Shown in pieces: positions 1-64,000 of a DNA stretch of 64,000 bases. This DNA is from Anaeromyces robustus (Eukaryota; Neocallimastigomycota; Neocallimastigomycetes; Neocallimastigales; Neocallimastigaceae): NCBI GenBank assembly GCA_002104895.1, contig MCFG01000143.1, forward strand, positions 28,501 through 92,500. Reading direction: 5' to 3'. Position 1 is the first letter of the stretch, and the number at the start of each line of letters is the position of its first letter. Both the position numbers and the translations under genes were made by a program. The notes below the pieces were generated by a model. That model did no database searches and was not told where the DNA came from. It saw nothing but the letters and a program-made list of their open reading frames with translations.

Positions 1-3000
1 TTGGATAAATTAAATGGACGAACAAATGATGAAACATTATCATAAGTATATTCTTCGAATTCTAAAGTACATTTATCATCAATAAATCCATATATTTCTT
101 CTTTTCCATTAATTTCTTTTGAATAATACTTTGTTCTAAAAATTTCTTGATTTTGGAATATTTCATTAAAACATTTTTTAATTTTTTCAATATCTACATC
201 TTTATTTAATTTGTGTGTTTGTGGAATATTATAAATAATGGTATTTTCATTTTTAATCGAATCAATGTATACACCTAATTGTTGTGATGTAACTGGAAAT
301 TCTTTTCTATTAAGTTTCTTAATTACTTCAATATTTTTGGAATTTTTGTTATTCATTAATATTTTTTCTATATAACTGCTTAAGTCAACGATTAAAGAAT
401 TTTCATATATATTTTTAATATTCAATTTTACTTTAAACTTTTTTTCAATCATAGAAATAAATTTTATTGCACTTAAACTATCTCCTCCTAATTCAAAGAA
501 ATCACTTACTTTTCCAATTTCATTTTCATTAATATTAAATAATTTACTATACATATGACATATAGATTTTTCAATTTTGGTTTCTGGCGCAATATATTCA
601 TCTTTAATAATATCTCCAATATTAATTTCTGGTAACATTTTTCTATTTAATTTACCATTTACTGTTAATGGAATTTCATAAAGCCTTTTATAGTAATTTG
701 GAATCATATAAGAAGGTAATTTACTTTTTAAATATTTACGAATATCTTTTCCTTTAATTTCACTTGTATTATTTTCATTATCATATAATTGATAATAACA
801 AACCAAATATTTTTCACCATTGAATTTCATTTTATCTATTACAATTCCATGTTTAATTTCTTTCATTTCATTAACCAAACATTCAATTTCACTTAATTCA
901 ATTCTCTGTCCATGAATTTTAACTTGGAAATCAGTTCTTCCTATATATTCAATTTCTCCATTTTTTGTCCATTTTCCAAGATCTCCTGTTTTATATATTA
1001 TTTTATTATGTTCATCATTTTCATAATTAAATGGATTACTAACAAATTTTTCGTTGGTTAATTCTTCATGATTAATGTATCCTTTTCCAACACCATATCC
1101 TCCAATATATATTTCCCCTTCTACTCCAATTGGAACTGGTTTTAAATATTTATCTAATATATATATTCTATAATTGCAAAATGGTTTTCCAATATTAATT
1201 TTATTATCATTTTCTTCATCTATCAATTTTCCTGTACATGCAACTGTACATTCTGTAGGACCATATTCATTGTAAATTAGACAATCAGAATATTGATGAA
1301 CAAATTTACATAAATCAACAGAGAGTGGTTCTCCTCCTAAAAGAATTGCTTTAATTGAATATACACTTTTTCTAAATTCGTCATTATCCATAAATATTTT
1401 TAAAATTGTTGGTGTCATTTTGATAAATTCGACATTATTTTCTAATATATATTTTGATAATGACGATATATTGCTCCTCATATCTTCATCTACCAATACT
1501 AAATTTAAACCATGAACTAAACTATTAATTGTGTCCATATGAGATGCATCAAATGAAAAATTTAAAATACCCAATACATTTTGAATATTATTATTTTTAA
1601 TGAATAAATCATGTACATAATAATTCTTTTCATTTCCTTGAGATGTTCTAACAAAATTAAATATATTAAAATGACTAATTAATGCGCCCTTTGGTTTACC
1701 AGTAGTTCCAGATGTGAATATAACATAGCATATATCATCTGGTTTATTAACATTATCGATAGAAGTAATATTTAATGTATAATTATGTTTTTCTATATTG
1801 TATACAAAATAATTTTTATTTAATAGCAATAATTCATCAATTATATTTTTAGTATTATTATATAGAATCATTTTTGGATTAACATCTTCTAAAATTAATT
1901 GAATACGTTCAACAGGTAATTTTGGATCAATTGGTAAAAATGCTCCTCCTGCTTTAGAAACCGCAAGCATACTAATAATATAATATGGTGAACGATTACT
2001 AATAATTGGAACGATATCATTTCTTTTAATTCCGCATTCTCTAATATAATGAGCTAATGAATTACTCATTTCATTTAATTTTCTATAATTAGTTTTAACA
2101 TCGTTATAAACTATGGCACATTTATCAGGATATTGTTTAGCAAATTTACTGAATTCTTCGTGATATAATTTTTCGCTTCCAGAAACAAAAATATCAGAAT
2201 TAAATTCATTTATAATTTTTTGTTTTTCTTTTTGTGAAATGTATTCAATATCATTAATTTTATTATTAAATTTATTAATATTATTAATAATTTCCATAAA
2301 ACTATCAATAATGTTTTCAATAATAATATCGTCATAGATATTATTATTGAAATCTATTGAAATCAAATAATCATTTCTATTTTCAATTATTTTGAATTCA
2401 ATATCAAATTTTGAAATGTTAATAGAGTTTTTATTGACTTTATTATTAGTTAATATTGAATCAAAATATCCTTCTTTATCAAATATTTCATTTTTAATTA
2501 ATAAATCATTAATAGATTTTTCTGGTTGGAATACAAATAAATTATTCATTCTTTTCAATTTTAGTTTATTAGTTAATTCTGCTAAAGAAATATTTTGATT
2601 ACTGAATATATTAATTAATATGTCCATATTTTTTTTAATAATTTCTAAAAATGAATTATTTTCATTATTATATTTTAATAAAATTGGTAATGTACTCACA
2701 AACATACCTGCCATATTTTCGACATAATGATTATTTCTATTAGCATTTAATATTGATGTATAAATAATATCTTGACCACTATATTTCGATAATACAAATC
2801 CATAAATAACAAAGAAAAATGACGTTTTACTAATTCCTTGATTTTTAATAAATTCATTAATGATATTACTTGTTGTTTTATTAATATTTCTTGAATAATT
2901 AGTATTTCTATTGATATTTGTATTATTTGTTAATGTATTATCTTTTTCTGGTAAATTAACTAATTCATATTCATTATTAAATATTTCTTTATAAAATTCA

Positions 3001-6000
3001 ATTTGCTTATCAAAAAATCCATTATTTTCTTTTTCTTGCATATCAATAGCATAATCACTATATTGAATTTCTAATTCTGAAATGTCTCCTTCATGATAAT
3101 ATTTATTTAATTCATTCATGATAATTAATGTAGTAGCTCCATCTGAAATAATATGGTGCATATCAATTAATAAATATTCTTTTTCAATAAATCCAATACG
3201 TATTAATGGTGCTTTTGATAAATTAAATGGACGTATAAATGATGAAGCATTATCATAAGAATATTCTTCAAATGTTAAAATACATTCGTCATCAATAAAT
3301 CCATAAATTTCTTCTTTTCCATTAATTTCTTTGGAATAATACTTTGTTTTGAGTATTTCTTGATTTTGGAATATTAAATTAAATCCTTTTTTAATTTTTT
3401 CTATATCTACATTTTCTTTTAGTTTAAATGATGAAGGTGTATTATAAATAACAGTATTTTCATTTTTAATTGAATCAATATAGACTCCCAATTGCTGTGA
3501 TGTAATAGGGAATTCTTTACTGTTATGTTTCTTAATAACTTCAACATTTCTGGTATTATTGTTATTCTTTAACAATTTCTCTATATAACTACTTAAATCG
3601 ACTATATAAGAATTTTCAAATATTTCTTTAATAGTCATTTTTATTTTTAATTCTTTTTCAATCATAGAGACAAGTCTAATGGCATTTAAACTGTTACCTC
3701 CTAACTCAAAGAAATTATTGTTTCTACCAATTTCTTTTTCATTAAGATTAAATAATCTACTATATATACCACATACTATTTTTTCAATTTCTGTTTCTGG
3801 TGAAACATATTCTTCTTTAATTAAATCATTTATATCAGGTTCAGGTAATGTTTTTCGATCTAATTTATCATTATTGGTTAATTCAAATTTTTCTATTCGC
3901 TTAAAGTAATTTGGAATCATATATTGTGGAAGTTTTTTCTTCAAATATTCTTGAATATTTTTAATATTTATATTTTTTTTGCTAATATAATAACAAATTA
4001 AATATTTATTTCCATTTTTATTAATTTTATCAATTACAACATTTTGTTTAATTTGATCAATTTCATTTACTGCACCCTCAATTTCTCCTAATTCGATTCT
4101 TTGTCCATTAATTTTAACTTGAAAATCTGTTCTTCCTAAATATTCAATTTCTCCATTTTGTGTCCATTTACCAAGATCTCCTGTTCTATACATAATTTTA
4201 TTGTGTTCATCATTATCAAAGTTGAATGGATTTTCAATAAATTTTTCTTTTGTTAAACTTTCATGTTTAAGATATCCTTTACCAACACCATATCCTCCAA
4301 TAAATATTTCACCTTCAACTCCGATTGGAACTGGTTTCAAATATTTATCTAAAATATACATTTTTGAATTACATAATGGTTTTCCAATATTAATTTTATT
4401 ATTATTTACTTCATCAATCAATTTACATGAACATGCAATAGTACATTCTGTTGGACCATATTGATTATATACTTTACAATTTGAGTATTGATGAATATAT
4501 TTACATAAATCAATCGATAATGCTTCTCCTCCCAAAACAATGACTTTAATTATACCAACGCATTTTCTAAATTCTTCATTATCCATAAATACCTTTAATA
4601 CTGATGGTGTCGTATTGATGAAGTCAACGTTATTTTTAAGTATATATTTTGATAAAGATGAAATATTATTACCTATTTCATCATCTACCAATACTAAAGT
4701 TAATCCATGAATTAAACTATTAATTGTTTCATTATGAGATGCATCAAATGAAAAATTACAAAAACCTAATAAATTTTGAATATTACATTCTTTAATAAAT
4801 AAATTATACATGCAATATATATTTTCATTTCCGTGGATTGTTTTTACATAATTAAATATATTAAAATGACTAATTAAAGTTCCTTTAGGTTTTCCTGTAG
4901 TACCTGATGTGAACAAAACATAACAAACATCTTCTGGTTCATTAATATTTTCTATAGAATTAGTATTTAATTTGTATTCATGTTGTTGTACGTCATATAC
5001 TTTGTAATTTTCATTTATCAATAATAACTCATCAATTATATTTTGTGTATTTGAGTAAAGAATTATTTTTGGTTTGACTTCTTCTAAAATAAATTGAATA
5101 CGTTCAATCGGTAATTTTTTATTAACTGGTAGGAATGTTCCTCCTGATTTGGAAACAGCAAGCATGCTAATTAAATAATATGGTGAACGATCGCTTATAA
5201 TTGGAATGATATCATTTCTTTTAATTCCACTTTCTCTAATATAATGAGCTAATGAATTGGACATTTCATTCAATTCTCTATAATTTATCCTTATATCATT
5301 GTAAACTATTGCACATTTTTCAGGATATTTATTAGCGATTTCATTGAATTCTTCATGATATAATTTTTCACAATCGTTTTTATTGGTATCTTTATTAAAA
5401 TTATATATAACTTTCTCTATTTCACTTTTAGGAATATATTCAATACTATTAATCTTTTGTTGATATTGATCAATATTTTTAATAATTTCTATATAACTAT
5501 TAAGAATTTGATACATTAATTCAGATTCATATAATTCATTATTATATTCTAGTGAAATAGTGTAATTATCATTATTTTCATATACCAAAATTGTTATATC
5601 AAATTTAGTATTATCATTTCTAAGAGTCATATTTTTACTTTCAAAATTTGAACTTAGGTCTTTATAATTTTCAAACATTATATCATCAGCGTCAATATGA
5701 AATATAGATTTTGGTTGATAAACAAATGAATTATTAATTTTTTTTAATTTCAAAGAATTTTGTAATTCCGAAAATGAAATATCTGAATTCTGATAAACAT
5801 CCATCAATGTATTCATATTATTTTTAATATTTTGTAAGTAATTGATTTTCTCATCATCATATCTTAACAATAAAGGTAATGTGGTAACAAACATTCCTAT
5901 CATATCATCTACATAACGGTTATTTCTATTTGTACTCATTAAAGAAGTATAAATCATATTTTGTCCACTATATTTTGATAAAACATAACCATAAGCGCTA

Positions 6001-9000
6001 AGGAAAAATGCCGTTTTACTTATCTTGTTATTTTTAGTATAATGATCAATCTTTTTACTTAATTCCTTATTAATAATATTATTGCATATACCAATATTTT
6101 TTCTGCCTTTTTCAATGTTATCTTCCATGCTTGCCCTTTTAATTACATTATTTTTCTTTGAAATATTTAACAGTTCATACTCACAATTAAACATTTTTCT
6201 ATAATATTCTATTTGTTTAAAGTAATAATTATTATATTTTTGTTCATTCAAATAAATAGCGTAATCTTTAAATTGAATATCTAACTCTTTAATATATTCA
6301 CCCCTATAATAACTACTTAATTCATTTTGTATAATTACCATGGTTGTACCATCTGATATAATATGATGTATATCCATAAGTAATATTTCATCATTAATGA
6401 ATCCTACTCTTATTAACGGTGCCTTAGAAAGATCAAATGGTCTTATGAATGATTGAGCATTTTCATATGTATAGGATTCAAAAATAAGGTCACATTCATC
6501 ATCAATAATTCCATATATTTCAAATTTATTATTTATCTCTTTTTCATAATATTTACTTTTTAATATTTCTTGATTATTCAACAAATTACAAAATCCATCT
6601 TTAATTTTTGTAATATCAACATTTTTTTTTAAATGGAAAGCTATTGGATTATTATAAATAATACTATCTGGATTTTTAATGGAATCAATATATATACCTA
6701 ATTGTTGAGAAGTTATTGGAAATTCTTTACTATCCCGTTTTTCAATTCTTTCTAATTTGAATGTTTCATTATTATGATCACCTTTATTTAATATGCCCTT
6801 AATATACTTACCTAAATCATGAAGAATAGAATAGTTAAGTATATCTTTAATATTTAATCTGACATTAAATTCCATTTCAATAGAACCTAAAACTTTAATA
6901 GCTAACAAACTATCACCACCTAATTCAAAAAAGTTTGAATTTTTACCAATTTTATCTTCATTTATATTAAAAACCTTACTATATATTTTACATAATACTT
7001 TTTCAGTGTGTGTTTCTGGTGATACATAATGGTTTATTAATATATTATCAATATCTGGATCAGGTAAAGATTTTCTATCAAATTTTCCATGAGCATTGAC
7101 AGGAATCTTTTCAATTTGAATAAAACAACTAGGAATCATATATAAAGGAAGTTTTTTACTTAAATAGTTCCTAATATAATTACCATCAATTTTACAATCT
7201 GCAATATAATAGCATGCTAAATATTTTTCATTGGTTTTACTTTTACACTTATCAATAACAACTGTAAACTTTATTTCTTTAATTTCTTTAACTACTTGTT
7301 CAATTTCTGTTAATTCAATTCTTTGTCCACGAATTTTTACTTGAAAATCTTTTCTGCCTAAATGAATGATTCTACCATCATTTGTCCATTTACCAATATC
7401 ACCTGTTTTATACATTTTTGTTTTTTTAGATAAATTATTATGGAATGGGCAATCAACAAATGTTTTATTGTTTAATTCATCTAAATTAAGATAACCATTA
7501 CAAATACCATAACCTGCAACGTAAATTTCTCCTTCAACTCCAATTGGGACAGGCTTTAAATTATTACCAAGAATATAGATTTGAACATTACAATCTGGCT
7601 TTCCAATTGTAATTGTGTTATGATTAATAACATCATCTTTACTTATATAACTAATTGCTGTAAATGCTGTAGTTTCTGTTGAACCATAACTATAATAAAT
7701 TAATGCATTTGTATATTTAGTCAAAATTTCCAAAAAATCTCTAGTTAAACTTTCACCCCCGAAAACTAAAACTTTAAAATTAATTACCGATTTTCTAAAT
7801 TTTTCATTATTTAAGTAGTGTCTAAATCTTGTGGTAGCACCACCTGCTAAACCAATTTTATACTTCGTAATTATATCTGCTAATAAATCTGGTTGAATAT
7901 ATTCTTTTTCATCACATAAAATAATATTTATTTGGTTAATCAAAGGATAGAATATTTCCATAAGACATACAACATAACTAAATTTGGTAAAAGCTAATAT
8001 ACTACCAGGATTTTCATATAAACTTTTTTGACCCTGATCAGTTGTAAGAGCATAAATAGTACTATTGACTAAATTATCATGATTAATTAGTATTCCTTTT
8101 GGTTTACCAGTAGTACCAGATGTGAAAAATACACAAGATATATCATCACTCTTATTAATATTTGGTATATCATTTATATTTTTATTATAATCATGATTTT
8201 CTAATTTATATTGAATAATAGAATCATCAATAAAGTCAAATAAATTTCCTTTTGATTGATTAGGTGTATATTCTAAAATTATTTTAGCTTTAACTTCACT
8301 TATCATAAATTTTATACGTTCTTTTGGAAATTCTGGATCAATATATAAGAATGCCCCACCAGCCTTCATTACTGCAAGACATGCAATAATATAATGATAA
8401 GAACGTTCAGAAATTACAGGAACAACTTCATTTCTTTTAATTCCAATCATTCTTAAATAATAAGCCAAGGAATTACTCATATGATCTATATCACTATAGG
8501 TAAATTCTATATTATTAAAAATAAGCATAATCTTATTTGGATTAGATTTGGCTACTTTGCTTAACTCGACATGATAAAATTTTTCTCCATAATCAAATAT
8601 ATTATTGTTAAAATTGTAAAGAATTCTTTTTTTTTCTTTTGGTGTAATATAATCAATATCAATAATATTTTTATATAAATTTTCTTTATTTTTTATGACT
8701 TCTAAATAACTTTTCATGATATTTTTAATAATTTTATCGTCATATAAATTGCCATTATACTCTATAGTAAATCTATAATTGTCTTCATAATCAGTAACTT
8801 TAAAAATGATATCAAAATTGTACAACTTATTAATAAATAAATTAAAATCATTTTTATTATTATCAATATCTATTTTTTCAATTTCTTCAATAAAAGGATT
8901 AAATCTAATTTTTAATAGAGCAATTGAATTATAAATAAAAATATTATTAAAAGATAATAAATTAGAATTTTTAAAATTATTAGAAAGTAAAATTTTATTT

Positions 9001-9935
9001 TCATCATATTGCGATAATAAAGAATCAACTTCATCTATTAAATTATTCAATAATTTTTTATTATTAATATTAATTAATAAAGGTTGTATTAAATCAAATT
9101 CCCCAATAATATTTTTTATAATTTTATTTCTTCTATTATTAAGGATAGAAGTATAAATATATTCTTGTTCACTGTATCTATTCATGATTAATCCATAAAT
9201 AGATAAAAAGAATGAATATGGATTAAAATTACCATTAATGAAATTTTTTAAATCTTTGTAAATTTCACCATTTACTGTTAAAGAATAGTTTTTAGTAATT
9301 TTTTTATTATTACTAATTTTAATATATTTATCCTTTTTAGGAAGATTTAAAATATTATAATCATTATTAAACATATCATTAATAAATTTTAAATCAATAT
9401 TAGAATTGATTTTATTTTGATCTTGATAATATTCATTAATATAATCACTAAATTGGGTAGAAGGATCTAAAGAAATTTCACCTTTATAGTAGTTAATAAG
9501 TTCATTAATCATAATATTGAAAGAAATTGAATCAACAACAATTCTGTGAATATCAATCATTAAAGTGTGATTTTCAATAAAACCTACTCTTATTAATGGA
9601 GACTTTGATAAATCAAAATATCTAACAAAATTTTTATAATTTTCATTTGTATAATATTCAAAATCAAAAGTACATTCGTCATCAATTGTATAAAAAACCT
9701 TATTTTCATCATTAAATTTAATAACAGAAAATTTACTTCTCAAAAGTTCATTCTTTCTAAAAATTTCTTTAAATCCTTCTTTTAATTTAATAATATTTCC
9801 AATATTTTTAATATTATACATTTTGGAAATATTAAATTTGGTTTTATCTTCATTTTTTATATGAGAAAAATAAATTTCATTTTGTAATGAAGTAGCAGAA
9901 TAATAAATTAAATTATTATTAATAAATTTTTCCAT
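1..9935 (-). CDS. Multimodular non-ribosomal peptide synthetase, C-terminal part beyond the left edge
   Basis: A modular enzyme that activates amino acids (A domains), tethers them on phosphopantetheine (T) and joins them (C). Reading from ATG at 9933-9935 I translated an unbroken frame to the window edge (about 3,311 codons). Domains: C1 residues 1-430, A1 about 450-960, T1 about 1003 (GGDSL), C2 1070-1500, A2 1520-2020, T2 about 2080 (GGNSL), C3 2140-2575, A3 2590-3100, T3 about 3150 (GGDSL), C4 from about 3215. All three A domains carry the SGTTGKPKG loop and a GD.GKWT block. C2 and C3 have HHIISDG. C1 reads HRIVVDS at residue 130, and A1 has Val (7971-7973) where Asp235 is expected. No epimerase, methyltransferase or thioesterase lies in the visible part. 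There is no signal peptide, so it is probably cytosolic. Such genes in gut fungi are thought to have a bacterial origin; the product is unknown. Confidence 0.93.
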   Translation of the reverse strand, partial: MEKFINNNLIYYSATSLQNEIYFSHIKNEDKTKFNISKMYNIKNIGNIIKLKEGFKEIFRKNELLRSKFSVIKFNDENKVFYTIDDECTFDFEYYTNENYKNFVRYFDLSKSPLIRVGFIENHTLMIDIHRIVVDSISFNIMINELINYYKGEISLDPSTQFSDYINEYYQDQNKINSNIDLKFINDMFNNDYNILNLPKKDKYIKISNNKKITKNYSLTVNGEIYKDLKNFINGNFNPYSFFLSIYGLIMNRYSEQEYIYTSILNNRRNKIIKNIIGEFDLIQPLLININNKKLLNNLIDEVDSLLSQYDENKILLSNNFKNSNLLSFNNIFIYNSIALLKIRFNPFIEEIEKIDIDNNKNDFNLFINKLYNFDIIFKVTDYEDNYRFTIEYNGNLYDDKIIKNIMKSYLEVIKNKENLYKNIIDIDYITPKEKKRILYNFNNNIFDYGEKFYHVELSKVAKSNPNKIMLIFNNIEFTYSDIDHMSNSLAYYLRMIGIKRNEVVPVISERSYHYIIACLAVMKAGGAFLYIDPEFPKERIKFMISEVKAKIILEYTPNQSKGNLFDFIDDSIIQYKLENHDYNKNINDIPNINKSDDISCVFFTSGTTGKPKGILINHDNLVNSTIYALTTDQGQKSLYENPGSILAFTKFSYVVCLMEIFYPLINQINIILCDEKEYIQPDLLADIITKYKIGLAGGATTRFRHYLNNEKFRKSVINFKVLVFGGESLTRDFLEILTKYTNALIYYSYGSTETTAFTAISYISKDDVINHNTITIGKPDCNVQIYILGNNLKPVPIGVEGEIYVAGYGICNGYLNLDELNNKTFVDCPFHNNLSKKTKMYKTGDIGKWTNDGRIIHLGRKDFQVKIRGQRIELTEIEQVVKEIKEIKFTVVIDKCKSKTNEKYLACYYIADCKIDGNYIRNYLSKKLPLYMIPSCFIQIEKIPVNAHGKFDRKSLPDPDIDNILINHYVSPETHTEKVLCKIYSKVFNINEDKIGKNSNFFELGGDSLLAIKVLGSIEMEFNVRLNIKDILNYSILHDLGKYIKGILNKGDHNNETFKLERIEKRDSKEFPITSQQLGIYIDSIKNPDSIIYNNPIAFHLKKNVDITKIKDGFCNLLNNQEILKSKYYEKEINNKFEIYGIIDDECDLIFESYTYENAQSFIRPFDLSKAPLIRVGFINDEILLMDIHHIISDGTTMVIIQNELSSYYRGEYIKELDIQFKDYAIYLNEQKYNNYYFKQIEYYRKMFNCEYELLNISKKNNVIKRASMEDNIEKGRKNIGICNNIINKELSKKIDHYTKNNKISKTAFFLSAYGYVLSKYSGQNMIYTSLMSTNRNNRYVDDMIGMFVTTLPLLLRYDDEKINYLQNIKNNMNTLMDVYQNSDISFSELQNSLKLKKINNSFVYQPKSIFHIDADDIMFENYKDLSSNFESKNMTLRNDNTKFDITILVYENNDNYTISLEYNNELYESELMYQILNSYIEIIKNIDQYQQKINSIEYIPKSEIEKVIYNFNKDTNKNDCEKLYHEEFNEIANKYPEKCAIVYNDIRINYRELNEMSNSLAHYIRESGIKRNDIIPIISDRSPYYLISMLAVSKSGGTFLPVNKKLPIERIQFILEEVKPKIILYSNTQNIIDELLLINENYKVYDVQQHEYKLNTNSIENINEPEDVCYVLFTSGTTGKPKGTLISHFNIFNYVKTIHGNENIYCMYNLFIKECNIQNLLGFCNFSFDASHNETINSLIHGLTLVLVDDEIGNNISSLSKYILKNNVDFINTTPSVLKVFMDNEEFRKCVGIIKVIVLGGEALSIDLCKYIHQYSNCKVYNQYGPTECTIACSCKLIDEVNNNKINIGKPLCNSKMYILDKYLKPVPIGVEGEIFIGGYGVGKGYLKHESLTKEKFIENPFNFDNDEHNKIMYRTGDLGKWTQNGEIEYLGRTDFQVKINGQRIELGEIEGAVNEIDQIKQNVVIDKINKNGNKYLICYYISKKNINIKNIQEYLKKKLPQYMIPNYFKRIEKFELTNNDKLDRKTLPEPDINDLIKEEYVSPETEIEKIVCGIYSRLFNLNEKEIGRNNNFFELGGNSLNAIRLVSMIEKELKIKMTIKEIFENSYIVDLSSYIEKLLKNNNNTRNVEVIKKHNSKEFPITSQQLGVYIDSIKNENTVIYNTPSSFKLKENVDIEKIKKGFNLIFQNQEILKTKYYSKEINGKEEIYGFIDDECILTFEEYSYDNASSFIRPFNLSKAPLIRIGFIEKEYLLIDMHHIISDGATTLIIMNELNKYYHEGDISELEIQYSDYAIDMQEKENNGFFDKQIEFYKEIFNNEYELVNLPEKDNTLTNNTNINRNTNYSRNINKTTSNIINEFIKNQGISKTSFFFVIYGFVLSKYSGQDIIYTSILNANRNNHYVENMAGMFVSTLPILLKYNNENNSFLEIIKKNMDILINIFSNQNISLAELTNKLKLKRMNNLFVFQPEKSINDLLIKNEIFDKEGYFDSILTNNKVNKNSINISKFDIEFKIIENRNDYLISIDFNNNIYDDIIIENIIDSFMEIINNINKFNNKINDIEYISQKEKQKIINEFNSDIFVSGSEKLYHEEFSKFAKQYPDKCAIVYNDVKTNYRKLNEMSNSLAHYIRECGIKRNDIVPIISNRSPYYIISMLAVSKAGGAFLPIDPKLPVERIQLILEDVNPKMILYNNTKNIIDELLLLNKNYFVYNIEKHNYTLNITSIDNVNKPDDICYVIFTSGTTGKPKGALISHFNIFNFVRTSQGNEKNYYVHDLFIKNNNIQNVLGILNFSFDASHMDTINSLVHGLNLVLVDEDMRSNISSLSKYILENNVEFIKMTPTILKIFMDNDEFRKSVYSIKAILLGGEPLSVDLCKFVHQYSDCLIYNEYGPTECTVACTGKLIDEENDNKINIGKPFCNYRIYILDKYLKPVPIGVEGEIYIGGYGVGKGYINHEELTNEKFVSNPFNYENDEHNKIIYKTGDLGKWTKNGEIEYIGRTDFQVKIHGQRIELSEIECLVNEMKEIKHGIVIDKMKFNGEKYLVCYYQLYDNENNTSEIKGKDIRKYLKSKLPSYMIPNYYKRLYEIPLTVNGKLNRKMLPEINIGDIIKDEYIAPETKIEKSICHMYSKLFNINENEIGKVSDFFELGGDSLSAIKFISMIEKKFKVKLNIKNIYENSLIVDLSSYIEKILMNNKNSKNIEVIKKLNRKEFPVTSQQLGVYIDSIKNENTIIYNIPQTHKLNKDVDIEKIKKCFNEIFQNQEIFRTKYYSKEINGKEEIYGFIDDKCTLEFEEYTYDNVSSFVRPFNLS

Positions 9936-10125
9936 TTTAAAATAATTTAAATTATAATTTTTTTTATTTTATTTGGAGAAATATTTTCTATAAAATTTAA
10001 ATATATATATAATAATTGTATATTATATTTAATTATATAATTTTTATTTATATATATATATATTTTTAATTATTATTATTATTTATTATTATAATTATTG
10101 TTATATAATTATTGTTATTATTTTA
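9936..10125. promoter_or_regulatory. 5' flank of the leftward NRPS
   Basis: AT-only sequence between the NRPS start codon and the 53-bp tandem array. It must hold the promoter and 5' leader. Base composition is too extreme to point to a TATA box or a transcription-factor site. Confidence 0.3.
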
Positions 10126-10640
10126 ATTATAGCTATTATTATTAGTTTATTACTAGTTTTATTATTATTACTATAATTATTGTTGTATAATTATTGTTAT
10201 TATTTTAATTATAATTATTATTACTATAATTATTGTTGTATAATTATTGTTATTATTTTAATTATAATTATTATTACTATAATAATTGTTGTATAATTAT
10301 TGTTATTATTTTAATTATAATTATTATTACTATAATTATTGTTGTATAATTATTGTTATTATTTTAATTATAATTATTATTACTATAATAATTGTTGTAT
10401 AATTATTGTTATTATTTTAATTATAATTATTATTACTATAATAATTGTTGTATAATTATTGTTATTATTTTAATTATAATTATTATTACTATAATAATTG
10501 TTGTATAATTATTGTTATTATTTTAATTATAATTATTATTACTATAATAATTGTTGTATAATTATTGTTATTATTTTAATTATAATTATTATTACTATAA
10601 TAATTGTTGTATAATTATTGTTATTATTTTAATTATACTT
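10126..10640. repeat. 53-bp tandem array, about 9-10 copies
   Basis: The marker gttgta recurs at 10182, 10235 and 10288, giving an exact 53-bp period. Copies differ mainly at one position (ataatt versus ataata) and are otherwise nearly uniform. Degenerate partial units continue to about 10820. The array starts about 200 bp upstream of the leftward NRPS start. Confidence 0.9.
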
Positions 10641-10820
10641 ATTATTATTAAATTATAATTAATTTTATTATTATTACTATAATTTTTGTTATTATTTTAA
10701 TTATAATTATTATTATTAGTTTATTAATAATTTTATTATTATTACTATAATTATTGTTATATAATTATTATTATTTTAATTATAGTTATTATTATTAGTT
10801 TATTATTAATTTTATTATTA

Positions 10821-12120
10821 TTACAATTCTTGTGTTAATATTGGTATTAGAATTAAATTATAATTAAATATAATTATAATTTTAATTTTTAATTATTTTC
10901 TATTAATATTAAAAAAATTATAAAAGAAAAAGTTAAATTATATTATTCTATAAAACGAATTTGAAATATTTAAAAAAAAAAAACTATTCTTTTTAAATAC
11001 AATAATGAACATAAATTTAAAAGAATTTATTCTATTTATATATTATTTTCAATTATAAATTTTATTATTTAAAAAAAAGTTTAACAATTATGATTCTAGA
11101 ATTTTTTTTTTTAATAAAAGAAATTTCTATCTTTAATATTTTTCTTTTAGTACAAATAAATTAAAAAATCATATTTAACTTTATGGATTAATTAAATAAT
11201 AATAATTTTTAAAAAATTTAATTAATTACTATTTATGATATATGGCGCATATAATCATGTGATGTAATAATTGATACTAGTTTAATTTATATATTTAGTA
11301 TTAATTATTTATATTTATATTAGTTTATTATTAAATATTCTATAGAATATTCTATTGTTCTATAACATGCGATATTTATGTATAAAACACATAAAATTAA
11401 TGATTATATGTAATTTTTACATATATTTAAACAATATTTTATATATATTTTAATAATATTTTATATATATTTAAACAATATATATAATATATAATAATAA
11501 TAATAATAATAAAACCCTTTATATATATATTTTATATATATATATATTATACATATATATTTAGCAATTTATTTTATATATAAAAATACTAATTTTTATG
11601 TATTTTAACATCAAAAATATCATTTTTTGTGTATAAAATAACATTTAACATTTATTATTATTTATTATATATATATAATATAAAATAATAATAATAATAA
11701 TAATATTAATAATAACATTAATAATAATAATAAAATAATAATAAATAAATAAAACTTATTTTAATAAATAAAACTATATATTTTATAAAATATTAATATT
11801 TATTAAATTTATTAATAAAAACTTATATATTTTAAAAATTAATTTTATATGTTAAAATACCAAATAGAGTGAAATTCTTATTTTATTCTATAGACCTATT
11901 ATGGTCATATTATAATAATATAAATAACTTTCAAATATCAAAAATATTCAAATCTTAAAATTGATTATATCAATATAAATAAATAAATAGTAAATAAATA
12001 AATAGTAAATAAATTAATAAATAAATTAATAAATAAATATAAAACAAACAAATAATAAATAAATAAATAAATAAATTAATTAATTAATATATAAATAGAA
12101 AATAAATAAATAAATTAATA
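10821..12120. other. Low-complexity AT-rich intergenic stretch
   Basis: Runs of A, T and TA with no open frame or recognisable gene. A short GC-containing patch near 11240-11265 (ggcgcat) resembles part of a motif seen in the MITE-like repeats at 13.9 and 18.3 kb. Confidence 0.5.

Positions 12121-12202
<82 letters not shown>
12121..12202. repeat. (AAT)n microsatellite
   Basis: More than 25 uninterrupted AAT units. A similar shorter tract lies at about 12431-12475. The non-repetitive patch between them (12210-12250) has unusual GC content but no identity I recognise. Confidence 0.9.
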
Positions 12203-12433
12203 GTAATTATTGACTAGCTTAAACGGTAGAAACTCGAGAGAATATCGTGTTATTATAATATTTATTTAATTATTAATTATTTATTCATTTATTTATTTAT
12301 TTCATTTAATTTATTAAGTTAAAGTACACGCGTTTAATATTTGTTTATTACATTAAATTTAAATACATGATCAATTACATTTAAATAAACTTATTGTACA
12401 TTAAATATTTGTATCTTTATTAATTATTCTAAC

Positions 12434-12475
<42 letters not shown>

Positions 12476-12906
12476 TTTAATTTTTATTTTAATTATTTTT
12501 GTATTTATTTCATTATTAATAATAAAAATAATTTATTTAATAGAATATTAAATAGAAAATTATACTTAGCACAAATGTATTATTTTTTTAAAAAAAAATC
12601 ACTTGTACATAGTGTAATAAATTAAAAAAAAAGATAATAAATTGTTTATATTAAAATTTTTATTTTATCCTTGAACCAAAATATAACAATTTTTATAAAT
12701 AAATAAAAAAGAATTATTTTATTATTTATTATTTTATTATTATTTTATTATTTATATATTATTTATTTATTTATTATTTATTTATTTATTTATTACTGAA
12801 TTTTTATATGTTTGTCTTGTAATAATCATGATATATTTATTATTATTATTTATTATTTATTTATTATTTGTAAAGTTTTAGTTTGGTTTCAGGATTAACT
12901 TGGTGT

Positions 12907-13062
12907 CAATAATATATTAATAAATATAATAAAATTATTTTTTATTAATAATAATTAATAATTAAAATTTATTTCAAGCCTTAAACAATAATATATTAAT
13001 AAATATAATAAAATTAATTTTTATTTAATAATAATTAATAATTAAAATTTAATTCAAGCCTC
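12907..13062. repeat. 79-bp direct repeat, two copies
   Basis: Copies at about 12907-12982 and 12986-13062, each ending in caagcct, with a few differences. No coding content. Confidence 0.75.
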
Positions 13063-13898
13063 AAAAATAGTTTAAGAATAATTTAAATATTTTATCAATT
13101 TTATTATTAATAATTAGAATATTTTAGAAATTATTTTATTTCTGTAAAAATAATAATTATTAATGTATTAATAATATTTTTATGCTTTTAGTAATTAATC
13201 ATTTTCTATTACTAATAACTCATTTTCTATTAGTAATATTAGTTAATTTATTTATATAGTTTAAATTTAGAAAAAAAATATAAATATGAAGAAAAATCAC
13301 TTTTACATTTTTTCTTCATAAAAGAGATTATCGTCTGAATAATCCAAATTGAAGATTTAACCATAATCTTTATTAATTAATTTTTTATATCGATAGTTAG
13401 AAACAATTTATAAATTTAATTACTATTTAACTTTAATAAATAATAATATTCTTAAACTAAATTTTAAAAAAAAAAAAAAAAAAAGAAAAAATTTATTACA
13501 AGCCACATTTAATAACTTTCAGCCTATTTCGTTTGTTTAACCTTTTGATACTTGGTCGTAACAATAATCTAATACGTAGGGTGTACAACTAATATTAATT
13601 TTATTATAAGTTTTAATATAAATATTGTTTCTTTATTTAATTTTATTTAATTATTTTGTTATTATATTTTATTAGATTATTATTAGGTTAATAATCTTAC
13701 AAAGAATGTAAGAATACATATTTCATCAATCTTTTATACATTATCATTGAACAATACAATAATATAAGTAAATTAATATTTATATTAATTATAATAATAT
13801 ATATTAAAAATAATATAAGAATATAATTTGTTAATAAAATAAAAGTATAATTTATATTCAACTGTATTATTAATAAAATTAATAATAATTAAATTGAG

Positions 13899-13985
13899 TA
13901 AGGATTTGGGGCGCATAAACATGCTTAATAATAATTATTTAATAGATATAATGTGGCTTATATCTATAATTCATTCAAATCCTTA
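13899..13985. repeat. Small foldback/MITE-like repeat with a GGGGCGCAT motif
   Basis: Arms taaggatttg (13899-13908) and caaatcctta (13976-13985) are perfect 10-bp inverted repeats. The left arm is followed directly by the ggggcgcat motif that also marks the inner edge of both terminal inverted repeats of the element at 18.3-19.1 kb. Confidence 0.5.
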
Positions 13986-14340
13986 ACAACGTCCTCTTCC
14001 AAGAATTCGTATTCCAAGCGAATTCAAAGAGTTATATAATTAAAATTTAAATATAAAATTTTATAAAGTTAAAATTTGAAATTTTTAAGACTAAAGTATA
14101 CTTTAAAAATAGTCTTTTAAATTTCACTCGAACAAAAGTTCGATTGGCCATGTGAAAAATAAAAGATAATAAAATTTTTGGAATTGTAACGGAACGGTAG
14201 TTCCAATATTACAATTGACACCGATATTGAAAACGTACACGAAAAGAAAATAAAATAAAAGAAAGTTAATTATACTTTGTAATATCGGAACACCTTTCCT
14301 TTGTTAATCCGGAAGGTCGGCGTCGATATATATTAGTATA
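13986..14340. other. GC-richer island of unknown identity
   Basis: An uncommon stretch with many C and G, including gtaacggaacgg and ggaaggtcggcgtcg, and repeated gatattg/aatatcgg words. There is no open frame. It could be a long terminal repeat or internal piece of an old mobile element, but I cannot match it to a family. Confidence 0.3.
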
Positions 14341-14788
14341 ATTTTAATTTATTTTTTATTTAAAATTTGTTTTATTAGAATATAGTTTTATTAATTATTA
14401 AAAATTAATAATAACTAATCTTTGTAGTATTTCGAACTACTTATGAATTAATTATTACTAATATATATAAAAGTTATTAAAAGAATAAAAGCACAAAGAA
14501 AAATATTTTAACTAAAAGTTTTACACCTATTTATACTTTTTGCGGAAAAATAGTTTTAAAAATAAAAGTTCATAAAAAATAATAAAAATTGCTAGAAACT
14601 AAGATATTTTGTTATAAAATGAATCTCATAGAAAAATAAAGAAATATTATATAATTTTTTCTTAAAGTTTCTAATTTTATTCCATGTAATTCTATAAAGA
14701 AATACAGAAATAAAATACAGAAACAAATACAGAATAAAATACAGAAATTTATAATAAATAAATTTAAAATAAAATTTTTATAAAATTT

Positions 14789-14862
14789 GGAACAAGGTGT
14801 GAGTCGAACCCAGAGTGTTCGCCCAGATGGTCATAGTTACTAACCACTAGACCATGGTTACT
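14789..14862 (-). tRNA. tRNA-like sequence, probable tRNA pseudogene or SINE head
   Basis: On the minus strand the 73-74 nt carry a near-perfect Pol III A box (TGGTCTAGTGG) and B box (GGTTCGACTC) at tRNA spacing, with a D-arm that resembles tRNA-Glu, -Asp or -His. The acceptor stem pairs at only about 5 of 7 positions, the T stem at about 3 of 5, and no convincing anticodon stem forms. It is therefore probably a decayed tRNA or tRNA-derived element rather than a working tRNA. The anticodon cannot be assigned. Confidence 0.45.
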
Positions 14863-14939
14863 GTTTTACTAATTGATGATAAAGAATGAACAATTAATCT
14901 TAATTTCATTAAGATTACTAAATTCTTTGTGGCTTGTAG

Positions 14940-17615
14940 AACTTTCCTACATTTTACAATTATTTTATACTATATTATATTAATGAAAATTACTTTTAAT
15001 TCAATTGATTATAAAATTTATAATAACAATATAAAACTACTTTTACAGAATTTTATTAATAATACTTAACTAAACCACCACAAAAATATGTTATAAATTT
15101 TCAGTTACTTATATTAATTTTATAATAATAATAAATAATAAATAATTAAATAATATATAATTATTATTATAATAATAAAATAATAATTATATTAACAATT
15201 TAAAATCAATTTAAAATAAATTCTTTTACAATTCTATTAGTAATAGTTTAGTAAATTTTCTGTTAAAATTCTAAAATATTCTCTTAAATATATTAATAAT
15301 TATAATAATAATAAATAGATAGTAATTAATTATTATATAATAAATATTTATAATAATTAACTAATAATTTTATTAACAATTTATATTCAAATTATTTTTG
15401 TTTTACTTAGTAATTATATTTTAAATTAGTTAGAAAATGTTAGATAGGCTTAACAAATTTTAACTTGTAAAAAAAATATAAATACGTGTAATTTTTAAAA
15501 TAATTTTTGAATTATGATCATTATCAATTAATCCTTAATCTTTTATTTTTTATTGATCTTTAATAATTCTTAATATTAAAAACTTAATAAATAAAATAAC
15601 TTTAAACTAAATAAAAATTTTAATTAACAAATCTTGAAGTGTTTTTAAATATTTTGTTTGTTATAATCCATTTATTAATTTTATGAACCGTAACATTGAT
15701 AAATAATTAAATTAATAAATAATAATTAATTATAATGATTGATTTTTAGGTTAAATCAAAAATAACCTAAAATTCATTAAAGATCAATTTAATAATTTAC
15801 CAAAAATTTACAACAAAATTAACTTAACTTCTTCTAGAAAGATATAATAAAATTTAATTTATCAAATTAAATTAATAAATATTATTAAATAAAATTCATT
15901 ACTTCGAGAAATTACTTTTAATATTAATAAAAATAATAAATTACACTTTAAAAGTAAACAGAACACAAAATGAATACTTTAGACAATGTTTTAATACTTT
16001 TATTAAAATAAAATAAATATTATTATTAATAATTATTATAAAATTATAAATTAAAACACTTTAATAATATAACATGACTTTAAAATAATTCTTAATTATT
16101 CTTTATAATATAATAATAATTCTAAATTAAAAATAACAATTAATTTTATTAAAAATTAATAAACAAATTTATTTATTTTATTATTCTAAATACTTCTTTT
16201 ATTAATACTTTAATTATTTTTCTACATTCTAAATAATTCTTTTATTAATATTTTATATTTAATATTTTATTCTATTTGTTTATTTTATTAATTATTTTAT
16301 TGTAAATAATTATTCTTTTATTTCTTTTATTGTAAATAGTTTAAATTTCAAGAAAAATATAAATATCTGTAAATATTTCATGTAAATTTTCTCTTCGCTA
16401 ATTACAACATAGAATTAGTCATATAAAATAATTAAAACATAGTTTAGTTTTAAATAGTATAATTTAATAATTTTTAAATAATAAAAATTATAATAAAATT
16501 CAAGATTTATAAATAATTATTAGAATAGTCATATTCTTAATTTTAATTAATTTTAAAATTTATTTTAATAAATAAAATTAATAAAACATTTTTAATAATA
16601 AAACAATTTTTATTGTGTTTCTAATAAAACAAATTTTGTGTAAAAGAATAATTTAGACAATTATTCCAAAAGAACATAAATATTATCACTTTTCTTAGTA
16701 TAAGAAATTAAGATAATATTTTACATATGTTTCAAATTGAGTGATACAAGATAAACTTATATCTAATTATTTTATTTAAAGACAAGACAGCAGGGAAATA
16801 TTAACAAAACAATATATTCTAATATAACACAATTTATAATAATTATTTCATGTTTAATATAATAGTTTATTTATTTATTATTATTTATTATTACATTTTA
16901 TTATAATTATAATTGAATTTATCTAACTAATATTAATATTTAAACTAAACTTTATTATATAAACACTATTCCTTATTAATCTATATATTAACCTAGGAAA
17001 TTCTCAAATAAAATATTAAATTATTAAACTAAATATTAATTAAACCATTATAAAAATCTCTAAACTATATTATAAAAAACTCACTTGGGATTAACTTTCT
17101 CTCCATAGAAAGATCAAATATTAAAAATATAATAATAATAATTTCTTTTATATGTATTATTTAGTTATTTAGCCAATCAGAATTATTTATTTTTTCTTCT
17201 TAATACATGTTCAATCACCTGGTAGTAATAATATAAATCTCTATTTATATTGAGTCTGTATCATGAGAGATTCGTTACAGGAATATAAAAATTTGTTGAA
17301 TATAGCATTATTATTAAATATTAATAAAATATAATATATATTGATAAAATATTTTAATATTAATATTGATATAAATATTTTATAAATTTCAATATTGACA
17401 CATTGATATGAATAAAATTATAAAATTGATAATTATATATTTTTATATTTAAAAAAAATTATTTTTGATTCAAAAATTAAATTTTAAAATTTTGAAAAAA
17501 ATTTAATTTTTGGCCGTAGAATTAAATTTTTGAAATTTTTGAAAATTTTAAAAATTTTAAAAAAGTATTAATTCTTGATTTATTAATTAATTTATTATTA
17601 ATTTATATTAAAATT
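14940..17615. other. AT-rich intergenic DNA, no gene seen
   Basis: No supported frame on either strand. GC-containing patches at about 17085-17115 and 17205-17285 lie on the downstream side of the minus-strand Ty3/gypsy fossil, where a long terminal repeat would be expected, but no repeat pair was found. Confidence 0.4.
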
Positions 17616-18060
17616 TTATATTATAGTAATAGAAGCAGAGGTTCTATTACTATTAAGGTATTCAATAAAAATACGTTGGTTTCGAGGGTTATCTTCGACT
17701 TCAGAAGATGGAACCCAATTATAAGCAGTACGATATTTATAACGAACTCTATATTCGTACTGTTTATTCTTATAATTCGGTCTGAAACCAGAAATTTCGA
17801 CAATATCCTTAATGGTTATCTTCGACTTCAGAAGATGGAACCCAATTATAAGCAGTATGATATTTATAACGAACTCTATATTCGTACTGTTTATTCTTAT
17901 AATTCGTTCTGAAACCAGAAATTTCGACAATATCCTTAATAGATTCAGGATCTTTGTTTCTTTTGGAGAAACGAGTGGGCACAGGAGTGAAAGGTTCTAA
18001 TTCTGATATATGAAAAACATTATAGTGTTTAGGAAAAGGTGACTAGGGTTAAGATTTTAA
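17616..18060 (-). mobile_element. Ty3/gypsy retrotransposon fossil: integrase C-terminus with chromodomain
   Basis: Minus-strand translation gives an integrase-tail block (YNVFHISELEPF) followed by a chromodomain-like segment (YEYRVRYKYRTAYNWVPSSE). This is the layout of chromodomain-bearing Ty3/gypsy elements. The chromodomain part is present as a 127-bp tandem duplication (about 17687-17813 and 17814-17940) with very similar copies. Only this terminal scrap remains; reverse transcriptase, protease and paired long terminal repeats are absent. It is broken. The duplication looks younger than the loss of the element body. Confidence 0.7.
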
Positions 18061-18254
18061 TGATCATTTTATTAATTATTTGGAATTGTATGCGTTAAAA
18101 AAAAATAAAATAAAGGAGAAAAAGGATGAAAATAGAGTAAAAAAAACTATATATATAAAATTATATATATAGAAAAAATTTATGAAAAACAAAGTATATC
18201 AATAAAGATATATATATAAGTATTAAATCAGAAAAATTTTTTCTTGTGAAACAA

Positions 18255-19117
18255 TCTTGAGAGGGGAGAGTTGCATTTAGCAATGTTCCAATTTGCAATG
18301 TTGCATTTCGCAATGGGGCGCATAATTGTATAAATAATTAAATAAATAAAAATATAATATAAAGAATTATTTAATAATTCTTTTTTATTTAATAATATTT
18401 TTTTATTTAATAATATTTTTTTGTTTCAATATTTTTTTTATTTAATGATATTGAATATTTCTTCAATATTTTTTTTATTTAATATTTTAATAATATTGAA
18501 TAGTTTTTTTAATATTTCAAATCAAAAAAATTTTATAAAAATATTCAATTTTATAATGAATTTTTATTTTTATATTTTTTTTTTGTAAATAAGTAATTAA
18601 TAAAAAAATATTTAAAAATACATATATAATACTGTTATATTATTTATTATCTTTTATTTTATTTATTATTATTCATTTATCAAAAAAATAATATAAATAT
18701 ATTTAATTTTATAATAAATTTTTTTTTTTTTAATTTTTTTACTTATTTATTATCTTTTATTTTATTTATTATTATCATTTATCAAAAAAATAATATAAAT
18801 ATATTTAATTTTATAATAAATTTTTTTTTTTTTAATTTTTTTACTTTTTTTTTGTAATTAAGTAATTAATAAAAAAAGAAATATTTATTTATTTGTTTAT
18901 TTTCTATTCATTTATTTATATATATATTTTTTATTTATTTATTTAATTTTTTTAAATTCTATTTTATTTTATTTCATAACGTGGCTTTCATAATTTGTGT
19001 TAAAAAATTTTTCATTTTTTTATTTATTTTTATGCGCCTCATTGCAAAAATTTAATATGCGCCCCATATCATATTGCAAAATGCAACATTGCGAAATTCA
19101 ACACATTCTCTTGAGAG
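18255..19117. mobile_element. MULE-like non-autonomous DNA transposon with 9-bp target-site duplication
   Basis: tcttgagag occurs at 18255-18263 and again at 19109-19117, flanking imperfect inverted repeats of about 55 bp. The left end (18264-18320) and the reverse complement of the right end (19050-19108) both contain GCAATGTTGCATTT-type words and both end inward at GGGGCGCAT. The 9-bp duplication and long inverted repeats suit Mutator-like elements. The interior is AT-only with no transposase frame, and a roughly 100-bp motif in it is tandemly duplicated (about 18650-18840). Confidence 0.65.
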
Positions 19118-19361
19118 TAGTACAACAAAAATTAATGATAAAATAATCAAAATAAATTATAGTGAACTCATAAAAGGGTTGCACAATAAAATAAAATGAT
19201 AATAATATCAAAATTCTTGTTGTGTAACTCTGAGAAAAGTAACACAGTAAAAATTTTTAATAAATTGAGATAAATAATATAATAATAAAAAAGTAATAAA
19301 CCTATATATACTAAAGAAAGTAATGCTAAACGCATACAATCAAAAGTTATACATGAATTAT

Positions 19362-19494
19362 TAAAAATTATTATTACATGAGATATATAAAAAATAAAAC
19401 TAAGCTAAAATACGTTAATAAAATAAGGTTAAAAATTATTATTACATGAGATATATAAAAAATAAAATTAAGCTAAAATACGTTAATAAAATAA
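19362..19494. repeat. 68-bp direct repeat, two copies
   Basis: Copies begin at 19362 and 19430 and share acatgagatatataaaa and agctaaaatacgttaat with almost no difference. No coding content. Confidence 0.8.
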
Positions 19495-19569
19495 TACTAA
19501 AACCCTTACATTAATGTATTTTAATATTCTATTCTAAAGTTTTGCAAAATTTTTTCCAATTACGTGATC

Positions 19570-19656
19570 TGCAATACAAAATAAAATAATATAAAATAAA
19601 ATAAAATAAAATAAAATAAAATAAAATAATATAAAATAAAATAAAATAAAATAAAA

Positions 19657-19703
<47 letters not shown>
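19570..19703. repeat. (AAAAT)n followed by a perfect (AAT)n/(ATT)n palindrome
   Basis: A pentanucleotide tract passes into AAT units (about 19657-19680), then directly into ATT units (19681-19703). The last part is a perfect palindrome of about 46 bp centred at 19680/19681 that can extrude a cruciform. Confidence 0.85.
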
Positions 19704-19796
19704 AGTTTTAAATGCCGATTTATTATTAATAATATTTTTTATTCTCTGTATTTTATAAATATTTAAAATTATTTAATATTTGTTAAACTTTTAAAT

Positions 19797-19954
19797 ATGG
19801 TGTATAATAAGAAAAATAAATCTATAATAAAATATATAGAAGACCATGGTTGTTATGTTAATAAAAAAGAAAGAAATGAATATTTATTTATTGAATCAAA
19901 AAAAAAATATTATTTGAATAGAAAAGAATCATTTATATCAGATTTGGTTTGACA
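19797..19954 (+). pseudogene. Short unidentified reading frame, likely gene remnant
   Basis: An ATG-led frame of 52 codons (begins MVYNKKNKSIIKYIEDHGCY) ends at TGA, and a coding-like stretch (HEVDVYYKF) continues in frame past the stop. Its Cys, His, Asp and Glu content differs from the pure Lys/Asn/Ile shadow frames nearby. I do not recognise the family. Confidence 0.25.
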
Positions 19955-20595
19955 TGAAGTTGATGTATATTATAAATTTTAAAATGATAGAAAAAAAAAA
20001 AAGAAAATAAAAAGTACATAAATAAAAAGAGAGCAAATAATAAAATAATAAATATAATATTAATAATAATAATAAATTTATTTATTATTATATAATTATT
20101 ACTGTAAATTTTTGCGTATTTAAATAATCGGAATTTTAATATAGAAATAAATATATTTAGATTATTAGTATTTATTATAATATCAAGTAAATGTAAATAA
20201 TAAATATTATAATAATTTTGATAGATTTAATGAGCAATTAATTCATGTAGAAAGATTTTGTTTTAATATTTTTTAGAGTTTTATTATTAATGAAAGATTT
20301 ATTAAATTTTATTTTTATATAATAGTAATAAAATTATATTTTTGGATAGTGTAAGCACCTTTTTTTTTATTAGTTTAAATTGAATTAAAAAATAATAAAA
20401 TGGTAAATTTATGTGATTAAAACTATTTATTTCTATTTATTTCAATATTTATTTTATTTTATTTTTATAATTTAATAAAAATAATAATATTATTATAATT
20501 TATTGGAATAAAAAAATAAAAATTAATTTCAGTAAATTATATAAAATAAAAGTAATAAAAATAAATATTGTAATGAATTAAGCTAATATAATTAA

Positions 20596-21127
20596 TTTAT
20601 GATGATAATAAAAATATATTATATGTCCAATTTATGATGATAATAAAAATTTATTATATGTCCATAATTATATGTCCATAATAAAAATTTATTATAAGTC
20701 CAATTTATGATGATAATAAACATTTATTATATGTCCATAATTATATGTCCATAATAAAAATTTATTATATGTCCATAATTATATGTCCATAATAAAAATT
20801 TATTATATGTCCATAATTATATGTCCATAATAAAAATTTATTATATGTCCATAATTATATGTCCATAATAAAAATTTATTATATGTCCATAATTATATGT
20901 CCATAATAAAAATTTATTATATGTCCATAATTATATGTCCATAATAAAAATTTATTATATGTCCATAATTATATGTCCATAATAAAAATTTATTATATGT
21001 CCATAATAAAAATTTATTATATGTCCATAATTATATGTCCATAATAAAAATTTATTATATGTCCATAATTATATGTCCATAATAAAAATTTATTATATGT
21101 CCAATTTATGATGATAATAAAAATTTA
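20596..21127. repeat. 37-bp tandem array (tatatgtccat repeats)
   Basis: A 37-bp unit holding two tatatgtccataat words is repeated about ten times, with variant units (tttatgatgataataaaa) at both ends and one shortened unit near 20990. It ends about 160 bp before the Rpn-type gene. Confidence 0.9.
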
Positions 21128-21284
21128 ATAATAATTATATTTGCTATTTTGTAATATAATTATTATTAAATTATTATTTCTCTCCTAATTATTTTTATTA
21201 TTATTTTCTGTTTTTCTGTTTATTTATTTATTTATTTATTTGTCTGTTTGTTTGTTTGTTCGTTTGTTTGTTTTAGATCTGAAA

Positions 21285-22658
21285 ATGACTGATTCAAAAC
21301 AAAAAAAAATAATTAAATATCCTCCAAAATTTGATACTCCATTTAAAAATTTATTCAAAACAGAAGAAAATAAAAATTTGTTAATTGATTTTCTAAATGA
21401 AATATTGTATTATGAGAAAAAAAAAAGCAATAAAAATAATGAAAATGAAAATGTTTCCGATGAAGAAAGTAGTATTTCTGATTATGAAAATAGTAATTCT
21501 GATGAAGAGGAATATATTCCCATTGTTGATGTTAGATACAGAAATACCAGTTAAAGAAGACACAGATGCATTTATTATTGAAAAATTGGAAGATTCAGAT
21601 ACTGACGAAAAAGAAGATATTCTTAAAGAATTTAATGATGTAGAAAATAATGATTTAGTTGATGGTTCTAAAAAAAGAAAGAAAGAGAAGAAAAAGAATA
21701 ATGGTGACAAAAGAAAGAAGTTAAGAAGAGATTATTTTGAAGTAAAAACACCAAGATTAGATTCTTTAATAAATATTATAAGACAAAATTATGTAGAAGA
21801 AATTAAAAATAGAAAAACTATATTAAAATTTAAAAATTATAATACTATACAATTTGTTGCAATAACAAGAACAAATGAATTAATAAATATAGAAATTCAA
21901 TTACAAAATACTGATAATACATTTAAAAAAACACTTTTTTATGCATCAGACATAGTTACACATTCTTTAAAAAGTGGAATTATGTATAATACACTTCCAA
22001 AAGTAATAATGATTAATATTTTACATTATAATGTTTTTAATGATAAAGAATGTTTTAAAAGGTATTATAGTCTCAAAGATGATATTTTAAATAAAGAAGA
22101 AGAATTTAAAGGATTATTATATTTTCATTTTGTAGAACTTCCTAAATATGAAAAGTTACAAGTAGAAGAAAAAATGGATGAAAAAAATCTTTGGTTATTT
22201 TTTTAGTTGATCCTAATAATGAAATATTTACTAAAGATGGAGCTCCATCAAAATTTACTCAAGCCAGACAAGTTTTACTTTCATTAGAAAAAAGAAATAC
22301 AGCTTATATTGATGAATGTGATAAAGAAATGAGAGAATATAATGAATATTTAAAAGACCTGAAATATCGAGAAGAAATAGGAAAGAAAAAAGGAATAGAA
22401 ATAGGAAGGAAAAAAGAAATAGAAATAGGAAAGGAAGAAGAAATAAGAAAAATTAAAATTGAAATTGCATTACAAATGCTTAAAGAGAATGATAAGATTG
22501 AAAAAATAAAAAAATTAACTAAATTTAATTCTTTTGAAATATTAGAAATAAAAAAACTTTTGAATAAACCAGATGATACTACAATCAAGGAATCAGCAGA
22601 AAAATTAAAAATTGATTTTGATTCTTTAAAAAAAATTTATGAAGAAGTTAATGATTAA
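21285..22658 (+). pseudogene. Rpn-type PD-(D/E)XK nuclease/transposase, frame-broken copy 1
   Basis: Three overlapping frames give one family member. 21285-21554 has the N-terminal block (KYPPKFDTPFKNLF). 21397-22206 (useful from about 21530) has LDTEIPV, the core ELINIEIQLQN and SDIVTHSLKSG. 22191-22658 has FLVDPNN and the Lys/Glu-rich EIG(R/K)KK tail. ATG 21285 is chosen because it directly precedes the conserved block. A long acidic, then Lys-rich insert separates the N-terminus from the core. The first catalytic Asp seems replaced (IQFVAITRT). The family (recombination-promoting nucleases, many copies in gut fungi) cuts DNA. With two frame changes this copy is either dead or carries sequencing errors; the second change is in a T run near 22195. 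Confidence 0.75.
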
Positions 22659-22705
22659 AGTTTAGTTAGTATTTATAATAAAATGGTTATAATTTAAATA
22701 TATAA

Positions 22706-22915
22706 AAAAATGTAATTATAAGTAAAATATAATTATGAATAAAATGTAATTATGAATAAAATGTAATTATTAATAAAATGTAATTATTAATAAAATGTAA
22801 TTATTAATAAAATGTGATTATTAATAAAATGTAATTATTAATAAAATGTAATTATGAATAAAATGTAATTATGAATAAAATGTAATTATGAATAAATTGT
22901 AATTATTATTAATAA
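22706..22915. repeat. 17-bp tandem array downstream of the Rpn gene
   Basis: About eleven copies of taataaaatgtaattat, alternating with a gaataaaatgtaattat variant, starting within 50 bp of the Rpn stop codon. Confidence 0.85.
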
Positions 22916-23062
22916 AATGCTATCAATAAATAAATAAATAAATAAATAAATAAATTAATTAATTAATTAATAGTAATGAACAATAAATAAGTAGCTTATG
23001 TATTTATTATTATTATTTTTATTATTATTTTTATTATTTATTTATTTATTTATTTTTATATT

Positions 23063-23252
23063 TGAATCATACAAGAGGATACCGGTTTAGGCACGGAAGT
23101 GTGTCCTATACTCATCCTTGAATGATAACTTCAAATATTAGTGAGGATAAATCCTTTGCAGACGACTTAAATTTAGAACGAGATATTGTAAGCAGTAGAG
23201 TAGCCTTGTTGCTACGATCTGCTGAGATTAAGCCTATTGTTCTTTGATTTGT
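23063..23252 (+). rRNA. 28S rRNA, 3'-terminal fragment (isolated)
   Basis: The stretch gtaagcagtagagtagcc, the following tacgatctgctgagattaag and the end ctttgatttgt match the terminal helix region of eukaryotic large-subunit rRNA (yeast 25S ends with the same blocks). Upstream gtgaggataaatcc also matches. Only the last 190 or so nucleotides are present; no 18S, 5.8S or ITS is nearby. AT-rich simple repeats flank the fragment and its spacer. It is a displaced rDNA scrap and not a working gene. Confidence 0.9.
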
Positions 23253-23340
23253 TCTTTTTAAAAGAACTTTTTTTCTAGTGGGATGGTTTACGTAGGGTGG
23301 TCTATGTGAATGGACTTATCATTTGTTGTGTGTTAGATAG
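23253..23340 (+). other. Probable rDNA 3' spacer carried with the 28S fragment
   Basis: GC-richer DNA follows the 28S end directly, beginning with a perfect hairpin (gttcttttt/aaaagaac, 23251-23267) and then gtagggtggtctatgtg. It stops where ATTT repeats begin. Its presence implies that genomic rDNA, not mature rRNA, was copied here. Confidence 0.5.
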
Positions 23341-23556
23341 TTTTTTCATTTATTTATTAATTTATTTATTTATTTATTTATTTGTTTATTTATTTTTAAT
23401 AATTTTTAATTTATTACTTTTTATTTTTCTATTTCATATATACAATATATTTTATATTGTTTTATTACTTTAATTTTTTTTTATTTTTATTTTTATTATT
23501 ATCTTTTGAACTTTTATCTTGTGATTTTTAAATTAAACTATTTAGAAATTTTAAAT

Positions 23557-24399
23557 TTATGATATAAATTTTCTTAAAAAATCAAAGTTATGTTTTAATA
23601 AAAGATTATGATAATAATAAATAGGACTATGGAAATATTTAATCAATGTTTCACCTCTAAGGTATTTTTTATGTTTATTTACAGTTTCAATTTTAGCCAT
23701 ATCTTCTTTAGTTAATACAAAATCAAAAATATTAAAGTTATCTCTTATATGATCAACATTTTTACTACCTGGAATAACAAGAAATCCCATTTGAATATGC
23801 CATTTAAGAATAATTTGGGCATTAGTTTTGTTATATTTTTTAGCTAATTCTGTAAAAACAGTTTCATTAATTAATTTAGCATCCCCTTAACCTAATGGGA
23901 ACCAACTCATAATTTTTATATTTTTTGGTTCTGTAACTTTTCTCAATTCTTCTTGTGTATAATATGGATGACATTCAACTTGATTAACTTGTGGAATATA
24001 TTCACAATTAGCTAAAATTTCTTCAATATGTTTTCCTTCAAAATTAGAAATACCAATAGCCTTAATTTTACCTTCTTTGTAAGCCTTTTCTAATAATTTA
24101 TAACCGGCCATATAATTACCGGCTGGTTGATGAAGGAATAAAAGATCAATATAATCTAAACCTAATCTTTGTAAAGATTCTTCAACAGCATTTTCATTTT
24201 CAAAATCACATGGCCATAATTTAGTAGAAACAAAAATTTCTTCTCTTTTTACACCTGATTCTTTAATTGCACGACCAACAGCTTCTTCATTAAAATAAAG
24301 ATGTGCTGTATCAACTAATCTGTAACCCATTTGTAAAGCTTGTTTAACACTTCTTTCAGCATCTTCTGATTTAATTAAATATGTTCCAATACCAATATT
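23557..24399 (-). pseudogene. Aldo-keto reductase with one premature stop and no N-terminal start
   Basis: NAD(P)H-dependent carbonyl reductase of the bacterial 2,5-diketo-gluconate reductase type. Reading leftward, the frame opens at about 24399 (NIGIGTYLIKSEDAE), has ATG at 24328-24330 (MGYRLVDTAHLYFNEE), meets TAA at 23887-23889 after WFPLG, and continues in the same frame (GDAKLINETVF, then IPGSKNVDHIRDNF) to 23557. Catalytic Asp and Tyr (DTAHLY), Lys (STKLW) and His (LFLHQP) are all present. Only about ten N-terminal residues are missing and no in-frame ATG precedes them; an upstream exon is possible. Length otherwise fits the family (about 280 residues). Either a recently silenced gene or one base miscalled. 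Confidence 0.8.
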
Positions 24400-24409
24400 T
24401 CATAAATTA

Positions 24410-26620
24410 TCAAAACAATAAATCAATAACTATTTTAATCTTTCTTTTTTTTTTTTTTGTTTTGTATTTAAACTTATATCTGTATACAATTACAAATATA
24501 AAGTACAATATTAATATAATGGATCATAAACAATAAATAGTTATTAAATAAATACCGATAAAGGAAAATGTATTAGATATCAGATATTCATTATTAATTG
24601 TATTATTATATTGTTATATTAATATTATGTTTTTTTTATCGTGTAAATTTTTTAATTATTATATTTTTATGAATACAATTTATTGTTTTGTTTCTTTATT
24701 ATCATTTAGTGAAATTGATTAATTAAAAATTTTTAATATAAATTATAATAATATAAAATAAATAATATATTTGTTTGGCTTATGATTATATATTAAGGGA
24801 TTCATTCATACCTAAAAAGTTAAATAAGAATTACAAGGCTTCTGATACATTTATGTAATAACATATTGTAAATCTATATAAAAAAATATAAAATTTATTA
24901 AAAACTTTTAAGAACAAAAAAATTTTTTATTATTATTTTTAATATTTTTTATATTTTATTTTATGTACTACTAGAATTTTGTTTTTTTTAATCAGTTTTA
25001 TTTTTAATAATTATACATAATATAATAGATATTAATATTATAATATTATATAGATATAAATATAAATAAATTATGGAAAAAGCTTCATCCATAGATGTTT
25101 ATTTCATCCATAGATTTTGTTTCCTTTTCAAACTATTTTAAATATTATAAGTTAACTTTATATCAATTATTTAATATTATATAGAGAAATATGTATTTTA
25201 CATTCATATTGCATTAAATTTATATAAATTATAATATATATTCAAAATATGCTAATTATTAACAAAATAAAAGTAAAAGATATTATCTATATCTATTAAT
25301 AATTTTATTCAAATACTATTAATATATTTATTGTGAAAGATATTAATAAATAATGATATTAATAAATAATGTTTTATTTAAATATATTAAATCTTAGGAT
25401 GTTTTTATTGCTTAGATATTAAATTTAAAATTAAAAAAAAAAAAAAAAAAAAGTCATATTTTTAGTCAAAAAATAAATTAAATCTAGAAAAAAAAATAAT
25501 TTAATAATTATAAATATATGATATATATGATAATATATAAAATGATATAAATTTTTAACATTAAATATTATTTTATCAAATGAACAATAGTTTGAACGGA
25601 TGTTTTATAATTAATGTTTATTAATTATTATTATTATTATTATTTTTTTATAGGAAAAAAGAAAAAAAATCAAATATAATATAATATAATATAATATAAT
25701 ATAATATAATATTTATTAAATAATGTTTTTAGATGGTGTACAATTTTTTTTCAATATTAAATTAAAAAGGAGATAATTGTTTTTTTTTATATTTTTTGTT
25801 TATTTTATAATTTATCAATGATTTTTTTTAATATTTACCTTAATTAAAACTTTCAAAGAAGTGGAAAAATTAATATAATTAAAAAATTTAAATAATTTTT
25901 TATGCTTAGAGAATATTCAAATTGATTCTATAATATATATAAATGTGAAAAAAAAATTTATTTGTATTTTGTATTTTATTTTTTTTTTATAAAAATATCT
26001 TGAACACACATTTAAAAAAAAAAAAAAATTTTTTTTATGTCTCATTATTTATTAATATTTAATTGATATATCTTAAATATATATAAAATATAAAATGATA
26101 GGTATATATTATAAATATTTTAAAAAAGGATTTAATTGAAAAAAAATAAATACAGTCATTTTTCATTTTTTTTTTTTTTTCATAACTATATATATTATAT
26201 ATTATATATTATAGATTTTAAAATAATATAATTTTTTTAAAAAGCATAAATAATATTTATTATATTTTAGATAAATATTTTTATGAATTATTATATTAAA
26301 AAGTAAAAAAAAAAAAAAAAAAACAATTTTATAGACAATAATATTTATTATTTTATTAAATATTTAAATATTAACTTATTTTAATAATAATTATAATAAT
26401 AAATTTAAAAAATAATAAAAAAATTTTTTTTCAAAATTTTTTCAATAGAAAAAGAAATATTTAATTATATTTTAAATCTTTTATAGAATAATTATAATTA
26501 TATTAAAAAATTCATTGAGACATTAATATTTACTATTTTATTAAATATTTAAATATTAAAACTAATTTAATAATAATTATCAATAGACATTTATATTTAT
26601 ACTAATAAAAATTGTAAAAA
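24410..26620. other. AT-rich intergenic DNA, no gene seen
   Basis: Poly-A, poly-T and an (ATAAT)n microsatellite at about 25676-25712, plus a short repeated phrase (catccatagat) near 25090-25115. No supported frame. Confidence 0.5.
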
Positions 26621-26622
26621 AA

Positions 26623-26780
26623 AAGCATTTAATATTAATAATAATTATCAATAAACATTTAATATTAATAATAATTATCAATAAACAGTTAATATTAATA
26701 ATAATTATCAATAAACAGTTAATATTAATAATAATTATCAATAAACAGTTAATATTAATACTAATAAATATAAATAAACA
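26623..26780. repeat. 30-bp tandem array directly upstream of the rightward NRPS
   Basis: About five copies of aatattaataataattatca followed by ataaacagtt. It ends some 35 bp before the ATG at 26814, so it lies in the promoter or 5' leader of that gene. Copy-number change would alter the leader length. Confidence 0.85.
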
Positions 26781-26813
26781 TTTATTTTAATAATAATTTC
26801 AAATCATACAAAT

Positions 26814-28349
26814 ATGAACTCATTAATTCTTGATAGTAAAAATAAATATCAAGCTTCTCTTACTCAATCATCTATATATTTTTCATATATGGATGATAAA
26901 GAAAAACTTAATTGTAATATTTATAGAAAATTTATTTTTAAAAATAATGTTAACGTTTTAAAGTTAAGGAAAGGTTTTGAAGAAATTTTTAAAAAATATG
27001 ATATTTTAAGAACTAAATTTATTGTTCGTAAAATCAATAATGAAAGTAAACTCTTTGTTATTATTGATAATGAAAGCTCCATTAATTTTGAAAATTATTC
27101 ATATGAAAATATGAATTCTTTTATTAGACCTTATAATTTATCGGAAGCTCCCTTAATTAGAGTGGGTTTTATTAAAAATGAAATTTTATTAATCGATGCT
27201 CATAGAATAATTGTTGATGATATTTCTATCGAATTATTAATTCATGAATTAATTGCTTATTATGAAGATGAATTTTTAACTCCTTCTTTAATTCAATTCA
27301 GTGAATATATTATTAATAATAGTGAAACATTTAATAAAAAAATTTTTAGTAATGAATATAAGTATATTGTAGATTTATTTGATTGTGAATATAACGTATT
27401 AACATTTTCTGAAAAGGATAAATATGGAATTAATAAATCAAATATCAGTTTATTAACAAAAAAGACTTTATCTATTGATGGTGAGGATTATAAGATTATT
27501 AATGATTATATTAAATTTAATAATTTGAATCCAAAATTATTTTTTATTAGTATTTATTGTTTTGTTTTGTTTAAATACAGTAATCAAGAATTTATTTATA
27601 CTTCATTTATTAATAATGGTAAAGACCGTCACCTAAATAAAGCATTAGGTATGTTTACTAAAATTCAACCAATTATAGTAAAATATAATAATAATAAATG
27701 TTTATTTAGTGATATCGTCAAAGAAATCTATAATCATTTCCAATTTTATGAAAATAATGATATTTCGTATTCTGAATTATTGGATTCATTATTAAATTTA
27801 TTACCAGTAAATAATTGTTTTATTTTTGAAGTAGATAATTCATTAAAAAATAAAAACTGTAAGATTTTTGAAAATCAAGATAATAAAGAAGATGAAGATA
27901 ACTTTAATTTATTTTTAAATAAACTTTATCAATTTAGTTTAATTTTCAAGGTTAGAGATTGTCAAGATCAATACTTGATTACTATTGATTATTGTCAGGA
28001 GATGTATGATGATTATTTAATTCAAAATATTTTGAATAGTTGCTTAGAAGTCATTAAAAATAAAGATCTTTTATACCAAAATATTCATGAAATTGAATTT
28101 ATTGATCCTCAAGAAAAAAATAGAATTATTGAACATTTTAATTCTGATAAATGTGAATTTATTAATGTTCCCTATCATGTATATTTCCAAAAAATCGTCA
28201 AAGAAGTTCCTAATCAATGTGCTATTATTTTTGAAAATAATAAAATTTCGTATAAAAAGTTAGACGAAATGAGTAATTCATTAGCTTATTTTTTAAGAAA
28301 TAAAGGTGTTCAATATAATGAAATAATTCCATTAATTTGTGATCGATAA
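26814..28349 (+). CDS. NRPS piece 1: starter C domain and beginning of A1
   Basis: 511 codons from ATG 26814, the only sensible start, just after the 30-bp array. Residues 1-440 form a condensation-type domain. The active-site motif reads HRIIVDD (from 27201, residue 130), with Arg for the catalytic second His and Asp for Gly. From about residue 455 an adenylation domain starts (KLDEMSNSLAYFLR). The frame ends at DR-stop, where the equivalent block in other modules continues, so a small indel is likely at about 28345-28355. Confidence 0.8.
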   Translation: MNSLILDSKNKYQASLTQSSIYFSYMDDKEKLNCNIYRKFIFKNNVNVLKLRKGFEEIFKKYDILRTKFIVRKINNESKLFVIIDNESSINFENYSYENMNSFIRPYNLSEAPLIRVGFIKNEILLIDAHRIIVDDISIELLIHELIAYYEDEFLTPSLIQFSEYIINNSETFNKKIFSNEYKYIVDLFDCEYNVLTFSEKDKYGINKSNISLLTKKTLSIDGEDYKIINDYIKFNNLNPKLFFISIYCFVLFKYSNQEFIYTSFINNGKDRHLNKALGMFTKIQPIIVKYNNNKCLFSDIVKEIYNHFQFYENNDISYSELLDSLLNLLPVNNCFIFEVDNSLKNKNCKIFENQDNKEDEDNFNLFLNKLYQFSLIFKVRDCQDQYLITIDYCQEMYDDYLIQNILNSCLEVIKNKDLLYQNIHEIEFIDPQEKNRIIEHFNSDKCEFINVPYHVYFQKIVKEVPNQCAIIFENNKISYKKLDEMSNSLAYFLRNKGVQYNEIIPLICDR

Positions 28350-28381
28350 ATATATATTATATTATTGCTGTTCTTGCAGTT

Positions 28382-31300
28382 ATGAAAGCTGGAGGTGCTT
28401 TCGTATTTATTGATCCATCATATCCAATAGATCGTATTACTTATATGGTCAATGAAGTAAAAGCTAAAATTATTTTGAAATGTATTAATGGTGATGATGA
28501 TGATAATGGAAGTAAATTATTATTAAAGAATGAAAATAATATTTATGAATATAATTTGAAAGAACATGACTACCATCAAAATATTACTGAGATAGCCAAT
28601 ATTAATAAATATACTGATATTTCTTGTGTGTTTTTCACTTCTGGTACTACTGGCCAACCAAAAGGAATATTAATTACTCATTATAATTTTATTAATTTTT
28701 GTGTTTATAGTTTAAAAAGAATTGAATTTAGTAATATTTTAGCATTCACTCCATTTTCATTTAATATTTCAATTATTGAAATATTTTTACCTTTAATTAC
28801 GAGAAAAATAGTTTCTTTATGTAATAATAATGAATTTAATAATCCAGAATTATTGGATAATATTATTAAAAAATATTCTCTAGAAGTATTTGCTCTTCCA
28901 CCAACTAGAATTAAGTATTATATAACAAATGAAAACTTCAGGAATGCTATATATAACGTTAAAAATATTGGCTTTGGTGGTGAAGGAGTTACTGTCGACT
29001 TTTTACAAAATATTATGAAATATACAAAAGCAAAATTGTTTTGTGGTTATGGTTCAACTGAAACCACTTCTATGTGTACTATGGAATATATTAATCGTGA
29101 AGATATTATTAATGGTAAGACAATCACTATTGGTAAAACAAATTTTAATTATAGGATTTATATCTTAGATAAACATTTAAAACCAGTACCAGTAGGAACA
29201 GAGGGTCAAATTTTCGTTGGTGGATATAGTCTCAGTATAGGTTATTTAAATATGGAACAATTAACTAAAGAAAAATTTATTGATTGTCCTTTCGAGAAAA
29301 ACACAAAAATGTATAATACTGGTGATATTGGCAAATGGACTAATGATGGTAAAATAATTTATTTAGGAAGAGAAGATTTTCAAGTCAAAATTCATGGTCA
29401 AAGAATTGAATTATATGAAATTGAAAATAAAATTAAGGAAATAGAAGGAATTTCGTATACAACAGTCATTGATAAAATTAAAAATGACAATGGTGAAAAG
29501 TATTTAATAGGATATTATATTTCATTAAAAAATATCAGTAAAAAATCAATTAGAGATTATTTAAAAAATAAATTACCATTATATATGATTCCAAAGTATT
29601 TTGTTAAAATTGATAAAATCCCAGTAAATGCTTATGGAAAATTGAATAGAAAATTATTACCAGAACCGGATATTAATGATTTATTGATGGAAAATTATGA
29701 AGCTCCTGAAACCCTTATAGAAAAGAAGTTATGTGATATTTTTTGCAAAATATTTAATGTTGATAAAAATAGAATTGGTAAGAATTCAGATTTCTTTGAA
29801 TTGGGTGGTGATAGTTTATTAACCGTTAAAGTTTTAAGCATTATTGAAGAGGAATTTAATATCAAATTAAATATAAAAGATATACTTAAATATTCTATTA
29901 TACAAGAATTAGGTCAATTTATTGAAGAAGTATTATATAACAGTGATAATAAAAATGAGGCTTTTAAATTGGAAAAAATTGAAAAACGAGATGAAAAAGA
30001 ATTTCCAATAACATCACAACAACTAGGTATCTATATTGATTCAATTAAAAATCCAAATAGTATAATTTATAATAATCCAATCGCCTTCCGTTTACATAAA
30101 AATGTTGATATTTCTAAAATTAAGGAAGGATTTAATAATATATTTAATAAACAGGAAATATTAAAAAGTAAATATTATGAAAAAGAAATAAATGATAATA
30201 TTGAAATTTATGGTATTATTGATGAAGAATGTATTCTTATTTTTGAATCTTATACTTATGAAAATGCTCAATCATTTATAAGACCATTTGTTCTTTCTAA
30301 GGCACCATTAATAAGAGTTGGTTTTATTAAGGATGAAGTATTACTTGTAGATATGCATCATATTATTTCAGATGGTACTACAATGGTATTATTAAAGAAT
30401 GAATTAAATAATTATTATAGGAATGGAGAAGTTAAAGAATTAGAAATTCAATTTAAAGATTATTCTATTTACTTAAATGAACAAAAAAATTCTGATTATT
30501 ATTTAAAACAAATGGAATATTATAGAAAAATGTTTAACTGTGATTATGAATTATTAAATATCTCAAAGAAAAATGATATAGTGAATAATGGAAAGGAAAA
30601 CATTGAAAATATTAAAAATATTGAAGAAGAGAGAAAATGTATTTGCAGTAATATTATTAATAAGGAATTAAGTGAAAATATTGAAAAATTTACTAAAAAT
30701 AATAAGATAAGTAAAACATCATTTTTCCTTAGTATTTATAGTAATGTCTTATCAAAATATAGTGGTCAAAATGAAATTTATACTTCTATAATGATTACAA
30801 ATAGAAATAATCGTTATGTTAATGATATGGTGGGAATGTTTGTGACAACTCTACCTTTACTCTTAAAAAATAATAATGATGAAACAAGCTTTTTACAAAA
30901 TATTAAGAACAATATGAATATGTTAATGGATATTTATCAGCATTCAGATATTTCATTTTCCGAATTATTAAATACTTTGAAATTAAAGAAAGTTAATAAC
31001 TCATTTATTTATCAACCAAAAACTATATTTAATATCGATTCTGATGATGAACTCTTTGAGAGTTATAAATATTTAAGTTCAAATTTTGAAGTCAATACTT
31101 CAATTTTAAGAAATAATGATACGAAATTTGATATAACACTTTTTATATATGAAAATAATGATGATTATTATATTTCATTAGAATTTAACAGTGAATTATA
31201 TGAATTTCATTTAATGGATCAAATTCTTAATAGTTATATTGCAGTAATTAAAAATATTTATCAATATCAACAAAATATTAATAGCATCGAATATATTACT

Positions 31301-31648
31301 GATAATGATAAAGAAATAATTCTTAAAAAATTTAATTTTGATATCAATGTTGAAGGATGTGATAAATTTTATCATGAAGAATTTAGTAAAATGGCAAATC
31401 AATATCCTGATAAATGTGCAGTTGTTTATAATGATTTAAGAACTACGTATAGAGAATTGAACGAAATTAGTAATTCATTAGGTCATTATATTAGAGAAAA
31501 TGGTATTGGAAGAAATGATATTATTCCAATTATAAGTGATCGTTCTCCATACTATATTATTAGTATGATTTCAATTTCTAAAGCAGGTGGAGCCTTCTTA
31601 CCAATTGATCCAAAATTACCTATTGAACGTATTCAATTTATTTTATAA
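28382..31648 (+). CDS. NRPS piece 2: A1-T1-C2 and beginning of A2
   Basis: 1,088 codons. A1 has FTSGTTGQPKG, GYGSTETT and GDIGKWTNDG but Asn (28763-28765) at the position of Asp235. T1 has GGDSLLTVKV near 29800. C2 has an intact MHHIISDG near 30355. A2 begins at about 31390 with the DKCAVVYNDL block. It ends at TAA 31646-31648 exactly where a near-identical module at 43.5 kb reads GAA, so this is a nonsense change. The listed ATG (28382) is internal to A1, not a true start. Confidence 0.85.
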   Translation: MKAGGAFVFIDPSYPIDRITYMVNEVKAKIILKCINGDDDDNGSKLLLKNENNIYEYNLKEHDYHQNITEIANINKYTDISCVFFTSGTTGQPKGILITHYNFINFCVYSLKRIEFSNILAFTPFSFNISIIEIFLPLITRKIVSLCNNNEFNNPELLDNIIKKYSLEVFALPPTRIKYYITNENFRNAIYNVKNIGFGGEGVTVDFLQNIMKYTKAKLFCGYGSTETTSMCTMEYINREDIINGKTITIGKTNFNYRIYILDKHLKPVPVGTEGQIFVGGYSLSIGYLNMEQLTKEKFIDCPFEKNTKMYNTGDIGKWTNDGKIIYLGREDFQVKIHGQRIELYEIENKIKEIEGISYTTVIDKIKNDNGEKYLIGYYISLKNISKKSIRDYLKNKLPLYMIPKYFVKIDKIPVNAYGKLNRKLLPEPDINDLLMENYEAPETLIEKKLCDIFCKIFNVDKNRIGKNSDFFELGGDSLLTVKVLSIIEEEFNIKLNIKDILKYSIIQELGQFIEEVLYNSDNKNEAFKLEKIEKRDEKEFPITSQQLGIYIDSIKNPNSIIYNNPIAFRLHKNVDISKIKEGFNNIFNKQEILKSKYYEKEINDNIEIYGIIDEECILIFESYTYENAQSFIRPFVLSKAPLIRVGFIKDEVLLVDMHHIISDGTTMVLLKNELNNYYRNGEVKELEIQFKDYSIYLNEQKNSDYYLKQMEYYRKMFNCDYELLNISKKNDIVNNGKENIENIKNIEEERKCICSNIINKELSENIEKFTKNNKISKTSFFLSIYSNVLSKYSGQNEIYTSIMITNRNNRYVNDMVGMFVTTLPLLLKNNNDETSFLQNIKNNMNMLMDIYQHSDISFSELLNTLKLKKVNNSFIYQPKTIFNIDSDDELFESYKYLSSNFEVNTSILRNNDTKFDITLFIYENNDDYYISLEFNSELYEFHLMDQILNSYIAVIKNIYQYQQNINSIEYITDNDKEIILKKFNFDINVEGCDKFYHEEFSKMANQYPDKCAVVYNDLRTTYRELNEISNSLGHYIRENGIGRNDIIPIISDRSPYYIISMISISKAGGAFLPIDPKLPIERIQFIL

Positions 31649-31663
31649 GAAGTCAATCCAAAA

Positions 31664-32164
31664 ATGATTTTATATAGTAATAATCAAAATATAATTGTTG
31701 AATTATTACATTTAAATGAAAATTATAGAGTATATGATGTTCAAAAGCATAATTATGAATTAAATATTGAGTCCATTGATAATATAAATAAACCAGATGA
31801 TATATGCTATGTATTATTTACATCTGGTACCACAGGTAAACCAAAAGGAGCATTAATTACTCATTTTAATATCTATAATAATTTAAGATCTTACGATTTC
31901 AATGGTAACTGTGATGATCATTTATGTTTATATAATTTAATAAAACATGAGAATATAAACAATATTTTAGGTATAACCAATTTTTCATTTGATATTGCTA
32001 ATAATGAAATAACATTTAGTTTAATTCATGGATATACCACTGTATTAGTAGATGAAAAAATAAGTGAAGATATTCAATCACTAAGTAAGTATATTATAAA
32101 TAATAATGTTGACATTATTAACACTACACCTACAAGATTTAAATTATTTATGGAAAATGATTAA
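31664..32164 (+). CDS. NRPS piece 3: middle of A2
   Basis: Same frame as the preceding piece, reopened after the stop. It carries [11 protein letters not shown] and FSFDIANNE, so A2 keeps the Asp that A1 lacks. It ends at TAA 32162-32164, where the twin module at 44.0 kb has two GAA codons in a row. Confidence 0.75.
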
Positions 32165-32227
32165 TTTAAGCAAACTCTTAAGAATATTAAAGTAGCAATA
32201 TTTTCAGGAGAAGAATTACCATTTAAT

Positions 32228-32875
32228 TTGTGTATAGAAATTCATCAATATTCCAATTGTAAAATTATTAATGGATATGGACCTACTGAATGTTATTTCT
32301 GTTCGTATAAAGAAATTAATGAAAGAGTAGAAAACAAAATTACGATAGGTAAACCAATTTGTAATTACACATTATATGTATTAGATAAATATTTGAAACC
32401 GGTTCCAATTGGAGTTGAAGGCGAAATATTTATTGGAGGATATGGTGTAGGTAAAGGATATCTTAATCGTGAAGAATTAACAAAAGAAAAATTCATTAAT
32501 AATCCATTTAACTATAATGATGATAACCATAATGAAATAATATACAGAACAGGAGATCTTGGAAAATGGACAAGAAATGGAGAAATTGAATATTTAGGAA
32601 GAATTGATTTCCAAGTTAAGATTCATGGACAAAGAGTTGAATTAGATGAAATTGAAAGTATAGTTAATGAGATAAAAGATATTAAACTTGGAGTTGTAAT
32701 TGATAAAAAGAGAGAAAATGGAGAAAAATATTTAGTATGTTATTATCAATTATATGAAAATAATGAAAATGAAATTGATGGAGCTGATATTCGAAAATAT
32801 TTAAAGAATAAATTACCATTATACATGATTCCTAATTATTATAAAAAGATTAATGAAATTAACGATAAGTGGTAA
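32228..32875 (+). CDS. NRPS piece 4: end of A2
   Basis: Still in frame with pieces 2 and 3. Contains GYGPTEC, GEIFIGGYGVGKGYL, GDLGKWTRNG and VKIHGQRVELDEIE. It ends by frameshift near 32862, where a 5-bp stretch present in the twin at about 44722 is missing between short att repeats (slippage-type loss). Confidence 0.75.
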   Translation: MCIEIHQYSNCKIINGYGPTECYFCSYKEINERVENKITIGKPICNYTLYVLDKYLKPVPIGVEGEIFIGGYGVGKGYLNREELTKEKFINNPFNYNDDNHNEIIYRTGDLGKWTRNGEIEYLGRIDFQVKIHGQRVELDEIESIVNEIKDIKLGVVIDKKRENGEKYLVCYYQLYENNENEIDGADIRKYLKNKLPLYMIPNYYKKINEINDKW

Positions 32876-34814
32876 ATTAAATAGAAAAGAATTACCAGAA
32901 ATCGATAATGGAGATATTATTAAGGAGGAATATGCTGCACCAGAAACAGAAACTGAAAAATTAATTTGTCATATTTATAGTAAATTATTTAACATTAATG
33001 AAAATGAAATTGGAAAAACAAGTGATTTCTTTGAATTAGGAGGAGATAGTTTGAATGCTATTAGACTTATTTCTATTTTTGAAAAAGAATTAAATCTTAA
33101 AGAAATATATGAACATTCATTAATAGTTGATTTAAGTAAATATATAGAAGAAATATTAAATAGTGATGATCATTCCAAAGATGTAGAAATAATTAAGAAA
33201 CGTAATAGTAAAGAATTCCCAATTACATCACAACAATTAGGTGTATATATTGATTCAATTAAAAACGAAAATAATATTATATATAATATGCCATCTATAT
33301 TTAAATTAAGTAAAAACGTCAATATTGAAAAGATTAAAGAAGGATTTAATGAAATATTCCAAAATCAAGAAATTCTTAAAACAAAGTATTATTCTAAAGA
33401 AGTCAATGGAAAAGAAGAAATATATGGATTTATTAATGATGAATGTAATTTAGAATTTGAAGAATACACATATGACAATGCTTCAATATTTATTAGTCCA
33501 TTTGATTTATCTAAAGCACCATTAATTCGTATTGGATTTATTGGAAATGACTATTTATTAATCGATACACATCATATTATTTCTGATGGTGCTACTTCAT
33601 TAATTATCATGAATGAATTAAATAAATATTATAATGAAGGAAATATTTCAGAATTAGAAATTCAATATAGTGATTATGCCATTGATATGAAAGAAAAACA
33701 AGATAATGGAATTTATGATAAACAAATTGAATTTTATAGAAAAATGTTTAATACTGAATATGAATTATTAAATATTCCAAAAAGAATAGAAACAGCTTTT
33801 GAGAATGAAGATTACACATTTGATGAATTCGATAATGAAAGTAATAGTGGAAATTGTATAAGTCATATTGACGGATTAACATCATATTCAGTTAATGAAT
33901 ATATTAAATCCAATGGTATAAGTAAAAGTGCATTTTTCATTACAGTATATGGTTATATTTTATCAAAATATAGTGGACAAGATAAAATTTATACTTCCAT
34001 TATTAATGCTAATAGAAATAATCATTATGTTGAAAATATGATAGGTATGTTTGTTAGTACACAATCAGTATTATTAAATTATGATAATAACGAAGTTTCA
34101 TTTAATGAAGTTACTAAACAAAATATGAAATGTTTAATGGAAATATATAATAATCAAGATATCTCATTTTCTGAATTATCTAATACATTGAAATTGAAAA
34201 AACTCAACAATGCATTTGTTTATCAACCAAAAGGTATTTTCACTAATAAATCTAATAATTCTATATTTTCGGAAGAAATTAATGAAGAAATATATTTGAT
34301 GTATGAAAATACTAATGAATTGAATAAAGATATAAATACCAAATTTGATATTACATTCTATATTGTTGAAAAAGATGAAGAGTATTTAATAAATATCAAT
34401 TACAATAAAAAAATATACGAACAATCTACAATGGAAAATATTATGAATAGTTATATTGAAACTATCAAACATATAAATGAATTTAATCAAAATGTAAATA
34501 CAATTGAATATATTATGAAAGAAGAAAAAGAACGTATTCTTTATGAATTTAATAGTAATGAAATAAATTATGAAAAGAATCAACTATTCCATGAAGAATT
34601 CAAAAAAATAGCTCAATTATATCCAAATAAATGTGCCATTGTTTGTAATGATAAAGAAATTACATATTTAGAATTAGATGAAATGTCAAATTCATTAGCA
34701 CACTATTTAAGAAGTCAAAATGTAGGTAGAGGAGACATTATTCCTATTATTAGTGAACGTTTATATTATTATATTATTGCCCTTCTAGGTACATTAAAAT
34801 CAGGAGCAGCTTAG
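32853..34814 (+). CDS. NRPS piece 5: T2-C3 and beginning of A3
   Basis: Real coding content begins at about 32862 (ISGKLNRKELPE). T2 has GGDSLNAIRL near 33036, followed by a 12-bp in-frame shortening relative to other T domains. C3 has THHIISDG near 33570. A3 starts at about 34580 and the frame is lost at SGAA-stop (34814), where sequence of the GGAF block is missing. Confidence 0.8.
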   Translation: MKLTISGKLNRKELPEIDNGDIIKEEYAAPETETEKLICHIYSKLFNINENEIGKTSDFFELGGDSLNAIRLISIFEKELNLKEIYEHSLIVDLSKYIEEILNSDDHSKDVEIIKKRNSKEFPITSQQLGVYIDSIKNENNIIYNMPSIFKLSKNVNIEKIKEGFNEIFQNQEILKTKYYSKEVNGKEEIYGFINDECNLEFEEYTYDNASIFISPFDLSKAPLIRIGFIGNDYLLIDTHHIISDGATSLIIMNELNKYYNEGNISELEIQYSDYAIDMKEKQDNGIYDKQIEFYRKMFNTEYELLNIPKRIETAFENEDYTFDEFDNESNSGNCISHIDGLTSYSVNEYIKSNGISKSAFFITVYGYILSKYSGQDKIYTSIINANRNNHYVENMIGMFVSTQSVLLNYDNNEVSFNEVTKQNMKCLMEIYNNQDISFSELSNTLKLKKLNNAFVYQPKGIFTNKSNNSIFSEEINEEIYLMYENTNELNKDINTKFDITFYIVEKDEEYLININYNKKIYEQSTMENIMNSYIETIKHINEFNQNVNTIEYIMKEEKERILYEFNSNEINYEKNQLFHEEFKKIAQLYPNKCAIVCNDKEITYLELDEMSNSLAHYLRSQNVGRGDIIPIISERLYYYIIALLGTLKSGAA

Positions 34815-34846
34815 ATCCAGATTTCCCTAAAGAACGTATTGAATAC

Positions 34847-37800
34847 ATGGTTAATGAAGTTAAAGCTAAATTAATTTTGAAATACATAACAAATTCCGAA
34901 AATGAAAATAAAATTTCATTTAATGATATCATAATTTATTCTATTGATAATCACGATTACACTAATAATAAGCACATGATAAATAATGTTAACAAGAGTG
35001 AAGATTTATGTTACGTATTATTCACATCAGGAACTACAGGAAAACCCAAAGGAACATTAATTTCACATAACAATTTAATTAATTATTGTTTATATAGTCA
35101 AACAATAAATGGAAAAGAAGATATTTATGGAAATGATCTTGACAATATATTAGCCATTTGTAAGTTTTCACATGATATATCTATTGGAGAAATTAATTAT
35201 TCTTTGGTGAAAGGATATAAAATAATATTAGCAAATGACAATGAATATAACAATCCCGAATTATTTAGTTCATTAATATTAAAACACGATGTTCAATATA
35301 TATTTACAGTTCCTTCAAGATTCGATAGTTATTTATATAATGAAAGATTTGTTAAATCAATTAAAAAAGTCAAATGGGTATTGTTAGGAGGAGAAAAATT
35401 AGAAAAAAGAACAATTGAAAAAATAAGAGAAAATAGTGAATGTAACATATTAAGTGTATATGGACCTACAGAAACAAGTGTAGTTTCAAACATTAAAATA
35501 CTTGATTACAATGTTAAAGACATTAAAACCATTACTATTGGAAAACCTTTATGTAATTTCAAAATATATATTTTAGATAAATATTTGAAGCCAGTTCCAA
35601 TTGGAGTATCAGGCGAAATCTTCATAGCAGGAGAAGGAGTTGGTAAAGGATACCTTAATCGTGATGATTTAAATAAAGAAAAGTTTATTGATTGTCCATA
35701 TTATACAAATCCAAAGAATGATAAATTATGTAAAATGTACAAAACAGGAGATCTTGGTAAATGGACAGAAGATGGAGAAATAATATGTTTAGGAAGAGTT
35801 GATTTCCAAGTAAAAATCAATGGACAAAGAATTGAATTAGAAGAAATTGAAAAAGTCATTAATGAAATTGATGGAATTAAACAAAATGTTGTAATTGATA
35901 AAATTAATGATAATGGAAATAAATATCTTATTTGTTATTATGTTGGTAAAGAAAATATGAAAACAAGAAAAATTCAAGAAAGTTTAAAGATAAAACTTCC
36001 ACAATACATGATTCCAAATTACTTTAAACGTATTGATAAATTTGAATTAACAAATAATGGTAAATTAAATAGAAAAGCATTACCAGAAACAGATATTCAA
36101 GATATGATTAAAGAAGAATATGTAGCACCAGAAACAGAAACTGAAAAATTAATTTGTCACATATATAGTAAATTATTAAATATTGATGAAAATGAAATCG
36201 GTAAAAATAATGATTTCTTTGAATTAGGAGGAGATAGTTTGAATGCTATTAGACTTATTTCTATGATTGAAAAAGAATTAAATATTAAATTAAATATTAA
36301 AGAAATATATGAACATTCATTAATAATTGATTTAAGTAAATATATAGAAGAAATATTAAATAATAATGATAAATCCAAAGATGTAGAAATAATTAAGAAA
36401 CATAATTGTAAAGAATTCCCAATTACATCACAACAATTAGGTGTATATATTGATTCAATTAAAAACGAAAATACCATTATATATAATATGCCATTTTCAT
36501 ATAAATTAAATACAAACATTAATATTGAAAAGATTAAAGAAGGATTTAATGAAATATTCCAAAATCAAGAAATATTTAAAACAAAATATTACTCGAAAGA
36601 AGTTAATGGAAAAGAAGAAATTTATGGATTTATTGATGATGAATGTAATTTAGAATTTGAAGAATACACATATGATAATGTTTCATCATTTATTCGTCCA
36701 TTTGATTTATCTAAAGCACCATTAATTCCTATTGGATTTATTGGAAATGAATATTTATTAATAGATATACATCATGTCATTGCAAATGGATCCGCCATTT
36801 TAATTATCATGAATGAATTAAACAAATATTATAATGAAGGAAATATTTCAGAATTAGAAATTCAATATAGTGATTATGCCATTGATATGAAAGAAAAACA
36901 AGATAATGGATTTTATGATAAACAAATTGAATTTTATAAAAATATGTTTAATACAGAATATGAATTAGCAAAACTTCCAGAAAAAGAAAAAGATAATAAA
37001 TTAGAAAATGCTAATAATTTCAATATGAATAATTTATGTTCAAGAATTATTGATAAATCAACGAGTGATATGATAAATGAATTTATTAAAAAGAATGGAA
37101 TTACTAAAACATTATTTTTCCTTACAATTTATGGATTTGTATTGTCTAAATATAGTGGTGAAGATATTATATATACTTCAGTAATTAATGCTAATAGAAG
37201 TAATCATTATATTGAAAATATGGTAGGTATGTTTGTAAGTACTTTACCAATATTATTAAAATATAACAAAGAAAATGAATCATTTATAGATACAATAAAA
37301 GAAAATATGAACACATTAATTGAAATATTTAATAATCAAAATATTTCTTTAGCAGAATTAAATAAAATATTAAAATTAAAGAAAATTAATAATTTATTTG
37401 TTTTCCAACCTAATGTATCAATTAATGGAAATAAATTAAATGAAAATGAAATATTTGATAATGAAGAATATGAAGATGTTTTAACAATGATTAATGAGAA
37501 TAACAATAATATTAATAAATCGAAATTTGATATAGAATTTAGTATTATAGAAAAAGAAAATGAATATTTAATTTTAATTCAATATGATAATTCATTATAT
37601 GATAATGAAATTATTGGAAATTTAACTGATAGTTATGTAGAAGTTATTAAAAATATAAACAAATTTGAAAACCAAAATATTGACATTGAATATATTCCAT
37701 TAAATGAAAAACAAATGATTATTGAAAAATTTAATTCTGATATTAATATTGAAGGATGTGATAAATTTTATCATGAAGAGTTTAGTAAAATTGCAAAACA

Positions 37801-39163
37801 ATATCCTGATAAATGCGCAGTTGTTTATAATGATTTAAGAATTACGTATAGAGAATTGAACGAAATGAGTAATTCATTAGGTCATTATATTAGAGAAAAT
37901 GGTAGTGGAAGAAATGATATTATTCCAATTATAAGTGATCGTTCTCCATACTATATTATTAGTATGATTTCAATTTCTAAAGCAGGTGGAGCCTTCTTAC
38001 CAATTGATCCAAAATTACCTATTGAACGTATTCAATTGATTTTAGAAGAAATTAAACCAAAAATGATTTTATATAGTAATACTCAAGATATTATTGCTGA
38101 ATTATTACACTTAAATGAAGATTATAGAGTATATGACGTTCAAAAGCATCATTATGAATTAAATATTAATTCTATTGAAATTATAAATAAACCAGATGAT
38201 TTATGTTATGTATTATTCACATCAGGTACTACTGGTAAACCAAAAGGAACATTAATTACTCATTTTAATTTATATAATTACATTAGATCATCGCAAGGAA
38301 ATTACGATAATTACTCTATATATAATCTATTTATTAAATGTAATAAAATAAATAATATATTGGGTATTACTAATTTCTCATTTGATCCATCTCATATAGA
38401 AACAATTAATAGTTTAATTCACGGATTAAATATAATATTAGCTGATGAGAATATCAGAAATAATGTTTTATTATTATCAGAATATATATTAGATAATAAT
38501 GTTGAACTTATCAAAACAACACCAACTGTATTAAAACTATTTATGGATAACAAGGAGTTTAGAGAATGTATTGGAAAAGTTAAAGCAATTGTTTTAGGAG
38601 GAGAAGTGTTATCAATGGATTTATGTAAATATGTTCATCAATATTCTAATTGTAATATTTACAATGAATATGGACCAACAGAATGTACTATTGCTTGTTC
38701 ATGTAAATTAATTGATGAAAGAGTTGATAATCAAATAAATATTGGAAAACCATTATGTAATTGTAAAGTATATATACTTGATAAATATTTAAAACCAGTT
38801 CCAATTGGAGTTGAAGGAGAAATATTTATTGGAGGATATGGTGTAGGTAAAGAATATCTTAATCGTGAAGAATTAACAAAAGAAAAATTCATTAATAATC
38901 CATTTAATTATGAAAATGATAGTCATAATGAAATAATATACAGAACAGGCGATCTTGGAAAATGGACAAGAAATGGAGAAATAGAATATTTAGGAAGAAT
39001 TGATTTCCAAATTAAGATTCATGGACAAAGAGTTGAATTAGATGAAATTGAAAGTATAATTCAAGAAATTAAAGATATAAAACAATGTGTTGTTATTGAT
39101 AAAAAGAAAGAAAATGAAGAAAAATTTTTAGTATGTTATTATCAATTATATGACAATAATTGA
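34847..39163 (+). CDS. NRPS piece 6: A3-T3-C4-A4
   Basis: 1,438 codons, the longest piece. A3 has [11 protein letters not shown] (about 35010), and T3 has GGDSLNAIRL (about 36226). C4 reads HHVIANG at 36770-36790, with Asn for the motif Asp (a sister domain at 42.2 kb keeps HHVIADG). A4 is complete up to VKIHGQR-type block 8 (reads IKIHGQRVEL). It then runs into a foldback junction at 39130-39175 where the rest of A4, the whole T4 and the first half of C5 are absent. Confidence 0.85.
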   Translation: MVNEVKAKLILKYITNSENENKISFNDIIIYSIDNHDYTNNKHMINNVNKSEDLCYVLFTSGTTGKPKGTLISHNNLINYCLYSQTINGKEDIYGNDLDNILAICKFSHDISIGEINYSLVKGYKIILANDNEYNNPELFSSLILKHDVQYIFTVPSRFDSYLYNERFVKSIKKVKWVLLGGEKLEKRTIEKIRENSECNILSVYGPTETSVVSNIKILDYNVKDIKTITIGKPLCNFKIYILDKYLKPVPIGVSGEIFIAGEGVGKGYLNRDDLNKEKFIDCPYYTNPKNDKLCKMYKTGDLGKWTEDGEIICLGRVDFQVKINGQRIELEEIEKVINEIDGIKQNVVIDKINDNGNKYLICYYVGKENMKTRKIQESLKIKLPQYMIPNYFKRIDKFELTNNGKLNRKALPETDIQDMIKEEYVAPETETEKLICHIYSKLLNIDENEIGKNNDFFELGGDSLNAIRLISMIEKELNIKLNIKEIYEHSLIIDLSKYIEEILNNNDKSKDVEIIKKHNCKEFPITSQQLGVYIDSIKNENTIIYNMPFSYKLNTNINIEKIKEGFNEIFQNQEIFKTKYYSKEVNGKEEIYGFIDDECNLEFEEYTYDNVSSFIRPFDLSKAPLIPIGFIGNEYLLIDIHHVIANGSAILIIMNELNKYYNEGNISELEIQYSDYAIDMKEKQDNGFYDKQIEFYKNMFNTEYELAKLPEKEKDNKLENANNFNMNNLCSRIIDKSTSDMINEFIKKNGITKTLFFLTIYGFVLSKYSGEDIIYTSVINANRSNHYIENMVGMFVSTLPILLKYNKENESFIDTIKENMNTLIEIFNNQNISLAELNKILKLKKINNLFVFQPNVSINGNKLNENEIFDNEEYEDVLTMINENNNNINKSKFDIEFSIIEKENEYLILIQYDNSLYDNEIIGNLTDSYVEVIKNINKFENQNIDIEYIPLNEKQMIIEKFNSDINIEGCDKFYHEEFSKIAKQYPDKCAVVYNDLRITYRELNEMSNSLGHYIRENGSGRNDIIPIISDRSPYYIISMISISKAGGAFLPIDPKLPIERIQLILEEIKPKMILYSNTQDIIAELLHLNEDYRVYDVQKHHYELNINSIEIINKPDDLCYVLFTSGTTGKPKGTLITHFNLYNYIRSSQGNYDNYSIYNLFIKCNKINNILGITNFSFDPSHIETINSLIHGLNIILADENIRNNVLLLSEYILDNNVELIKTTPTVLKLFMDNKEFRECIGKVKAIVLGGEVLSMDLCKYVHQYSNCNIYNEYGPTECTIACSCKLIDERVDNQINIGKPLCNCKVYILDKYLKPVPIGVEGEIFIGGYGVGKEYLNREELTKEKFINNPFNYENDSHNEIIYRTGDLGKWTRNGEIEYLGRIDFQIKIHGQRVELDEIESIIQEIKDIKQCVVIDKKKENEEKFLVCYYQLYDNN

Positions 39164-39175
39164 TAATAACATACT
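39130..39175. repeat. Perfect 20-bp inverted repeat at the A4/C5 deletion junction
   Basis: Left arm 39130-39149, right arm 39156-39175, six-base loop. The left arm is normal A-domain coding sequence found in sister modules. The right arm has no counterpart there and is the reverse complement of the left, so it appears to have been templated during the event that deleted the following domains. Confidence 0.9.
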
Positions 39176-40333
39176 GAGTATGAATTAGTTAATATTCCTA
39201 AAAATGAAGTTGATTCAGAAAGGGATATTAAAGGACTGGATATTGAAAATAGTAATATTAATAATATCACTAGAATAATTGATAGTTCTACAAGTAAATT
39301 AATTAATAATTATGTAAGAAATCATGGATTTAGTAAAGCATTATTTTTCTTTATAATTTACGGATATATTTTATCAAAATATGGTGGTCAGGATACTATC
39401 TATTCGTCAATAATGAATGCAAATCGTGAAAATCATTATAAAGAAAACATGATAGGAATGTTTGTAAGTACGATTCCAGTATTATTAAAATATAATAATG
39501 AAAATGAAGAAAATACACTTTTAGATTTTATCAAAGTAAATAATAATATATTATTTGAAATCCAAAATAATAAAGATGTTTCGTTTTCAGAATTAATGAA
39601 TTCAATAAAACTAAAAAAAATTAATAATTCATTTATATTCCAACCAAAAATAGATTCAACAAATTCTGAAAATAGTTCAATATTTAATGTGAAAGATCAA
39701 AAAGATGACATTGATATATTTAAGAGTAATAATACTAACGAAGAAATAAATGATAATAATTCCAAATTTGATATTACTTTCTTTGTTATTGAAGATAACG
39801 AAAAATATATAGTATCTATTGAATATAATTCAAATATTTACGATAATAATACTATCAATAATATAATTAGTAGTTATATAGAAATATTTAATCACATTGA
39901 AAAATATGATAATAAAATTAAAGAAATTGAATATATTCCTGATAATCATAAAGAAATAATTCTTAATAAGTTTAATTCAGATATTAATAAAAATGATTAT
40001 GAGAAATTATATCATGAAGAATTCAGTAAAATTGCTAAATTTTATCCTGAAAGAATTGCTATTATATATAATGAATTAAAATTAAGTTATAAGGAATTAG
40101 ATGAAATGACTAATTCTTTAGGTTATTATTTAAGAAAAATTGGAATTACTAGGAATGATATTATTCCTATAATAAGTGATCGTTCACCTTATTATGTTAT
40201 AGGAGTAACAGCAATATCTAAAGCGGGAGGAGCATTCTTACCAATAGATAAAAAATTACCAATTGAACGTATTAAATATATATTAGAAGAAGTTAGACTA
40301 AAAATAATTTTATATAATAAAAGATATAATTGA
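39173..40333 (+). CDS. NRPS piece 7: second half of C5 and beginning of A5
   Basis: Open from 39173 (TEYELVNIPKNEV) although the first ATG is at 39412-39414. It contains the C-domain blocks IYSSIMNANRENHYKENMIG and GMFVSTIPVLLKY, then the A5 start (DELKLSYKELDEMTNS-like block) and SKAGGAFLPIDKKLP. It lacks the HHxxxDG half of the C domain. It ends by frameshift in an A run near 40320. Confidence 0.75.
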   Translation, partial: TEYELVNIPKNEVDSERDIKGLDIENSNINNITRIIDSSTSKLINNYVRNHGFSKALFFFIIYGYILSKYGGQDTIYSSIMNANRENHYKENMIGMFVSTIPVLLKYNNENEENTLLDFIKVNNNILFEIQNNKDVSFSELMNSIKLKKINNSFIFQPKIDSTNSENSSIFNVKDQKDDIDIFKSNNTNEEINDNNSKFDITFFVIEDNEKYIVSIEYNSNIYDNNTINNIISSYIEIFNHIEKYDNKIKEIEYIPDNHKEIILNKFNSDINKNDYEKLYHEEFSKIAKFYPERIAIIYNELKLSYKELDEMTNSLGYYLRKIGITRNDIIPIISDRSPYYVIGVTAISKAGGAFLPIDKKLPIERIKYILEEVRLKIILYNKRYN

Positions 40334-41276
40334 TAAAATATTATTATTAAATAAATCTTACATAGTATATAATTTAAAAAAACATAATTATGGATTAAAT
40401 AATGATTCTATTAATAATATTAATGAACCAGATGATATATGCTATGTTTTATTTACATCAGGAACAACTGGTAAACCAAAAGGAGCATTAATTAGTCACT
40501 TCAATATATATAATAACTTAAGATTCTTTGATTCTAATAATTATGATGATCATTTGAGCTTATGTAATTTAATTAAAAGAGAAAATATTAATAATATTTT
40601 AGGTATTACTAATTTCTCATTTGATATTTCACATAATGAAATAACATTTAGTTTAATTCATGGTTTAACCATTACTTTAGTGGACGATTCCACTAGTGAA
40701 AATACTGAATTGTTAATTAATATGATATTAAAGAATAATGTTGAATTTATTAATACTACACCAACAAGGTTTAAGCTTTTTATGGAAAATGAAAAATTTA
40801 GAAAAATATTAAAATTTATTAAAGCAATTGTTTTCATCGGTGAAGAATTACCATTAGATTTATGCAAAAACATTCATCAATACTCAAATTGTACAATTAT
40901 TAATGGATATGGTCCTACCGAATGTACAGTAACATGTACATATAAGGAAATTAACATAGAAAATTGTAATAAAATTACAATTGGTAAACCTCAATGTAAT
41001 TATAAAATTTATATATTAGATAAATTTTTAAAACCAGTTCCTATTGGAGTTGAAGGAGAAATATTTATTGGAGGATATGGTGTAGGTATAGGTTATCTTA
41101 ATCGTGAAGAATTAACAAAAGAAAAATTCATTAATAATCCATTTAACTATAATAATGATAACCATAATGAAATAATATACAGAACAGGAGATCTTGGAAA
41201 ATGGACAAGAAATGGAGAAATTGAATATTTAGGAAGAATTGATTTCCAAGTTAAGATTCATGGACAAAGAATTTAA
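40322..41276 (+). CDS. NRPS piece 8: most of A5
   Basis: The frame is open from about 40322 (KDIIDKILLLNKSYIVYNL); the first ATG-led part begins at 40554. It has [11 protein letters not shown] near 40455, FSFDISHNE, GYGPTEC and GDLGKWTRNG. It ends at TAA 41274-41276 in HGQRI-stop, where sister modules have GAA (HGQRVELDE). The same frame continues after it. Confidence 0.75.
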
Positions 41277-44200
41277 TTAGGTGAAATTGAAAGTATAGTT
41301 AATGAGATAAAAGATATTAAACATGGAGTTGTAATTGATAAAAAGAGAGAAAATGGAGAAAAATATTTAGTATGTTATTATCAATTATTTGACAATAATG
41401 AAAATGAAATTGATGGAGCTGATATTCGTAAATATTTAAAGAATAAATTACCATTATACATGATTCCTAATTATTATAAAAAGATTAATGAAATTCCATT
41501 AACGATAAGTGGTAAATTAAATAGAAAAGAATTACCAGATATCGATAATGGAGATATTATTAAGGAGGAATATATTGCACCAGAAACAGAAACTGAAAAA
41601 TTAATTTGTCATATTTACAGTAAATTATTTAATATTGATGAAAATGAAATTGGAAGAAATAATGATTTCTTTGAATTAGGAGGAGATAGTTTGAATGCTA
41701 TTAGACTTATTTCTATATTTAAAAAAGAATTAAATATTAAATTAAATATTAAAGAAATATATGAACATTCATTAATTATTGATTTAAGTAAATATATAGA
41801 AGAAATATTAAATAGTGATGATCATTCCAAAGATGTAGAAATAATTAAGAAACGTAATAGTAAAGAATTCCCAATTACATCACAACAATTAGGTGTATAT
41901 ATTGATTCAATTAAAAACGAAAATACCATTATATATAATATGCCATTTTCATATAAATTAAATACAAACATTAATATTGAAAAGATTAAAGAAGGATTTA
42001 ATAAAATATTCAAAAATCAAGAAATATTTAGAACAAAGTATTATTCTAAAGAAGTTAATGGAAAAGAAGAAATTTATGGATTTATTGATGATGAATGTAA
42101 TTTAGAATTTGAAGAATACACATATGATAATGTTTCATCATTTATTCGTCCATTTGATTTATCTAAAGCACCATTAATTCGTATTGGATTTATTAGAAAT
42201 GACTATTTATTAATAGATATACATCATGTCATTGCAGATGGATCCGCCATTTTAATTATTTTAAATGAATTAAACAATTATTATAATGAAGGAAATATTT
42301 CAGAATTAGAAATTCAATATAGTGATTATGCCATTGATATGAAAGAAAAACAAGATAATGGATTTTATGATAAACAAATTGAATTTTATAGAAAAATGTT
42401 TAATAATGAATATGAAATAGCTAAAATTCCAGAAAAAGAAAAAGATAATAAATTAGAAAATGCTAATAATTTCAATATGAATAGTTTATGTTCAAAAATT
42501 ATTGATAAATCAACGAGTGATATGATAAATGAATTTATTAAAAAGAATGGAATTAGTAAAACATCATTTTTCCTTACAATTTATGGATTTGTATTATCTA
42601 AATATAGTGGTCAAGATATTATATATACTTCAGTATTAAATGCTAATAGAAGTAATCATTATATTGAAAATATGGTAGGTATGTTTGTAAGTACTTTACC
42701 AATATTATTAAAATATGACAAAGAAAATGAACCATTTATAGATACAATAAAAGAAAATATGAACACATTAATTGAAATATTTAATAATCAAAATAATTCT
42801 TTAGCAGAATTAAATAAAATATTAAAATTAAAGAAAATTAATAATTTATTTATTTTCCAACCTAACGTATCAATTAATGAAAATAAATCAAATGGAAATA
42901 AATCAAATGAAAATGAAATATTTGATAATGAAGAATATGAAGATGTTTTATCAATGGTTGATAAAACTAATAATAATAATAAATCGAAATTTGATATAGA
43001 ATTTAGTATTATAGAAAAAGAAAATGAATATTTTATTTTAATTCAATATGATAATACATTATATGAAAATGAAATTATTGGAAATTTAATTGATAGTTAT
43101 ATAGAAGTTATTAAAAATGTAAACAAATTTGAAAATCAAAATATTGATATTGAATATCTTCCATTAAATGAAAAACAAATGATTATTGAAAAATTTAATT
43201 CTGATATTAATGTTGAAGGATGTGATAAATTTTATCATGAAGAATTTAGTAAAATGGCAAATCAATATCCTGATAAATGTGCAGTTGCTTATAATGATTT
43301 AAGAATTACGTATAGAGAATTGAACGAAATGAGTAATTCATTAGGTCATTATATTAGAGAAAATGGTATTGGAAGAAATGATATTATTCCAATTATAAGT
43401 GATCGTTCTCCATACTATATTATTAGTATGATTTCAATTTCTAAAGCAGGTGGAGCCTTCTTACCAATTGATCCAAAATTACCTATTGAACGTATTCAAT
43501 TTATTTTAGAAGAAGTCAATCCAAAAATGATTTTATATAGTAATAATCAAAATGTAATTGATGAATTATTACATTTAAATGAAAATTATAGAGTATATGA
43601 CGTTCAAAAGCATAATTATGAATTAAATATTGAGTCCATTGATAATATAAATGAACCAGATGATATATGCTATGTATTATTTACATCTGGTACCACAGGT
43701 AAACCAAAAGGAGCATTAATTACTCATTTCAATATCTATAATAATTTAAGATCTTACGATTTCAATGGTAACTGTGATGATCATTTATGTTTATATAATT
43801 TAATAAAACATGAGAATATAAACAATATTTTAGGTATAACCAATTTTTCATTTGATATTGCTAATAATGAAATAACATTTAGTTTAATTCATGGATATAC
43901 CACTGTATTAGTAGATGAAAAAATAAGTGAAGATATTCAATCACTAAGTAAGTATATTATAAATAATAATGTTGACATTATTAACACTACACCTACAAGA
44001 TTTAAATTATTTATGGAAAATGAAGAATTTAAGCAAACTCTTAAGAATATAAAAGTAGCAATATTTTCAGGAGAAGAATTACCATTTAATTTGTGTATAG
44101 AAATTCATCAATATTCCAATTGTAAAATTATTAATGGATATGGACCTACTGAATGTTATTTCTGTTCGTATAAAGAAATTAATGAAAGAGAAGAAAACAA

Positions 44201-45002
44201 AATTACGATAGGTAAACCAATTTGTAATTACACATTATATGTATTAGATAAATATTTGAAACCGGTTCCAATTGGAGTTGAAGGCGAAATATTTATTGGA
44301 GGATATGGTGTAGGTAAAGGATATCTTAATCGTGAAGAATTAACAAAAGAAAAATTCATTAATAATCCATTTAACTATAATGATGATAACCATAATGAAA
44401 TAATATACAGAACAGGAGATCTTGGAAAATGGACAAGAAATGGAGAAATTGAATATTTAGGAAGAATTGATTTCCAAGTTAAGATTCATGGACAAAGAGT
44501 TGAATTAGATGAAATTGAAAGTATAGTTAATGAGATAAAAGATATTAAACTTGGAGTTGTAATTGATAAAAAGAGAGAAAATGGAGAAAAATATTTAGTA
44601 TGTTATTATCAATTATATGAAAATAATGAAAATGAAATTGATGGAGCTGATATTCGAAAATATTTAAAGAATAAATTACCATTATACATGATTCCTAATT
44701 ATTATAAAAAGATTAATGAAATTCCATTAACGATAAGTGGTAAATTAAATAGAAAAGAATTACCAGAAATCGATAATGGAGATATTATTAAGGAGGAATA
44801 TGCTGCACCAGAAACAGAAACTGAAAAATTAATTTGTCATATTTACAGTAAATTATTTAACATTGATAAAAATGAAATTGAAAAAACAAGTGATTTCTTT
44901 GAATTAGGAGGAGATAGTTTGAATGCTATTAGACTTATTTCTATATTTGAAAAAGAATTAAATATTAAATTAAATGTTAAAAAATTTATGAACATTCACT
45001 AA
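41277..45002 (+). CDS. NRPS piece 9: end of A5, T5-C6-A6-T6
   Basis: In frame with piece 8; first ATG at 41460. T5 GGDSLNAIRL near 41686, C6 HHVIADG near 42226, A6 with [11 protein letters not shown] near 43680 and [10 protein letters not shown]6 GGDSLNAIRL near 44908. A6 is nearly identical to A2. A hand alignment of the A6 specificity pocket gives roughly D-I-N-N-I-S-G-F-C-K, which I cannot tie to a known substrate. It ends by a one-base frame change at about 44980. Confidence 0.85.
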   Translation, partial: LGEIESIVNEIKDIKHGVVIDKKRENGEKYLVCYYQLFDNNENEIDGADIRKYLKNKLPLYMIPNYYKKINEIPLTISGKLNRKELPDIDNGDIIKEEYIAPETETEKLICHIYSKLFNIDENEIGRNNDFFELGGDSLNAIRLISIFKKELNIKLNIKEIYEHSLIIDLSKYIEEILNSDDHSKDVEIIKKRNSKEFPITSQQLGVYIDSIKNENTIIYNMPFSYKLNTNINIEKIKEGFNKIFKNQEIFRTKYYSKEVNGKEEIYGFIDDECNLEFEEYTYDNVSSFIRPFDLSKAPLIRIGFIRNDYLLIDIHHVIADGSAILIILNELNNYYNEGNISELEIQYSDYAIDMKEKQDNGFYDKQIEFYRKMFNNEYEIAKIPEKEKDNKLENANNFNMNSLCSKIIDKSTSDMINEFIKKNGISKTSFFLTIYGFVLSKYSGQDIIYTSVLNANRSNHYIENMVGMFVSTLPILLKYDKENEPFIDTIKENMNTLIEIFNNQNNSLAELNKILKLKKINNLFIFQPNVSINENKSNGNKSNENEIFDNEEYEDVLSMVDKTNNNNKSKFDIEFSIIEKENEYFILIQYDNTLYENEIIGNLIDSYIEVIKNVNKFENQNIDIEYLPLNEKQMIIEKFNSDINVEGCDKFYHEEFSKMANQYPDKCAVAYNDLRITYRELNEMSNSLGHYIRENGIGRNDIIPIISDRSPYYIISMISISKAGGAFLPIDPKLPIERIQFILEEVNPKMILYSNNQNVIDELLHLNENYRVYDVQKHNYELNIESIDNINEPDDICYVLFTSGTTGKPKGALITHFNIYNNLRSYDFNGNCDDHLCLYNLIKHENINNILGITNFSFDIANNEITFSLIHGYTTVLVDEKISEDIQSLSKYIINNNVDIINTTPTRFKLFMENEEFKQTLKNIKVAIFSGEELPFNLCIEIHQYSNCKIINGYGPTECYFCSYKEINEREENKITIGKPICNYTLYVLDKYLKPVPIGVEGEIFIGGYGVGKGYLNREELTKEKFINNPFNYNDDNHNEIIYRTGDLGKWTRNGEIEYLGRIDFQVKIHGQRVELDEIESIVNEIKDIKLGVVIDKKRENGEKYLVCYYQLYENNENEIDGADIRKYLKNKLPLYMIPNYYKKINEIPLTISGKLNRKELPEIDNGDIIKEEYAAPETETEKLICHIYSKLFNIDKNEIEKTSDFFELGGDSLNAIRLISIFEKELNIKLNVKKFMNIH

Positions 45003-46831
45003 TAATTGATTTAAGTGAATACATAGAAGAAATATTAAATAGTGATGATCATTCCAAAGATGTAGAAATAATTAAGAAACATAATTGTAAAGAATTCCCA
45101 ATTACGTCACAACAATTAGGTGTATATATTGATTCAATTAAAAATGAAAATACTACACTTTATAATATTCCATTATCATTTAAATTAAGTAAAAACGTCA
45201 ATATTGAAAAGATTAAAGAAGGATTTAATGAAATATTCCAAAATCAAGAAATTCTTAAAACAAAGTATTATTCTAAAGAAGTCAATGGAAAAGAAGAAAT
45301 ATATGGATTTATTGATGATGAATGTAATTTAGAATTTGAAGAATATAATTATGAAAATGCTTCATCATTTATTCGTCCATTTGATTTATCTAAAGCACCA
45401 TTAATTCATATTGGATTTATTGAAAACGACTATTTATTAATCGATACACATCATATTATTTCTGATGGTGCTACCTCATTAATTATCATGAATGAATTAA
45501 ATAAATATTATAATGAAGGAAATATTTCAGAATTGGAAATTCAATATAGTGATTATGCTATTAACATGAAAGAAAAACAAGATAATGGAATTTATGATAA
45601 ACAAATTGAATATTATAAAAATATGTTTAATACTGAATATGAAATAGCAAAAATTCCAGAAAAAGAAAAGGATGATAAATTAATAAATGATAAGAATTCC
45701 AATATGAATAGTTTTTGTTCGGAAATTATTGATGAATCAACATCTATTATAATAAATGAATTTATTAAAAAGTATGGAATTACTAAAACATCATTTTTCC
45801 TTACAATTTATGGATTTGTATTATCTAAATATAGTAGTCAAGATATTATATATACTTCAGTAATTAATGCTAATAGAAGTAATCATTATATTGAAAATAT
45901 GATAGGTATGTTTGTAAGTACTTTACCAATACTATTAAAATATGAAAATGAAAATAATTCATTTACAGATATAATAAAAAGAAATATGAATACATTAATT
46001 GAAATATTTAGTAATCAAAATATTTCTTTAGCAGAATTAAATAAAACATTAAAATTGAAAAAAATTAATAATTTATTTATTTTCCAACCTAAAGTATCAA
46101 TTGATGAATCAAATATAATAGAGAATTCTGTATTCAGCAGTGATGCAACTGATGATGAATTTGAAATAGTTAATAATAAAACTGTTGTTTCTAAATTTGA
46201 TATTGAATTTGGTATTATCGAAAAAGAAAATGAATATTTAATTTCCATTCAATATGATAATTCATTATATGATAATGAAATTATTGAAAATATAATTGAT
46301 AGTTATATTGAAGTAACTAAAAATATAAATAGTTTTTCATATAGTATTAAAAATATTGAATATATTGCAGTAAATGAAAAAGAAATGATTATTAATAAAT
46401 TCAATTCAGAAGTTAATGTTGAAGATTGTGATAAATTATATCATGAAGAATTTATTAATATCGTTAAACAATGTCCTGATAAATGTGCCATAGTTTATAA
46501 TGATTTAAGAATTAATTATAAAGAATTGAATGAAATGAGTAATTCATTAGGTCATTATATTAGAGAAAATGGTATTGGAAGAAATGATATTATTCCAATT
46601 ATAAGTGATCGTTCTCCATACTATATTATTAGTATGATTTCAATTTCTAAAGCAGGTGGAGCCTTCTTACCAATTGATCCAAAATTACCTATTGAACGTA
46701 TTCAATTGATTTTAGAAGAAATTAAACCAAAAATGATTTTATATAGTAATAATTCAAACTTTAAAGAATTTATAAGACCTTATGATATTACCAAAGATTT
46801 ATTAATAAGAGTAGTATTATTGAATATTTGA
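45003..46831 (+). CDS. NRPS piece 10: C7 and truncated A7
   Basis: Open frame from about 45003 without an ATG until 45488. C7 has THHIISDG near 45450 and the usual C-domain tail. A7 begins normally (about 46430) to SKAGGAFLPIDPKLP and ILYSNN. At about 46755 it jumps straight into a C-domain phrase (FKEFIRPYDITKDLLIRV), so the rest of A7, a T domain and the start of the next C domain are missing. Confidence 0.8.
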
Positions 46832-48138
46832 ATATATTAATTGTGGATATAAATCATATTATTGGAGATGGCTATTCACACGGAATTCTTAGAAAAGAAA
46901 TGTTTGATTTAATTAAAGGTGAAGAATTGAAAGAACTTCCAATACAATATAGTGATTATGCTATTAAATATGATGAAGAAATAAATTCTGAAAGAGTCTT
47001 AAATCAAATGAAATATTATGAAAATTTATTTAATAAACTAATCAATACCAATTATTTAAATAAAAAAGAAAATCAAAATACTACTGAAAATATTATCGAT
47101 AAGAAGACCAATGAAGCTAAGATAAAAGTCATAGATACTGATAAAGAAGCATATGATAATATTAATGCCATAGTAAAGAAATATAATATATCAAAGACGG
47201 CATATTTCGTAACTATTTATAGTTTAATTTTATCTATATATTCAGGAGAAAAGGAATTATTATATTGTGTTGTCAATTCTAATCGTTCAAATGAATATAC
47301 CGAAAATTTAATTGGTCTTTTTGCAAAATTTGTTCCAGTATTAATTTCTATAGATAATATGAATTTAATAGATTTAATTAAAAAATCTATGGATGATTTA
47401 TTAACCCTATTCAATAATGATGTTCCATTCTTAAAATTTAATATTCCAAAACCAAATCTTTATTACCAATTTAATCCATTTGGATTACATATGGAAGATA
47501 ATAAAGATATTATGAATATTATAGAAGATTTAAGTACAGAAGATATTAATGAATTATTTGGAACCGAAGATTCAACCCCAAAAATCAATAAATCAGAATA
47601 TGATATGGAATTAATCATCAGTGAACTGAAAGATTCTTATAAAATTGGATTTATTTATAAATCCAGTTTAATAAATGAAAATGACATCAATGAAATTATT
47701 AATAACTTTTTACAATTTATTAAAAATGAAGAATTTTTAGTTCAAGATATTGAAAAAATATCACAAAATTACATAAAGAATAAAAATTTAATTGAAAGTA
47801 AAAATATTCATAATATAGATATTGAAAACAATAAAAACGATATCGATATTAATGAAATAAGTACTGATCATCATAAACCTATCGAAAATAACGAAGGTAA
47901 AAATAATGAAATTCAGAAAACTAATGAAAAAAACAAGGATAATAATCACGATAATAAAGAAAAAAATAAAGATAATAATCACGATAATAAAGAAAAAAAC
48001 AAAGATAATAATCACGATAATAAAGAAAAAAACAAAGATAATAATCACGATAATAAGAATAATAAAAAAAGTAAAAGTAAATTTAAAGCATTTACTAAAA
48101 ATTGGAGAAAATCCTTAAATAAATTCATAAAAAAGTAA
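46828..48138 (+). CDS. NRPS piece 11: terminal C-like domain with repetitive basic tail
   Basis: Begins inside a condensation-type domain whose motif reads NHIIGDG (46852-46872): the first His is Asn, the catalytic second His is kept. After about 310 residues a hydrophilic tail carries four copies of KDNNHDNKEKN (33-bp unit, 47935-48057). A Lys-rich end follows (FKAFTKNWRKSLNKFIKK) that looks amphipathic. No thioesterase, reductase or epimerase follows. Terminal C-like domains can release products by cyclisation in fungal NRPSs, but whether that applies here is open. The listed start is a TTG, not a natural start. Confidence 0.8.
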   Translation: MNILIVDINHIIGDGYSHGILRKEMFDLIKGEELKELPIQYSDYAIKYDEEINSERVLNQMKYYENLFNKLINTNYLNKKENQNTTENIIDKKTNEAKIKVIDTDKEAYDNINAIVKKYNISKTAYFVTIYSLILSIYSGEKELLYCVVNSNRSNEYTENLIGLFAKFVPVLISIDNMNLIDLIKKSMDDLLTLFNNDVPFLKFNIPKPNLYYQFNPFGLHMEDNKDIMNIIEDLSTEDINELFGTEDSTPKINKSEYDMELIISELKDSYKIGFIYKSSLINENDINEIINNFLQFIKNEEFLVQDIEKISQNYIKNKNLIESKNIHNIDIENNKNDIDINEISTDHHKPIENNEGKNNEIQKTNEKNKDNNHDNKEKNKDNNHDNKEKNKDNNHDNKEKNKDNNHDNKNNKKSKSKFKAFTKNWRKSLNKFIKK

Positions 48139-48335
48139 TTTTAAAAAAATAAAACAGTCTATGAAGAAAAAAAAATACATAAAATACATAAATATATAAA
48201 ACATTAATATTATTATATTTTTTAACATTGCTTAAATAAATTCATAAAAAAGCAATTTTAAAAAATAAAATAATAAATGAAGAAAAAAATACATAAATAT
48301 ATAAAACATTAATATTATATATTTAATATTGATTA
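48115..48335 (+). repeat. Tandem duplication of the NRPS 3' end
   Basis: The last codons and 3' flank (about 48115-48215) recur at about 48233-48330, with the same ttaaataaattcataaaaaa phrase. In the second copy the position of the stop codon reads caa. AT-rich filler follows to about 48560. Confidence 0.7.
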
Positions 48336-48660
48336 AATAATTCCATATCTCATAAATGAAATAATAAATAAATAAAATAAATAACAAAAAATTATAAAAA
48401 TAAAAATTAAAATAAAAAAATAAAATATAAAATAATAATAAAAATAATAAATAAAAATAATAAATAAATAAATAAAAAGAATAAATAATTAAATAAATAA
48501 AAAATAATAAATAAATAAATAAATAAAAATAATAATAAATAAAAAACATAAATAATATTGATTTTTTTTTGTTCTAAGGTTTTTAATTCTACTTCAGTAA
48601 TATTTATATTTGAATTGTTTTATTTTAATCTTGATGATTTAATAAATATTTAACTTTAAA

Positions 48661-49060
48661 TTAAATTGCGAATTCTTTGTTTATTTTCTTTGTTGTTTCA
48701 CAAATGTAAACTTGATTCTCTGGATTATTGATTATATAAACATCATATACACATACTGAAAAACAATCACTATGACAAAGGTCAATTGTACAAATTTATT
48801 TTTTAAAAGTTTTTTTTTTTTGTTAAAAGATAATACTATAATCTTTTTATTAGGGTTTTCGTTATTTATCATATAAATACTGTAAAACTCTTAAAAACAA
48901 TTTTCAACTAAATTGTGGGAAACAAGTGATTTGGATACAATAATCATTTTTATGGCAATAATAATTATATTGATATACTATAAATTGTTCACTAGTTTTA
49001 GTTTCTGAATATGATGATAGTTCATCTGAACTATCATCAGGGCGTACATAACTTTCTTTA
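48661..49060 (-). pseudogene. Remnant of a small Cys-rich protein gene
   Basis: Two minus-strand coding-like blocks. 49060-48900 reads DDSSDELSSYSETKTSEQFI, then YYCHKNDYCIQITCFPQFS. 48795-48661 reads TIDLCHSDCFSVCVYDVYII, then NNPENQVYICETTKKIN, ending at TAA 48661-48663. About seven Cys residues suggest a secreted disulfide-rich protein. The blocks are separated by about 100 bp of non-coding sequence that could be an intron or decay. I do not recognise the family. Confidence 0.35.
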
Positions 49061-49654
49061 CTTATATATTTAGTTATTTAATCATTTAAATTTATAATTA
49101 TTAATGGTGAAATGTAATAATATAGGTAATTATTGAGAATAGTATAATAAATAATAGAATATAGTAAATATTGAGTTAAAAAAAATTTGTAAAGTATATA
49201 TATAAAAATAAAATATATATTTCAGTGAATATTTTTTTATATAATTTGAAAAGTATTAATTGAATGTAAGTATATATGTATATTATTATTATTATAAAAT
49301 TAAATAAATATAATAGTATTTAATATTGATAAAAATTATATATTAAATCGATAATTTATTAACACACTATTAATATATATAATAACTGTTATATATTAAG
49401 AGTATGAATGGAGTATCTATTTTAACATGTGTATATCTAAAGTGATATACAAGTTTTTAATGAAATATATAAAAAAAAAATACTTATAGACATAAATGAT
49501 ATTTTTTAAATTTTCTTTTAAACATAAATATTAATAACCTAAATAATCTAACCCTTATAAAAGATTTAATAAATAGTAATCTGGAATTATTTAATTATTA
49601 CTATTTTTAATGATTTCAATATTTTTTAAGGTACATTCACTGGTTATTATTTCT

Positions 49655-49905
49655 TCTTTGTATTTACAATTAAAGAATTTTCATAGATTTCTTTAATGTT
49701 CAATTTAATTTTAATTATTATTTCTTTTTTAATATAGAAATCTCTTACTAATTAACCGTAATCATTTGTTTTATCAATTTCATTTATAATTTCATTTATA
49801 TTAATATTAAATAATTAACTAAATAAATAAACATACACTTTTTTTCAATTTCTGTTTTTAATGAAATATATTCCTCTTTAATTAAATTATGGACAATAAA
49901 TTTAG
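49655..49905 (-). pseudogene. Reversed NRPS scrap (T domain and end of an A domain)
   Basis: The plus-strand words aaagaattttcatagattt, ttcattaatattaaataa-like text, and tttctgtttttaatgaaat with aatatattcctctttaattaa parallel the leftward NRPS at 370-600 and 3600-3830, which encode the stretch from the A-domain end through the T domain. The serine block is degraded and many stops are present. It is the only trace of a third NRPS copy in the window, with orientation opposite to the adjacent locus. Confidence 0.6.
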
Positions 49906-51780
49906 TCAATGCTTTTTATCATATACCAAAAAATGTTCACTCATTATTCTAAGATTAAAAAATAGTAAATAATTACAGAAAAATATTTATTATTACTTAG
50001 AACAATGATTTTAAAAAATGTAACAATGGAAAAAAAAATATATAATATACTAATGATTAATTAATCATTTATTAAATAAATTTTTTAATTAATTTTCTAC
50101 AAATCAAGATTTAAATAATTAAATATTTTTAAAAATTTAATATGTAATATTTAATAAAAGAAAATTTAATTTAAAAAAAAATAATAGGAATAATAATCAG
50201 TAAACGACAACAGCCGTAACAAGATAAATAACAAAAAAAATAATAAATAAAATAAAAAATAAATAATGATAACATAATAAACAATAATAAAAACAAATAA
50301 TTAAATAATAATAACAAAGAAATAGATCAAGAAAAAAAAACATTATAATGCTTTTATTGAAACACTTTAAATATAATAAATTTGATGATATTTTTATAAT
50401 TTGATGATATTTTTATAATTTGATGATATTTTTATAATTTGATGATATTTTTATTTATTTTTTTTTTATATTGTTACCTATATTTTACACTATTAATTTA
50501 ATGATATTCATATTTGTATCATTATTTTTTACTAATTAAATTACTTCCATTACTTTATTATAAATAAATCATTTTTGGTATATGGTAAAAAGAATTATAA
50601 ATGTTTCACCTTTCTTTCATAAATTAAGTTTATATAAAACAGAAAATTTTTTTTAATAAATATTTTTTAACTTTAAAAAATTTTTAATTCAAAGAATCAT
50701 CTTTAATTTAATAAACCAATAAAAATTAGTTTTTGATTTTAAAGAAAAATTTGGTTTAAAACTATTATTATTTGTACTTTAAAATGTATGATTCATTATT
50801 AAATACATAAAATCCATATAATTTATAAAAAATTTTAATTTAAAAAACCAATAAAATTAGTTCTTGATTTAAAAAAAAAATTGTTTAAAATGATTATTAT
50901 TTGTACTTTAAAATGTATGATTCATTATTAAATATATATAATTTATAAAAAAAATTTTTTTGAACATATTATTTATATAATATTATATAATAATCATTAA
51001 TAAAAGCGTAATAAATGTTTTTATATAATAATACTAAAAATAATAATAATTGTGATAATAAAAAAAAAAGGTCTAAATTATAATTGAGAGGTTTCCTTGG
51101 TAAACATTATTAAATTAGTGTTTAAAGTACATCTTAAATGTATGAGAATTACCAAAGGGAGTTGACATCGAAATAGTAAAACAAAGAATTATTTTTATTC
51201 ATATCATTTTTCATCTAATTTAGCTACTTGTATGAATAAAATAAGTTTTATAAATATTAGTAAAACCAATCAAGAATTTACATAGTGAGTTAAAGAAAAA
51301 AAAATTTTTTTTGAAATACACGCTAATAGATTTAATTTTTTTTAAAAATAAATACTAATAATAAATAATAATAAATAATAATAATAAATAAATCATAATA
51401 ATAATAAATAGTAATAATAATAGATAATAATATGATCTTAAATATTATATGATCCTAAATAAATAAATTTTTTTAATGTAAAAATTAAATTAAATTAAAT
51501 TAAAATTAGAATTATTAAAAAATAAAAAAATTATTGGCATCCTAAACGAATTAAAAATGTTTTAAATAATTTTTATGATATCAATACTAGTAGTAATAGT
51601 AGTAGTGTAAGTTGTAGGTAATAAATGAATAAATGAATTTTTTTTAAAAAAAAATAAGAATACTTTTTATTTATTTATTTTAAAATAATACAAAATTTTT
51701 ATAAATACATTAAAATAATTGATAACACGTCACGAAATATATGATGATGATTACTATTGTCGTGGAAAATAATTATTATT
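49906..51780. other. AT-rich intergenic DNA with local repeats
   Basis: Four copies of a 19-bp unit (tttgatgatatttttataa, about 50379-50456). A direct duplication of about 120 bp (about 50707-50830 and 50835-50955, sharing gtactttaaaatgtatgatt). A short inverted repeat around 51094-51158 (ccttggtaa / ttaccaaagg). No gene recognised. Confidence 0.6.
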
Positions 51781-52095
51781 TTTTTATTTTTTTTTTATTT
51801 AAATAATAAATCATCCAAATTTTCTTGAACATCCCAACAACTTAAATATTTAAACACAATTTTCCATTCTGAAATCAACAAAAACTATCACAGTATTTCC
51901 GGAGGAACAACATGAATAACCAGTTTTAATGTAACAATCTGAAGTAAATTTAACAATAGATGTAGGTGTTACTGAAATAGTATTGGTAGGATCAATCATA
52001 TCTCACCATTGTCTATTTTCCTCACCCTATTTTCCATTTTCATCAATTTCAATGGCCTTAGTATTTTGATCAGAACAACATAGATAACCTAAATA
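51780..52095 (-). pseudogene. Decayed fungal dockerin (CBM10-like) pair, C-terminal gene remnant
   Basis: Minus-strand translation gives GYLCCSDQNTKAIEIDENGK, then GEENRQW, a linker rich in Thr/Ser/Pro, and a second SDCYIKTGYSCCSSGNTVIV block. This repeats the C...GY.CC...D.DG.WG.EN..WC pattern of the docking domains that attach secreted carbohydrate-active enzymes to gut-fungal cellulosomes. Conserved Trp and Cys positions have become stops, so it is dead. The catalytic part of the enzyme is not present upstream, so its substrate is unknown. Confidence 0.6.
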
Positions 52096-52099
52096 TTAA

Positions 52100-52580
52100 A
52101 AATAGCAATTAGATGAAGTGGGTTTAATATTATTAAATATTTATAATATTATTAATATATGTTATAAACTATGTTATTTATGTTATAAACATTAATAATA
52201 ATTAAAAAAAATATTAATTATAAATATAATAATTATTATTATATTTATAATAATATATTAGAATATATATTTTAATAAAAATTAATATACAATAGAATAT
52301 AAACTAATAAATTAATAATAAAAGTATAATAATTTAAAATAAGAAAATTTAAATAATAAAATATCAATAATAAAATAATTATTATAAATATAATAATATA
52401 TAATATATAATTGTAATAAGATAAAAATTAATATATATTTGAATCCTATTCAAATATACAACAAATATGTTGCTACACATATTTATTTTATATCATAGGA
52501 TAGGTCTATATAAAAAAATTATATTAGTATTTAATATTAATAAAATTTTTAAATAATACTTTTAGTTTTAATAAAGATTA
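52100..52580. other. AT-rich intergenic DNA, no gene seen
   Basis: Only low-complexity sequence, with a small foldback (caaatataca...tgttgctacacatattt) near 52455-52490. Confidence 0.4.
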
Positions 52581-52582
52581 AA

Positions 52583-53793
52583 ATGAGTGGAAATAGTTTA
52601 AATAAAGAAGAAAAAATTTTAAAAAGGTAAATAATGAAAAAAAAAAATAGAAAATGAAAAATTAATTGTTGAAATAAATCCTAAATTGATATTGCTTTTA
52701 AGAGCTTATTTATTAATAATAAAAAAATGATGATGAATTTTTTAAACAATATTTTTGATTCTGAAATTATAATTGATGATCTAGAATATAAGAATATTGA
52801 AATAGTTCCAGTGTTAGCAACAAATGCAATTGTTAATAATACAGACAATGAAAGCTCTGAAAATTCTGAAGATACAACTAACAAAAATAAAATTGGAAAA
52901 TTAGGAAAGATGGATACATTATTAGCGATTCAAAATAAAAATTTTAAAAGAAAAAGAAAATTTGAAGAAATCAAAAATCATCAAAGTATTTTGATGACAG
53001 CAAAAACAAATCATAATAAATTAGTAAATATTGAAATTCAATTCAATAAAACTGGTCATATGTCTAAAAGATCTTTGTATTATTCCTCTGGAATAATTCT
53101 TCATTCTTTACCACAAGGAAGGTCGTATGGTGAGATACCAGATGTAATCATGATCAATTTATTAAATTATAATTTATTTAAAAATATGAATAAACATCAC
53201 TGGCATTTTGAATTAAAAGAAAGGGAGACAAATGAAGGGGAAGGTTTTAAAGATTTGTTAAATATTCATTTTTTTGAATTACAAAAGTATATGAATAGTG
53301 ATCAGGAAGAATTAGAAAATAAATTTACATGTTTTTTTTTTAAATGATCCTAATAATAAATATTTTAGAAATAAAGAAACACCAGCAATATTTAAAGAAG
53401 CAAGGGAAAATTATTAACTTTGAAAGGAGACGACAATTTCTATCAAGTATATTTACAAAGAGAAAAAAATTTATACGATTTAGTAGCAGCAAGAGAAGAA
53501 GGTGAAGCGGAAAGTGAAATTAAAGGTGAAGTTAAAGGTGAAGAAAAAAAAATTTTGAAATAGCAGTAAAAATGATATTGAAAAAATCAAAAGAAGATTT
53601 TATAGAATATTGTACAGGATTACCTGAAACTGAAATAAACATTCTAAAAGAATTTATGAAGGAGCCAAATTATCAAATTGATGTTTTAAAATCACAATTA
53701 AATTTAAAGATTGATGAAGACAAGATACATGAGATTATTGAGAATTGTAAAGTAAATGATGAAGATGGAGAAATAAAAAAAAGAAAAACATAA
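52583..53793 (+). pseudogene. Rpn-type PD-(D/E)XK nuclease, frame-broken copy 2
   Basis: Begins with MSGNSLNKEEKILKR at 52583. The conserved N-terminal block (FDIAFKSLFINN-like) is read in a shifted frame at about 52682-52725. The core 52727-53347 has NKLVNIEIQF, YYSSGIILHSLPQG and PDVIMINLLNYNLF. Fragments LNDPNNKYF and a Lys/Glu-rich tail follow, and 53572-53793 is the C-terminal piece. At least four frame breaks. The expected catalytic Asp before AKTN is not seen (SILMTAKTNH). Diverged from copy 1 at 21-22 kb, so not a recent duplicate. Confidence 0.7.
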
Positions 53794-53799
53794 TAAATT

Positions 53800-54235
53800 A
53801 TGATAATATACTGAATAATATATATTTTTTAAATAAATATATATATATATATTTATTATTGTATATTTTTAATGTAATAATAGTTTATGTAAAATTAATG
53901 TATTAATTATTGAGATAATATTAATTAATAATTAAATAAAATAAATAAATAAATTTAATTTTAAATAATTTTTTTTTAATTATAAATATTTTTAAAATTT
54001 TATTTTTATTATTATTTTATTATTTTTCTTAAAAAAAAAAGCATTCTATGTATAAATAGATAGTTTTTTTTTATTAAGGTATATTAAAACATAATCAATA
54101 TTATTTAAATATTTTGATAAATTTTAATTAATATATAACTACAAACTTATTACTGTAACAAATTGTAATTAGAAGTTTATAATTATAATTTTTTTTTTTT
54201 TAAAAAAAAAAGGTCAAAATTTATTGTAAATTAAA
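53800..54235. other. AT-rich spacer, no gene seen
   Basis: TA microsatellite near 53838-53852 and poly-A/T runs only. Confidence 0.4.
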
Positions 54236-54712
54236 TAATATTATAATTTATGATGATAATATAGATTATATTTGTTCAAAATGTGGAACATTATTGGATG
54301 AATCTTTAAATCAATTGAATTTAATAGAAACAGGATTACCTTATAAAGAAAATAATGATTTTGGTTTATATGTGAAATCTGGAGAATATTAGTTATTTCA
54401 GAAGTTGGTTTAGTTGGTTCTGATTCATATTATATTAGAAAGAAAAAGATAATATATATTTTTTATGGAAATTTAATTTTGAAATTTCTAATTTAGTTAT
54501 CTATAAAATATTTATTTGAATAAATATAAAATTTATCATATTTTAATATTAATATTTTAAATTTATTCAAATAATATATTTATTATTTTTTTTTTAAAAA
54601 ATTAATATAAATCTTGTCTTACTTTAAAATAGAGGCATTTGGAAAGAATTATTTGAAATTATTGCTTGATCAAATAAATATCATATATTATTTACTGATG
54701 GTTAGAATATAA
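54236..54712 (+). pseudogene. Unidentified gene remnant with a CxxC motif
   Basis: 54245-54392 is open (DDNIDYICSKCGTLLDESLN, then QLNLIETGLPYKENNDFGLY, to a TAG). Scraps EVGLVGSDSYYIRKKK (about 54402-54450) and RGIWKELFEII...NKYHILFTDG (about 54632-54706) read like later exons or frames of the same protein. The CSKCG pair could bind zinc. Stops and missing starts mean it is broken. I do not recognise the family. Confidence 0.35.
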
Positions 54713-54764
54713 AAATATCAGAAATTTAAAAAATATTAATAATATTTATATATTCTAACCATCA
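54696..54764. repeat. Foldback repeat with perfect 14-bp arms
   Basis: tgatggttagaata at 54696-54709 and its reverse complement at 54751-54764, separated by 41 bp. The left arm overlaps the end of the coding-like scrap (FTDG). Confidence 0.8.
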
Positions 54765-54769
54765 ATTTA

Positions 54770-55400
54770 TTCATTATATTTTTTATTAATTTTTACCTTT
54801 TTTTTGTTTTTTTTTTTATGTATTTATCATTTTTTTTCCTTTTTTTTCTATTATTTAATTTTATATATTTATATTCTGACTTGTATTTTTGTTTTTTTTT
54901 ATGTTTTTATATTCTGACTTGTATTTTTGGTTGGATTTTTATTATTAAATTATACTAATTAATTATAAAAAATATTTTATTTCTTTTTTAATATTATACC
55001 GTTATCGAAAAAAAATATAATTTAAATATAATTATTAAATATTTTATTATTAAATAATTTTTATAATAAAATCTATTAATTATTATAAAAACATCTTGTT
55101 TTATTTATTTGATATATTTAATATAATAGAAATATTTACAAAAATAATAAAATATTATGCAAATTCAAATAATATCTTATTCACTTATTTTAATTTAACA
55201 TTTTTAAATTTATTTTTATTTTTTTTGGTTTATCCTTATATAATAATTTTGTTTATACTTTTTTTTTTCTTTTTTATTTATTTATAATTACTAAATAAAA
55301 GATAAAAAGGAATTTAGAAAATATATATATTAAAATGAAAAGTTAATTAATTATATAAAAATTATTAGTTTTTATTTTGAAAGGTATTTAAATAGTTAAA
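54770..55400. other. AT-rich spacer
   Basis: Contains a short direct repeat (atattctgacttgtattttt at about 54871 and 54909). The hydrophobic frame at 55096-55287 looks like low-complexity AT sequence, and I do not support it as a gene. Confidence 0.4.
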
Positions 55401-55406
55401 TAAAAA

Positions 55407-56976
55407 ATGGAGAACACCGATTTATTGAAACAACAAAAAGAAATTGTATTAAAATTAATAAGACAAAATAAGATTACAAAGTTAAATAATTATATTTTAA
55501 TGAATGATATATCATTAGAAAAAATTAATACAGATAATCATGATGATTTATTACTTTATGTTATTGACAAAAATCTATCATTTGAAATGGTTAAGTTTAT
55601 ATATGAGAAAGAAGGTTATCATACATTAAACTATATCTCTTTTTTCTTGATGGTAATAACGTTTCACCTCTTTTTCTATCATTAATAAAATTAAATTATG
55701 ATTTAGCAGAATTAATTTTAGAAAATGGAGGAGATATTAATATGGATATTGACGGATATGATATAATATTTCATTTATATCAACGGGGTCTAGTAAGTAG
55801 AAAAATGTTAAAATTTTTATTACATCATGGATTTAATATAAAAAATATTAAATATGAAGGTTTTATAAGTAATTTGGATTTTGATTTTATAAAAGTTCTT
55901 TTGAAACATTTCATTTTCAATAATAAATTTATTATAAATTTATTAACTCTGTATCAAACAAATTATCCAATAAGTACTCTTGAATTTAATAGAATGATTA
56001 ATAAAGAAAAACAAAAAATTAATATTCAATGTGAATGGTATTACAGAGCTCTTTATGAAAAAAAATATAAAGAAGTTGAATATATTTTTCAATATGAAGA
56101 TTATAATAATCTTAATGAAAATTTAAATCATTTACTTGATTATATTTTTTATACTAATGTTCCAATCGTAATAGGAGAAAGAAAATATTCTATTTTTATG
56201 AAAGTTTTCAAGAAAGAATTAAACATTCCTTTTGATAAAAATTTTATAACCGATGAAATTAGTAAATTTGCTATTGAAAATGTAACAAATATCACAAATT
56301 TTATTGATAATAATAATTTTTGAAAAATTAAAAAAATATCTTATGATAATATGTTTTTTTTTTAAAAGATTTACATGTATTTCACTTTGATATATTATCT
56401 TTTAATTTATCGAAATGTTCCTTGTAACGAAATTATAAATATTATTAGACTTGTTGAATATGAAAATTACAATTATATTGTTCCAAATTTGATTAAAAAA
56501 GTTCCTGTCACACCAGTAATTTATGCTATTTCAAAAAATAAATTTCTTTTACCAGAATATCTAATATACAAAGGAGCTGATATTAATTTTAATTTTAGTG
56601 ATATAAATAATCAATTCAATACTATCCTAGATTATTTATATAGTAATAAGAGATTAAATAATGCAAATATTAAATATATTATTTAATGACAGGTTTAATT
56701 CAAAATTATAAAAATGATTTACTTGAAGCAATTTTTAAAATTTTACCACCAAAACAATTTAATGATGAATGGTATACAACTTCATTAATTGTTAATAATC
56801 TTTCTTTAATAGATCTTTTATATAATAAAGATAATAAAGGAGAAAATATTAAAATAAATAATTTATTCGAATACCTTTACAATTTAAATGACAATAGTTT
56901 AATTCAAAGAGTATATGAAAATACAAAAGTTGGCAAATTACTTGAGGCATTAATAAATTCTATGAATAATTACTAA
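55407..56976 (+). pseudogene. Ankyrin-repeat-like protein, frame-broken
   Basis: Four consecutive pieces: 55407-55685 (from ATG, MENTDLLKQQKEIVLKLIRQ), about 55687-56323 (LDGNNVSPLFLSLIKLNYDL, then AELILENGGDINMDIDGYD), 56375-56686 (PVIYAISKNKFLLPEYLIYK, GADINFNFSD) and 56686-56976. The phrases LILENGGDIN and LIYKGADINF match the ankyrin helix-turn pattern, and a repeated structure of about 30 residues is visible. Such proteins are abundant in gut fungi and serve as protein-binding scaffolds. Three frame changes; the rest is conserved, so loss is recent or the base calls are poor. Partners unknown. Confidence 0.65.
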
Positions 56977-57324
56977 TAAAAATTTATTTATATAATAATT
57001 AATATAATTATAAAAACTATTTTTAAAATAGCTTAAAAAAAAATAATAAAAAAACTAATATTTTCATTTTATTAAACAATGATTAATAAGTAATTTTATA
57101 AATAATTTTTATGTATAGTATTGTTAATTATTATTAAATAATAAAATATATTTTCTAAAATGTTTTTAATATATAAAATTATAGATATATATTAAACATG
57201 ATATTATGAAAAAATCAAATAATTATATTATAAATAATCAAAAATATATGTAATTTTGTATTTTTAATCATTATGTAATTAATTTTAACTTGAGTATATA
57301 AATAATCAGAATAAATAAATAAAT

Positions 57325-57409
57325 AAATATATTTTTATATTTCAAATTTAAAATATATTTAAAAAATTTGTAAAATATTTAAAAAAATTTGAAATATAAA
57401 AATATATTT
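57325..57409. repeat. Foldback repeat with perfect 24-bp arms
   Basis: Arms 57325-57348 and 57386-57409 are exact reverse complements with a 37-bp loop. Too small to code; resembles a miniature foldback element. Confidence 0.85.
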
Positions 57410-57908
57410 TTGGTATTTCATATTCTCGTTATTAAAATATATTTAATTTTAATTTATATATTACATTTAAAATCTCGTTATTTTGAATTTTTCTATATGC
57501 TAAATTTAATATAAATACATCAAAATTTTTAATTTTTTTTAAATCATTTTAATTACCAAAATTTAAAAAAAATATTCTAAAAAAAAATAAAATTTATTAA
57601 AACATATATACTTTTTATAATTATTAATTATTATTTTTTTTCTTTAAAGTATTATTTCATTTACATATTAATAAATTAAAATTTTTTAATTCATTAAATA
57701 TTTATAAGACTCAATTAGTTTTAATAACAAAAATGAAAAATAATGAAATATTTGACCAAAAATTTAATAAATAAAAAGTTATAATAATAATAAAAAAGAA
57801 GAAATAAATTTTTTTTATAATATTAATTCAACTACGTTGTATTAAAAATGTATTAAAAATGTATTTAAAATGTATTCAAATTCATTTTAATTATAATTTA
57901 ATTTAATT

Positions 57909-57909
<1 letters not shown>

Positions 57910-57960
<51 letters not shown>
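57910..57960. repeat. Poly-A tract, 51 bases
   Basis: An uninterrupted run of A. No retroposed coding sequence is recognisable immediately 5' of it. Confidence 0.95.
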
Positions 57961-57962
<2 letters not shown>

Positions 57963-59391
57963 AATAGTTGAAGAATTTTCAATTTTATCATCAGTTATGA
58001 AAATTGTAAAGATTTAAAGATTTCATTCAATTTTATCATCAATTATGAAAATTGTAAAGATATCAAATAAGTAAATAAAGAAGAAAATAAACAAATGTAA
58101 TATAATATATTATAGAAAACTTAAAATAAATAAAGTATTTATAATAATTAAATTCTAATATATATATATAACTTATGGTTATGTTAAAATATTAAAGATT
58201 ATTTTAATAAATTAAGATATTTGGAACACTTCAAATAAAGAAATTTTTACGTTTAGTTAAGCACATAGTTTGAATATATTATTTTTCCAGATTAAATTTG
58301 TTTCATTATAATTGTATAATTTTTTTTTCATTCGAATCTTTTTCACTATGACTTCCTATAATATTTATGTACAAGTTAAATAAAAGTAAAATATAGTTAA
58401 AGTATTTCATATGGTTCATGGTCTTTATATTCTATGGGATATGTCACGTCACCTGTGTTATATTAATATATATATTTTATATATATTACTAATATTTTTT
58501 TTCATTATTAATATATATTAATATATTGCTATTTTGTATATAAACAAAAAAATTTATTATATATAACATAGAACATTATATATAAATTAATATATAAATA
58601 ATAAAATAATTAAGAAAATTAATAATATAATAAATTTATAATAGTATTAAAATAGAAAATAAAAAGTGTTGTATATTAAATATAAAAATATATTTAAAAT
58701 ATTATTTCAAGGTTGTAAAAATTATATAAATTCCAAAATCTCTCTCTCTTTTTTTTTTCTTTCTAAGAAAAGAAAGGTCAATGATGAAATAATAAATATG
58801 AGGTTTAATTCATTAAACTATTTGATAAATATAAAAGAAGAATAAGAGGTTCATTACATTAAATTATCTGATCTGATAAATAAATATAAACAAGTATCAA
58901 ACCACAATAGGAAAAATAAATTTTAAGTATTATTATGTAATGTAATCATTTTTTGTTTAGTAATGAATTATAAATTTATTTATTTTGTTTATAAACATTT
59001 ATATATGGTTTAAGATCATTTCAACAAATTTTTACTATTTAAGTTACGAGCTCTATTTTTATAATATTTAGAAGTTGTAATTAAACCACTAAATATTAAT
59101 TAAACTTTAATAAATTAATTAAATATTATTAAAGAAATAAACAAAAAACAATAAAAAAAAAAAAATAAAGTAAATAAAGTGGACTTTGTACTCATAAACC
59201 TTATTAATACACATTTATATTAAATTAGTCATAATAATTATTATTAGCAAAACATAATCTCGCAATATTTTATTTTTAAATAGCTTGTTTATTACTTTTT
59301 ATTTACATAGAAAAGAAATTTTTATTTTAACAGATCATTATTTAATATAATGATGAATTTATAAAAAAAATTTTTTATAAAAAAAAAATTC

Positions 59392-59517
59392 TTTGATTCA
59401 AACATTTTGTAATATTTATTTATTAATTTCTAAAAATTATAGTAAAAAGTTTTTTTTAAATTAATAAATAAATATTACAAAGTGTTTGATTCAAAGTCTA
59501 ATTAATTTTAATTAGAC
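59392..59517. repeat. Foldback repeat with 38-bp arms plus adjoining small hairpin
   Basis: Arms 59392-59429 and 59458-59495 pair with two mismatches around a 28-bp loop. The right arm abuts a second perfect hairpin, gtctaatt/aattagac, at 59496-59517. Confidence 0.85.
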
Positions 59518-60195
59518 TTATAAGCATTCACTTTTTTTTTTTTTTTTACTAATTTAAATAAATAAATGAATGAATAAATAAATAAATAAATAATAATACT
59601 CTTTATAATATTTCTATTGATTTATGCATTTAAATAAACTAACTTTTTTAATAAAAATAAAAATAATAAAAAATTAATAAAAAAATGATTATTAAAAACA
59701 AAATTTGGGTATATTAATATGAAATTAATTTATAAATATAAAATATTAAAAATATTATAATATATACACATTTTTTGTTCAAAAAAAATTTTTTTTATTA
59801 TTAATCTTCTTATCTATATTTAGTATAATTACTATATTCGTAAGTATTAGTAAATATTTAAATATGAAAATAGTTAAAAATCTAATTGAGAATTTTAATA
59901 AATAAATTTAATTATTTCTTTTTTAGTGTAATAATATAAAATTAAAGTTACTGATTTTCTATTACAAAATTAATTAAATTTATAAATAATAATAAAAAAA
60001 CTTTTTTAACTATATAATAATTAACCAAATATGGAGTTTTTAATGTTTTGTTTTTTTTTTTTGTTTTAATTTTTTTTTTCATTTTATTTTTGTCATCATT
60101 TTTTATATTAATATTAATTTTTTAAATTTTTCTACAATTTATTTTAATTATATATATTAAAATATTATGTAATATATATAATTCATTTATAATAT

Positions 60196-60298
60196 AAAAT
60201 TTAATATATTTTGTTAAAATATTTTTATATATGAAATAAAATTTAATATATTTTGTTAAAATATTTTTATATATGAAATAAAATTTAATATATTTTGT
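60196..60298. repeat. 42-bp tandem repeat, about 2.5 copies
   Basis: ttaatatattttg recurs at 60201, 60243 and 60285, a 42-bp period. The protein frame across it (60122-60409, minus) is an artefact of the repeat. Confidence 0.85.
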
Positions 60299-60850
60299 GT
60301 CCGTAGAAAGTAAATACAGTGTAATAATAATTAAACAAAAAAACCAAGATTTTATTTTATTTTTTACTGTATATATATATATATTTATTAATAAAATAAA
60401 TAATATCAAGATTGAACTTTTTTTTAATTAAATTTTTTATTTAAATATTTAAGATTTTATTCTCACAATATTTTATTTTAATGCTATTTTAATTATTTTG
60501 TAAAAAAGGAATTATATAATAAAGTTTTTAAAAATAAATTAGCATAATAAAATATAATATATTTAAATATATTTAATAGAAAAAAAAAAGGTACATTTTT
60601 ACATTTACTTTTTTTTTAATTTAATTAATACTAATAAATAAAAAAATTTGATAATATTATTACTGTTAATAATCTAAATATTTAATTTATAAGTTATAAT
60701 ATTTTAAATACATTATTTAATATATTCAAAAAAAAAAGTATATATATTTGGTATTTTCTTTTATTTTATTAATTCAATAAAAAAAATTAAATATATTTAA
60801 TTTTTTTATATTGTAAATAAGTTTTTATTTAATATTTAATTTAAGAAAAA

Positions 60851-62332
60851 ATGGTAAAAATTCTTATTTTAGAATTGGTTATATTTTTTATAATTAATAT
60901 TGGTAATGCTTACAATATTAAATGTAAAAAATATTATAATGTCACTGAAAATGATTACTGTGACAAAATAGCTGTAGAAAATGGAATTTCTACAAAAAAA
61001 TTAATGATATTAAATAAAAACTTAAATTGTAAAGAAAATTTAACAGACTTTAATAAAGTTTGTGTTAAAAGTAAAATATCTTTCACTGATTATTTTAATT
61101 TAAATTTTGAAGGCCGCTGTGGAAAAAATTATGGTAAATGTTTCCCAGGACAATGCTGTAATGCTTATGGATATTGTGGTCGTGGCTCCAGTTATTGTAA
61201 GAAAGGTTGTCAATCTGAATTTGGAAATTGTGATATACCTTCTTCTTCTTCTTCTTCTTCTTACCAAGATAAACCTTCTAATGATGATGAGATATATTTT
61301 ATGAGTGCTAATAATAACAGTAATAATAACAATAACAATAATAATAATGAAAAGAAAGACGATGATGAAAAAATTAAAAATAGTATTTTAAATAATGACG
61401 AAGAATATCTTCAAATAAAAAATAATACTATTTTTATCGTAAATGAATATCAAAATTCTTTAGATATTAATATAAAGAATTTTAAAATTAAAAGTTTTAA
61501 CTTTAATAAATGTAAAACAAATTGTATCAATAATTCTGAAAGTATTAAACAAATTATAAATGATGATGATTATTTCTATAAAATTAATGAAATTTTAAAT
61601 TATTTCAATGAAACAATTATAAAAGATGAAAAATTATTTTATAATGGTTGTTTGAGTCAATGTTTATATTTAAATGAATTAAGCGACCTATACCAAAAAG
61701 AAAATATTGAAAATAAAATTTTAGAAATAAAACAAGAAATTGGTAATTTCAATGAATATGAAGATTCAAAAATCAATCATTTAGAAGAAAGAGCTTCTGT
61801 TGACTGTAGTAAATCAAATGTCTATAATAAAGAAGGAAGCAAGGATGGAGGAATTACTATTTATCGTGAAAATAAAAATAATGCCTTTTTACGTTATAAA
61901 AAATGGAATAGAGATGCTAGAATAGATGGTTGTTCTATACCAACTGACCTTGGTAAAAATGAATTAATCCCATTTTTACCTGCTTGTAATGGACATGATG
62001 TTTGTTATAACTGTAATACTAATAAAGGAATTTGTGACCAAGATTTCTTTAGTAATATGAAAAAAATATGTAATTCAGATTATCCATGGTGGAATATTGT
62101 TGCAATAGGTGAATGTATAGTAGAAGCTGGAGTAGTTTTTTCAGCTGTTGATCTTTTTGGATTTAGTTCCTTCGACGAAGATAAGAAATGGCGTGAAAAG
62201 TATGTAGGTACTTCTGCTGGGATTAATAATCCTATGTGGTATTGTGCATGTAGTTCAAATGATAAAAGTAAATTAATGAGTAAAAATTTTTTGATTAAAG
62301 ATTCAAATGGAAATTATCATGATTATTATTAA
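60851..62332 (+). CDS. Secreted LysM / chitin-binding (CBM18) / fungal phospholipase A2 protein
   Basis: 493 codons, intact, from ATG 60851 after an A-rich leader. Residues 1-20 are a signal peptide (cleavage near GNA). About 22-75 is a LysM domain (ending NKVCVK). About 87-129 is a hevein-type chitin-binding module (CFPGQCCNAYGYCG) with eight Cys. Then come a Ser run, a poly-Asn linker and a charged, coil-prone region. About 360-460 is a phospholipase A2 domain with the catalytic pair in CNGHDVCYNC (His about 382) and further paired Cys. PLA2 hydrolyses the sn-2 ester of phospholipids with Ca2+; the two chitin modules would hold it on fungal or other chitin. Likely exported to the wall or medium. 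Function in defence, wall remodelling or lipid attack is inference. Confidence 0.88.
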   Translation: MVKILILELVIFFIINIGNAYNIKCKKYYNVTENDYCDKIAVENGISTKKLMILNKNLNCKENLTDFNKVCVKSKISFTDYFNLNFEGRCGKNYGKCFPGQCCNAYGYCGRGSSYCKKGCQSEFGNCDIPSSSSSSSYQDKPSNDDEIYFMSANNNSNNNNNNNNNEKKDDDEKIKNSILNNDEEYLQIKNNTIFIVNEYQNSLDINIKNFKIKSFNFNKCKTNCINNSESIKQIINDDDYFYKINEILNYFNETIIKDEKLFYNGCLSQCLYLNELSDLYQKENIENKILEIKQEIGNFNEYEDSKINHLEERASVDCSKSNVYNKEGSKDGGITIYRENKNNAFLRYKKWNRDARIDGCSIPTDLGKNELIPFLPACNGHDVCYNCNTNKGICDQDFFSNMKKICNSDYPWWNIVAIGECIVEAGVVFSAVDLFGFSSFDEDKKWREKYVGTSAGINNPMWYCACSSNDKSKLMSKNFLIKDSNGNYHDYY

Positions 62333-63240
62333 AAGAAAAAAATATATATATATATTAATAAAAAACAAACAAAAAAGAAATAACAAATTATAAAAAAAAT
62401 AACAAACTTATAAAAAAAAATAAGAAAAAAGAAAAAGACAAAAAAGAAATAAAAAATTTTTTAAATTAAGAAAAATTAAAAATAAATTATTTTTATAAAA
62501 AAACAAAGATAATTTATAAAACCAAAGAAAAAAAATAAATAATTAAAAAATAAAAAATAAAAAAAAATTATTAAAAAAAAATCAATAAAAATATTAATAT
62601 TTTATATAAATACAATAATATTTTATTAGAAGAAAAAAAATTGTTTATAAAATAATAAAAATATAGATTATTAAAATAATTTCGTAATAAAAAATATAAA
62701 TAATTATTAAAAATTATATAATCTATATAAAATGATATTATTTTTAAATTATTAATATATACAAGTTATATTATATAATAACAATATCATTAGAAAATAA
62801 AATAAAAAATGATTATTATAAGAAACTAGAAACTAAATAAAAAAAAACATATATATTAATTAATATATTTTATTTTATAAATATTATTTTATAAATAATG
62901 TAATATTTTTAGTATAACTAAATAATTAATTATACTATTATACTTTAATAATTGATAACATATTATTATACTTACTAATAAATATTAAATAAATATTTAT
63001 TAGTGATTATTATAATAATTTTATTAAAATAAAAAAAAAATGAAATTCAAAAACTAAAAAAAAAAATAATTTTACACTTTCTTTTTTTTTTATTCATATT
63101 ATTATCATTTGTAAATTATTTAAATGAAATTATTGTTCTTATTATATTCATATTATTATCATTTTTAAATTATTTAATGAAATTAATATTATTATATCTT
63201 TTTAATATTTCAAACAATACAGTAATAATTTATCAGCTTG
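62333..63240. other. AT-rich intergenic DNA, no gene seen
   Basis: A-rich 3' flank of the PLA2 gene followed by low-complexity sequence with a duplicated phrase (ttcatattattatcatttgt-like) near 63090-63170. Confidence 0.4.
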
Positions 63241-63244
63241 AAGT

Positions 63245-63360
63245 TTAATAAAAAATTAAAATTATATCTAAATATTCTGAAATATCAATTATTTCATAAT
63301 TTTCTTCGTTATCATTTTCATCCTCATTCTCATCTTCATAATAATTATCTTTGTGTTATT
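63245..63360 (-). pseudogene. Possible acidic C-terminal exon or remnant
   Basis: Minus-strand frame NYYEDENEDENDNEENYEII then DISEYLDIILIFY ends at TAA 63245-63247. The acidic composition departs from surrounding Ile/Lys/Asn noise, but there is no start or upstream continuation. Could be a trinucleotide-like repeat read by chance. Confidence 0.2.
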
Positions 63361-63840
63361 TTTATTAAATAAATATCTATAAAAAATAAAATAATTGAAA
63401 TTAAATTCATCTTGAATTTTTTAATTTTCATTTTATTGAAAAAATTTTTAATGACTTTTTATAATTAATTGTGGTATTTATTTTGGTTACACAAACAAAA
63501 TTTTTTTATTTTACATACATTTCTCTTTTTATAATAAATTTTGAATTTTTTTAAAATTTATGATTTTTATTACTTTCATTCATATTATTATTAAATACAC
63601 ATTACACCTTATTTTTTATTATTATTTCATTTCATGTGTGTGTAAGTTTTATTTTTTAGTTACACAAGGAAAACTATCTTAATTTTTTAATTTCTTTCTT
63701 TTTAATAATAAAAATGTATAAATAAAAATAACAATTATATATTAAATATACAAAATTTTTATATATTTTTTAATAATAATATTATAATATATATTATTTT
63801 GAATTAGGTATATTTTTTCAAAATAATATATATTATAAAT

Positions 63841-63893
<53 letters not shown>

Positions 63894-64000
63894 CTAAAAA
63901 ATTATAATTAAATATTTTCAATAAATAATTATATATATAATATGATTGAAATTTATTTTACAATAACACTTTAAAAATGTAAATTAAATAATAAAATAAT
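63361..64000. other. AT-rich end of window with 52-base poly-T tract
   Basis: Poly-T at 63842-63893. A short inverted pair (ataatatatattattttgaat / aaaataatatatattataa) lies just before it at about 63779-63838. No gene seen. Confidence 0.6.

Follow-up and report, generated by a model that had tools for sequence, protein, structure and literature searches.

In the 64,000-nucleotide stretch of Anaeromyces robustus DNA analysed here (the window, which lies on a contig labelled C50 of the 70 Mb genome), two NRPS genes, NRPS1 on the minus strand and NRPS2 on the plus strand, begin with a module whose condensation (C) domain reads HR in place of the HH of the HHxxxDG motif and whose A domain lacks the Asp at position 235; what such a starter does, and which unit it loads, is the question that this locus raises. 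The residues picked out by the initial annotation are all present: the C motif reads HRIVVDS in NRPS1 (minus strand, 9548-9528) and HRIIVDD in NRPS2 (plus strand, from 27201), opening at residue 130 in both; the Asp235 position is occupied by Val (GTT, 7973-7971, minus strand) in the first NRPS1 A domain and by Asn (AAT, 28763-28765) in that of NRPS2; and both domains read YGSTE, with GS for the GP of YGPTE. In a HMMER alignment to LgrA, the Val of NRPS1 sits opposite the Asp235 equivalent of that protein. The companion statement, that later modules keep the normal residues, holds for HH, Asp and GP wherever these can be read in the two NRPSs, although one internal NRPS2 motif reads HHVIANG.

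NRPS1 (3-9935, minus strand) is an intact frame of 7065 aa, of which 3311 lie inside the window; the frame continues uninterrupted to contig position 17241. Its architecture, in terms of the Pfam families Condensation, AMP-binding and PP-binding, is C1*-A1-T1 followed by five C-A-T modules and a terminal C domain, with six A domains altogether. The starter C domain, C1* (8616-9935, minus strand), starts at the first Met of the frame, and A1 (7047-8552, minus strand) carries the code VVMGVGSAFK; each falls in its own starter clade with 100/100 support. With 502 aa, A1 is inside the size range of internal A domains, and this length leaves no room for a ketoreductase insert.

As for NRPS2, the initial annotation had treated it as a working protein alongside NRPS1, a view that is not supported, and the span that it cites, 26814-28800, contains a frame break, with homology changing frame near 28355. 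The first open frame (26814-28349, plus strand) holds C1* (26841-28130) and the first A1 residues, and it ends at a break inside A1 (28350-28381, plus strand), across which homology carries on without a gap in another frame; the remaining part of A1 (28352-29674, plus strand; code NIIAGGGSMK), with YGSTE and the Asn given above, lies in this second frame, and the diagnostic C1 and A1 residues are thus in different frames. The remainder of the gene (28382-48138, plus strand) contains further frame switches near 32850, 34820, 40340, 44982 and 46800 as well as in-frame stops, and it closes with a terminal C domain followed by a low-complexity tail. Introns were rejected as the source of the breaks because the gaps, of at most 19 bases, are too short, and homology resumes in another frame. 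As assembled, NRPS2 does not encode a single intact protein; the gene is either decaying or the product of bad assembly. Its C1 scores 100.8 bits against PF00668 over positions 3-453 and is 97% identical to the C1 on contig C307, whose starter is open across the first NRPS2 break.

The same deviations form a genome-wide class of starters (13 C and 16 A domains), rather than the peculiarity of two NRPSs that had first been described. The C and A domains come from the parts read of 20 contigs in this genome, after which the starters are named below (C279, C307 and so on; the NRPS2 starter is C50+). The survey leaves out NRPS-like loci on C590, C491, C383, C3, C200 and C59, and the gene fronts on C230, C400 and C10 are outside the sequence read; all starters therefore means all those read. 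Among the 77 C-domain rows of at least 150 aa, the active-site motif was readable in 67 and unreadable in 10. All 13 readable starter C domains have HR, against 0 of the 54 others that are readable; among the latter, the 5 terminal domains read [SDN]H (5 of 5) and the rest HH (49 of 49). All 13 HR domains are N-terminal, their frames opening 4-37 aa upstream of the domain, and in 12 of them a Met lies among these upstream residues or begins the domain itself, C307 having none there. One further candidate, the HH domain that lies furthest upstream among those found on C10, was rejected as a starter: a carrier domain precedes it in the same frame, and it is hence internal.

Regarding the C domains themselves, the motif does not vary at H, R, I or D across 11 starters, 10 of which are 40-67% identical to the first row of the alignment. 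Ten of the 13 starters encode the Arg by AGA and three by CGT, from which it follows that the Arg was kept through codon turnover. HRxxxD is present in 13 of 13, all of which also lack the Gly that ends HHxxxDG. In 43 internal C domains, 92 columns are fixed to 95% or more; the starters replace 23 of these and keep 26. Membership of the condensation superfamily is evident from the PF00668 profile, matched over the full domain, and from the C fold predicted for one starter (C424), while the HHxxxDG motif is absent. Five further loci (C106, C253, C259, C431 and C166) have only a partial C1-type domain; at four of them (C431, C259, C253 and C106, the first two being near-identical copies) the frames open close to where the C-terminal lobe starts, and a tblastn search of the upstream DNA read did not find the N-terminal catalytic lobe of C1. 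C166 is partly N in sequence and stands outside this tally. The catalytic lobe thus seems dispensable for keeping the rest of the starter module.

These features bear on whether C1* could be an active starter C domain that acylates the T1-bound unit from an acyl-CoA, by lipoinitiation or as an ester on a hydroxy acid, with Arg standing in for His. Its N-terminal place, as in Cs domains, the strict conservation of the Arg and the prediction of a complete C fold for the C424 starter would all agree with such a role, and mutation of the second His is described as not always lethal to C domain activity, ORF18 working with HQxxxDM. The role seems unlikely, however, given the loss of the motif Gly and the replacement of 23 of the 92 otherwise fixed columns, the four starters in which the motif-bearing lobe was not found, and the fact that the usual acceptor would be absent if the starter unit has no amine.

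The change of H to R is also that of the X domains of glycopeptide antibiotic NRPSs, which are described as carrying an HRxxxDD motif and recruiting cytochrome P450s. C1* could by analogy be an inactive C fold that recruits a tailoring enzyme in trans; HRxxxDD is read exactly in 3 of the 13 starters (C50+, C307 and C424), and the predicted model of the C424 starter is matched by the X domains 4tx3 and 4tx2. That model (pLDDT 81.9) shows a full C fold and has the C domains of LgrA and TycC as its best Foldseek matches; in VIA-align, canonical, X and starter C domains are mixed within a few Z units of it, a result that does not discriminate between them, and canonical C domains match it equally or better. 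Furthermore, the starter C profile matches 27 PDB sequences, with TycC5-6 and LgrA the best and no X domain among them, and a six-frame search of the genome gave 0 P450 matches (genes with short exons could escape it; the control was positive in 7 of 14 genomes). The starters thus share with X domains a C fold with HRxxxDD and differ from them in position, being N-terminal rather than terminal, in partners and in sequence kinship, and an X-like function is very improbable.

Turning to the A domains, 17 first A domains have a pocket that can be read, 12 behind 12 of the 13 HR C domains (at C435 the C1 alone was read) and five behind the partial C1-type domains. In 16 of the 17, NRPS1 and NRPS2 included, Asp235 and the YGPTE proline (P325) are both replaced, as in the keto-acid A domain StsA; the exception is C279, which keeps the two residues, as do the internal A domains wherever the two sites can both be read (45 of 45). 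Nine internal rows readable at a single site have the canonical residue there, and these were set aside, together with one readable at neither. Residue 235 is V in nine of the 16 starters, N in four (NRPS2, C307, C47 and C106), I in two and G in one, and residue 325 is S, C, T, Q or L in those without Pro. The initial annotation had presented the altered C1 and A1 as a conserved double deviation; it proves starter-specific, with a coupling that is not strict, since C279 has HR with a canonical A1. Its suggestion of an inactive or repurposed C1 and an unusual starter unit fits such a conserved, starter-specific pattern, for which a non-catalytic C1 and a starter other than an amino acid would be the simplest account. 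As to the structure predictions that it had proposed, those of A1 keep the A fold (pLDDT 79.0 for NRPS1), nothing beyond the fold being read from them, and the C model was made for the C424 starter and not for a domain of the window.

A1 looks active because the A10 lysine, present in 16 of the 17 starters and unreadable in one, and the motifs A3, A7 and A8, kept in the 12 starters aligned, are in place. Two classes of substrate are disfavoured, with reference to a published account in which aryl-acid A domains differ in the A5 motif and beta-amino-acid A domains keep the Asp (PMC11253843). For an aryl acid (DhbE type), the A5 sequence QQVxFMAEGL is not found, and all 17 starters keep [YF][GA]xTE. 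For a beta-amino acid (VinN type), the Asp would be needed, and it is lost in 16 of 17.

The closest precedents are A domains for keto and hydroxy acids. In StsA, of the cereulide pathway, the Asp is replaced by I306 and a conserved Pro by M415, and M415P abolishes activity; in LgrA, the substitutions P483M and P483A each raise keto-acid activity slightly but significantly (PMC11253843), and P483, counted on the HMMER alignment, is the YGPTE proline. In TycA evolved for phenyllactate, Ala replaces the Asp (PMC11253843), and the motif is YGLTE in 7ywk and YGPTE in 7ywj, a pair listed in that source as WT and L313P mutant; EnSynA1 of enniatin synthetase, which takes a hydroxy acid, has Gly for the Asp (PMC11253843). 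Joint loss of D235 and of the YGPTE Pro is thus the signature of the keto-acid domain StsA and of the hydroxy-acid-evolved TycA, and the paired losses in the starters therefore fit a 2-oxo or 2-hydroxy acid. Twelve of the 17 starters combine a small or aliphatic residue at 235 (V, I or G) with a residue other than Pro, as in evolved TycA; the other five have Asn (four) or Asp (one). The likeness to StsA lies in the two losses occurring together; the starters differ from it in having V, N, I or G at 235 and S, C, T, Q or L at 325, a C domain in front, and no ketoreductase insert in A1, while the keto-acid module of StsA type is described as containing a ketoreductase (PMC11253843). No ketoreductase was found in the starter modules read; there are 16 KR matches genome-wide, none of them on a contig with a starter read, and two KR-like matches on C200 and one on C590 belong to A-domain contigs outside the starters read.

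The reading preferred here, with a probability of roughly 0.6, is that C1* would be a non-catalytic scaffold and that A1 would load a 2-oxo or 2-hydroxy acid, which C2 would join to the first amino acid. The carboxylic acid activated by A1 would bear an alpha-oxo or alpha-hydroxy group where an amino acid has its alpha-amine: with Asp235 lost, the pocket would no longer hold the ammonium group, and with the proline lost, the backbone of the G-x peptide would be free to contact the alpha-oxygen. The acid would then be loaded on T1, and an ordinary C2 would use it as the donor, acylating the second residue. C1* would catalyse nothing, having no upstream carrier and, beside it, a T1 without an amine, and it would be retained as the structural partner of A1 in a C-A platform, its catalytic His having given way to Arg. 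The terminal C domain probably carries out release, and a hydroxy-acid starter could allow ring closure on its hydroxyl.

Several observations count against this reading: strict conservation of the Arg is not explained by mere loss of function; the Asn at 235 in four of the 16 altered starters is unlike the hydrophobic residue of StsA; the starters read lack the ketoreductase of the described keto-acid module; C279 combines HR with a canonical A1; a changed second His does not always inactivate a C domain; and the counts reflect one or few evolutionary events. Moreover, Val235 alone proves nothing, because McyG has Val at this site (V227) and activates L-Phe (PMC11253843). A1 could, like McyG, accept a normal hydrophobic amino acid even without Asp235, with C1* a dead leftover, and C279 is a module of the same type with a canonical pocket. 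Such a selection does not explain, however, why the 16 starters that lack Asp235 are exactly those that lack the YGPTE proline, which every internal A domain readable there keeps, and an amino-acid substrate is accordingly thought improbable.

Comparison with other fungal systems places a non-catalytic C1* on familiar ground. In the fungal cyclodepsipeptide synthetases (enniatin, beauvericin and bassianolide), the N-terminal C1 is reported as non-catalytic (PMC11546977), and its removal from enniatin-type synthetases is reported to leave 1-55% of product (PMC5674221). The enniatin type, so described, likewise has a non-catalytic N-terminal C1, an A1 without the Asp and a C-terminal C domain for release; it has two A domains, whereas NRPS1 is a linear many-module line with six, and the present starters have HRxxxD and form a clade of their own; the likeness is one of described features. 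In an early-diverging fungus, Mortierella alpina, the hexamodular NRPS CalA is described as having an inactive, truncated starter C domain (PMC9893682), another point of likeness; unlike the NRPSs with the present starters, CalA has dual E/C domains and a thioesterase, and the available text on it mentions neither an HR signature nor a change in the A1 pocket. The parts are known, and their fixed combination in one starter lineage is new within the literature searched.

As for its history, a tree that includes 44 internal, 5 terminal and 13 bacterial C domains puts the 13 starter C domains in a single clade of their own (100/100), and a tree with 42 internal A domains does the same for the 17 starter A domains (100/100); the odd starter module would most simply have arisen once. 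Since each starter set is one clade, the counts given above are not independent draws, and the Fisher value obtained for them does not stand as independent evidence: the association of HR with the altered pocket is, as the trees have it, one inherited state with later variation, reflecting one or few evolutionary events. In C279, the Asp and Pro were either never lost or regained. Values of dN/dS were 0.19-0.42 in five C1 pairs, 0.10-0.41 in five A1 pairs and 0.20-0.67 in six internal C pairs, and because they are well below 1 in the tested pairs and the changes are clade-wide, C1* is held under selection and is not decaying. This bears on the view, left open by the initial annotation, that homologues might be canonical and the deviations local pseudogene damage in two neighbouring genes: NRPS2 is indeed broken in several places, but NRPS1 is intact, the changes are common to clades of 13 C and 17 A domains, and pairwise dN/dS for these is 0.10-0.42. 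Local decay is contradicted in this genome for the class as a whole and is hardly credible.

A bacterial donor of the HR starter was sought and none was found among 84,980 bacterial and archaeal species, where the starter C profile, in a scan that depends on short exact patterns, gave 4 loci of 22-24% identity; the place matched in these reads HHxxxDG by motif scan, and the two HRLFxE matches seen lie elsewhere. In three of the genomes with these loci and 11 genomes of one family, C domains score at most 164 bits among the matches listed. The same kind of short-pattern scan gave no starter C match in IMG/VR contigs.

Beyond this genome, anaerobic gut fungi may share one dedicated initiation module (a non-condensing, Arg-bearing C1 and an A1 that has neither Asp235 nor the A5 proline) with which many giant NRPSs would begin, and whose peptides would start with diverse 2-oxo or 2-hydroxy acids without a built-in ketoreductase; this extension, for which the evidence comes from one genome, is put forward tentatively, at a little under even odds. 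No description of HR or keto-acid starters in gut fungi was recognised in the titles and abstract openings of the open papers listed. PMC8106346 reports 146 biosynthetic genes, NRPSs included, in four gut-fungal species, and a common starter rule would make such an NRPS catalogue predictive, with 2-oxoacyl caps or depsipeptides to be expected and, if true, a whole unexplored family of fungal peptides with unusual acid starters. The clade also offers a natural series, with V, N, I, G or D at 235 and S, C, T, Q, L or P at 325, which, with the canonical C279 among its members, lets the switch of A domains from amines to alpha-oxygens be studied.

Apart from the NRPSs, the genome fits an anaerobic gut fungus both in its lack of P450 matches and in containing at least 150 CBM_10 (PF02013) domains, the module that in gut fungi is the cellulosome dockerin.

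As for the starter modules, each comprising an N-terminal condensation domain (C1), an adenylation domain (A1) and T1, four loci of this genome, L027 (contig C431), L044 (C259), L041 (C253) and L042 (C106), have a reading frame that opens near the C-terminal lobe of C1; these appear to be natural half-C domains that precede A1.

At the opposite end of the assembly lines, both NRPS1 (contig C50:17667-18869) and NRPS2 (window 46807-47760) carry a divergent terminal C domain with the motif NHxxxDG, which resembles the terminal C domains of fungi; these two domains share one clade with three more, located on contigs C158, C166 and C230. The end of NRPS2 lies in an ORF at window 46828-48138, the final part of which consists of low-complexity repeats (KDNNHDNKEKN).

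Regarding the reading frames, that of NRPS2 switches six times over window 28382-48138 and also contains several in-frame stops, while its neighbour NRPS1 has an intact frame of 7065 aa; one in-frame stop each also occurs in the NRPS matches on C126, C158, C166, C431, C54, C253 and C305. Contig C93 holds an NRPS in one open frame that is 12319 aa long, far exceeding NRPS1 in size. In C158, two C domains (38803 and 48481) have identical protein sequences, as do two A domains (40474 and 50152), and this identity suggests a recent duplication of a module within one NRPS.

Finally, the window holds an ORF of the PD-(D/E)XK transposase family (PDDEXK_2; 21397-22206), placed between the divergently oriented NRPS1 and NRPS2, and a further ORF (60851-62332) whose LysM and chitin-binding matches are weak, the former approximately at the Pfam cut-off and the latter below it.
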